A DNA stretch of 64,000 nucleotides from Chaetoderma sp. LZ-2023a. Its lineage: Eukaryota > Mollusca > Caudofoveata > Chaetodermatida > Chaetodermatidae. The notes below the pieces were generated by a model. It worked only from the letters and a program-made list of their open reading frames with translations, ran no database searches and was not told the DNA's origin. Positions 1 to 64,000 of this stretch are shown here, piece after piece. The stretch is from NCBI GenBank assembly GCA_034401795.1, contig CM067369.1:188502742-188566741 (forward strand), read 5' to 3'. The first letter of the stretch is position 1. The number at the start of each line of letters is the position of its first letter. Made by a program: the position numbers and the translations under genes.

Positions 1-2727
1 TGTAATATTTGGATTCATGGTTCAAGGATCAGTTTGTTGTGTGTCCAGGTGCATTCCACACTTCATTATGTGCTCTCAGATGTTTGGGAAAGGCCATAGA
101 CGGAAGCGGGATTGACGAGGCTTGGGTCGAAGCAGGTTTGTACAGTTCTGTGACTGTTAATCAAATTATAAATGGGAATCATTACAACAGAGCTATGGAA
201 GCTCACGAAGTCACCCTGCAGGTATTGTTCGATCTTTGGATAGGAGTTTTTTGCTGAAAGGCCTGCTGTCCGCGTAGCTCTTGAAGAGAGTATTAAAATA
301 CTGTCTGATGCATGCACATCGAAACAGAGCATTCGTGAGTCACATAAGGGATTATTAATCACACTTGAGTCACTTAATATAGAGAAACAGCTTGCCGACT
401 TTGATGCTGAGCACAACACAGAGCCCATTTTCAAATGGGCACGAATGTACATGAAACAGGTCTTGACCTTACTGCAATTCCAGCATGCTACCCAGCTAGG
501 TGACTGGTTCCTTCACCTGTTGTTACTTGAAAAACTGTGTGTATTTCTTTGCTTATGGGAGGCATGATTATGCACAGAATATTCCAGAATATATTGCACG
601 AATGTGTCGGCTTCAAACTACTGATCCAGAAATCTGGCAGGACTTTATGGCACATGAATTCACTGTGAACACTTCCAACCAGATACCATTCACCCGCATC
701 GGTATTGATCATGCTCAAGAACATGTAAACAAAAATCTCAAAGGTCAGGGTGCTATTGGTGGCATCACTCAGTCTCCTGCTACTCTTCTGAAGTTTTGTA
801 TGTGCGCACCAGAATTAGCACGAATTGCCAATGAAACAGAGGCCATGGCTGACTTAAAGAAACAGAGTAAAATGGATCACCATGAACTCAATAAGTCAAC
901 AACACTCAGGCAAGAACAAGCTATTAAAAAGCTATTTGATGTCCTAGCACCTTGTGGAATATTCAAGAGTGGCAATACAGCAATGGTTAAGCTTGTCACT
1001 AATGAGATAGTTCCTAAAGCTGTTGAGGAAAGCATCCTGTCCTGTGAGCTCGTGGGAAAATCTGCAATGCAGAAATTTGTTGATGAAAGAATATGTGGAA
1101 ATACAACTCTTTGGGACAAGATGACAAAATGTAAGTCGTTTACATGGACTTCTACAACCAAGGAGGTTAAAGTACAGGCAAAGTCTGATGGTTTAACCCT
1201 CCAGGCAACGTCTGGTCTAATGTCTCGACTACTTGTTGTAGCGCGCTCATCTCATGAAATAGATACGGAAGAGGTGATTGGTAATTATGAATTTACAACT
1301 GTTAATCGGACATTAATGAGACCAGAGGTTCTGTGCACCCAACATTAAATAAAGGCTCATTGATCTGTCTTAGAGAATCTTCCAGTGTCACCGATGGAGG
1401 ATTGCCAAGACAATCTCATTTCAGATGGTGCATATGGTTCCACAGATGTACAGCTCTGTCTAATTGTAGACGGTATGGCCGTAGTACAAGAACTCATGGC
1501 TGTCAAGTCATTTGAAAATGGTAAAGCCCTTGGCAAAGCTTATGTTGAGCTCACTGATATCAAATCACGTAATTACAATTCTGTAATGGTAATTTTTTAC
1601 AATTACGCTGTCGTTGGCTCATTAAAGGAATCAACACGTGAACGACGCAGGGGTGGAAAGGCACAGCCAAAAGATTATAATGTAGAAGACAATACCAAAA
1701 TTCCTGAATTAAAAGTATTCCTTGGAAGTGTAGCTACAAAAGATTCGTTGACACTATCTTGCACAGAGATTAATAGACCATTCTAAAATGTGTATGATAA
1801 CAGCCACACGCAAAGAAGTGATGTTCAACTACACCAATAATGCCACTCCTGGTGTCAGTACACAAGAAGAAGCCGATACCTTAATGATCTTGCATGCAGT
1901 GGAAGCAAATAAAGCTGGATATACTGTTCACATTTACAGTCAGGATGCAGATGTTTTGATTCTTGCGCCGAGACGTACAGCTCTTCTTGGCAAGAAATCT
2001 GCCCTAGTGATGGGCACGGGTGATCAACGACGACTAATTCTACTTCAACCTTTTTATGATGCTCTTGGACCGGAGAGAGCAAATGCTCTCTGCAAATGGC
2101 ATGCTCTCACTGGTTGTGATACCACAGGCTACATAAGAGGAGTCTAAGAAAGCGTGCTTAGAAGCCTTCCTAAAAGCAGATACCAAGATTGTAACTTTAA
2201 TATCCGGCCTCGGCTGTGACACCCAGCCTTCTAATGATACATTAAATGGGTGCATTTCGTTTTTATGTAGTTTATTCTGTAAGAAGAATGTTCACATTAC
2301 TGAGCCGCATCACCTCAGATGGCACCTATTCAAACAACAAAGCATGAACAAAGGTGTCGACATGCTACCACCGACACGTGGAACATGGGTTGAGCATATC
2401 CAGCATGCTCACTGCCAAGCTTCGGTGTGGGAACAAGACCTTGTTGTCAGTCCACTATCACCAGATCCCTTACAGCATGGCTGGGTGAAGGAAGAGCACA
2501 GGCTTGTACCTCTGTTATCCAAGGTTGCACCAGCCCCTGCAGCGGTGGTTGATTTAGTGAGGTGTACGTGTGGTACCACTAACCCAAGCTCAACAAATAA
2601 GTGCGCTTCAGGTAGATGTTCATGTCGATTAAAAGGTCTAGCGTGTACAGAACTGTGCCGGTGTGAAGGAGAGGAAGACCATTGCCAGAACTTAAGTAGT
2701 TATGTTGACCCAGATGATGCAAATTGA
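1..2727 (+). pseudogene. decayed transposon-like gene: nuclease-like domain plus Cys-rich C-terminus
   Basis: A single ancestral protein can be followed through at least five frame changes (near 250, 545, 1,600, 1,765 and 2,140) and an in-frame stop at 1,346-1,348. The frame change near 250 joins the first segment to one beginning AERPAVRVALEES; a conserved block HDYAQNIPEYIARM follows. Between about 1,860 and 2,130 lies the series EEADTLMILHA, SQDADVLILA, ALTGCDTTG, which resembles the acidic motifs of PIN/XPG(FEN)-like nucleases. The C-terminus (about 2,560-2,690) has nine cysteines in a CxC...CxxxxCxC...CRC pattern like CXC/Cys8 domains. Large invertebrate gene families of this layout are usually annotated as uncharacterised; Academ-type DNA transposons are reported to combine such domains, so Academ-like is my tentative label. 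No terminal repeats were recognised and the 5' end probably lies outside the window. It is clearly non-functional as it stands. Confidence 0.75.
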
Positions 2728-2948
2728 TCTCAAAATTAGGACTTCAGTGTATTATATTTAAAACAAGCAAATTTGAATTGTTGTTTAGTCATCAGTTTTG
2801 GTCAAAGAAATAGTAGCAAATTTGCAGTTTGGGACGAGGTGGCAAACGGCCGTCGTAACCAAAAGATCAAAAGATTATTTTTAAAATGTTAAAAATGGTA
2901 AAAAAAGGTATCTATTTTGGATATATTACAAGTGAGTAATGTGTATTC

Positions 2949-3420
2949 CAGTGGCGTAGCGATGTCGTTTGGGGGCCCCTGGTCAGAACGTGTGTGGGCC
3001 CCAATTCTGGATGTCCTCCCCAGAGGGTTTTTTTAAATTTAGATGCTCTCAGAGGTATATATATACACATAGACTCTCATTTGGTTGATTGTGCAGAATT
3101 GAAAAATATTTGCCAAAATCTTTAGGGCTTAAGCCCCTACACAAGCCACATTTGTCTACGCCATTGCAGTATGGAGTGGTTCTGAGTGCTACTCACCATT
3201 AAAGTTGGGAAAGTAGATGATCTGAGAAGTCATCTACTGCAAGGCTGCATTCTGATAAAAAGGTTTTAGCAGAATGCAGGAGATTGAGGGGGTATTTCTG
3301 GTCGCATTATTATTAAAGAAAGAAGGTTCAAAACTTCTACATAAAATAATATTGCAGGCTGGTGGGGCCCCTAATGGTCAGGGGCCAATGTTCCTTGAAC
3401 CTGCTATTGCTACACCACTG
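2949..3420. mobile_element. non-autonomous hAT-like element (472 bp)
   Basis: The ends are imperfect inverted repeats, CAGTGGCGTAGCGAT on the left and the complement of CAGTGGTGTAGCAAT on the right (13 of 15 match). They are bordered by GTGTATTC (2,941-2,948) and GTGTATAC (3,421-3,428), a 7/8 match that fits the 8-bp target duplication of hAT elements. There is no transposase; a short open frame inside (3,274 onward) runs across the right end and looks incidental. Confidence 0.7.
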
Positions 3421-3859
3421 GTGTATACAATGTATATATGTTCTTTTTTTTCTCTAAACATATACCAATTAATGTAAAGTCTTGCTCATTTTAAGGCAAG
3501 GACCAGTTGGATAATTTTTGTGTAATTTAATAGGGATTTTTTCCATATCGGCGGCCATTTTGAAATCCAATATGGCCTTTCTACGGGACACTGTTGTTTG
3601 TTATCTTATTTTCTATCATTTTACATGAATCCCTAATGCAAACACATGCTATAGAGTATGGTATGTACGTTGATATCATGTATGCCAATAAACAGCTGGC
3701 GATATAAGTAGAAAACTAACTTGAATATGGCGGCCATTTTGAAATCCAAGATGGCGGCTTATCGATAGATAGGAAAAATTGGTATCAAGTGGTTTCACGT
3801 ATCTTGATATCATGAAAATACTTCTTGAAAGTTTCAGCTACTATACCCAAAAATGCATA
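3421..3859. other. non-coding stretch with two 'GCGGCCATTTTGAAATCCAA' motifs
   Basis: No gene seen. The motif GGCGGCCATTTTGAAATCCA occurs near 3,550 and 3,727, each followed within a few bases by ATGGC; the second reads AAGATGGCGGC, the YY1 consensus. The same words recur in the longer repeats at 14.7, 31-33 and 44-46 kb, so this is probably an old fragment of that repeat group. Confidence 0.4.
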
Positions 3860-4205
3860 TAAGGTACACAAGCTGACAGACTAGTCTCTATGTAAAAGTC
3901 TTTGATGAATTTACAATAAACACCGTGTTGAATATTTTGAAACTAAGCTGACTGGGAGCTGTTGTTGGCAAATACAGCAATGACTCCCAGTCACATTACT
4001 TTCAAAATCTTCAACAGCTTATCTGTGTAATGATCTTGAAATTTAGATTCTGGGAATTCAGGTTTCAAAGTTGCAAATTGATTCCAACACAAGTAAAAAT
4101 TGTGTGAAATTAGCTAGAAATAGGCGGGGCATAGCTAGAAATGGGCAGGGCAAAGCTAGAAATGGGTGGGGCATAGCTAGAAATGGATCTCTCATTTAAC
4201 TGACT
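3860..4205 (-). mobile_element. palindromic MITE family F1, reverse copy with 21-bp repeat growth
   Basis: It contains the F1 core hairpin (GAATATTTTGAAACTAA ... TTCAAAATCTTCAACAG, about 3,932-4,022). Toward the right it has four copies of a ~21-bp unit, GGGGCATAGCTAGAAATG (variants), at 4,115-4,195. The same unit is present about twice in ordinary F1 copies and about 26 times at 34.9-35.5 kb. Confidence 0.65.
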
Positions 4206-4210
4206 CACCA

Positions 4211-4445
4211 ATGGAGGAATCCAGTTTTAGCTATGCCCTGCACATCTGTAGCTAAGCTACACCCACGCTTTGCCCATGTTGGGATCGATTAATCCCTGCA
4301 CTCTCTCAATATCAATTTCCCAAAAACTATACAGGTAAGCTGTTGAATATTTTGAAACTAATTTGACTTAATGGTGTAGCTGCCTATGGTTAGTTTCAAA
4401 ATATTCAACAGAATGTTTCTTAAATAGTAGACAATTGGATTACTT
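4211..4445 (+). mobile_element. MITE family F1, forward copy, 3' truncated
   Basis: Starts with the F1 end AATGGAGGAATCCAGTTT, followed by TAGCTATGCCC, GGGATCGAT and the core hairpin GTTGAATATTTTGAAACTAA ... TTAGTTTCAAAATATTCAAC. The right-hand part with the ATGACGTCA-like words is missing. Confidence 0.7.
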
Positions 4446-4787
4446 TGAAACTTCAAAGGATGAGTGTACTAGGTCGTGCGTGCGTGCATGTGTGCGCATG
4501 AGGGAGCGAGTGCGAGAGAAAGTTTGAGGGCATTTGTGTGTGTGCGTGAGTGCGCATGAGTTTGCATGTGACTGTGTGCGCGTGTATGCATGCAGAGGTG
4601 GTACACTGAGTGAAAAAGCAACATTTCATGTTTCTATGAAGTGGACTGGAAGCCCTGTTTGTATACAATGAATATCACATTATCATATCATACGATATTA
4701 AATCATGTTTACATTTTAACAAGATAACAAATTACTGTCAGTAGTACTGTAACACTTTAATCCTCAAGGTGAGCTAAGAAAATCTAA
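4446..4787. other. GT/GC-rich low-complexity stretch, no gene
   Basis: 4,470-4,590 is rich in TGTGTGCG and GAGTGCG words; the His/Thr-rich open frame read from its complement is a product of this simple sequence. 4,600-4,787 shows nothing recognisable. Confidence 0.5.
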
Positions 4788-4975
4788 ATGTTTGCTTCGT
4801 CAATGTCCATTTACAGGCCAAGACTATTATCTGGTATGGTTTTACCAGTGGAATGACTGGCTTGGTTATCGAGCTAGTCATTCCAGTTGCAAATTGTCAA
4901 AAAGACTTGTCACTTGGCCTGCAAATGTACATTTCTCAAGACCATTACAGACTGTGGCTTGACCATTAAAGGATT
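4788..4975. repeat. foldback family F2 copy
   Basis: Imperfect palindrome centred near 4,868: TGGAATGACTGGCTTGG ... GAGCTAGTCATTCCAG, flanked by GTCCATTTACAGGCCAAG and CTTGGCCTGCAAATGTAC. It ends in the family's usual CCATTAAAGG border. Confidence 0.65.
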
Positions 4976-5001
4976 CAATCAAATGCTTGTAACACTAACT
5001 C

Positions 5002-5003
<2 letters not shown>

Positions 5004-5051
<48 letters not shown>
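5004..5051. repeat. (TA)n microsatellite
   Basis: About 24 uninterrupted TA dinucleotides, followed by GTATACATACATACGCAGACAG-type simple sequence. The YIYIYI-rich open frame here is an artefact of it. Confidence 0.95.
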
Positions 5052-5054
<3 letters not shown>

Positions 5055-5329
5055 ACATACATACGCAGACAGGCAGACAGAGGCGGGCAGACCATATATA
5101 ATTCATTATATATTAGTGTGACTAATTTATACCCACTCACCCTTTGATAAATTAAAATTAATTTGTTTCAGACATAACAGAGCATTTCATTCTACAAAGC
5201 ATTTCATTTTACAAAGATTTGATGACAGGGTAGGAATTACTACCTTAGGGTGAACACTCTCATCTATGCTTAACGCACTGATCAAACCAGATGTGCTGTA
5301 ATACCTAAGTTATGCCCAGACCATTGCAA

Positions 5330-5692
5330 TGGAGGAATCCAGTTTTAGCCATGCCCATCCACCTCTAGGTAAGCTCCAACCACGCATGGCCCATATTGGG
5401 ATCGATCAATCCCTGCACTCTCCCAATCTCAATTTTGAGAAAAATATACAGGTAAGCTGTTGAATATTTTAAAACTAATTTGACTGGGTGCCCAGTCAAA
5501 TTAGTTTCAAAATATTCGACCGCATGTTTATTAAATAGTAGACATATATTTCATACAAACTGACAGACTATTATTTGCTTAAGACAGACTAAATTGCGTC
5601 ATTCATGACGTAATTGAACATGACATCAGCCTACACATGACATAGCTGATTATGACGCCATATGATTGACTGACAAACTGGATTCATCAATT
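5330..5692 (+). mobile_element. MITE family F1, full-length copy
   Basis: Both ends are present: AATGGAGGAATCCAGTTT at the left and the inverted AAACTGGATTCATCAATT at the right. The core hairpin is at 5,457-5,521, followed by TTTATTAAATAGTAGACA, GTCATTCATGACGTAATT and GATTATGACGCCATATGAT. Confidence 0.8.
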
Positions 5693-6414
5693 ACTCGCTT
5701 AAGCCAAAGTTGCTGTAATAGCTCATATAGGCGAGACCATTGCAACGGCTCATTCAAGTCAAGGTTGCTGGGCTCAGTCATGCCCAGGCTCCTGTTATGG
5801 CTCAATGAAGCTAAGGCAGTTTTAATGATGGTAATAGAGTACACAGCAACTGTTCTACAGCTCAGCTATCAGTTTGAGTTATTCTGATCCATACAGCATA
5901 ACAACCTAATAAGTATTCGTTTTGAAAATAAATGATGAAACCTGTTGCTGTCCATGTATGATTCTATTATCTGACAATTGAGTTAAAATTTACACTTTTG
6001 CGAGCTTCAATGTAAGTGTTAACCCCTTAACCCCTAAATGTCCAGTGTCTGAATTACAAGACTATATAAGTAAGTTGTTGAATATTTTGAACCAAATTTG
6101 ACTGAGAGCTGTTGCTGCCATAGTCATTTCAAAATATTACACAGAATATTCCTGACTTTATAAAGAATTAGTTGTTTCTGCTGATAAAGTGTTTATGATC
6201 CTACTAGCGCATCCTATGGTTGAATACATGATTAGGATCTATGACATAACATAAACATTCCAGCTATCAGAAACAACAACAGAAATCACATCGTTTGATT
6301 TAGACATCACCTACCATTACGTTACATCATTGTCATGACAATAAATTACTTATTATGATACCTCCATGTGAACATATGACAGCTTTGCATAAATAACAAA
6401 TAACAATGACACCA
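5693..6414. other. intergenic sequence 3' of RMC1, with an F1 hairpin remnant
   Basis: The only repeat recognised is a decayed F1 hairpin at about 6,075-6,150 (GTTGAATATTTTGAACCAAATT ... TTTCAAAATATTACACAG). Small open frames here are not supported. Confidence 0.5.
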
Positions 6415-6420
6415 TTTATT
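6415..6420 (-). terminator. candidate polyadenylation signal of RMC1
   Basis: TTTATT on the plus strand reads AATAAA on the coding strand, 45 bp past the RMC1 stop codon. It is the first AATAAA downstream and would give a very short 3' UTR; further AATAAA-like words follow, so use of this one is inferred. Confidence 0.5.
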
Positions 6421-6464
6421 AAAAATTTCTCAATAACAATATAAAAATGCAACAGGTAGCAGCA

Positions 6465-6547
6465 TCAAGTGACGGCAGGAATGGAAAGTAGTGCATCAGT
6501 TCCAAACTGCGACTCAAAGTCTCTGACATAATTATCACAGTGCTCAC
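6465..6547 (-). CDS. RMC1: RMC1 exon 14 (last coding exon)
   Basis: Acceptor TTCAACAG then GTGAGCACTG. The exon encodes GEHCDNYVRDFESQFG and ends in TGA (complement of 6,465-6,467). It completes the Mic1 domain. The first codon is shared with exon 13 (CCA G / GT). Confidence 0.9.
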
Positions 6548-9500
6548 CTGTTGAATAAATGACACAATAATGGACCTTTCTATTATTAGCTATGCCCCGC
6601 CCATCTCAGTCTAATCTCCACCCACACCTCACTCGTGATGGGATCGATCGATCTCTGAATTCCCTGACTATCAATTTCCAGAAAACTACTATACAGGTAA
6701 GCCATTCAATATTTTGAAACTATTTTGACTGGGTGCTGTTGCTGCCATAGGCAGCATGCCCTGAAACTGAGGTTGAAGAAATAGGCAAGTACTAGTTACC
6801 TAGCCTATATTTAGGTTTCATAGCAATGGAGAAATCCAGTTTTAGCTTTGCCCCGCCCATCTTTAGCTAAGTGACACCCACACTTCGCCCGTGTTGAGAT
6901 CGATCGATCCCTGCACTCTGAATCACAATTTCCAGAGGAATATACAGGTAAGCTGTTGAATATTTTGAAACTAATTTGACTGGGTGATGATGCTGCCATA
7001 CAACCAGTCAAATTAGTTTCAAAATATTCAAAAGCATTTTTATTAAATAGTAGATATACAATTCATACAACTTGCATTTATGATGGATTAAATGGCATCA
7101 TCCATGATGTAATTGATTATGATGTCAGCCTACATGTGATGTAGTTAATTATGATGTTATATGATTGATCGATAAAGTAGATTCATCCATGCCATGTACA
7201 AAATGAACATTTATTCAAGCATGCGTACAAAGTGGCATGAGAATCAAAGATTTCTGCAGAATTCAATGTCTCGTCCATCCTCCTCTTGCTCAAGGTCTGC
7301 ATCTTTAGTACCAAGGTCACAATGACCTTAACCATTGACCATGCGACCGCAACATCATTGTGCTGCTTTCTACCAGTATATGCAATGTGTCTAAGCTTAG
7401 TTCCAATAGGGCTAAAGAAAATCTGAAATATAAGCCAAAGGAATTTACTAAATGCAAAAATTTATGTTGATGCCATTACATGTCGCTGGCACGGCAAAAG
7501 TTATACTGGCTGTGTTACACTTCTGATTCGCAGGTGAGACAAAAGCTCTTTACAGTAAATGTTGGGTAAAGAAAATAATTTGTTACCAGATATATATGGG
7601 GATAGCATAAGCTATCTGAGGATGAGAAAAATGAAAATGGAATCCACTCCATACCTGGTTGAAACTTGGGATCACCGCGTAAGCGTGTATTACGATGCTC
7701 GAAGAATTTGAACACAGTGTAGAAGACCATGTTATCATGTGTGTTGCTTGCTGCCTCCATGAATTTACGTGCAGAGACTGTATCCACAGCTCCTATTGTA
7801 CGCACAAACCTGTAATAATCAGCAAATACTGTTGCTTAGTTCTAGAGCTACATGTATCAGAAGTCAACATACCTTGGCATGGATTGCAACACAATAAATG
7901 GTACTCTTATAACATTGCCAATTAGTTTTGTGAGCTGAAATGCATACGTATCTAAGGCAGCAAATTGATATCCTCTTTCTATTAATTTTTCTTATTCAAC
8001 CATACATAGACCGTTTCTGTTATTCATTTTTAGTTTTCTTTTCAATACATACTCCGCTTGATGGAATCACCATACCGGAAAGCTGGTACAGTAGGTGTTA
8101 ATGTGGGCAATATATGGGGAAGTGAAGGCGGGGGAGTAATGGAGGAATCCAGTTTTAGCTATGCCCCGCTCACCTTTAGCTAAGCTCCACACACACTTCA
8201 CCCGTGTTGGGATTCTTCGACTATCAATTTCCAGAAAACTATATAGGCAAGCTGTTGAATATTTTGAAACTAATTTGACTAGGTGCTGCAACAACAAATA
8301 TTTATGTTTTTGTTTTGGAACCAGGTTAACTTATTTATGATCTGTACTGTATGGTCAAGACAAAGAATTATTCACATGATCGTATTGGAGAAATAGAAAT
8401 TATGATAATACAATACCACAAGCTTTGATTATAGATCATACCTGAGTGCAGGAAGAAGCTGTTGCTTGGAGAGCAGAACCTCGATAATCTCCTCATTGGC
8501 TGTAGATAATCTCTGAAAACACACATGCTTATTATGAATTATAAAACAATGGGCTATCAGGCTATATCCTTTTGCGAATACAAATCACCAAGCTGTAAGA
8601 ACTGACAGAAGGATGAGCACTGTCCACTCTGAAAACTGTGATATTGTAAGCCATTTTCTTAATGAACATAAGGTAATTATACAAGTAACACGATAGCTAT
8701 CGTTCATCATTTTCACTCAGGGAACACTGTTGCAGTCTAAGACAGCACAAGCAGCGGGATCTCTGTTAGCGATAAAATGAGTCTGACATTTACATTTCGA
8801 TGATCAAGCCATGAGCTCCGCAACGGTTTTGAGAAATTTCCATTTGCAAGCCAGGAGAAAACAATTTCTGCAGATTTATGACGGGAATGCATGGCTCAAT
8901 GGAGCATTCCAGTTTATATATCAATCATATGACGTTATAATCAACTACGTACCACGTAGGATGATGTCATAATCAGTTACGTCATGAATGATGAAGATAA
9001 GCTTGCCACAAATGTTTAATTCATGACGGACTAAGCATTGTTGTACGAATTGTATGTTGTAGGTCTTTACTATTTAATAACCATGCTGTTGAATATTTTG
9101 AAACCAATTTGTCTGGTTGATAGGCAGCAACAGCACCCTGTCAAATGCGTTTAATATTCAACAGCTTATCTGCATAGTTTTCTGGAAATTAATAGTCAGG
9201 GAGTTCAGGCATCAATTGATCCAAAGATGGGCGAAGTAGGCTTGCGCAATTTTTGATTTGAAACATCGCGATTGATTTTATGAAAAAAATCGCGATTTTC
9301 GATTAAATCGTGGGTCCAAATTGCTTAAAGTATAAACCGGGTTAACGTGACTCGTTTCTAGAAAGTTTAAATAAATCATACAAAAATAGCACGAAATTAG
9401 AACACATGATGTTCATGCGACAAATTCTTACCATCCTACGTCTATGCTTAATGTATATCTTATATCCATCAGCGCGGGCGTGAAATTATTAATTTGGACC

Positions 9501-12500
9501 GCCTAAATATTGCGTATAGTTTAATAAACATTATTTAATTCATCAAAATTTGAGATAAAATGTCGTCGAGAAAAAAATATAAATTACGTGATGCTTCCGC
9601 TTATAGCCTCCCTTTGTAGGACGAGTTTAGGTAATTACCGGAGTAACGCGAAGACGCTAATATTAGTAGCGCGGGAGATACTGCGCAATTCACATACATA
9701 GGATGGTAGCTTTGAGTAGGTACTAGTGTAATGGTGTAAACTTGTCCTATAGTGCGGTTTATAGTTGCTTTCAGAATGTACGATTTACATTTAAGAGTAA
9801 TCAATAGAACGCACAGTTCAAAATCAAACAATCTGGAATGCTGTTGCTTTATTTTCTTTAATTTGACATGACAACCGAATCAAAAAGGAAAAATTATTAG
9901 ACTGTCTGAAATTGCTAACTCTAGAATTAAACAGAATTATGTTCACTGATTGCCTAACACTCTGAAACTGTATATACTTGACATTTCACAACAGACTCAG
10001 GGTCTGCAGCGAAAGAAAGAAAATTATATGGCGATTCGCCGGAGTAACTAGCTGGTTTTCTCAATGACAAAGGTGTTACCTCACTATTGTTAGCTTGTTT
10101 ATTGTAGCGCTTTGTGCTGTGATTCGTAATTATTCGACACATGCATGGCACGGCGGGATATACACACAATGAACACAGGCATGAATCGATTATAAGTGTA
10201 CTCATGTACTGATATAACGCAACGGAAAAGTACACACTTCAGATTTTGTAAAAACATGAAATTTTCGACGATTTTCCGATCTTTCCTCAACTACATCGTA
10301 AAAATCGCGATTTTAAAAATAAATCGAACTTCACGATTAAATCGAAAAATCACGCAAGCCTAGGGCAAAGTGTGGGTGGAGATTAGCTAAAGATTGGCGG
10401 GGCATAGCTAAAACCTGCTAACACAAGATTCCTCCATTTAACTCTGCATTATTCAGCCAACCATTAAAATAGTCCTCTCTTCATCTGCGAATTGACATTC
10501 AATAAGCAGATATTATTTTACAGACAAAATTCAACAATAAATGGTTAATAGTACACAGTATCTGATCAGCACCCTCACACTCCTAGTATGTGTCTTGCTA
10601 AACAGCTTGCTTATAGCATTCAGTTCACATTTATGATCATAAAAACATAACATTGAATAGCAGAATTCAATAATTTTACGTCAACAATTAGAGGTAAAAC
10701 GTCGACCTCAACCCTCATTCAAGTACATTGCTTACAAGATGCAAGAAATTACTCTTATATATATATATCGTCCTTACCTTTAACATATCGAGAGCAAGTT
10801 GATGAGCTGGAGGATAGACGCTCTCCAGAGATAACATCAGACAAGCCTAATTAAACACATAATCACAGACAATGGACCTTTCAATTTTTAGCTATGCCCC
10901 GCCCATCCCTAGCTAAGCACCACCCACAACTCACTCATGTTGGGATCGATCGATCTCTGAACTCCCTGACTATCACTATACAGTTAAGCTGTTGAATATT
11001 TTGAAACTAATATGACTGGGCGCTGTTGCTGCCAAATTAGTTTCAAAATATTCAACAGCATGTTTATTAAATCGTAGAGACATACAATTCCTACAACATG
11101 TCAGACTACTAAGAGTTAAAGACAGGCCATATAGAATCATTTATGACGTAATGATTATGACATCATCCTACACGCCGCTTAGCTGATTATGACATCATAT
11201 GACGTCAGATTGATAGATGGATACTCTGGAAATGTGAATTACACATAATGTATACATTAAAAACGTTATCCATAACAAAACAACTTGACCTCTCGTTTTT
11301 GTCACATTGTAAAAATATTTTTGGTTTTTCAGATTTTCCAGATTTTTAGAATCATGATAAAAATCCTAGTGTACGATCACACACTTTCTTGTGTTAAGAT
11401 TTAACACAAATCAGATCAGTAGTTTCCGATTTATCCATAGATCCAGAATTTGATCCCATCCGGACCCAATATGCTTATCTGGATTACATACAGCCAATGT
11501 CTGGAAATCCGCTTTCATAGTAAAATCCTCTGCAGTTAAATTTTGAGCCAAATCAAATCAGTCACTTTTGAAATACAGCTCTGAATACACAGAAATCAAC
11601 CGGAATGCAATACCTTATTCCGCTTAAAACCTGATGGTAATTAATACATGATACATCCAGTCTCTGCATGAACAATGGATCTATTATCGGCATGCTATAT
11701 GTGAACATTCTCAAGCCATTGTTGGTGTAAAGAGAAGGTACCAGAGACACTGGTAATGCTTATTTTATGCCATCTAGCGAAAAGAAAATGGTCACTTTTC
11801 GGTAATCCATACCAACTAATGGGGACTTATTAAACATATACAGTAAAGTTCCGAAATAACGTGACGTTTCCAAACCAGAATATAAAGTACTGTTGAATAT
11901 TTTGAACATAATAGACCTTTCCAGAGTAATGACATTATATGATGTCATAATCAGCTAAGCGGCGCATAGGATGACATCATAATCGTTACGTCATAAATAA
12001 ATGATTCTATTAGGCCCGTCTATAACTCTTAATAGTCCGACACGTTGCAAGAATTGTATGTCTCTACTATTTAATAATAATGCTGCTGTATATTGTGAAA
12101 CTAATTTGACTGGGTGCTGTTGCTGCCAAAGGCAACAACAGCACCCAGTAAAATTAGTTTCAAAAAGCTTAACTGTATAGTTTTCTGGAAATTGCTAGTC
12201 AGGGAGTTCAGAGATCGATCGATCCCAACATGATCGAGGTGTAGGTGGAAATTAACTAGAGATGTGTGGGGCATAGCTAAAAATGGAACGGTCCATTAGA
12301 TTACAAGACATTGCTACCTTAGGCAGCAATGTCTTCCAATCTAATTATGTTTAACATATTCAACAGAATATTTCTTACATTGTGTTAAAAATTGTACTAA
12401 CTAACAAGTTTCCAGGCTTTTTTTTGTTTTGGGAACATGTTAAGTTATATTTGACCTGTACTGTATTGGTCATTAGTGGTGCACAATGGCCCTTTCCAGT

Positions 12501-15500
12501 TTTAGCTATGTCACGTCCATCACTAGCTAAGCTCCACCCACACCTCACCGTGTTGGGATTGATCAATCCCTGAATAAACTAACTATCAATTTCCTGAAAA
12601 CTATACAGGTAAGCTGTTGAATATTTTGCAACTAATTAGTTCCAAAATATTCAACAGAATAGTTATTAAATACTAGATATACAATTCGTACAATAACGTA
12701 TAGTCCGTCTATGCATTCGTGATGTACTTACCTACACCGTTCATTATGATGTCATTCTACACGTCATGTAGTTGATTATGACATCATAGGATGGATGGAT
12801 AAAATGGAAAGGTCTATTGTTTGATATTTCTAACATTTCGCTAAATATTGTGATTCCATAAATCATAATTTTTTAGCATGCTAAGCCGAACAAAATTAAA
12901 AAATCAATAACAATTTATGACAACACGTTGAATACTTTGAAATTACTAATTGCCTACGGCAGCAATAGCTTCCAGTAAAAGAAATGTCAAAATATTAAAT
13001 TTGATGCATGTTTTTAGATGATATTATTACCGATGCGTGTATGTGTTCCACCACACTCACCAGGACATTTTCCACTTGCAGTGAATCATTAATCGTGCAC
13101 GCGATTTAGAAAACTCAATACTTCATATCTTGATATCATATAATCGTGTAATATCATGCCCCGCTACTGATCACAGCAGCAAAGCTACATAACTATTGGT
13201 CATAGATAATAACCTGTATAATACCCTTTAACCCTCAAATGTTTTAAAATTGTCAATTTTTTAATAGAAAATGTCCAAAGGAACGACTATTTTTGAAAAT
13301 TTACCACTGGAATGACTGGCTCGGTTAACGAGCCAGTCATTCCAGTTGTAAATTAAAAAAAATAGTCCTCTCTTGGTCTGCAAATGGGCATTTCGCAAGA
13401 CCATAGCAGAAGCTGTTTTTGGCTGATACGAGGGTTAAAGGATTAATAGACGAGGAAAGATCTACCGTTGACAACATTTCTCACTGATATCATTGGCTCT
13501 GTATAGTTTATAAACTTCTTTTCTTTCGCATAACTATTTAGATTTCATAGGAGTTATCTCCCTTGCTTGATATATCCTGTACTTAACGGCGTTAACTTTA
13601 AGTTACGCTTTTATGGTCAAGAAATTCAAAATATTTGCTTACTGAATGTTCTTTTGCAGGCTAAGAGAAGACTTTATTGTACCACTCAGTCTAGTCATTC
13701 CAGCAGTACATGTAAATGATAACACGTGTGACACGCTATTGCCATGTAGGTAGCACCATCAGTAATGTAAAAAATTTGCAGACGCCATACCGACAAACAG
13801 ACAGACAGACATATACTAGCCGTGAGTCGCAACTAAAATATAGTCTTCTCATGGCCGGCAAATGGACATTCTTCAAGACCAGTGCAAAGGCTGGTTCTGG
13901 CTGGCTTGACAATGGATGAATCCAATTTTAGCTATGCCCCGCCCATTTCTAGAAAAGCTCCTCCCATGCTTAGCCAGTGTTGGGATCAATCGAACCCTGA
14001 ATTCCCAGAATCCCAATATCAAGGTAACTATAGAGGTAAGCAATTGAATATTTGGAAACAAATTTGACTCAGCGCTGGCAGCAACAGCTCCGAGTCAAAT
14101 TGGTTTCAAAATATTAAACCGATCTTAAACGGATATTCTGAGACTTTTTTAAAAGTTCATGACAGACTTAGCTATGTTATTCATTACGCATTTCGCTTGT
14201 GACATCAGCCTACATGTGACAGAATTCATTATAGCGTCATATACTTGAGTGACAGATTAGCTAGTGTCAAGCGGTGAACTAGACCCGACTGTGGTTACAA
14301 ACGAGTACGTATGAATGTACGATATGAAAACTTGCATCTCTTACCAGTGGCTTTGAGTCGCTGAGGACATGGTACTGGATAAACTGATGCAGCTGATAGA
14401 AACAGTTGTGTTGAACCAGTGTATTAATTACAAGCTCATAGAGATAGTGCTGGAAAATAGAAAACAAAGAATAATTTATGAGAAAATTACTGACAGCATC
14501 CAGATTTCAACATTTGGGGGGGGGGGGGGGGGGGGGAGAACTCCCAGAGCCCCTTCTACATGTAGTTTGGCTATAAAACTGAGTCAACCTTTGGCTAGCA
14601 TGTGCCTAGGGCATTGGTGCCTAACATTTAATCTGACCCTGCCTCTGATAGGTCTACTTGTTAAAACAAGAGGCATAAGAGGCCCAAGGGCTTGTATCGC
14701 TCACCTGGATTATAGGCATTTCAACTTTAGAGGCCATCAGCTTTAAGTAGGACCCTTAAATTTTAGCCAGAATTGCAACAAGGATGTGTCTTACCTGACA
14801 TTTAGAATTTCCACTGGCTTTACTATGGGAGTTTTTGGCAGGCAAAAAGTCAAAGATGGCTGCCAATCCATCCATCCAACCGTTTCCAAAGTGGAAGATT
14901 TGAAAGCATACCACAAAACATAAACAAAACCAATTTTGGCTCCAAAATCCCTCAAATACAAAAATTTCAATCCGGCCTCCAAAATGCTGAAATCTGATTC
15001 GTCGATACCGGCCATGTATTTTAGCATACTAATTTCCCTTGAACAAACTAGAATAGCCCATAATCCATAACCACATATCACAAATTTTGGCCCGATCCCT
15101 ACAGCGGTTCAGGAGTAGAACTTGTTTTCATGAAAATTAAGTCATCCAAGATGGCCATTGAAGCATTTGGACAATCAAGTTTCCATGAATAAAGTTGGTT
15201 CTACTGTTAACCCTAGATGATGTGTGATGAGCCGCAAATCAATCCCCAAGCGGTTTCATAGAGACGGTTTTAAAAATCAGCCAAAATCCAAAATGATCAA
15301 ATTGGCCGATCGGCTTCCTTTGAATAAACTTGGATCTCTATGCCGAAAAGGCTACTTCCAGCCAAACATGATTGAAATTGGCACAGTGGTTCTTGAGATG
15401 AAGATGTTTTAAATTTCCTATTGCATTAGTATGGGAGTTTTTGGATCCAAGATGGCCGCCAAAACATTTGTTGAAAGTATCGAAAGTGGAAATTTGAAAT

Positions 15501-18500
15501 CAATACACACCAAAAACTATATAAAACCAATTTCGGCTTCAAAATCCATCTAATAAAATAGTCCAATATTGCCGCCAAACACATTACGTTTTTATGGGGG
15601 GGGCATGTTTTTTACATAATTATCAACTTCGCTTGAATGAACTTTGATGGGCCTTGGTTCCTAATCATATCTACCAAATTTTGCGGGGCCCGATCCATTC
15701 AATCCTTCTAGAGAAGTCCTTTCACAAAGACAAGGTCATTCAAGAAAGCGGCGAAACCCTTGAACAAACTTGGTTCAACTCTGATCTTTCCCTAGATGAT
15801 ATTTCATGAATTTTGAATCAATGCCCCTAGTGGTTTCGGAGAGGATTTTTAAAGATGTTAAAGAAAACTTGGCTAAAATCCAAGATAACCACTGCCCAAA
15901 TTGGACGATCGGCTTCCTTCGAACAAACTTTGATCTCTATGACCGCGGGTGCTTCCTACCAAATATAATTGAAATCGGCCCAGTGGTTGTTGAGGCCAGC
16001 TGAGCTCCATGTAATAATAAGACATGTACCTGAACTGGAATATGGCACTGGTTTAAGGCTCGGATGTACTCGATCAAAACTGCGACAACAAACTTGTAAC
16101 CAATGTTCTGAAAGAAATACCAGTCATACCATTAACCCTGTAATTCACCTTTCCAGAGTATCCATCCATCATCTGACCTCGTATGATGTCATAATCAGCT
16201 CAGCGCGTGTATGATGACGTCACAATCATTAACGTCGCTAAGGATTCCATATAGACCGTCATCGAATCTCAAACAGTCCAACACGTTGTATGAATTGTAT
16301 GTCTTTGTAATTGTTTGCTATTTAATAAACATGCTGTTAAATATTTTGAAACTAAATTGACTGGGCGCTGTTGCTGCCATAGGCAGCAACAGCAGCCAGT
16401 CAAATTAGTTTCAAAATATTCAACAGCTTACCTGCAGTTTTCTTGAAATTGATAGTCAGGGAGTTCACAGATTGATCGATCTCAACACGAGCGAGGTGTG
16501 GGTGGAGCTTAGCTAGAGATGGGCGGGGCATAGCTAAAAACGGAAAGCTCCATTAATTGTCAAACTCATCTAAACCTGCCTTTGCAGTGCTCTAGAGAAA
16601 TTAATGTCCTTTCGAAATTTTCCCTATTTAAAAACTTCTCCCTCTGGAATGCCATGCCTAGATAACCGAGCCAGTCATTCTATTGGCAAAAATTTTAAAA
16701 CAATCTTCTCTTGGCCTGTCTATTTGCAGACCAAGATTTATCTTTGAAAGTTTCTCACTGGAATGAATATGACTGGCTTGATTATCGAGCCAGTCATTGC
16801 AATGGTAAATTTCACAAAAATTACCTTCTCTTGGTCTGTAAATATACATTTCTCAAGACCACTGCAAAAGCCATTTTTGACCGGATTGAGTGTGAATAGG
16901 GTTTAAGAGTTACATTTTACAATTTTGGTTGTGACTTTCAACTATAAGTCCATCCTTTCATCCATTCGTCTATCTGCCTGACCATCTGTTCTGTCGAATG
17001 TTTTTGTTTATTTTATCGTCTTGGCTCTACATACCCTTAGAATTAAGAGGTACTGCCCCTAATGCCTTATGGACAGGCTATACAGTTAGCATAGTGGACC
17101 GGCTTCAACCGGAAGAGGGCCACTCCTGTGCCACTCTAATATCTTTCACTGGAAAGGTGAAGTAACTTGATAAAGTGCAAATGACCACACCTCATGATCT
17201 TCCTTAAGTTCATTCTTGATCTGAGTGTATCGAGGCTTGTTTTCTTGAGGTCGCTTCGCAGCACTAGAGCTGGCCGATTTCCTGATAACATCGTGAATAT
17301 CGTGACATTATCGTTATCATCTGATTTCCAAATATCAGCAATATCGTCTGTTGTCTAAGTTGTATTTATGAATAAAACCAATATAAAACAGATCTGACCA
17401 ATCATGCCAGTTAGTCATATTTATTTCAATCAAAGGCTGGTGCTTCCATAAAGTACATGTACAACTACGGTAACCAGAGCCAATTCCAACAGTTTATAAT
17501 CATTTACTTAATCTTACTCTATAATGAGTAGTGTGCCGTATCAATGCATATTTTTCTTGCTATCTTTATTATTCCCCATTTTTATTCCATGTTTTATGGT
17601 AATAAATGCTGGCATATACACAAATTATTTCTATTTCTGCGAAATATAAAATGTCAGCCATTTTCAATCTGATAAATAGACTACATTTAGCTTTGCTTTC
17701 ATTTTTCAAATCGGAAAATCCCTTCTGCATGCCATTCTGATGATGTCATTACTAAACCACCAGCCGTGAGTTCTCCACTCATTGGTACAATGTAACCATT
17801 AAAACAGCACCAAATAAACCACCCTGTACTGAGAATATGAATAACGTTTAGAGGACTGTAACTCTTTCATCTAGCAATCCACCACCAAAAGAAGGGATTA
17901 CAGCTCTCAGGGGTTGAGTATTTTTTCTCATTTCACTGGCCCCTCTTTACTTGGGCGGGCGATCATTACAAAACTGCATTAACTACCAGGCTCTCGTAAT
18001 CGATGAGATAAAATATTACGACGCACAATATTCCTTTGAAATTGTGATTTTCTAACGAATAACGGGCCGAAATTATAAAATATTAACACAAAAAAGATAT
18101 ATCTGAATCATTTTCAACCACCTAACTCCTTTGAGGCTAATTTAAAAAAAAAAATTCCCTTTTTTGCGCCAAGTGCATGCATTCTTATAAGGAAGCATTA
18201 TTTTATCAATTTCTCTGGCCTCCCAACAAATTGATAGGTCCGGGTACACAAATTGGAATACCCTGTTCTTCATGTTCCAATCTGATGACACAATTACAAG
18301 GTCAACAACAGCCAGTAATAATAAACTCGGTTCACGGTTTGATGACAAAATCGTTCATGTTCAAACCAAATTGAGAATGAATAAGCCTACAATGTAGCTA
18401 TATTGAAGCCAGAAATATGGCCTTTAAATCTTAACATCTGGTCAACACTAATCACAACATGCGTGTCCCTTTAATACAGTGCTTGGAAGCATTAGTCGTC

Positions 18501-19920
18501 CAACAATCGATAACCACAGGCACTGTTATGCTGAATGCATTAAATGTAACCCAAAAAATAAGACGAGCTGATTATTTTGAAAATAATTTTAAGAAAGGTT
18601 TTAGTATCTGTGACAACAACTTTCCATCAAATTACTTTCAAAATAATCATTTTAAATTGGACTAGATAACGGTAGCCGATTACTTGCCAGCCGAAAATAG
18701 TGCGTTCAACTGTAAAATAATCATCTAAAGTTAACTATATTTGGTTAGTCGAACCTGACTGTGGACCTAATTCCGTCTTAGCCAATCAGATTTGAGCTTT
18801 AGGAGTATTGTTTCGCAAATGGCAAATGCCAGTTTTAACAGAAATTTGTAAACTAGTTGAATAAAATGGTGACTGAGAATGCAAAAAAATACAATGTTTA
18901 TGCTTGGTTTAACCTCACTGGTGTTTTACGCGGGAATCATGAGATCAATTTACATTGTAATCCCGGCTACTGGCCATCGGTGGTGATGTTGTAGATGATC
19001 TGTTTGTAGTATGAGGCGTGACCATGGTGAAGGTTGGCTTTTCGTGGCAATTATTACACATTTTAAAATACACCTTATCCTCTAGCCCAATCGCCTACAC
19101 GATATATCATGATATCGCGATATTTTCCTAGATATCGTTATCGTCTTCTAAAAACCTATATCGCCCAGCCCTACGCAGCATGCTTAACAGATATATATAT
19201 ATATATATATAATGACATCCTTTCCTGGCTTTATATTTACTTGCACCCATTAGGGCAAATTCCATGTCTCTGTGTGGATGTCTCTTCAGGCAAAATTGGC
19301 AGAAAAGGGAATCATAGAGAGAGAGAGTAACATCAATTTGGTACAAGCTCAGCAATAATACCCGATATCAAAAATTTTCTTGCTGTCCTTACTGTGCCAA
19401 ACATCAATAAAATTTTCCGTTTCACCAATAATCATAATTTTATCAATAATAAATCAATAAAACGGAGAGACAAATTGAACAATACATTTTGGCAACATTT
19501 CCACTATTTTAAAGATTAAATGACTAAGTATTATGTAGATAAACTGACAGACAAATTCATTTGGCTATCATCATTTACAATGTAACTTATAACACAATAT
19601 AGCTAATTAAGTGACTGCCGAGAATAGATGAGTAACTAACTCCCTGTCTCAACTAAAGGGATGCAATTCATTTCCAGTTGCAGGTCATTCATCATTTTAG
19701 TACAAATGTCCCTGGCAGGTTCATATTAAACCCTACACCACCGATTTAGGAAGAACAATACATACAGTCAGTAAACTGTATATTAATGTTAGGTGTACAT
19801 TTTTCCGAACCCGATTACTGCTGCTATAGTCCATGTAGTAATAGCTTACAGTGACATTGGTTCCTAAAACTTGATATGTGGTTAGGAGTTAGTGCACATT
19901 ATTATTATTATTATTATTAC

Positions 19921-19962
<42 letters not shown>

Positions 19963-22900
19963 CACCTTGTTTTCTACAAAGATGGAGAATACGTGTGTAT
20001 ACATGTCTGACTGGTCAATTATAACCTGATTATGCCATGTTGATTCTGTCTTTGATGACAATGAGGAATCTGAAGACTAAGAACACAGAGCAATCTATAC
20101 AACATATATAATCTATTGATTCTGGCACAGTTAAATCTTAATGAAGCAATACCGATTGGCAAAACTGGCCTCTGCAGTGGTCTTGAGGAATGTCCATTTG
20201 CAGGCTAAGAGAAGACTTTTTACAATTTTCACCGGAATGACTGACAGCAAAATCGAGCGAGTCATTTCAGGAGTAAATTAAAAAAGTATTCTCTTAGCCT
20301 GCAGATGGTCATTCACTAAGCAGACATTTTGATTTTCTTAAAAAATCTTGACCTTTAAATGGTTAGCTCGTTTTCAGAAATATTTTTGTCTCAGGAGACC
20401 CGGGCTGCATATCTGTTCAACAATTTTTTAGAAAACATTGGAATCATTGGAAACGTATATTAAATCTCCATACAGGGAACATCACATATGGCTCCCTTAT
20501 AGTAGTTAGATGCACACAAGAAATGAGTATGAAGAGGAAACCGTCAAAAGGCAAGGCACATCATACGGGAGAGGATATACCAGTTTTAAGCGATTCTGTA
20601 TGATATGCTACTTACGAGAACATTGAGAAAAGCCATGAGTTTTTGGAGTAAGAAGCTAATTTTGACACAAAATATTTGACATACGAAAAGAAAACCTTCA
20701 AGATACATCTGGGCATCATATAAGGGAGCTACATGTATATACCAAGTTTCAATATAATATCTTACGCTACATGTATACAGAAAGTTTCAATATAATATCT
20801 TAAGCAGTTCTGTATGATATGCTATTTACAAGATATTGTGGATGGACAGAGACATCCAGACTATGTATTTGCACCACCCACCCACCTGAACACTTTAATC
20901 CCAAAATTTGTTCAAGAAAATTTGAATTTTCACAGAGATTATTTTTGAAAATTTGACACATGACATGCTAGAATGACTTGCTCAGTTATCGAGCCAGTCA
21001 TTCCAGTGATAAATGTTCAAATATAATCTCTTGGCCTGCAAATGGGCATTTCTCAGGATTCAGTACAGAATCAGTTCTTGGCCATCTCGAGTGATCGAGA
21101 GCCAAGCCTTTTGTAAATTTAACTTAGGTGGCCTATCCTAATTGCTTGCTCACCATGGATGAGGTCTCGGCATCGTATTGACTCCGATATACTTGTGTTA
21201 ACATGTCATAAATTTGAGCAATGATCGTCAGAGGTGCTTGTTGCCCTGGTAATAACATATGTTTACACATCGATAAGATAACAATCTTACTGTCTTTCCG
21301 CAACAACAGAAACTCCATAAGGCGACACTGAAAAGAACGCATAAATTCTGAAAATAATATTTTAGAGACTGAAGAAAATGTAACATTTCTGTAAAGATGC
21401 TCATGTTTACACACGAAAATAGTGAAATTTCCAATGTTATATATAGATATATAGTATTAACCCCTCATGTGTCAACAGCACATTAAAGCGCTCAAAATAC
21501 TACTTATTTCAATTAACCAGTTAATTGCCAAAACTTTTCAAGGAAATTTTTATTTTTGTAGCCAGAGTATTTTGTAAATTTATAATGAAAATTTACAAAA
21601 AATAGATTTCTGTTATCCTTCAAATGGCCATTCATCAAAAGTGTAATGGTCAAGAAAATTCAAATTTCTGCTTAGCCAGTGTCGAATTGCAGACCAAGAA
21701 GAGTATTTTTGAAAATTTATCACTGGAATGACTGGCTCAGTTACCAAGCCAGTCATTCCAGTGGAAAATTTTCAAAAATATTCTTCTCTTAGCCTGCAAA
21801 TGGACATTTCTCAAGATCACCGCAGAGGTCGTTATTTTACCAACTTGACCATTAAAGGGTTAAGTTGACACAAGAGGGGTTAAGTATAAATAATTAATGG
21901 ACACTGAGGCATTCAGATGCTGTGTTCTACAGCTTGTCACCTGAAAGAAACTGCCAAAACTGGCCCCTGTAGTGGTCTTGAGAAATGTCAATTTGCAGGC
22001 CAACAGATCATTTAAATAAATGTACCAATAGAAAGACTGGCTCAATAACAGTCAGTAATTCCAGTGGTCAATTTGGTTAATAAAGGCGTCCATATCTAGC
22101 CAGGCTCCATCCACTATGTACGCTCGCTTGAATTGATTTTAACACTTGGAATCCTGAATACATAAAAACTTTATTTAAAGGTAATTATATAGATAATCTG
22201 TTGAATATTTTGAAACTAATTTGACTGCAAATTGTTGCTTCCTATGGGAGTAGTACATGTAGCTCCCTGCAGCAAAATTAGTCTCCAAAACGTCAAAAGA
22301 ATGTTTATTAGCCATTTACTGATCAAGCTGGCCACAGCTACCCTCTGCAGTGGTCTTGAGGAATGTCCATTTGCAGGCCAAGGACTATTTTTGAAAATTT
22401 ACCACTGCAATGACTGGCACGATAACCAAGTTAGTCATTCCTGTAGTAAATATTAAACCAGAAATGTGGTTTCAATGCAATTATGAAGCTCACCTTTACG
22501 ACTTTGCACTGAACTATGAAGCCTTACTTCAAACAAAATAAATATAGAAGGCCTATCACTACCCTTACAGAGTCTCAATGGCCTATGATGCTTACCTGGA
22601 CCATTAGCATTTGAACCATTTGCATTTAAATACCGGTAGACATGATGAATAATTTTCAAAAAATCCAAGATGGCCACTAAAGAAAATGACCAATCAAAAG
22701 ACTCATTTGTTATGTTGAGGCCTACCACAAGAGGATCATTGCACCCAAATTTCATTGAAATCAGGCCACTAATTAACCAGTAGTGTTTTAAATGGTTCTG
22801 GAAAATTTTCAAAAAATCCAAATCACCACCAAAAAATCAACCAACCAAAATTCTGAAAAGAAGTTCTAGAGGCTACCACTATAGAATCTTTCCAACCAAA

Positions 22901-25900
22901 TTTGGATAAAATCCATCAAGCGGTCATGGAGATGCGCTTTGACAATTTCCGGTAAATTTTTCATAAAATTTATCATTTTTACCACAAAATAAATCGACCC
23001 ATTAAAATTCTGAATGGAGGTTCTGGAGCCTACCATGATAGGATTGAAATCTGTCAAGCAGTTAATGATGAGTAGCACTTGACAATTTCTTATAAATTTT
23101 TCATAAAATCTAAGCTTTTCACCAAAAGGCTTGACTAGTCAAAATTCTGTAAACAAGTTCTGAAGCCTAACCACATAGGTTCCTTCCAGTCAAAGTAAGT
23201 TGAAATCCACTAAGTGGTTAATGAGGAGAAGCGTTTTGACAATTTCCGGTAAATTTTTCATAAAATCTAAGGTTTTCACCAAAAAACTTGACCAATCAAA
23301 ATTCTGTATACAAGTGCTGAAGTCTAGCCCAAATTCAAAAAAGCATCCGCTTTTGTTTCTACGAGAATTCTTAATACTTACCAGATGTACTATTATGATA
23401 ATGTCTATTATCTAGTCTAGCTCAAAATAAACAATTAAAACTCCGCACTCTCCTGGTCCTGCCCATACTGTGTCCGGGAATTACCATACCCCCAGGTACC
23501 GAGTCAATTCCCAATCACAGTCAGATTCGTCTTACATTTGCCTTGACAAACAGCGAAAGCAGCTCAGCCTCACCTCAGCGGGGCGGCTGAGGCAGGGCCA
23601 TAGTACATCTGGTAAGTATTAAGAATTCTCATAGAAACAAAAGCGGATGCTTTTTTGATTCTACTTCGAATAATACTTACCAGATGTACTATTGATAAAC
23701 TCCGGCTTTCGACAGCTAAGAAATACCGGTGGGATGAGGTGAGGCTCGAACCAGCACTCATCTACCATCCGACAGAGAAGGTTGTGAAGAGACTAGAAAC
23801 CTGGTATATGCTTGGGTTCCGCTATCTGACTCATAGAGTGCTAAACTTCCATGGTCTAGACCGATAAATTGGCGACGGCTACTGGATTAAGTGCGCTGGA
23901 GATATCGCGAAGGTAGAAATCAGTGAATGACGTCTCGGCATGTCATTGTGCTACAGACATCACCTCCTCTAATGAGACACCCTTATAAAGGGTCGATGCT
24001 GCAGCTAGTGCTCGGACCTGATGGGCATTCGCACCATCAATCTGCTTTCCTGTAGCGATTTTGTGCGACATCTGAATAGCATCGACTATCCAACGAGAAA
24101 TGGTATCTTTCGAGGCGCGCAAATGAGGAGCTTTGAGACATAACCAGAGAGATTTCGGGTCATCTCTCCACTCCTCAGTACGTTTCTTATACATTTTCAG
24201 ACATCTGACAGGACACCAAGCAGAAAAGTTTGGGTCGTCTAATTAAACTTGGCAAATTGGTCGGCTGTCCTGGATATTTAAGTGACTGATTCTTTGCCAG
24301 GAAACAAAGACGTGGAAGTAGTCCTAAACCTTCATCCGTGATGACAAAACAGTCTAGTTCGGCAGAAAGCGCATGTATTTCTCTTCTCCTTCTCGCTGAC
24401 GCTGCTGCAACCAAGAAAACTGATTTAATAGTTAACAGTTTAATATCTATAGATCTAATCGGTTCAAAGGGAGAATGCCCTAAAACCTGTAGAACAAGAG
24501 ATAGATTCCATGCTGGGATAGGAATTGGCTGTCTAGGTCGCAGATTCCTCATTCCTTTAATAACTTCATCTAAAGTGTCATTCTTAACTCCTTCAATGGC
24601 CAGACTGGGAATGACTGAAGCTAATGCAGACTTATATGCTGCTAGGTTTGAAGGTACAAGTTTGTCAACTTCGTATAAATGACAGATAAAAGCTGCTACG
24701 TGTTGAACAGATGCAGAAAAGGGATTAATATCTCTTCCCTTACACCACTCTGCAAATTTGTTGATTCTATAATTATATGTTTTAGTGGTTGACCCTCTTC
24801 TGGCTGAAGCAACAAACTTCGCTGCTTGCTCAGCAAAGCCACCCTTAATTGCACGCTGCTTGATAACATCCATGCAGTCAATTTGAACATTTCTGGTCTG
24901 TCGTGGAGATACAGACCTTGTTCTGAGAGATTAGATCTCTTCTGTCTGGAAGAGGGATTGGATTGCAGACCAGAAGGTCCAGCATATCCGTAAACCATGA
25001 TCGGCCTGGCCAATAAGGGGCGGTCAGTAGTACTTGGCACATACCCTCTCTTATCTTTGCCAGAACTTTTGGGATGAGAATCGTTGGAGGATACGCATAC
25101 ATGTACATTCCCTTCCAACTTATCACCAGTACGTCTACTGCTAGAGCTAGCGGGTCCGGGATCGGTGACACGTATGTGACCATCTTTGCGTTCTGTTTTA
25201 TCGCAAACAGGTCCACATTTGGCTTGCCCAATTGATTGAATAGAACCTCCGCTACCGATTGGTTGAGCTGCCACTCCGTCGGACGACAAACCGTCCTTCA
25301 ACTGAGAGTATCTGCTAAGATGTTCAGTCTTCCTAGAATGTGTGCTGCCCGAAGAATAACATTCCTCTCCTGGCACCACAGCAGAAGGTTCCAAATCATC
25401 ATACACAACTCCGGTGATCTCGTCCCGCCTTCGCGGTTCAAATAAGACACCACTGTTGAGTTGTCTGTCCTTACTAGGACAATCTTGTCTCGGATTAAGC
25501 TCTCAAATTTTCGAAGTGCTAATGCCACTGCTAATAATTCGAGAACATTGATATGTTTCTGCGCATTGGTCCGATCCCATTCCCACTGATCGTCCAATAT
25601 CGCTCCCCAACCCGTCGTTATTGCATCTGTGAAGATGGACATCTGTGGTTGAGGAGGTTGTAGAGGAACACCTCGCAGGAGATTCTGTTCTGATAACCAC
25701 CACTGAAGGTGGAATATCAATGGTTCTTTTACTGGAATTCTCAGAGATAACGGATCCATTCTCTTAGACCAGAATGACATTAGATACATCTGAATCGGCC
25801 TGTGCCTGAGTGCCGCATAAGGAACCACTTTCTCCAGAGACACTAGTAAACCCAGTATCCTGAGAAATTGGCACGCCGTCAGAAAGGCTCCTAGAGAAAC

Positions 25901-28900
25901 TGACTCCAATACTGCAATCAAACTCTTGACTCTGTTCTCCGCCGGAAAAGCTACGCCGTCCCTGAGGTTGAAAAATATTCCCAGATAAACAAACTCCTGG
26001 GACGGAGTCAATTCTGATTTCTCTAGATTCACTATCCATCCTAGGTCCTTTAGTATGGCTAGGACTACCTGAAGACTGTTGTGCAGAGTGATTGGATTCC
26101 CCACCTTCAGCAGCCAGTCGTCTATGTAAGTATGAACAGTTATGTTTCTCCTGCGAAGATAAGAAGTCATGGCGAGAACCACTTTGGTGAAGACCCTCAG
26201 TGCTGTGGTCAGACCGAACGGAAGCGCATTGAATTCCCAAACAAAAGGAATTGACATTGGAATATGAAAATATGCATCCTTCAGATCTATCGACACTGCC
26301 CACATGCCTTTTCTCAGCCCTGTCATCACCGCTGCTACAGTCCCCATCTGAAACTTTGGAGAAAAAATAAATTTGGTTAACGGTTTTAGATTGAGAATTG
26401 GTCGCCAACCTCCGGTATGTTTCGGAACGAGGAATATCATCGAATAGAAGCCTAGGGAGGACTAGATGAATCGCGTTCTTCCGCTGAAGCAAATGGCATC
26501 TAGATGATCGGATTCCCATGGAACGGGAGTCCACACTGGAGTCGATGTTAACGGAACTAACGATTGACGGTTCGTAGCCATTTCTTAACCACTGACAGAC
26601 TAAACAATCTCGCACGACCCGTTCCCATTGGCTTGAGAACAGTTGAAGTCTGCCTCCGACGGTAGGAATCTGCACACAGCTGGCGGTCGATATTGCACGA
26701 TAAGACGCTAAACCGCTTGGGTGAAGATTCTCGACTCCCTTCATTCCTGATGTCACCGGAACTGATCCCGCCAGAAACCCGTCAGGACCAACCTCCACGG
26801 CCGCCCCGCGGTTTCTTGGAGTATGACGGTCCAGGACCGCCGCCACGACTATCCTTATGATAACCGCCGCGACCCAAACCGCCACACTTCCTATCCTCCT
26901 CATACGGCCTCTTATTAGAGGACTTGTATGAGGACGAACGGCCAGGTCCCTGTGATCCGGATGCCCGATGGGCATCACAGCCAGAAGGACGGAAGGGCGA
27001 TCTCTGGCGCTGCCTCTGTTGCTCCTGCCGATGCTGCTTGTAGGACTGCTGCGGCTGTGTCCTCTTAGTCGACTTCCACAACTTGCCGACTACTTCCCGC
27101 TCTGCGACTATTGATGCGACCTTGGATAAAGCTTGCCATGCCGAGCCGCCGAACAAGCCTGGACCAATGAAAGGCACAGAAGATAACGCAGCCCTCATCT
27201 CAGGTCCGGGTTCTACGCCAATCGAGAACCATTCGCCTGCGCTCCGCCAATGATCTGGTGATCACCCTGGCCAGGCAATCCTGGGACAAGCGCATGGTGT
27301 CCCGGACAACTCCGGGAGCAGACTCTGGCACTTCCCCACCTTCCGCGACGCAGGTCAGCATACCCTGCAGGACAGTACATCCGTGCGAGAGTGCAGCCAT
27401 GGGACTCACCACCCACCTGGCAAACCCGTACAAAACCTGAAGGAGATCCCTGGGATGTACCTGGTTGTGCCGTTAACGAAATATCTGGTATGCCGGAATC
27501 TTCCATAAGCAGATCTTCCTCCTCCGCCGTCGGCTCTTGAGCCAAGGTCAGAGAAGGGACAGGTGCTTGTCCCTCCGCAGAACTAGCCGGACCACCGAAA
27601 GGTTGCCCTGCACCAGCCTGCATCGTGGACTGCAAAGACTCAAACATTGCCTTAAACTGGGCCGCCCATACGCCCAATGCTGGGTCCATCCGCTCGTTCA
27701 GATGCTCATCAAGACCCTTTACTGATGCCTGATCTAGCTTGGCCGCCTTGTCCCTCACGATTCTCTCCAAACGCGCACGTCGATCACGATGGAACTCTGC
27801 CACCAACTCCGACGACCACTTCGCGCACACGTTACAAGGACTTCCCACTTTGTACTTCGTGCAAGCCACACAGTGATGACCACTGAACTTGCGTTTCATG
27901 AGCCTGTTACACTTTTGACACAGAGTGTCCAGGTTCTTGGTCTTCTGCGAACACAGAGTAAGAATTAAAATGCTGCACATGACATATGACGACAAGCAAT
28001 ACGCACAATTGACTTGATTGTAAGATAGAATTACTTAGAAACAACTTTCTCTTAAATTAATGATAATCAAGCCTTTAGGCAGGAAATATTTGAAACTTTT
28101 TAGAGTGAAATTTAATAAACACAACTTGGTAATTAACTAACGTTAATAAAGCTGAAAAATAAATGCCCGATCGCTACAAACACCCTCGACAATCAAGCGA
28201 GAGCTAAAAACTGGCATCAAAACGAGTGCATAGACATGCCAAACCATAAGATAACAATGATCAAGGACGCCGCCATCTTGGCTAAGGGCGCATCCATCTT
28301 GGAAGGAACGGAGTCACAAGAGAAATTAACCGAGTAACCGGATAAGATTAAACAGTTAACGAGTACTGGAGCGACTCCAACAATGGCTACCATTTTAAAA
28401 TAATGTGCCAATTTAAGAAATTTTCAATCAGTCATTACGGCATGAATGTATAAATTCTAGATTGATACAACCTGCCCCTGTGATGACTTTCCTTTTCTTT
28501 CCATGATGCCAGCAACGAATTAGCGAGAGCACGCGTAAATCTGAAAATTCGAGCAAATTTTAAACTAGAAAAAATATGCAACTTTCCAAAATAAGCAAAT
28601 CTGACTGTGATTGGGAATTGACTCGGTACCTGGGGCTATGGTAATTCCCAGACACAGTATGGCCAGGACCAGGAGAGTGCGGAGTTTTTAATTGTTTATT
28701 TTGAGCTAGACTAGATAATAGGCATTATCATAATAGTACATCTGGTAAGTATTATTCGAAGTAGAAATGGTTCTTCCAGCCACAGTAATTTGAAATCTGC
28801 CAAGCGCTTAAAGAGGCGTTGCATTTTGACATTTTCCGTTAAATTTTTCATAAAATTAAAGCTTTTCACACAAAAAAATGGAACAATCAAAATTCTGTAT

Positions 28901-30001
28901 ACAAGTCCTGAAGCCGAAAACATTAGGGTCCTTCTACCCAAATTAAGTTGAAATCTGATAAGAGATTAATGAGGAGTAGTGTTTTGACAACTTTTCATAA
29001 AATCGAAGATTTTCACACACAAAATTTACCAATCAAAATTCGGTATACAAGTTCTGAGGCCTACCATAATACGGTCCTTCCAGCCAAATTAGGTTGAAAT
29101 CCGCCATGTGGTTAATGAATAGAATTTTTAAACAAAGGTTTAGAGATGGACAAAGGAACCCGTGTCATTATAAGGCGGCGTGTGTCTAAGTTTGAGTCCA
29201 ATATGATTAAACAAACATGATATACAAACAGAAAAGTTAAGTTAAACTGAAAACTTTACAGTTGAAAACACCACGGTTTTTAATATATATTAAACAGAAA
29301 AGTTAAGCTAAACGGAAAACGTTAAAGTTGAAAACATGGTTTTTATCAAGGTCACAGTGACCTTGATCTTTGACCTTTTGACCCCAACATCATTGTGCGA
29401 TGCTGTGTCATTATAAGGAGGCATGTGTGATCTGTCCAAATTTGGGTCTAGTATGATTATCGAAACATGAGATATACACACAAAAGCTGAGCTAAAAGGA
29501 AAATGTTAAAGTTGAAAAAAATAGGTTTTTTATCAAGGTCACATTGACCGCAACCTTTCACCTATTTGCCCCCCCCCCCCCCCCCAAATGTCATTGTGTG
29601 ATGCCGTGTCATTATAAGGAAGCATGTGCCTAAGTTTGGGTCCAGTACGATTAATCAAACATGCATGTAATACTATATAAACAGAAAAGTTGAGCGAAAC
29701 ACAAGTTGGTCACTGCCGCCATCGCCGCCACCAGACGACCCGCAGGGTATCACAATAGCTCGTTTTACTTCGTAAAGTCGAGTTAGAAATAATACTCTTG
29801 GCCTGCAAATGAACATTCAATAAGCAAATACGATTGGATCTTTTTCAGGATAGACATACATCATTTAATAGTGATGTCAGCTAACAAGTGAGACATTCGT
29901 ATTATGATGCTAGATACACAATGTACCTCAGTGACAGATCAGATCCCTCCATTGGATGGTGGGTAGGTTGATCCCTTCATCCATTGCATAAACACACACA
30001 T

Positions 30002-30032
<31 letters not shown>

Positions 30033-33000
30033 CACATGCACCAGCTGACAACACACCATCATGTTACAATATGAGGTGGGTTATATCATACCTTGTCAGG
30101 AATCATAATGACCAGTGGCTCAAGGTTGAGCTGCACGTACCACGAACAACCTATAACACATGTATATAAATGTACAGTGAAAGCTCTCTATGAACCAAAA
30201 ACCTGAACATATTTCTTAGTGCAGTCAGTGTTTTTACCATATTAGGAGCTTAACCTCTGTGAACCAGAGACCTGTACAAGCCAAATACATGTGTCCTGTG
30301 GAGCATTTGTTTTGGAGAGGTTAGAAAAGTCCACTACAAAACAACATATTTAACTCAAGTTGTCCAAAAAAGGCTTGAAATCTTTACAGAAAATTTTCTC
30401 TTCGTCAGCAAATGAACAATGAGAAAATTTAAATATTCTTGGATAAATTTGAGGCTTAAAGGGTAAACCTGTTACTTAAACAAGGTGATAATTCCAGTGA
30501 TTTATATATAGTAAACTTTGAGAAGGAAAAATGTACATTTTATTCCCGTTTCTAGATGCAACGGTTAATGCGAGCATGGAGTAATTCTTCTTGTTCTTAA
30601 GACATTTTCCCATAACTCTGGTTATACTGGAGGGATCTTCTCCAAACTTGGGTGGAAGCTTCCCTATGGGGTTCCAGAGGTGTCCCAATTTTGGAGTCAA
30701 AAGCTAAATGGCAATAACAACAACAAGTGCAGCTTTATCTCTTTAATGGCCAAGCTAGCCAAATCCGGCATTTGCATATCTTCAGTGAATGTTCATTTGC
30801 AAGCCTAGAGATTATTTTTGAAATTTTACCAGTGAAATGACAGGTTTAAACACTGTGCTAGTCATTCCAGTGGTAAATTTCAAAAAATCATCTCTTGACC
30901 TGCAAATGCACATTCATCATATGAAATTTTGACTTTCTGGACAAATTATAATCAACCTTTAAAAGTCAAGCTCCACTGGAATGACTGGCTCGATAACCGA
31001 GCCAGTGTGTGTGTGTGTTGTAATATTTAAGGCATTTATATGCTAGTTCCCAATGCTAGGGTCTAGACTCACGCCTGTCTAGACTCGAGCCAGTCCTTCC
31101 AGTGGAGATTTTAACAAGAGGCCTAAGGGGCCTGTGTCGCTCACCTGGAGCACCATCAATTTTTGTCAAAATTGTTTGTGGGTGATTTAGCAGTCTTTTA
31201 AATGAGTTGGTGGACATTTTTGTACATGCAATATGACCGCCAAACAGACTACATTTTGATTGGCACACATGTTTTTTGGATGGATCAACTTCCCTTGCAC
31301 AAATTTTAATGGCCCAAATTTTGGCGTGATCCCTTCAGCGGTTCTGAAGGAGTCATTTTCGTGAAAACCAGGTCATCCAAGATGGTCGTCGAACCATTTC
31401 GTAAATCAAGTCCTCTTGAACAAACTTGGCTTACCTCGTGGCCTAGATGAAGATTCTGCAAGTGGTTTCCGAGAAGATTTATAAAGACATTTCCTGAAAT
31501 TGGCCGAACTCCAAAATGGCCGCTGGGCAAATTAGCTGATCGGATTCATTTGAACAAACTTGGATCCTTATGCCCTAAGGATGCTTCCTGCCAAACATAA
31601 TTGAAATCGGCCTGGTAGTTCTCGAGAAGACATTTTAAATTTCCCATTGTTTAAGCATGGGAGCTTTTGAAGAAAAATTATGCAAGATGGCCGCCAAACC
31701 GTTTATCCGTCAGTTTCAAAAATTGCAAATTTGAGCTCAGAATACCCAAAAACATATATAGAACCAATTTTGGCCTCAAAAACCATAAAATAAAAAAATC
31801 CAATATGTCCGCCAAACACGCTACATTTTGATTGGCCCATGGCGGACATGTTTTTTGACGGAGCAACTTCCCTTGAACAAACTTTAATGGCCCTTAGTCC
31901 CTAATAACATCTCCCAAATTTTGTCCTGATCCATTCAGCGGTTCTGGAGAAGTCGTTTTCGGGTCATCCAAGATGGCTGCTGAACCATTCGGTCAATCAA
32001 GTTGTCTTGAACAAACTTGACTTACCTCTTTGCCTAGATGAGGTTTTGTAAGTTTTGAATCGATTCCCCAAGCCGTTTCGGAGAACACAATTTTTAGACA
32101 TTTCTAAAAATCAGCCAAAATCAAAGATGGTAACCGGCCAAACTGGCCGATCGACTTCGTTTGAACAAAATGAAATTTCTATGCATATGGATGCTTCCTG
32201 CCAAATATAATTCAAATCGGCCCAGCAGTTCTCGAGAAGACATTTTAAATTTCCCATTGCTTTAGTATGTGAGCTTTTGGCGGGAAAATGATCTAAGATG
32301 GATGCCAAACCGTTTATCCGACAGTTTCGAAAATTGCAAATTTGAGATCAGAATACCCAAAATCCTATATAAAACGAATTTCGGCCTCAAAATCCATCAA
32401 ATAAAAAAATCCAATATGGCTGCCAAACACACTATATTTTGATTGGTCCACCGCGGCCATGTTTTTTGACGAATCAACTTCTCTTGAACAACTCTTAATC
32501 GCCCTTAGTTGCTAATTATATATCACAAATTTCAGCCTGATCGCTTCAGCGGTTCTGGGGAAGTCGTTTTTTGAAAATTAGGTCATCCAATATGGCCGCT
32601 GAATCATTTCGTCAATCAAGTTCCCTTGAACAAACTTGATTCAGCGCTTACCCTAGATCATATTTCGTGAGTTTTAAAAACATTTCTCTAAAAATCACCC
32701 AAAATCCAAGATGGTCGCCGGCCAAATTGGCTGATCGGGTTCGTTTGAACAAACTTGAATCGCTATGCCTTAAGGATGCTTCATGCCAAATATAATTGAA
32801 ATCGGCTCAGCAGTTCTCGAAAAGATATTTTTAATTTCCCATTGCTTTAGTATGGGAGCTTTTGGCGGGAAAATGATCCAAGATGGTCGCCAAACAGTTT
32901 ATCTGACAGTTTCGAAAATTGCAAATTTGAGATCAGAATACCCAAAAACCTATATATAAACACAATTTCGGCCTCAAAATCCATCAAATAAAAAAATCCA

Positions 33001-36000
33001 ATATGGCCGCCAAACATGCTATATTTTGATTGGCCCACGGGGGCCATGTTTTTTGACGGATCAAGTTCTCTTGAACAAACTTTACTGGCCCTTAGTCCCT
33101 AATCATATCTGCCAAATTTCGGCCTGATCCCTTCAGCGGTTCTGGAGAATTTTTTTCGCAAAAACTAGGTCAACCAAGATGGCCTCCAAATTATTTGACC
33201 AATTAAGTTCCCTTGAACAAATTTGGTTGAGCTCTTGCCCTAGATCATATTTCATCAGGTTTCCTTCAATCCCTCAAGTGGTTTCGGAGAAGATTTTTAG
33301 ACGTTTCTAAAAATCGGTCAAAATCCAAGATGGCTACCGGCCTAATTGGCCAATTGGCTTCATTTGAACAAACTTGAGTCTACCGTTGCAATAGATGATG
33401 TGTTATGAGTTTTGAATCAATTTCTCCAGCGGTTTCGGAGACTTTTTAAAGGGTTTCTAAAAATCAGCTATTTTGGCCGACGGCCATCTTGGATTTTGGC
33501 CGATTGGCTTCATTTGAACAAACTTGAACCTCTATTCCCTAGGGATGCTTCCTGCCAAATATAATTGAAATCGGCCCAGTGGTTCTTGAGAAGAAGTCAT
33601 TTTAAAGGAAAAGTTGACGGACGGACGGATGACGGACGGTCGCCACGACATAAGCTCACTTGGCCTTTCAGGCCAGGTGAGCTAAAAAATAATCTCTTGG
33701 CATGCTGGGTCTGTAAATGGACATTTTCAATGGGAAAACCAGTTTTCTTGAATAAATTTGAGGGTTAAAGCTGAAGTGACATTCAAATAGTCAATACTAA
33801 CCAAAACTAGTAACATAATGGTACAAATGCATATCTGTTTTTTTCTGAAAATACCTGTTAGAATTCAGGCTACTGATACGTTGAACAGATTCAGATAATA
33901 TTCCCCATGAGATACATTAAGCATCTCAGTCCTCTTCCAATTTAGTACCAAAATTAATGACCAAGTTTAGTCCCGGCAATAATTTGATGAAACCATTATT
34001 TCCAGAGAAGCTACTCTCAATGTTAGCATAAATTGTAGAAGAAAAAATATTTTAATTTTGATTTTAAAGGTTCACACCAAAATGCTTGAAAATAAAATTG
34101 TTAAAATTGTATACATGTACTTTTGGAAGCTTAAATTGTGAACCTAAATGTAATGAAACGAAATAAATCTTAACATATAATGGTTTCGTTCCTTAGAAAT
34201 TAATAATTTTTTTGTTGTGAATTTGAATTAAGGACATGTGCCTCTAATTCAATGTCACAACGTAAAAGTTATATTAATTTATGTATAATGAAATCATCAT
34301 ATGTTAGTGTTTATTTCATTTCTTTACATACAGACACCCAATTTAAGCGTCATCAGCGTCTAAAAGTATATAATTTTGAGTTTTATTTTTGAAGCAATTT
34401 GGTGTGAATATGCACCTTTAAATTTAAATCTTATACTTACCCAGTTTTGCATCAATGACAATATTTGGCTGAAATACAATCCAATTCGGCGAATATATGA
34501 ATGTTAAGGAAGCAGTAGATTATACATGTGTGGTTTTATAGCTTTATCAAAACTACAGCAACTACGATCTTTCAGTACTCTAGTACAAACAAATACATAT
34601 TTTATCTCAAGTTTGAGCGGCGAGACAAACTTCCACTCTGCTAACCAGACTTAGTAGTTAATATTACGTCAAATGTCGGGTAATTAGGTGACATCATCAG
34701 ACAATGATGTCTAGATACTCTGAATTATGCGAATCATGCAATATGTTCCTAGTGTTTTCATGTAATAATTGTATGCTTCTAAAGTCCATATACATATAAT
34801 ATTACATTATTACAATACAACAGCCATTTTATTGAACCACAGACCAGAACACTAGAGGCCTGAATCTGTGCATGTCAAGCCGTCGGGACATTTTGAAAAA
34901 CATTAACATTCTACCTACTAGACAGAACCATTTCTAGCTTTGCCCCATATTTCTAGATATGACCCACACATTTCTAGCTCTGCCCCACACATTTCTAGCT
35001 ATGACTCATACATTTGCAGCTATGACCCACACATTTCTAACTATGACCCACACATGTTTAGCTATGATCCACACATGTTTAGCTATGACCCACACGTTTA
35101 CAGCTTTGACCCACACATTTCTAGTTATGAGCCCCACGTTTCTAGCCATTACCCACACATTTCTAGCTTTGACCCACATATTTCTATGCCCCACACATTT
35201 ATAGCTATGACACACTTCTAGCGATGACCCACACATTTCTAGCTATGCCCCACCCATTTCTACCTATTCCCCACACATTTCTAGCTATGCACCACCCATT
35301 TCTAGCTATGCCCCACACATTTCTATCTATGTCCCTCCCATTTCTAGCTATGCCCCACCCATTTCTAGCTAGGCCTTGCCCATTTCTAGCTATGCCCCAC
35401 ACATTTCTAGCTATGATCCACACATTTCTAGCTATGCCCCATACATTTCTAGCTATGTCCCGTCCATTTCTAGATATGCTGCTCCCACATTGTATGCTCT
35501 TTTGAGTCGAATAGAATTCCTAGAATCGCAATTTCAAAGTAACTGTTACTGTAAGCTGGTGAATATTTTGAAACTAATTTGACTGAGAGCTGCTGCAGCC
35601 AATGGAATAGAATTCCCTGAACCTCAATTTCAGGATAACCGTACCAGTAAGCTGTTGATTATTTAGAAACTAATTTGACTGACAGCTCCCAGTCAGTTTA
35701 GTTTCTAAATATTCAACAGAATGTCTATTAAATTGTAAATTCACTAAGGACGTACAATTCAAATGGCTACTTGCTCCTTTCCAGACAGACCTACATCAGT
35801 TGTTTGTGATGTCAGCTAACATGTTATGCATTTTGTCAGATACTCGAGTGACAGATCAGATCCCTCCATTCTTGGATGCAGGATGGCATTCGGATCACTA
35901 AGCCAAGCCATCCTCCATTTTGTTGATAAAAATGTATACATATTTCGCTTAATTGAAGCCTATGCTCTAACAGAAGACCACCCCATAACTTTGATATATG

Positions 36001-39000
36001 AACTCCAATGATTTCTTAGCAGTTTCAAAATGACAAAACTCTGTATTAGAAGCCAACCCCCTAACTCAGCAGATTGTATGGGAAAAATTTTTTAAGAGCA
36101 AATTTGTAAGAATAGCATGTATAATGATAACAATCGTGTCACAGGGTGTGTTTACTTCACACTGATCTCTGCCCTAATACATTTCCAGCCCCTCTAGAAG
36201 TCAATACAGGACTCGGATTTGTAAATCTCGACCACCTATTAGATTAATACTAATAATAGTATGTTCAAGATATAATAAAGTTTATTCCACACTTTTGTAG
36301 TCAAAATGTGCGTAAAACAGTCTTGGCATGATTAAATACCTTCCTTATAAATATATATGTATTTTAAGACCAAATTTATGTACCAAACAAGCAGTATTGC
36401 ACATCAATTTTGTAATGCCGATCAACATTAAATGATCCAAAATATAGCCGGCTTCTAAGTTGGCGAGCTAGCGGCTCTTTTGGGATTGGAGGCGGCGTGT
36501 TCTCGCGAGATATTATACGCTAACGTAAATTTATCAAACGGGTACCCGTTATTCAGATCAGTATGATACTCAGTTCCTATCGCGCAATGATAATATATAG
36601 AAATTTCCGAGTCCCCGATTCCAGAATATTTATATCCGAGTACTCGCTTTAAAATAAACTCTTCAATTGGAGGCGAATAACGTGATTTGTATTTTTTCGC
36701 GACGCCATTTTATATCAAATTGTGGATTCATTTTGATGTAATAAATTACCTTTATTAAAGGATACGCTATATTCAGGCCCTCAAATCAAATAATTTCACG
36801 TCCCCTGTGATGTTTAAACATAGGCATAGGCGGTGGGAATCTTTACAGGAGAAAATGCGTTTTTCGTGGTATCAGTTTTAGAAAACTTTTTTGTGAAAAC
36901 TCTCTAATATAAGCCCACCCCCCTTTCTCAGAGATGTTGGGTTGGAAATTGAACACCTCTTGTGCTAATAGAACCTTAGGCTTCAATTAAGCGAAATACG
37001 TACTTTATAAAATGACCAGCTGTCTATGAGCTATGAATGCTTTATCTGGTCAATGGGAACCTGCTCGAGAGAGCACAGGTGGTCTTAAGGAACAGTGATC
37101 TTTTGACTGTGAAATACATATATTCTATAACAAGTGATTGACCTGACCTATTATGGAAATCAATCCTTTAACACTTTAACTGGCCAAAATGGCTTCTGAA
37201 GTGGTCTTGAGAAATATCCATTTGCAGATCAGAAGAAAACCTCTATTTTTTAATTTACCACTGGAATGACTGGCTCGACAATCAAACCAGTCATTCTCTT
37301 TGTCAGCAAATGGGCATCTTGTAGTAAAAAACCCGACTAATTATTTGTGTTCTTTAGCAGGGCTTGAAAATTAGTAAAATACTTTGTTACACCAGGGGCA
37401 AGTATGTCATTTAAATTAGGTTGCCCGACTGTACTTCCAGGTTGCCCCATTTCTGTCAATTCTGTTGAAAATATGTATTGTTGAGCCAAAATGGCTTCTG
37501 TAGTGGTCTTGAGAAATGTCCATTTGCAGACCAAGAGAAGACTATTTTTGAAAATTTACCACTGGAATGACTGGGTCGATAACCGAGTCATTCCAGTGAT
37601 AAATTTTCAGAACTAGGCTTCTCTTGGTCATTCCAGTGGTACATTTTCAAAAACAGTCTTCTCTTGGTCTGCAAATGGAAATTTCTATGAGAAAATTTTC
37701 TTGAACAAATTTGAGTCTGAAAGGGCTAAGACTAAATAAAATACTCGCCATGAGTACATATACAGGCCCTGAAAATAAGAAATTATGTATGTTGACCCTC
37801 AGGGCAATCAAGGTGTTAAAATTTGGTTGCACTGCAGTAAAAAGTGGACCACAGGAATGTGTAATTTTCGTGGCCTGTTTTAGTTTTTTCACTATCTAAT
37901 TTGATCAAGAAATTTTCAATTATCTGATCGAATATGTTCATTTGCAGAATTATATGACAATTTTTGACAATCTACCACTGGTACGACTGATGAAACAATC
38001 GAGCCAGTCATTCCAATGGTAAATTCTCAAAAGAAGTCTTCTCTTTGTCCGCAAATGGACATTTTGTAGTAGAAAACGACTAATTGTTTGTGTTCTTTTA
38101 GCTCTTTCAATGTCGAATTTGACCAAGAAAATATATATTTTCTGATAGAATATTTTCATTTACAGAATAAAGAGAATTTTTGAAAATTTACCCCTGGAAT
38201 AACTAATTGGGTTACCGAGCACGTCATTTCAGTGGTAAATTTTCAGAAATAGTCCTCTCTTGCCATATGAAGACATTTCTCATGGCCACTGCAAAGTAGT
38301 TTTTGGCCTCTTTGACCATTAAATTATTAAAAGTGTACAAGAAAATTTAAATTTTATCATAGAAACTGTCCATTTGCATTTTTATTTTTAAATGTTTACC
38401 ACTGGAATGCCTGGCTCGGTTATCGAGTCAATCATTTCACAGGTAAATTTTCAAAAATAGTCTTCTCTCAAGGTCTGCAAATGGATATTTCTCAAGACCA
38501 TTGCAGAAGGCATATTGGCTGGCTTGGATGTTAGAGTTAAAATAAAACGATATTATAATTGATCTGATGATCATTGTGTTTCTTGTCGCACAAAGAGGAT
38601 ACAAAGTTCACAGTTATATTCGGTCCTCTCAGTTCCTGCCTGAATGCTCAGAGCTGAAAAATACAATACATATAATCTATTCAAAAGTCTATTTGCTGAT
38701 TTGATGAAAGTTACACAACAGCAACCTATATATCGCTACAACAATGTTATGGTTAAATTATCACGCTACTAATAACAACATTTTATAACTCAATATTGTC
38801 TCCCATGCCTGGTGTGTGTATATATAGATATGAATCTTGAGGGTCGTGATGGGAATTGTGACCAATATTATTGTTTTCCAGAATGATAACAAGGAGATTA
38901 ATGAGAGGCTTATCATGATTCTGGAACACCAGTATTTGAACTGATTTTTCAAAATGTAACCAGATTGGATGCCTAGCTACCCGAGGTATTCCTAGAAATT

Positions 39001-42000
39001 CTCAGAAAATCTAAGATGGCCACCAACTAAATTGAAAAATCAGATTTTAGGTGATCAAATAGTTGGCCTGGCCCACATCTTTGGCAGCCCTAGGAATATA
39101 ATCATTCATAACTTTAAGAATGAATGCGTAAACTAGAGTACTTATCGCAGAAACTGCTAAAGGCAGCAACTTCCTGTCTTAGAGCAATTTAATTTTCTAA
39201 AGATGAAAGACATCTGACAAGTTTCAAATCACTCCGCCAAAAAATGTAGGCAAAGACTTGAAACAAGAATCAGTCCAACACATTTCCTATGGAGCCCTTT
39301 TGGGAACAGAAATGTCGATTTCTCGAAAACCATTGAAGGAATCCAAATTTGTTTTGGTTACCACATGATTCATTAATGTGTATTAGAAATCAAACCAGTT
39401 TAGAGAGGACCAGATGAAAACCCTAGGAAGGGATACAGTACAAGCACTGTTACAGAGGATAAGCAAAATATGAAGAAGAAAAATCTTGTAAGAAATTACA
39501 GTAATCCGTGGCCGCACACAGACTAACCATAGAGGAACTGGTCCCAACTGGTGAGCGGAGATTTACCTGGTAATAAAAGCTTGCAGGGCCGTATAGGCAG
39601 GGGAGATAACACAGGATAGTGTGACGTGACAAAGCCATCAGGCTCACCGGATAGTTTGATATCAAATATCATTGATGTCTGAAAAAACAAAATCCATATA
39701 ACAAATGTATAATATAAGTCAAAGATAGCTCACGGGCATTACAAGAGATGTTGGTTGCAACAAAACCATCCAGCTCTTCAACCCTCAAATTTGTTCAAGA
39801 AAATTTCAATTTTCTCAGGAAATATCCATTTGCAGACAAAGAGAAGACTATTTTTGAAAATTTATCACTGGAATGACTGGCTCTGTTATCGAGCCAGTCA
39901 TTCCAGTGGTAAATTTTCAAAAATAGTCTTCTCTTTGTCTGCAAATGGACATTTCTCAAGACCACTGTAGAAGCCATTTTTGGCTGATATGAGTGTTAAA
40001 GGGTTCATATATCTTTGTACATACGAAGCTTACAGACAGCAGCAATGTATTACACATCTTGTATAGTGCATCATTGGAAATTATGCTCTCTGGCCATCGG
40101 TGTCTAGTGATGTAGGTGTTTGCCGTGGCAGGCATCGAGTTTGTCTAGAGCTGCCTTTGGAGCTGCCCAGCTGTTACAGTTATACAGTATCAAGGATACG
40201 CAGGTTGCATTGTATAAACGTAGCCTTTTTATCATGGGCATCTTTGATCTACAAACCCATAGCTTCCAGAAGGAGCTGAGGAAGCTAAGAATTATGGCTG
40301 AGGACAAGACACAGTGGGCAAAAATGAAGAAGGACTGATTGCAGCTGTAGGATGTTTCTACTACTACAGCCACAGAATACAGTAATCATACATACATACT
40401 GCAAAGCAGTGAGCCCAGGATTTTACCTTTCCTCCATGGTTCGCCGCCACGAAACGGATCCTCATTTTCTTTAGTTTCATGCTTTGTAGATACATGTAGG
40501 TATATGTGGGTGAATTCTGTTTTGGATTCATTCATAAAGAGATTCTCAATCTTTAGTTTGCTTGCAGCTATTGGGAAATGTTCGTCAAGGGATTTCTTTT
40601 CCTCGTCTTTGAAGTCCACATCGTTGGTATTTTCCATCTCTAGCGGAATATCCAGAACACCCGGAACTTTCAATGCAGCAGCAAGGTAACAAGTGAAAAG
40701 CACCGGAGATAGACCATCCCCCTGTGGGGAGCCGATTGATGTCTCAAACTCTACGGACTTCACTGACTTGACTCGTACTCTCAGCTTGGTGTCTGCAAGC
40801 AGTAGTCTCACTAGCCGCAGCTCATCTTCATTGTAACTGGCCTGGCATAGTACAGCTATGATCCTTGAGCGCTTAATCGTGCCAAAGGCTTGTGACAAGT
40901 CAATGCCCATTTTGTGGAAATCCCAGTGTTTGGACATGAGAATACTGACACAAGCATGCGGTGAGCACATACAATGTCTGCGCAGCTGCGTTCACGTTTG
41001 AAGCCACTTTGACATGATCCAGTGAAGTCATCGATCGTGTCTTGGATGCGGCATAGCGTGACATTGGATAGAATTTTCCGTATGCTGTTAAGGAGTATAA
41101 TGGCCCGAAGATTAGCTGGGGGGGAGGTGGCTTCTTGGGCTTGGGTAGTGTGATAAGGGTACCTTGGCCTACTACGTCGATGGGAAGGTGGTGCATAAAA
41201 GCAGAATTAATTAGGTGCGTGATCGGTTTTGTATAGTGGTGCTGATCCAGACATTGAAATAGACAACAAATGGTCTGTCAATCTGCATGAGCCCATCAAA
41301 ACGCCTGTGCTATTGATGTGAGGGTGGGGTGTGGTTTTTGGCATCTGAATGTTTGTGCTATGATTCCTATGTATTTGTGGATGATGGATCAGTTAATGAT
41401 ACAATATAACAGGTGTTAGTAGTGAACTATCACCATGATGTCACTTGCACATTTGAATAGTTCATTGCTCATGCCATCAGGTCCAGATGCATGTCCATTT
41501 TTAAGGGCTTTAAGTGCCTTCTCAACTTCTGCTGTTTTAATTGGTGTTAGTAATGGCCTGCGGTCAGGGCTAACGCTGCCCAAAACATTTTGTGACAATG
41601 ATCCGTGGCAGTGATTTCATCTGCTAGGGAGTCTGTTTGTTGAATAACAAGATCTTTTAAACGTTCGCTAATGTGGCGCAGAATGTTATTGCGCTCCCGG
41701 CATAGTTTGGTGCGTTCTTCACCTTGGCCACTTTGATAGATGCGCAGCCATAACGCTTTCTGCTCTGCTGACAGGTTTACTATTAGAGGGTCATCAGTAT
41801 ACCTAGTTCTGTTGGTTTTTAGAACACATATGGTGCTGGTAGCTGATGATTCCATAGATTTCAGTATTTTGGTTAGGGCTTCGTTTTGGATCGGAGCTGA
41901 CATTGATGTTCCTGAGGGCCTTTTTGTATGACATTTGAGTGTGAGTGTCACTGATGAGCTTGGGTAGCTTGTAGGTGACTCTGCCCTCTATGCTGTTATG

Positions 42001-45000
42001 GCGTTTATACATTAGGTAGAGCTCGTTCATCTAAAGGCATGTAATCACTGGCTTATGGTCAGAATTGAGGTCTGTGCCTCCATAGGAATGAGCATTCCAA
42101 AGCGGGCGTTCTGCTTCTGTCTTGCATAGTATGAATTCTATTTGGTTGACGACAGCTGTTGTACCCTTAGAACCTTTTGGGGCTTTGCGATCAGCAATGT
42201 GTCTGGTCCATGACGTCCGGTGATGGCATGCGTGTTTGAAAGACGTATTTGTGGCAAATAGGCCATTGGAACTAAGGAATGCCACCAGTGCATCTCCATT
42301 GCTGTTGCGTGTGCCCTCTCCAGACGATCCCATGCATAACCCAAGTCCTAAACTTTTGTCCGCAATTCCGAGTTTACCCAGCATGGAGTTGAAATCTCCA
42401 CACATGAATAGTTGCCATCTAGCTGGGATTGTAATGGCAGAGCTCAGTTCTGCATAGAAAGAATCTAATATTGCTGGATTTTCTTTGGCTTTTTTGGTAG
42501 TTGGGAAATATGTGTCGACACTTAGTGGTGGTGTTTTCGCGTAGGTATAGCCAGGTCAAAGGAATGCAACACGATCAATGACGTATTCAAAACTAATGAC
42601 ATGGTTCAAGATCCTTGGTCCGATTACGAAGCCTAAACCTCGGTATGTGGCCTGTTTTTGCTCCATGAGTACTAGCTTATGGCCTGTCTGTAGTTGCTGC
42701 TCTGAGTGTTTAGCTAGTTTAGTCTCTGGAATGCATGTAATATCGATGTTATAGTGTTCACCGTCTGCATCTAAGGTTTGCCTCTTTGATGTTGCACTCA
42801 GATCACATACATTCCACTTAGTCATATGGTAAACTCCTGTGAAGATCGCGTCGTCCGAGGATGTCGAGCACAGTTCTTGTGTTTGAAGAAGGTTAGACAT
42901 AATCAGAGTTGGCTATGTATGCGGATGTCAGCCCACAATCCTTGAGAAGGGGAGAAAGATGACATCTCCACACAGGTCTCCTCCATATGTACCTTGAACT
43001 CTGTTGGGAAACTAAGTCATGCAGTAATAAAGCTATATATATATAAAGTCTAGTTATTATAACCCTGATTGTTTAGCTGTAACAGAGCTCATAAGCAAGC
43101 CTAAATAAAACTGCCTATGATGAGAATGACGCGGATGACGATGAGGAAGCTAATGCCATGGTGATGAAACAAACTCAAGATCTGTTCTTTCAACAGGTGA
43201 GCTAAAAAGAGTCATCATTAAATTCAGATACAAAATCCATCAGTATATAGTATCGTCCCCTATGACCATAAACTCCTTAAATATTAACACGAGACAAAAG
43301 GAGTACCTGTATTGGAACATCTGGCTTATTAACCATTTACTACTGAAGCTGGAGTCTTGAGAAATGGCCATTTGTAGAGCAAGATTATTTTTGAAGTTTA
43401 TTACTGGACTGACTGGCTCGATAACTGAGCCAGTCATTCCAGTGGTAAATTTCCAAAAATATTCTCTTGTTCTGGATATGGACATTTTACGCTAAAAAAT
43501 TATTTTCTTGAATAAATTTGAGGGTTAAAGGGTTAAGACCAATATGTAGTACGATCAGAAGCCTACATGTAGCAGAGGTGTCCTTCCGGCAAAGTGTACA
43601 TAGAATCATATCAGCCAGCCAGGATGGAATCTTTTTTCAAGTATTTAGCAGAAACATTTAGAAATTCCGAAAGGCCACTTTAATGGATAGTCACTTAAAT
43701 AAAGTCGGTGCCTTTCTACTCCACATCCTTATGCCACCAAGGAACATTTCCAAACCAAGAGTGGTGAAAATGTGTTCAGCATAATATTGTGATAAATTGA
43801 GCTTAGAAGAAACAAGAGGCACAAGGACCTAAAGCACTCACCTGGAACCACAGTATGTCAACACACTGCAATCTGCGAGTCTAACAATATCAGAAATATA
43901 CAAGCTACAGTAGGGTTTTTCAAGATTTGTTTAACCTTTAGATGGCTAAATTCGGTCAAGAAAATCCAAGTATTTCCTTACTGAATGTCTATTTGCAGGC
44001 CAAGTGAAAACTATTCTTGAAAATTTACCACTGGAATGACTGGTTCGGTTGTCAACACACTCATTCAGGTGGTAAATTTTTAAAAATAGTCATACCTCAT
44101 GACCACCATAGAGGCTGGTGTTGGCTGGCTTCATCATGAGAGTTAAACATGGCACATAGAAGTACTGGACTGACTTGTTCAAGCACCTTTCAACTTTCAA
44201 GGACTATGTCTACCACAGTTGACACAAACATATTGGGAGAATCTGCCGACCTGATCAAAACAACCATTTACCTGACTCAAAGCGAGACTGACCAGAGGAT
44301 TACAGAAGAATAAAACAAGAGGCACAGACAGGGCCTGTGTCGCTCACCTGGAATTATTGGTGACTGGTACAACCAAACAAAATAAGATGACCACTGTAAA
44401 GATTTACCAATCAAATTTCTGTGAAGGAAGTTTAGCCACGTTTTATTAAAATTGGCCCAGTAGTTAATAATTTTAAGTCGACTTATGTTTTTCTCAGAAA
44501 TTTGCAGAAAATACAAGATGTCCGCCAAAAACATTATATTTTGATCGATTCATGGTGGACATGGTTTTTTTTACATATCAACTTTCTATGGACAAATTTT
44601 AATGGCGTTTTGGCCCTAATCATATCAGCAAAATTTCGGCCCGATCCGTTCAGCGGCTCTGGAAAAGTTGTTTTCGCAAAAACTAGGTCATCCAAAATGG
44701 CCGTAGAAGCATTAAGTAAATGGCAAATTAAGTTCCTTCGAACAAACTTGGTTCAGCTCTTGCCCTAGATCATATTTCATGAGGTCTGCATCGATCTCCA
44801 AGCAGTTTTAGATATTTTTAAAGACATTTCTAAAAGTCGGCCAAAATCCAAAATGACCGCGGGCCAAATTGGCCGATCATCTTCCTTTGAACAAATTTGT
44901 ATCCCTATTCCCTACGGATGCCTCCTGTCAAATATGCTTGAAATCGGCCCAATGGTTCTCAAGAAGACATTTAAATTTCCCTTTGCTTTAGTTTCTGGTA

Positions 45001-48000
45001 GGAAAAAGATCCAAGATGGGCGACAAATTGCAAATTTGAAATCAAAATACCTAAAAAACATATATAAAACCAATTTCTGCTTCAAAACCCATCAAATAAA
45101 AATATCAAATATGACCACCAAACACTACATTTAGATTGATTGATGGCGGCCATGTTTTTTATTTATCAACTTCCCTTGAACAAACTTTAATGGCCCTTAG
45201 TCCCTAATCATATCTGCCAAATATCGGCTCGATCACTTCAGGGGTTCTGGAGAACAAGTCGTTTTTGCTCAAACTATGTCAATCAAGATGGCCACTGGAC
45301 CACTTGGATAATAAACCCCTCGTGAACAAACTTGGCTTACCTCTTTCCCTAGATGATGTTTCATGAGTTTTGAATCGATTACCCAAACGGTTTCGGAGAA
45401 GATTTTTAAAGGCTTTTCCTAAAATCATCCAAAATCCAAGATGATCACCGGCCTAATTGGCCGATCGGCTTCATGTGAACAAACTTGGATCCCTATGCCC
45501 TAAGGATGCTTCTTGCCAAATACATGTATAATTAAAATCAGCCTAATAGTTCTCGAGAAGACATTTTAAATTTCCCATTGCTTTAGTAAGGGAGCCTTTG
45601 GCAAAAAAATAATCCAAGATGGCCACCAAATCGTTTATCTGACAGTTCCGAAAATGACAAATTTCAGCTCAAAATACCCAAAAACATATATAAAACCAAT
45701 TTCGGGCTCAAAATCCATCAAATAAAAAAATCCAATATGGCCACTAAACACGCTACATTTTGATTGGGCCATGTTTTTTGACGGATCAACTTCCCTTGAA
45801 TAAACATTAATGGCCCTTAGTCTCTAAGCAAAATTTCGGCCTGTTCTCTTCAGTGGTTCTGGAGAAGTCGTTTTCGGGAAACTAGATCATCCAAGATGGC
45901 CACTGAACCATTTGGTTAATCAAGTCCTCTTGAACAAACTTGGCTTACCTCTTTCCCTTTCACGAGTTTTGAATCGATTACCCAAGCGGTTTCGGAGAAG
46001 ATTTGTAGACGTTTCCTAAAATTGGCCGACATCCAAGATTGCCGCCAGCCAAATTGGCCGATCGGCTTCATTTGAATAAACTTGGCTCCCTATGCTTCCT
46101 GCCAAATACAATTGAAATCAGCCCAGCAGTTCTCGTGAAGACATTTTAAATTTCACATTGCTTTACATGTAGTATGGGAGCCTTTACTGGGAAAATAATC
46201 CAAGATGACAGCCAAACTATTTATCCGACAGTTTCGAAAATGGCAAACTTTAGCTCAGAATACCCAAATACATATACAAAACCAATTTTGGCCTCAAAAT
46301 CCCATTTATGGCCGCCAAACACGCTACATTTTGATTGGCCCATGCCAGCCATGTTTTTTGACAGATCAACTTCCCTTGAACAAACTTTAATGGCCCTTAG
46401 TCCATAATCATATCTCCCAGATTTCAGCCTGATCCCTTCTGCGGTTCTGGAGAAGTCCTTTTCGGGAAAACTAGGTCATCCACGATGGCCGACGAGCCGT
46501 TTAGTCAATCAAGTCCTCTTGAACAAACTTGGCTTATCTCTTTCCCTAGATGATGTTTCATGAGTTTTTAATCGATTCCCTAAGCGGTTTCGGAGAAGAT
46601 TTTTAGACTTTTCCTAAAATCGGCCGAAATCCAAGACGGCTGCCGGCCAAATTGGCCGATCAGCTTCATATGAACAAACATGGATCCTTATGCCCTAAGG
46701 ATACGTCCTGCCAAATATAATTGAAATTGGCCCATTGGTTCCTGAGAAGTCGTTTAAAGGAACAGTTGATGGACAGATGGATGGATGGACGACGGACACA
46801 TGACGGATGGTTGCCACGGCATAAGCTCACTTGGCCTTTCAGGCTAGGTGGGCTAAAAACAACTATTATTTTCAAGGACTCTAAAATGGGAATATATGCT
46901 GGGAGGCACTGTCCCTTTTCCCATAGTCATGATAGTTAGTTGTCTCGCTACTACAAGCCACCAGCCAATAAATTCGGAGAAAAAAACCCTTAAAAATACT
47001 TACTGAATGCTTTGAAAAAAATTTGACTGAAAATTAATGGAGGCTTAGCCACCAACAACTTTCAGTCAAATTGTTTTAAAAATACTTAGCAGATCCAGAG
47101 ATACATGTAGAACCCCTGGAATATGTCGTCTGCAAAAACTCAGCAGTCAGACGTTTAGGGAACACATGAAAATTTTGCAAACTAGATACTCTTGAGAAAC
47201 CATCTCCTGCAGTCTCAATACTAAATGATAGCCTTATATTCTACCAAACTTTTGCCTATATGGTGAAAAACATATTTTGAGTTACTTTGCCATGTACTTT
47301 TCCATGCACCTTTCTATGCAGTTCAAATTCAAGCAGTTTCAACATATTCACGGACTGATGTTAAAATTCACATGGTTCTTTAGCTAAAGTGGTCTAAAAC
47401 ACAATAGAGTATTCATAACCGATTCAAACTAACCTTTGATGCCTGGTGATGAACAACGATCAGATTATCTACAATATTAACAGCAAATCTTCCACTCATC
47501 CCCAAACGCAACACATCTGTTTTTCGTGCAGGACTTTCTCTGAAGAGTTAATAATAATATAACTTACTGTATAAGACAGAGGATCTCACATAAGTTTACA
47601 TTTTATATCAAATTTATCACACAAATTTACTAAGATCTTACAGTCTGTATGATTACTGTATTCTGCGGCTTAGTACATGTAGTAGAAACATCCTACAGCT
47701 GCAATCAGTCCTTCACTTTTGCCCACTGTGTCTTGTTCTCAGCCGAAATCCTTAGCTTCCTCAAGTCCATTCTTGATGTGAGTGTACCGAGTCCTGCTTT
47801 CTTGAGGTCACCTCATAGCACGCTTAGCAGATTTATGCAATGATGTCCTCTACTGGCTTTATATTCGCTGGCTCCCAGTAGGGCGAATTCCAAGACTCTC
47901 TGTGCTGGTGTGTTTTCTGGGATCCTTAGCACATGGCCAAACATGGACCATCTTTGCTGGGCGACTTTTACAGACAGCGGCGCTGTATTACATATCTTGT

Positions 48001-51000
48001 ATAGTAGTGATTTGGATAGGTACGTATTCCGAGTTTTTTACTCATATAAAATGAACAGGACCCATAGAACTCACACTAGCTGGGTCTTGAGGATCCCGAA
48101 AAAAATTAGGAATCAATAATCGAAGATCAGTATATGTATGTCTAAATTTAATAGATTTCCTATTTTTAATTCGTGAAAACAAAGTTTAGTGGCATACATA
48201 ATTGCATAATTGTGCTAAGTTCCCAGAAATTTGTGAATGCAGTGAATTTGCAACCAGGACATGATCAAAATTTACAGCCTCGAACCTCTCGCGGAATTCT
48301 CGGAAATCACAAGATTTTGCATTTATTGTCGTATTATGTAGTACAGGGACCATCAAAATTCATTCTCATACCTGAAGACGAATCGGGATAGACTCAGTTT
48401 TAGCTTCTGGTTAAAAGAATAGTACAGATTGCAATTTGACTCGGGATGCAGAAATTTACAATGAAATTTTCGATTCCTTGTCAGGCTGCAATCCATAAGT
48501 TTGTATTAATTAGACAAGTTAGAATTGGCAAATCAAACTCTGGGGCGGTAATTTGAATTATCTCAAATGTGCGTGAAATGTAAAAAAATTAATGTGTACT
48601 CTTGTCATCTGCTATACATGTAGATGAATATGCCATCAAGAAATTTAAGCATATTGTGGGACAGCAGAATGAGTGACTCACTGGCAGTGTCACTTGTAGG
48701 TAATTAATTAATTGCTTGAATGTGCCTGTTCAAGAGTCACTGAGTGAAGACATGGAATTAGTTAACTCTTAAGTTTACAGCTTTATCAACAATGTTATCA
48801 TACATTGAAATGCCACTATTACTAAATAATAAATCAAAATGTTAAAGTTTATGTTACAATTATGTATGTGTCCTTTCGTTATTAAGGACATTTATCGTAA
48901 ATGGATATTTCACTTAATGTTTTTTAACATAATCCATAGAAAACCCAATTAAATTTCTCAGGGGCCCATTCACCTAGTTACTCCTGAGTCTCTGGGACGC
49001 TTTCATTACAAACCTATCCAAATCACTGGTTAGTGCATCATTGGAAATTATGCTGTCTGGCCATCGGCGTCCAGTGCCGGTGCGTAGGTGTTTGCGATGG
49101 CAGGCATCAAGTCTTTCTACAGCTGCCTTTGGAGCTGCCCAGCTGTTACCGTTATACAGCATCAAGGATACACAGGTTGCATTGAATAAACGTAGCTTTT
49201 TTGTCAAGGGCATCTTTGAACAACAAATCCATAGCTTCCAGAAGAACTGGAAGGCTATGTTCCCCATGATGCAGCATGCAGAAATGTCAGCAGCACAGGA
49301 TTTTACTTTTCCTCCATGGTTCGCCACCACGAAGTGGATCGTCATTTTCTTTAGTTGTTCATGCTTTGTAGATAGGTATGTGTGGGTGAATTCTGTTTTC
49401 GATTCATTCATAAAGATTCTCAATTTTTAATTTGCTTGCAGCTATTGGGAGAAGTTAGTCAAGGTCTTCTCCCACAAGGGTTTCAATGCAGTAGCAAGGT
49501 AACATGCGAAAAGCACAGAGGATAGACCATCATCCTGTGGGTAGCCGATTGATGTCTCAAACTCTACAGACTTCACTGACTTGACTCATACTCTCAGCTT
49601 GGTATCTGCACGCAGTAGTCTCACTAGTCATAGTTAATGATGTCGGAAAATTTTCCGGAAAGTTACCCAGACATTTGTATCTGAAACTTCATTTCCTATC
49701 TCATTGCGTAAATTGTATTATTTATTCTTAGAATTATTTTTAACGTATCACTAATTAATAGAAAACGTGCACCAGCAACATGTTTTATGTTAATACTAAT
49801 ACTCCATGAGTCCAATACTTGTTGGGGATTAAAAGAGTTGATCATACTGAATTGTAGAACCAGGTGTGACATACTTTTGCTACATTACATATGATTAAAC
49901 CTAACAATGCATGTATACATGTACACCAAGGTTGATAAATTAATATTCTGTTGAATATTTTGAAACTAATTTGACTGGGAGCGGCTGCTGCAGCAACAGC
50001 TTCCAGTTAAATTAGTTTCAAAATATTCAACAGTTTACCTGTATCATTGTCTTGAAATTCAGTTTTCTGGAACTGTAGCATTAAAAGGGTTAATAATGCT
50101 TACAGGGCCTACACGTAAGACAGCAACAACTTTCAGTCAAATTGTTTTTAAAATGCACACCAGTCTTTCTTCTACTAGTTCTTTAAAACTGGATTTCTGA
50201 CCACCAGCTTTCATTCCAGCAGCTCTTTAACGATTTACATTTATCACTAAATATTTTGTAATTTGATATATACACCTGTGCAAAAGTTAAGCACCACCCT
50301 ATTTTTACGCACATGCGAGGGTATATTCATGTGCTATGAAGAAAGCAATAGCATAAACATTTATGTACCCATCCATCTTAGTGCAAGAGGTAATAATGCA
50401 ACTAGAGGAATGCTGATTATGATGGTGGGGAAACACTGTATGTTTTTGTTTGAACTTGAAAACGAGGCCTGAATATGGTTACATTGACACAACTGACAAC
50501 TATTGCCCTACAGTTGACACACGTGGCTAGATTGTCATTAATGGTGTCTGAAAACGAAGTTTAACATCTGTGCACGAGTTTGAGACTGTCATTATTAATA
50601 CCGGGTATATCCACCTTGTGCCAGGATGACGGCCTGGACACGACGTCTCATGCTGGTCACCAACCGACTGATACGCCATTGTGGTATTCGTTGCCATTCA
50701 AGATGGAGTGCGTCTGTTAATTCCTGTAGGTTCTGCACAGGAGGATCCCTCCTTCTCACCATGTTTCCCAGAATGTCCCAGATATGCTCAATAGGGTTCA
50801 TGTCAGGGCTCCTTGCTGGCCATGGTAGGGTTTCGATGGCATTCTGGCGGAGGTATTCATGCACAGCTCTAGCACGATGTGGTCGGGCGTTGTCATCCAT
50901 GAATATGGGGTGGGTTCCAGGTGGATGATTTACAAAATGAGGGACCACAACTCTATCCAGTATGGAATCTTGATATCTTTGTCCATTTAGTGTTCCAGGT

Positions 51001-54000
51001 ACAGTCAACAGATCCAGCTTACAATCAAATGAGATGCACCCCCACATCATAACAGAACCTCCACCAAATGGAACTTCTTCCATGATGTTACGTTGGTCGT
51101 ACGCCGTGCGTCTGGACCTCCATACACGAGTTCGACCATCTGTGGCATGAAGCAGGAACCGACTTTCATCGGACCAGTGTACCCGTCTCCAGGATCTCAT
51201 GTTCCAGTGTCTTCTTTCGTTGCACCACCTCAGACGCTCCTCTTTGTGGTGTGCAGTGAGGAGAGGACGTCTGACAGGTCTGCCAGCAGCATACAGTCTC
51301 CTTTTGACGGTAGACATTGACACTCTATTGTGCGTTTCCCATTGCTGGCTGAGCACTCTGCTGTTGGTGAATGGAGATCTCCTAACAAGGCGTACTAGGG
51401 CTCGATCATCACGGGCAGTAGTCTTCTTCGGTCTTCCAGATCTAGGCCTGTCGTTCACCTCGTTAGTTTGCCCATGTTTTGCAATCAAACGACTGATTAC
51501 AGTATGGTTAATGTTCAGCTGTCTGCCAATCTCTCTGCATGACATACCAGTGGTATGCATGCCTATGATTTGCCATTTCACACGATCACTTAACCTTCGT
51601 CTTGCCATAGCGATTCACAATCAAGAGCTAATTCTCTCTGTACAAATAAACCACGGTCATGAACACAAAATTCCTAATCTTGTCACCTAAATCTGTATGT
51701 AATGTTCTACACCTCAAACTGGACTTTTACATAACTGAACACGTGTGCTGTTTCCCGCCATGCACGGACATCAAGCGGCGTGAAGTCATGCATGCATGTG
51801 CATTTCGTACTTGGAATTATGTCAGCTAACGCGGGGACAAAAAGTATGGCAGCCTAGTTGTACCATCATGTTTCTACGTTCTATTGTTTTTGCTGGTGCT
51901 TAACTTTTGCACAGGTGTATATATGCACATGATGTTGTTTGTTCAACTTGAAAAGAATAATTCTAATTAAGTATTTAACTTGTTCCCTTTAAACAAATAC
52001 AAAAACTACATCTAAGACATAAGTGGAAAATTTTCCAATTTTTCTGGAAAATTTTCTGGAAAATATTTTCCCAGAAAATTAACCTCATTGGTTGTAACTC
52101 ATCTTCATTGCAACTGTCCCGGCACAGTACATCTAGGATCTTTGAACCTTCAATTGTGTAACAGTACAACTCTGAAATATGTTTTCAAATCAAGCTAAAA
52201 TATACTGTTGAATATTTTGAACATAATTGTATTGGAAGACATCCTAAACCAGCAATGTCTTCTAATCTGATTAGGTTCAACATATACAACATAACATTTC
52301 TTCCTAACTAATGTTTCTGTGTTGTTTTGGAAATGTATTACATGTATGAGCTATCCTGTGCTTGAAATGAACTTTAAGTTGTTCAAATAAGATGTTACTA
52401 AATGTGTGTGATAAATTTGATATAAAATGGCAGTGAGTTTGAAATTGTATTTATCACATAAGCTACTATTTATAATAATCAGACGGTTTCTGGTCATTTT
52501 TTTGTCATTTTACATTATATGTTCATTATCTTTGTAGCCTTTCAACTAGACAAACACATTTTATTATTTCAGTTTTTTAACTATTTTAATTTGGTTCTTT
52601 AAATTTCTGAGCTTTCTTTTAAAATATCAAACTATTTCATTCTACAACATTTTAACCATTTAACCCTTTAACGCTCAAATTTCTTTTTAAATTTCAATTT
52701 TCTCACAGAAAATGTACATTTGCAGACAAAGAGAAGACTACAAGTATTGGAACCAATTTATATACTTTGAAACCTGAATTACCAGAATCCCAATTTCAAG
52801 CTAACTATACAGGAAAGATGTTGAATATTTTGAGATTAATTTGACTGGGTACTGTTGCTGCCGGTGGCAGAAACAGTTCTGAGGCAAATTAGTTTCAAAA
52901 TATTCAACAGAATGTTTATTAAATTGTAAATTCATCAAAAACATATAATTTGTTCAATAGACAGACTTTGATTATGAGTTATACCGTCAGATACATGTAT
53001 TTGAGCATCACATTCGATTCCTTAATATCGCCAGTATGTTACACTCAAAATACTTATAAAGGATTCAATCAATCCATCAAAGCAATAAGATGAAGATGTA
53101 GAAAGTGATTTTCAAGACGGCTACATAGCATCACCATCAGATTTTGATAACACATGCTATAACCTCATCCATCCACACATATGAAAGCAAATTTTTCTGA
53201 CGGCCAAATTGGACAAAAATAAGCTTAGTCTAAACCCAGCAAACATATAATATAATTTTAATCCTCAAATGTGTGAAGAATGATAGGAAATCTATTAGGC
53301 CCTTGATTAGTTAAATGTTGACTTCTAAGAAAATATTTTCAGAAAAGTTTTCCAGTTAAATTTAAAAACTTTACAAAACCTCATGGCCTAATATAAATAC
53401 TATGTGAAGAATTATGGAAATTACATAAGCCCATGTTGATTTTTAATATAATATATCCATTGAAAAATAAAAAAACTCACAGAAATAGGATTAATGTGTT
53501 TAAAGCATTTTCTTTATAATTCAGTCTGTTTACATAAATGTTGAATTTAAAACAAGTTTAGCATCTAGGTGATGGATAGATAGATAGGTAAAGCAGTGCT
53601 AAGCTATATCGACCAACCAATGTTTCCAAATCTGATTAATAATATTAACTCTGTGAAGCCTGAATTCTCAAAATTTGAATTTCAAGATAAGTATACTGGT
53701 AAACTGTTGAATATTTTGAAACTAATCTGACCGAAACTGGTCGCCGCCATAGGCACCAACAGCTCCCAGTCAAATTAGCTTTAAAATATTCAACAGAATA
53801 GTTTTTGCATTGAAAAGGATTTTTGATATTTTGTCTTTCGGGTTCAAAGGGTTAAAAACAGTTACATTGTGATTAAACAACATACAGTACAGCTCAGAAA
53901 TAACATAACATGTTTCCAAAAAAAAATAAAACTGTTGAGTATTTTGAACATTTCTTACTGACTAACATGTTTGTGTTTTTGTTTAGGAAACAAGTTAACT

Positions 54001-55586: not shown

Positions 55587-55872
55587 CTAGAAAACAAAAA
55601 TCATATGTCAACAAAGACATCTAATATATCTTATTTTTGCTTACACCTGAAATGTGATCTAGAATAAAATATGGCCACCTGCAAACAATCTTGCAGCAAG
55701 CAGTTTTCAAAATGAATACAAATCATTGGTTGACCAAATCCTGCAGAAGCTGATTTTTAACACTCTGTCGTGTAATAGTTAGAACTAAGATAATTTGTTA
55801 TAAACAGTGCTGTAAATACAATATACTAATTGAAAAATGTACGTATCTAAACAGAGGGAACCACATCAGTTT

Positions 55873-56227
55873 AATGACCTTTCAAGTTTATCCATCCATC
55901 ATGAAGGATCTAGGATGACATCATAATCAATTACAGCAAGAATGGCTCGATTTAGTCCATCTTAAGTGCTTAATAGTCCGACACATTGTACGAATGGTAT
56001 GTCTTTACTATTTAATAAACATTCTGTCAAATATTTTGAAAATAATTTGACTGGGCACTGTTACTGCCTGTCAAATTATTCTTAAAATACTCAACAGCTA
56101 ATGTGTATAGTTTTCTGGAAATTGATAGTCAGGGCATTCGGGAACCGATCAATCCCAACATGGGCGAAGCATGGGTGGAGCTTAACTAGGGATGAGCGGG
56201 GAATAGCTAAAACTGGAACAGTCCATT
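55873..56227 (-). mobile_element. MITE family F1, full-length reverse copy
   Basis: AATGACCTTTCAAGTTTATC left end and GGAACAGTCCATT right end; GTCTTTACTATTTAATAAAC, a degraded hairpin (56,027-56,097), ACCGATCAATCCCAACATGG and GGAATAGCTAAAACTGGAAC. Confidence 0.75.
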
Positions 56228-56966
56228 ATTATGCGCTTGAGTTGCGACTTTGTCTAACACAGAGCCACTGTCTGTGAGGGTAGTTCAACAGCCATTGGTC
56301 CTTGTTCGGCCATGTTCTTTGAATGCCAGAAAATATGCCTGCTTATAAGGCACTTATGACTTTGCAGTCGTAGGTGCCAAGAGGTACATGTATTAGGATC
56401 GCAAAGAACGCCACAACATCAACTTGCTAAGTGCTTTGCGATCAGATCTTAAAAAACGTAACCTAGGACCACTAAAGATAAAACCTAAAGGAACTTATGA
56501 CACGTAGCGTAGACAAGATACAGTACAGAAGGTTGAAAACAAACTGATCGATGAAAAAAAATTACACTTCTTCAGATGAAGAACACAGTCACTCATCATC
56601 ATCATCATCATCCCATATACTTTATGACTCTTATAGCTCAAACTACATTCTCAATTTCTGATCAATAAACATATGCATGTTTTTCAACCTACATGTTGTG
56701 TGTGCTAAGTTCTGGGATAGATCCATGATTTCTGGATTCAATGAAAAAATGGCATTTTTCAAGCTCCCAGAACAGAAGTGGCCAAAGGAAACACTGGTCT
56801 GACGGTTCTCCCTATTAGAATTCTGAAATCTATGTGCTCCCAGATGGCATTCTCCTATATGTTTAAAGGTGAACATCGACCATCAATTAGTTGTTAAATT
56901 AATCCATTTTTAACAATTTAAAGCTTCTTTTTTTCAAAGAATGTGGATGGGGTTGGGGTCAGAGAA
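56228..56966. other. RMC1 intron upstream of exon 1, no gene
   Basis: Searched for further RMC1 exons without success. Contains (CAT)n at 56,594-56,613 and an unsupported 77-codon frame at 56,643-56,876. Confidence 0.45.
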
Positions 56967-57006
56967 TCAAAAAAGCATCCGCTTTTGTTTCTACGAGAAT
57001 TCTTAA

Positions 57007-57163
57007 TACTTACCAGATGTACTATTATGATAATGTCTATTATCTAGTCTAGCTCAAAATAAACAATTAAAACTCCGCACTCTCCTGGTCCTGCCCATAC
57101 TGTGTCCGGGAATACCATAGCCGCAGGTACCGAGTCAATTCCCAATCACAGTCAGATTCGTCT
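57007..57163. repeat. DIRS copy B inverted terminal repeat (coding 3' end)
   Basis: TACTTACCAGATGTACTATT ... GTCAGATTCGTCT. By eye identical to the complement of 63,588-63,744. Preceded by the 3' extension TCAAAAAAGCATCCGCTTTT. Confidence 0.93.
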
Positions 57164-57231
57164 TATATTTGCCTTGGCAAACTGCGAAAGCAGCTCAGCC
57201 TCACCTCAGCGGGGCGGCTGAGGCAGGGCCA

Positions 57232-57333
57232 TAGTACATCTGGTAAGTATTAAGAATTCTCGTAGAAACAAAAGCGGATGCTTTTTTGATTCTACTTCGA
57301 ATAATACTTACCAGATGTACTATTATGATAAAC
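57232..57333. repeat. DIRS copy B internal complementary region
   Basis: TAGTACATCTGGTAAGTATT ... GCGGATGCTTTTTT (complement of the coding-3' terminus at 56,967-57,020) joined through GA to TTCTACTTCGAATAATACTT ... (complement of the coding-5' terminus at 63,730-63,761). The join shows the sequence of the circle junction. Confidence 0.93.
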
Positions 57334-57939
57334 TCCGGATTTCGACAGCCAGGAAATGCCGGTGGGAGGAGGTGAGGCTCGAACCAGCACTCACCAACCA
57401 TCCAACAGAGAAGGTTGTGAAGAGACTAAAACCCTGGCATACGCTTGGGTTCTGCTATCTGACTCATAGAGTGCTAAACTTCCATGGTCTAGACCGCGCT
57501 CCCCCCCCTCTTTTGTCCGCACAAAACCAGAGGGATGTCCATGGGGATGCAACACCCACCAGACCCGTGTCAGCCCCAAGTCTCAGCTAGGGCAGTCCAG
57601 TAGAGTGCAAAGAAGCTACTACAACTTCAATCTTTGAAAAAAACTATCAGTATATCGATTAGATTTTCAAATTGGAATGAGTCTCATGTCTGTATGAGAG
57701 GATAAATATACTCTTGTACCAGACTATTCACTTACTCAGTCTGGTATTTCGACTGGAAGTAAACATATTTATAGTCACTTAATTAATGTAAACACTCACC
57801 ATTTTTGAGTGGTCGATCTGTTCTTGATCATCACAGGAGCTAGGCCCAATCCACGGTCGTACTCAGTCATGTGCATAGCGCTTGGTCAGTGTAGGCGGAA
57901 GACTTTTGTGATGTGTGCGAAGTAGTGGTCGGACGTGGC
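57334..57939. other. DIRS copy B 3' untranslated region
   Basis: Non-coding region between the recombinase stop and the internal complementary region; about 460 bp of it (57,500-57,950) is missing from copy A. Short frames within it are unsupported. Confidence 0.6.
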
Positions 57940-58965
57940 TTAGTTTAGGTTTGACAGATTGGCGACGGCTACTGGATTAAGTGTGCTGGAGATGTCGCGA
58001 AGGTAGAAATCAGTGAATGACGACTCGGCATGCCATTGTGCTACAGACATCACCTGCTCTAATGAGACACCCTTATAAAGGGCCGATGATGCTGCTAGTG
58101 CTCGGACCTCATGGGCATTCGCACGATCAATCTGCTTTCCTGTAGCGATCTTGTGCGACATCTGAATAGCGTCAACTATCCAACGAGAAATAGTATCTTT
58201 CGAAGCACGTAAATGGGGAGCTTTGAGACATAACCACAGAGATTTCGGGTCGTCTCTCCACTCAGAAGTACGTTTCTTATACATCTTCAGACATCTGACA
58301 GGACACCAAGCACAAGAATTTGGGTCATGTCTAGTTAAACTTGGCAAATTGATCGGCTGTCCTGGATATTTAAGTGACTGATTCTTTGCCAGGAAACAAA
58401 GACGTGGAAGTAATCTTAAACCTTCACCCGTGACGACAAAACGGTCTTGTTCGGCAGAAAGCGCATGAATCTCGCTTCTCCTTCTCGCCGACGCTGCTGC
58501 AACCAAGAAAACTGATTTAATAGTTAACAGTTTAATGTCAATAGATCTAATCGGTTCAAAGGGAGCATGCCCTAAAACCTGTAGAACAAGAGATAGATTC
58601 CATGATGGGATAGGAATTGGCTGTCTGGGTCGCAGATTGCTCATTCCTTTGATAACTTCATTCAAGGTGTCATTCTCCACTCCCTCAATGGTGAGACTAG
58701 GAATGACTGAAGCTAATGCAGACTTATATGCTGCTAGGGTAGAAGGTACAAGTTTGTCAACTTCGTATAAATGACAGATAAAATCTGCTACGTGTTGAAC
58801 AGATGCAGAAAAGGGATCAATATCTCTTCTCTCACACCACTGTGCAAATTTGTTGATTCTATAATTATATGTCTTTGTGGTTGAAACTCTTCTGGCTGAA
58901 GCAACAAACTTCGCTGCTTGCTCAGAAAAGCCATCCTCAATTGCACGCTGCTTGACAACATCCAT
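57940..58965 (-). CDS. DIRS copy B tyrosine recombinase
   Basis: Integrates the circular cDNA by site-specific recombination. From the ATG at 58,963-58,965 (MDVVKQRAIEDGFSEQ) it is 341 residues. An N-terminal SAM-like DNA-binding region (KTYNYRINKFAQWCERRDID) is followed by the catalytic domain. The tetrad is visible: Arg near 163 (ASARRRSEIHAL), H285-xx-R288 (NAHEVRAL), W311 and Tyr321 (SSFTDFYLRD). A CxxC pair (CAWCPVRC) lies near 218-225. The frame is open far upstream, back to the gag stop at 60,958, so the expressed form may be longer; the 341-residue version is the part with homology. Copy A carries a frameshift and a stop here. Confidence 0.93.
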   Translation of the reverse strand: MDVVKQRAIEDGFSEQAAKFVASARRVSTTKTYNYRINKFAQWCERRDIDPFSASVQHVADFICHLYEVDKLVPSTLAAYKSALASVIPSLTIEGVENDTLNEVIKGMSNLRPRQPIPIPSWNLSLVLQVLGHAPFEPIRSIDIKLLTIKSVFLVAAASARRRSEIHALSAEQDRFVVTGEGLRLLPRLCFLAKNQSLKYPGQPINLPSLTRHDPNSCAWCPVRCLKMYKKRTSEWRDDPKSLWLCLKAPHLRASKDTISRWIVDAIQMSHKIATGKQIDRANAHEVRALAASSALYKGVSLEQVMSVAQWHAESSFTDFYLRDISSTLNPVAVANLSNLN

Positions 58966-61151
58966 GCAGTCAATTTGAACATTTCTGGTCTGTCGTGAAG
59001 GTACAGACCCTTGTTCTGAGAGATTACATCTCTTGTGTCTGGAAGAGGGATTGGACTGCAGACCAGAAGGTCCAGCAGATCCGTAAACCATGATCGGCCT
59101 GGCCAATAAGGGGCGATCAGTAGTACTTGGCACATCCCCTCTCTTATCTTTGCCAGAACTTTCGGGATGAGAATTGTTGGAGGATACGCATACGCGTACA
59201 TTCCCTTCCAACTTATCGCCAGTGCGTCTACTGCTAGAGCTAACGGGTCCGGGATCGGTGACACGTAAGTGACCATCTTTGCGTTTTGATTCATCGCAAA
59301 TAGGTCGACATTTGGCTTGCCCCATTGTTTGAATAGAACCTCCGCTACCACTTGGTTGAGCTGCCATTCCGTCGGACGACAAACCGTCCTTCGACTGAGA
59401 GCATCCGCTAAGATGTTCAATCTTCCTGGAATGTGTGCTGCCCGAAGAATAATATTCCTCTCTTGGCACCACAGCAGAAGGTTCCAAACCATCATACACA
59501 ACTCTGGTGATCTCGTCCCGCCTTGGCGGTTCAAATAAGACACCACTGTTGAGTTGTCTGTCCTTACTAGGACAATCTTGTCTTGAATTAGACTCTCGAA
59601 CTTCTGCAGTGCAAATACCACCGCTAATAGCTCGAGCACATTGATATGTTTCTGCGCATTGGTCCGATCCCATTCCCCTGACACTGACTGATTGTCCAAT
59701 ACCGCTCCCCAACCTGTCAATGATGCATCCGTGAATATGGACATCTGAGGTTGAGGAGGTTGTAGAGGAACACCTCGCAGGAGATTCTGTTCCGATAACC
59801 ACCACTGAAGGTGGAATATCAATGGTTCTTTTACTGGTATTCTCAGAGATAACGGATCTGTTCTCTGTGACCAGAACGACATCAAATACATCTGAATCGG
59901 CCTGCGCCTGAGTGCCGCATATGGCACCACCTTCTCCAGAGATACTAGCAAACCCAGTATTCTGAGAAATTGACGCGCCGTCAGATAGGCTCCTAGAGAA
60001 ACCGACTCCAACACTGCAATCAGGCTTCTGACTCTGCTCTCCGCCGGAAAAGCTACGCCGTCCCTGAGATTGAAAAAGATTCCCAGATAAACAAACTCCT
60101 GGGATGGAGTCAGTTCTGATTTCTCTAGATTCACAATCCATCCTAGCTTCTTTAACAAGTCTAGGACTACTATCAGATTGCTGCGCAGAGTGACTGGATT
60201 CCCCGCCTTTAGCAGCCAGTCGTCTATGTAAGTGTGAACAGCTATGTTTCTCCTGCGAAGTAAAGAAGTCATGGCGAGAACCACCTTGGTGAAGACCCTC
60301 GGAGCCGTGGTCAGGCCGAAGGGAAGAGCATTGAATTCCCAAACATTGTCTTGGAATGCAAATCGCAGGTACTTCTGAAAAGGAATTGACATTGGAATAT
60401 GAAAATAAGCATCCTTCAGATCTATCGATACCGCCCACATGCCTTTCCTCAGCCCTGTCATTACCGCTGCTACCGTCTCCATCTGAAATCTGGGAGAAAG
60501 AATAAATTTGTTCAACGGTTTGAGATTGAGAATTGGTCTCCACCCTCCGGTACGCTTCGGAACTAGGAACATGATCGAATAGAAGCCCAGCGATGACTGA
60601 TCGGTGACTAGGTGAATCGCATTCTTCTGACGAAGCGATTCTATCTCTGACTGAATGGCGACTAGACGGTCTAATTCCCTTGGAATAGGAGTCCATATTG
60701 GAGTCGAGGTTAACGGAACTAACGATTGATGGATGAGCCAGTCCGGATCGTAGCCGTTTCTTATCCACTGACAGACTAAACAGTCGCGCACGACCTGTTC
60801 CCATTGGTTTAGGAATAGCCGAAGTCTGCCTCCGACGGAAGGAATCTGCACACAGTTGTCGGTCGAGATTAGCCGACAAGACGCTAAATCGTTTGGGTGA
60901 AGATTCTCGACTCCATTTGTTTCCAAAGCCGCCGGTATTGGTTCCGCCGGAAACCCGTCAGGAACGAGCCCCACGGCCGCCCCGCGGCTTCTTGTGGTAT
61001 GACGGTCCGGAACCGCCGCCACGGCTATCCTTACGGTAGCCGCCTCGGCCCGAACCGCCACCCTTCCTGTCGTCCTCATACGGCCTCTTACTAGAGGGCT
61101 TGTATGCGGACGAACGGCCAGGCCCTTGTGCTCCGGATGGCCTATGGGCAT
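58788..61151 (-). CDS. DIRS copy B reverse transcriptase / RNase H / methyltransferase-like polyprotein
   Basis: Copies element RNA into DNA. The frame is open from 61,295, overlapping gag by ~340 bp; the first ATG is at 61,149-61,151 (MPIGHPEHKG). RT motifs: A SIDLKDAYFHI, B FNALPFGLTTAPRVFTK, C YIDD (60,220-60,231). RNase H: FTDASLTGWGA, ELLAV, VRTDNSTVVSYLNR, AHIPGRLNILADALS. The C-terminal tail PNVDLFAMNQNAKMV ... SISWKGMYAYAYPPTI-type segment (here AISWKGMYAYAYPP) and IAPYWPGRSWFTDLLDLL corresponds to the DAM-like N6-methyltransferase domain of DIRS1-type elements; its activity is unproven. The last ~180 bp overlap the recombinase frame. How it is translated after gag (frameshift or reinitiation) is not evident. 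Confidence 0.94.
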   Translation of the reverse strand: MPIGHPEHKGLAVRPHTSPLVRGRMRTTGRVAVRAEAATVRIAVAAVPDRHTTRSRGAAVGLVPDGFPAEPIPAALETNGVENLHPNDLASCRLISTDNCVQIPSVGGRLRLFLNQWEQVVRDCLVCQWIRNGYDPDWLIHQSLVPLTSTPIWTPIPRELDRLVAIQSEIESLRQKNAIHLVTDQSSLGFYSIMFLVPKRTGGWRPILNLKPLNKFILSPRFQMETVAAVMTGLRKGMWAVSIDLKDAYFHIPMSIPFQKYLRFAFQDNVWEFNALPFGLTTAPRVFTKVVLAMTSLLRRRNIAVHTYIDDWLLKAGNPVTLRSNLIVVLDLLKKLGWIVNLEKSELTPSQEFVYLGIFFNLRDGVAFPAESRVRSLIAVLESVSLGAYLTARQFLRILGLLVSLEKVVPYAALRRRPIQMYLMSFWSQRTDPLSLRIPVKEPLIFHLQWWLSEQNLLRGVPLQPPQPQMSIFTDASLTGWGAVLDNQSVSGEWDRTNAQKHINVLELLAVVFALQKFESLIQDKIVLVRTDNSTVVSYLNRQGGTRSPELCMMVWNLLLWCQERNIILRAAHIPGRLNILADALSRRTVCRPTEWQLNQVVAEVLFKQWGKPNVDLFAMNQNAKMVTYVSPIPDPLALAVDALAISWKGMYAYAYPPTILIPKVLAKIREGMCQVLLIAPYWPGRSWFTDLLDLLVCSPIPLPDTRDVISQNKGLYLHDRPEMFKLTAWMLSSSVQLRMAFLSKQRSLLLQPEEFQPQRHIIIESTNLHSGVREEILIPFLHLFNT

Positions 61152-62997
61152 CACGGGCAGAAGGACGGAAGGGCGATCTAGGACGCTGTCTCTGCTGCTC
61201 CTGCCTATGCTGACGGTAGGACTGTTGCGGCTGAGTCCTCTTGGTCGACTTCCACGACTTGCCGACCACTTCTTGCTCCGCCACCATTGACGCAACCTTA
61301 GAGAGCGCTTGTCGTGCCGAGCCGCCGAACAAGCCTGGACCTATGAAAGGCGCAGAAGATAACGCAGCCCTCATCTCTGGTCCTGGTTCCACACAATCGA
61401 GAACCATTCTCCGTCGCTCTGCCAAAGTTCTCGTGATTACCCTGGCCAGGCAATCCTGAGACAGGCGCATGGTGTCCCGAACAACTCCGGGAGCAGCCTC
61501 TGGCACCTGTCCGCCTTCCGCCGTGCAGTCCAGCATACCCTGCAAGACGGTACACCCGTGCGACAGCGCAGCCATGGCTGCCCTAGCCGCATCCTCAATG
61601 AGCGTAAGCTCATTGAACGGGTCTTTGTTGGTCTGAGAAACCAAAGGACGTGACCGCCCCTTGGCCTTCCCAGCCAACGGCCTATTCAGCGCCTCACGTT
61701 CCGGAACGGAAAGCCGTGGAACCCTGGCGTACTGATGATAAGCCTGCTCCGGAAACCGGACCCTACTCCTTATCCCCTTCGGGGCCTTGGGCAACGCATA
61801 GTCTGGCTGAACCAGACGGTATGCCGCAACTTCCAACATGTCAGAAGTTTGCGTGTCCAGCGGGAGTGTAGGCATGGCAGAAGAGCCACTGGACAGAGCG
61901 CTAGCCGCACGCTCTGACATCCGTTCCATCGCCGGATCGCGCTGAGATCCTAGATCAGATGCCAACCCGAGACGATTGGTCATCCATCCAAGAACCTGCA
62001 CCCATTCAGCTTCGGTGCAGAAAGCGGAATCGTCCATCAAAGAACTCCCGTTTTCATCCTCCCTCTCTCCCTTAGATGAGAGGGCCACCGACGATCCTTG
62101 CTGAACGCTACGATACACGTCTCTGCCAGGACAGAGCGCATCCATAGCGCGACTACCAGCGGCACCAGTATCCAACGAATCGCCAGATACGGATTCGCCG
62201 CAGTCCATCGGCTCCAACACGGGATCCGGGACTCCGACGGCCTCAATTACGGCTGGCACTGTCACTCCGATAGGAGCCGCACCTAACGCCGCCGGGATAG
62301 CCGCAGGAACCGCAAACCACGGCTCCGCCGGCATATCCGGTTGCACAAATCGCGGATGAAAAATGCCCGACGGAACGTCGACATCACCATCCGCCTGGCA
62401 AACCCGTACAAATCCCGAGGGCGACCCCTGGGACGTACTAGGCATCGCCGTCATTGAAAGATCCGGCATGCCGGAATCTTCCCTCAGCAGCAAATCTTCC
62501 TCCTCTATCGTCGGCTCTTGAGCCAAGGACAGAGAAGGGGCAGGTGCATGACCCTCAGCAGAACTAGCCGGACCACCTAATGGTTGTCCTGCACCAGCTT
62601 GCCTCACCGGGACCGTGGACTGCAACGAGTCAAACATAGCCTTGAACTGGGCCGCCCATACGCCCAGTGCTGAATCCATCCTCTCATTCAGCCGACCTTC
62701 CAGTCCCAGCAACGAAACCTGCTGCAGCTTCACTGCCTTATCCTTCTCGATACGCTCCAGCCTCGCCCGTCGATCCTTGTCAAACTCCGCCACCAATTCC
62801 GACGACCACTTGACGCACACATCACAAGGGCTCCCGACCTTACACTTAGCGCACGCCACACAGTGATGACCCAGGTACTTCCGTTTCATGAACCTGTTGC
62901 ACTTGCGGCACAACGAGTCCGAGTTCTTCGGTTTCTGCGAACACAGAGAAGAATTAAAACGCTGCACATGACAACCAATGACGAGCAATACGCACAA
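60958..62997 (-). CDS. DIRS copy B gag-like protein
   Basis: Presumed nucleocapsid-type RNA-binding protein. The open frame is 679 codons from a TTG. The extreme N-terminus may not be translated, because TTCTTCTCTGTGTTCGCAG at 62,940-62,958 looks like a splice acceptor just before KPKNSDSLCRKCN. A zinc-binding cluster follows (C30, C33, H45, C46, C49, C52, C58, C61: CRKCN, HHCVACAKC, CDVC). The middle is Pro/Ala/acidic (PAPSLSLAQEP, EEEDLLLREDSGMPDLS) and of low complexity. The tail (about 590-679) is Arg/Gly/Ser-rich (GGGSGRGGYRKDSRGGG). Ends in TGA followed by CGG; the same frame is then open for about 1,005 codons into the recombinase. Confidence 0.88.
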   Translation of the reverse strand: MCVLLVIGCHVQRFNSSLCSQKPKNSDSLCRKCNRFMKRKYLGHHCVACAKCKVGSPCDVCVKWSSELVAEFDKDRRARLERIEKDKAVKLQQVSLLGLEGRLNERMDSALGVWAAQFKAMFDSLQSTVPVRQAGAGQPLGGPASSAEGHAPAPSLSLAQEPTIEEEDLLLREDSGMPDLSMTAMPSTSQGSPSGFVRVCQADGDVDVPSGIFHPRFVQPDMPAEPWFAVPAAIPAALGAAPIGVTVPAVIEAVGVPDPVLEPMDCGESVSGDSLDTGAAGSRAMDALCPGRDVYRSVQQGSSVALSSKGEREDENGSSLMDDSAFCTEAEWVQVLGWMTNRLGLASDLGSQRDPAMERMSERAASALSSGSSAMPTLPLDTQTSDMLEVAAYRLVQPDYALPKAPKGIRSRVRFPEQAYHQYARVPRLSVPEREALNRPLAGKAKGRSRPLVSQTNKDPFNELTLIEDAARAAMAALSHGCTVLQGMLDCTAEGGQVPEAAPGVVRDTMRLSQDCLARVITRTLAERRRMVLDCVEPGPEMRAALSSAPFIGPGLFGGSARQALSKVASMVAEQEVVGKSWKSTKRTQPQQSYRQHRQEQQRQRPRSPFRPSARDAHRPSGAQGPGRSSAYKPSSKRPYEDDRKGGGSGRGGYRKDSRGGGSGPSYHKKPRGGRGARS

Positions 62998-63255
62998 TAG
63001 ACTTGCTAGTTAAGATTTCTTAAACACATTAACTTTCTCTCAATTTAATGATAACAAGTCTTAGGCAGGAAATATTTGAAACTTTTTTGAGTGAAAATTT
63101 TTTTTTAAAAACACAACTCAGCCTTTAACTAACGTTAAATAACCAAGAATAACTCGCCGATCACTACAAACACCCTCGACAACTAAGCGAGAGCTAAAAT
63201 CGGCGACAACAGAGTGCCTGGATACACCAAGCCAAGAACGACATAATTCATGGGC

Positions 63256-63268
63256 GCCGCCATCTTGG
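63256..63268 (-). promoter_or_regulatory. YY1-type site in the DIRS leader
   Basis: GCCGCCATCTTGG reads CCAAGATGGCGGC on the coding strand, the YY1 consensus. Copy A keeps the same 13 bases at 28,269-28,281, and each copy has a weaker second word (ATCCATCTT) nearby. A comparable YY1 site lies in the leader of mammalian L1; function here is inferred. Confidence 0.5.
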
Positions 63269-63587
63269 CCAAGGACGCATCCATCTTAGAGGAACCGAGT
63301 CGCAAGAGAAAATTAACCGAGTACCCGAATTAAAACTAAAAGTTAACGGGTACAGAAGCGACTCCAACAATGGCTATCATTATAAAAAATGTGCCAATTT
63401 AAGGAAATTTCAAACAGTCATTATGGCACGAATGTATAAATTCTAGATTGATACAACCTGCCCCTGTGATGATTTCCCAAGTTCCTCCATGAAGCCAGCG
63501 ATGGTTTCTCGAAAAAACACGCTAAACTAGCTTAATTCCAATTAATATAGAGAGCACAAAACACGCGACTTTCAATAAGCGCAAAAT

Positions 63588-63744
63588 AGACGAATCTGAC
63601 TGTGATTGGGAATTGACTCGGTACCTGCGGCTATGGTATTCCCGGACACAGTATGGGCAGGACCAGGAGAGTGCGGAGTTTTAATTGTTTATTTTGAGCT
63701 AGACTAGATAATAGACATTATCATAATAGTACATCTGGTAAGTA
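63588..63744. repeat. DIRS copy B inverted terminal repeat (coding 5' end)
   Basis: AGACGAATCTGACTGTGATT ... CTGGTAAGTA; inverted partner of 57,007-57,163. Followed by TTATTCGAAGTAGAA to the border at about 63,761. Confidence 0.93.
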
Positions 63745-63761
63745 TTATTCGAAGTAGAAAT

Positions 63762-64000
63762 GTCTTTCGCCTTGATATATAACATCCAGGTCGTGATTGT
63801 ACTACGAATGGAAAAAGCAAGTAAGTAATGACTTACATTACCAATACAAACCAATTCCCTCTAATCTGAATATTCATTAGACTAACTGATTGCTGGATAA
63901 CTGTCTAAGACATGCAGCAATCTCTTTCATGCATCAACAACCTTCAGACTTGTAGACAGTGTGAGTGTCGGTCAGAAGAACGGCATGGCAATGGAGGCAT
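63762..64000. other. right edge of window, no gene recognised
   Basis: Right flank of DIRS copy B. No RMC1 exon found. The final AATGGAGGCAT resembles an F1 MITE left end cut by the window border. Confidence 0.4.

Follow-up and report, generated by a model that had tools for sequence, protein, structure and literature searches.

A DIRS1-like retrotransposon whose recombinase frame is the gag frame split by a single UGA codon

The element analysed here, copy B, is almost certainly a DIRS1-like tyrosine-recombinase retrotransposon that was recently inserted; its cycle would be the one proposed for known DIRS1 elements. It lies in the window, the whole stretch of 64,000 nucleotides that was analysed, positions 188502742-188566741 of its contig, and it constitutes a new family within a known superfamily. 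What is new here is that its recombinase frame is gag's own frame, broken by one UGA (UCC UGA CGG), with pol in +1, and that this layout recurs in two further lineages. Copy B is mobile DNA of an ordinary kind, and what merits further attention is its gag-UGA layout. Coordinates of the features are listed in Table 1.

Comparison of insertion sites places the ends of copy B at TTCTACTTCG... (63759) and ...GCTTTTTTGA (56967). The initial annotation had given 56967 to 63761; its first coordinate stands and the second is 2 bp too long. Exact alignment of the inverted terminal repeats (ITRs) found 160 of 160 positions identical as inverted repeats. The earlier observation that an internal region matches both termini was confirmed, with 57231-57293 pairing to 56963-57025 and 57290-57331 to 63718-63759. 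The centre of this region is the sequence expected on joining the right end to the left end. PAT-like and Ngaro-like elements carry split direct repeats, and copy B differs from them in that its long terminal repeats are inverted. Together with the RT, RNase H and recombinase domains, the terminal and internal repeats bear out the earlier description of the copy as complete and of DIRS1 type.

Table 1. Features of copy B and their positions in the window
Feature	Position	Strand	Remarks
Complete DIRS1-like retrotransposon (copy B)	56967..63759	minus	6,793 bp; ends from comparison of unique flanks, 21 on the left and 27 on the right
Left (5') inverted terminal repeat, 160 nt	63588..63747	minus	100% complementary to 57004-57163
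Right (3') inverted terminal repeat, 160 nt	57004..57163	minus	100% complementary to 63588-63747
Left terminus, 12 nt beyond conserved repeat	63748..63759	minus	complementary to internal region
Right terminus / right extension, ending GCTTTTTTGA	56967..57003	minus	from complementarity and flank comparison
Internal complementary regions, with circle-junction sequence inside (reverse complement of GCTTTTTTGA joined to TTCTACTTCG)	57231..57331	minus	
gag open frame	60958..63009	minus	begins Cys/His-rich, with its first ATG at 62889; related copies show constraint over the final 100 codons
pol open frame (RT, RNase H, weak Dam-like methyltransferase)	58788..61340	minus	+1 relative to gag; pol frame unconstrained upstream of gag stop
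Recombinase open frame, 1005 codons	57940..60957	minus	overlaps pol from gag stop to pol stop
Tyrosine recombinase domain region	57940..58965	minus	Pfam SAM-like, Phage_integrase and XerA-type NCBIfam matches, all below cut-offs
gag stop UGA in UCC UGA CGG	60958..60960	minus	same frame stays open into recombinase
Putative splice-acceptor-like site GTGTTCGCAG/A before first conserved gag codons	62934..62944	minus	by eye; copy A differs in its letters only after the site

The gag, pol and recombinase frames of copy B contain no internal stop, as had been noted from the sequence. Analysis of pol with Pfam revealed RVT_1 (1e-22) and RT_RNaseH (5e-9), both above cut-off; its best solved-structure match is 4ol8 (2e-17), listed only as RT/RNase H, and the Ty3-G Gag-Pol structure (7q5b, 4e-17) is also among the best. 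On these matches, the RT and RNase H of copy B belong to the Ty3 type. The Dam match in pol has an E value of 0.012 and 15.8 bits against a curated cut-off of 28.1. In the recombinase, an integrase SAM-like domain (4e-5) is followed by Phage_integrase (0.037), which is the expected order, at scores below the curated cut-offs, and a XerA-type NCBIfam match (0.0013) is likewise below its cut-off. The initial annotation had reported all catalytic motifs: the YIDD and the H-E-V-R...Y residues are indeed present by eye, and the recombinase and methyltransferase assignments fall below the curated cut-offs. Modelling gave a recombinase structure too poor (pLDDT 38) to confirm a tyrosine-recombinase fold. 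No Pfam family was found for gag, and no integrase-core family appeared among the Pfam matches up to E 1, so that no DDE integrase was seen.

All 21 unique left flanks found pass directly into TTCTAC (TTCTACTT), with variable bases before it, and the 27 unique right flanks found follow ...TTTTTTGA (in one case TTTTTTTA); these counts exclude tandem junctions, internal junctions, duplicates and ends missed by the pattern (e.g. L012). The right flanks have a common context: 25 carry C at the third base, 24 carry A or T at the fourth, 19 carry G at the fifth and 23 a pyrimidine at the sixth. The preference for C at the third base is significant against an assumed background of 0.2 (p about 8e-16). 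Ten of the 27 start with TTC, the first three bases of the element itself. No general target duplication was seen in the flanks as paired by eye. The copy L043 is inserted within another DIRS copy, at a target (CCAA before and TTCAGATG after the insertion point) which, read through copy B's sequence at that place, shares TTC with the element end. This sharing fits joining by the recombinase at a core of very few bases, in line with the DIRS model set out in the available text of PMC3266345.

A head-to-tail pair, L031, carries the exact predicted circle junction, although such pairs could also arise when one copy inserts beside another. Genome-wide, the circle-junction pattern has 1,516 matches at up to two mismatches: four are exact (L031 included), eight have one mismatch (two of tandem type and six ambiguous) and the rest have two, with the internal (ICR) form in all but one among the two-mismatch matches listed. 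These matches, nearly all of the internal form where listed, suggest that some 1,500 copies retain their internal junction intact. In the proposed cycle, a sense transcript spanning the element from its left to its right terminal repeat would be reverse transcribed, the internal complementary region would provide the missing ends and bring both termini together to give a circle, and the recombinase would join the circle to the chromosome via a short shared core, without target duplication. Copy B would according to this scheme be transcribed and form circles, and it may be active at present. The sequences themselves show the termini and the internal region that matches them, the junction sequence, the shared target context, the head-to-tail pair, hints of purifying selection in both gag and pol, and the recency of the insertion.

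A degenerate DIRS-type RT motif (YIDDWL), present in six pol sequences, has 26,979 matches in 2.44 Gb compared with five for a reversed control; 19 further loci were read, and most of the matches are probably DIRS. The ITR as query had no match in the genome, a result that does not bear on rarity, since the search skips very common words. With the recombinase as query, at least 121 scored matches (the best candidates) are 98-100% identical; 118 of the 121 are stop-free and 14 of them, copy B included, share the top score. All three frames are free of indels and stops in eight of the 21 aligned copies, and in two others the sole defect is an in-frame deletion in gag; the 20 comparison copies were picked by recombinase similarity to copy B and are not a random sample. 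The statement that intact animal DIRS copies are uncommon does not hold for this genome, given the roughly 1,500 junction matches, the 26,979 RT-motif matches and these stop-free recombinases and intact copies.

The age of copy B was assessed from private substitutions among the 21 aligned copies, at sites with at least 15 readable copies. Copy B has none and the others have 1-38, leaving aside L039, whose 277 singletons reflect misalignment. Zero private sites in 6,797 give an upper 95% bound of about 0.044%, and the nearest listed relative differs at 21 of 6,792 sites (0.31%). However, the choice of copies by similarity to copy B's recombinase favours the sharing of copy B's variants. The ITRs show no difference in ten, one in four and three in two of the 16 measurable copies, copy B included; the comparison lacks L031 (67 columns only), L039 (misaligned), L040 and L046 (0 columns) and L048 (10 columns). 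Identical ITRs are a weak age marker because nine of the 15 other measurable copies also show 0/160 differences, some of them with 28-38 private substitutions, and 160 bp of ITR alone cannot date a copy. Hence the earlier view of copy B as young is upheld by the lack of private substitutions in 6.8 kb, and the reason offered for it, identity of the ITRs, is weak.

Regarding how pol and recombinase are expressed, recoding at the gag stop is a serious and nearly even possibility: low-frequency readthrough of the UGA would yield Gag-recombinase, and +1 slippage at or near the UGA would yield Gag-Pol. Recoding would explain the pol/recombinase overlap, since both frames would continue gag. We tentatively suggest that the gag UGA may be a recoding hub, at which termination would give Gag, +1 slippage Gag-Pol and readthrough Gag-recombinase, the overlap existing because both products continue gag.

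The layout itself argues for recoding. The pol/recombinase overlap of copy B contains no stops compared with 30.6 +/- 4.1 expected (5,000 synonymous pol shuffles, minimum 16), and UGA CGG is found in 20 of the 21 copies listed (UGA UGG in L032) and also in the diverged copy A. Among the 19 further loci, which lie upstream of RT motifs, come from the first listed matches and were picked for codon variety, the same layout recurs in two lineages with 49-54% DNA identity to copy B. One comprises L051, L064 and L057 (GUU UGA AGG) and the other L061 and L068 (GCC UGA UGG, UCC UGA CAG). In L051, L057, L061 and L068 a single UGA is followed by a stop-free frame, although 5.4-11.0 stops would be expected before the RT motif is reached; L064 has one further stop. 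Shuffles as low as observed number 0 of 2,000 for copy B, L051, L057 and L061, and 1 of 2,000 for L068 and L064. The gag UGA is also present in L058, the sister of L057, and in L067 and L052, decayed relatives of copy B and of L061. A fourth lineage (L054, L056, L065) has ACC UGA GGG or GGA, and it counts against recoding that the UGA of L056 is in frame with pol instead. Shuffling predicts 7.9 stops in the recombinase-type frame of L056, which has two; 9 of 2,000 shuffles give as few, and a partial pol/recombinase overlap is possible in this copy. L060 and L062 have a sense codon at the UGA position, and several of the 19 loci (e.g. L053, L055, L059, L063, L066) are interrupted by stops in both frames or were unplaced.

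Starts of the pol frame bear on the same question. L057 and L061 lack any pol-frame AUG from the last upstream stop to the RT core, and an upstream AUG is therefore not the start of pol in these copies; the upstream pol-frame stop of L057 is shared by L058. On the other hand, such AUGs do exist in copy B, L051, L064 and L068.

Analysis of variants in 20 copies (without L039) revealed signs of purifying selection on gag: the variants that at least two copies have in common comprise 36 synonymous and 19 nonsynonymous changes, compared with 32 and 68 for singletons (p about 9e-5). Where pol and recombinase overlap, changes that are nonsynonymous in the two frames at once make up a smaller share of the shared variants (3/25) than of the singletons (50/135; p 0.02), and the same holds for pol-nonsynonymous changes (9/25 versus 82/135; p 0.03). 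Recombinase-frame changes are not depleted there (19/25 versus 100/135; p 1.0). In the gag/pol overlap, 20 variants are gag-silent and five are pol-silent, and upstream of the gag UGA all five pairs compared have dN/dS values of 0.19-0.33 for gag, which is constrained, and 1.02-2.08 for pol, which is not; both results favour recoding. In the RT part constraint acts on the pol frame (0.11-0.39) and is absent from the recombinase frame (1.06-1.94); the pair of copies B and A spans 17-18 codons there.

Downstream of the stop, the first 190 nt give 0.29 and 0.40 for the gag/recombinase frame in the two pairs of copy B's lineage and 0.52-0.77 for the pol frame in five pairs. In the 50 codons past the UGA, before any AUG, the gag/recombinase frame of copy B has values of 0.34 against copy A (p 0.0017) and 0.43 against L067 (p 0.025), two tests that are not independent since copy A and L067 are related. 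The pol frame shows no clear constraint over the same codons (0.95, 0.65), and this speaks against recoding. It also speaks against recoding that over the first 190 nt the gag/recombinase frame is hardly constrained in the other three pairs, from other lineages (0.78-0.83). We read the constraint directly after the UGA as probable translation through the UGA in copy B's lineage.

The stop context was compared with known recoding systems. In antizyme-type +1 frameshifting a shift codon is followed by UGA and the product is read in +1; here UCC, GCC or GUU precedes UGA and pol lies in +1, and UCC-UGA is an animal antizyme shift site. In two yeast antizyme genes the shift codon is followed by UGA_C, according to the available part of PMC5009743. 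UGA CGG is a leaky context of type II stop-codon readthrough, as given in the available part of PMC11166343, type II having UGA followed by CGG or CUA. Copy B fits this pattern, but the other lineages differ and have less leaky contexts (UGA AGG, UGA UGG, UGA CAG). Type II readthrough has a downstream stem-loop in many cases, yet RNA structure 3' of the stop is absent in copy B (z +0.41), where it is unsupported as a readthrough stimulator; copy A gives +2.31, and the strongest of nine is L061 at -1.95.

Splicing offers another possible, somewhat doubtful explanation, in which a short 5' exon would be joined to alternative gag, pol and recombinase acceptors and the frame past the gag stop would serve such an exon. 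Ahead of the first conserved gag codons there is an acceptor-like GTGTTCGCAG/AAACCG, and an upstream ATG (MEELGKSSQGQ to CAG/GTTGTA) is by eye in frame with this site in copy B, with two residues changed in copy A; the putative donor CAG/GTTGTA is, however, weak. Similarly, an acceptor-like TGTGTGCAG/ATT stands directly before the conserved pol start in copy B, copy A and L067 (by eye), but its equivalents in L051 and L057, as deduced from translations, disagree. Splicing also leaves unexplained why no stop interrupts the recombinase frame from the gag stop onward and why, in one lineage, constraint on this frame begins there.

It is unlikely that the recombinase is made from an internal start, by re-initiation or a separate promoter, with the stop-free overlap as a long N-terminal extension: the first AUG of its frame lies 51 codons past the stop and over the RT part that frame lacks amino-acid constraint, as this would have it, but in copy B's lineage constraint precedes that AUG, and in three lineages the frame is open right up to the gag stop.

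Comparison with published elements places copy B close to known DIRS1 systems. The 28 annotated DIRS1-like elements in the available text of Piednoel et al. 2011 (PMC3266345) measure 3,974-6,283 bp, 23 of them begin and end with NTT, and half have a long pol/recombinase overlap, none of these in molluscs. Copy B shares with elements described there the ITRs, the internal complementary regions with the circle junction, gag, pol (RT/RNase H and a putative methyltransferase-like part) and recombinase, an extension on the right only and the long pol/recombinase overlap. Unlike them, it has 6,793 bp and starts with TTC. Its gag and recombinase form one frame split by UGA, and that text mentions no relation between the gag and recombinase frames. 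DIRS-1 of Dictyostelium discoideum, in the part of PMC5633606 available, resembles copy B in its three partly overlapping ORFs, inverted repeats and internal complementary region; it inserts into its own copies, as L043 is inserted in another DIRS copy, and circular cDNA has been observed for it, while its host and sequence differ. In the caecilian Ichthyophis bannanicus, DIRS make up 26-30% of the genome, with mass expansion and recent activity (PMC8498967, available text). The mass expansion is like that in this genome; the host differs, and that text mentions no recoding layout. A search of the open-access literature found no account of pol and recombinase translation in DIRS, the titles found for DIRS and splicing included nothing on DIRS expression except a Dictyostelium review, and the available text of other DIRS papers mentions the overlap and not recoding. 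With about 1,500 copies sharing a near-identical internal junction, and with distant lineages at hand, target choice, circle formation and overlapping-gene expression are directly testable in this genome.

No DIRS relatives were found in the viral and prokaryote contigs searched. Copy A is not the sibling it had been taken for: it is a separate relative, decayed and with internal sequence deleted, which shares 80-88% identity with copy B over most of its length, and this divergence rules out an origin in the same burst. The placement of copy B inside a host intron is also unsupported, on the basis of ten of the 25 listed frames (at least 120 aa, overlapping 1-56900) and 241 bp of flank on one side. 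Four of the ten scanned frames have Pfam matches at E 0.01, namely two LINE-type, one Tc1-type transposase and one DUF. Copy A is among the exceptions to C as the third base of the right flank, and the frame with the Tc1-type transposase also has weaker HTH and paired-box matches.

Comparison of copy B, the complete DIRS1-like retrotransposon, with copy A, its decayed relative in the window, revealed 80-88% identity across most of the length of copy A and 96% close to the 3′ end. Two internal deletions were found in copy A. Despite a likeness of only about 80% over the first 1 kb, the 43-nt leader block containing GGGGCAGGTTGTATCAATC is identical in both copies. The 5′ leader of copy B also contains AAGATGGCGGCG, which is present in copy A to about its last letter; it is similar to the YY1 site and is a possible promoter element.

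A 22-nt motif is common to both termini and the internal region of copy B. Within this motif, CTG|GTAAGTATTA reads as a perfect splice-donor-like match, oriented outward at either element end.

Features identified in the window
Feature	Position	Strand	Remark
Consecutive open frames	500-2727		first with DUF6589 similarity (Pfam, 1.6e-6)
Copy A	23335-28766	-	sequence comparison with copy B
21-bp tandem array (CATTTCTAGCTATG...)	34929-35478		~27 copies
Tc1/mariner-like transposase frame	50595-51614	-	Pfam DDE_3, 6e-12
22-nt motif, internal region	57231-57252, 57302-57323
22-nt motif, termini	63726-63747, 57004-57025
AAGATGGCGGCG, 5′ leader	63255-63266	-
43-nt block around GGGGCAGGTTGTATCAATC, 5′ leader	63430-63472	-	copy B versus copy A

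Elsewhere in the genome, same-orientation runs of the RT motif occur on one contig (G000:C1), for example at 13.70-13.78 Mb, with spacing often of ~6.3-7.1 kb among the matches listed; this pattern suggests clusters of DIRS copies.

The Tc1/mariner-like frame has 339 stop-free codons, and the consecutive open frames possibly represent a mobile or orphan gene. Units related to the 21-bp array were also found at other places in the window.
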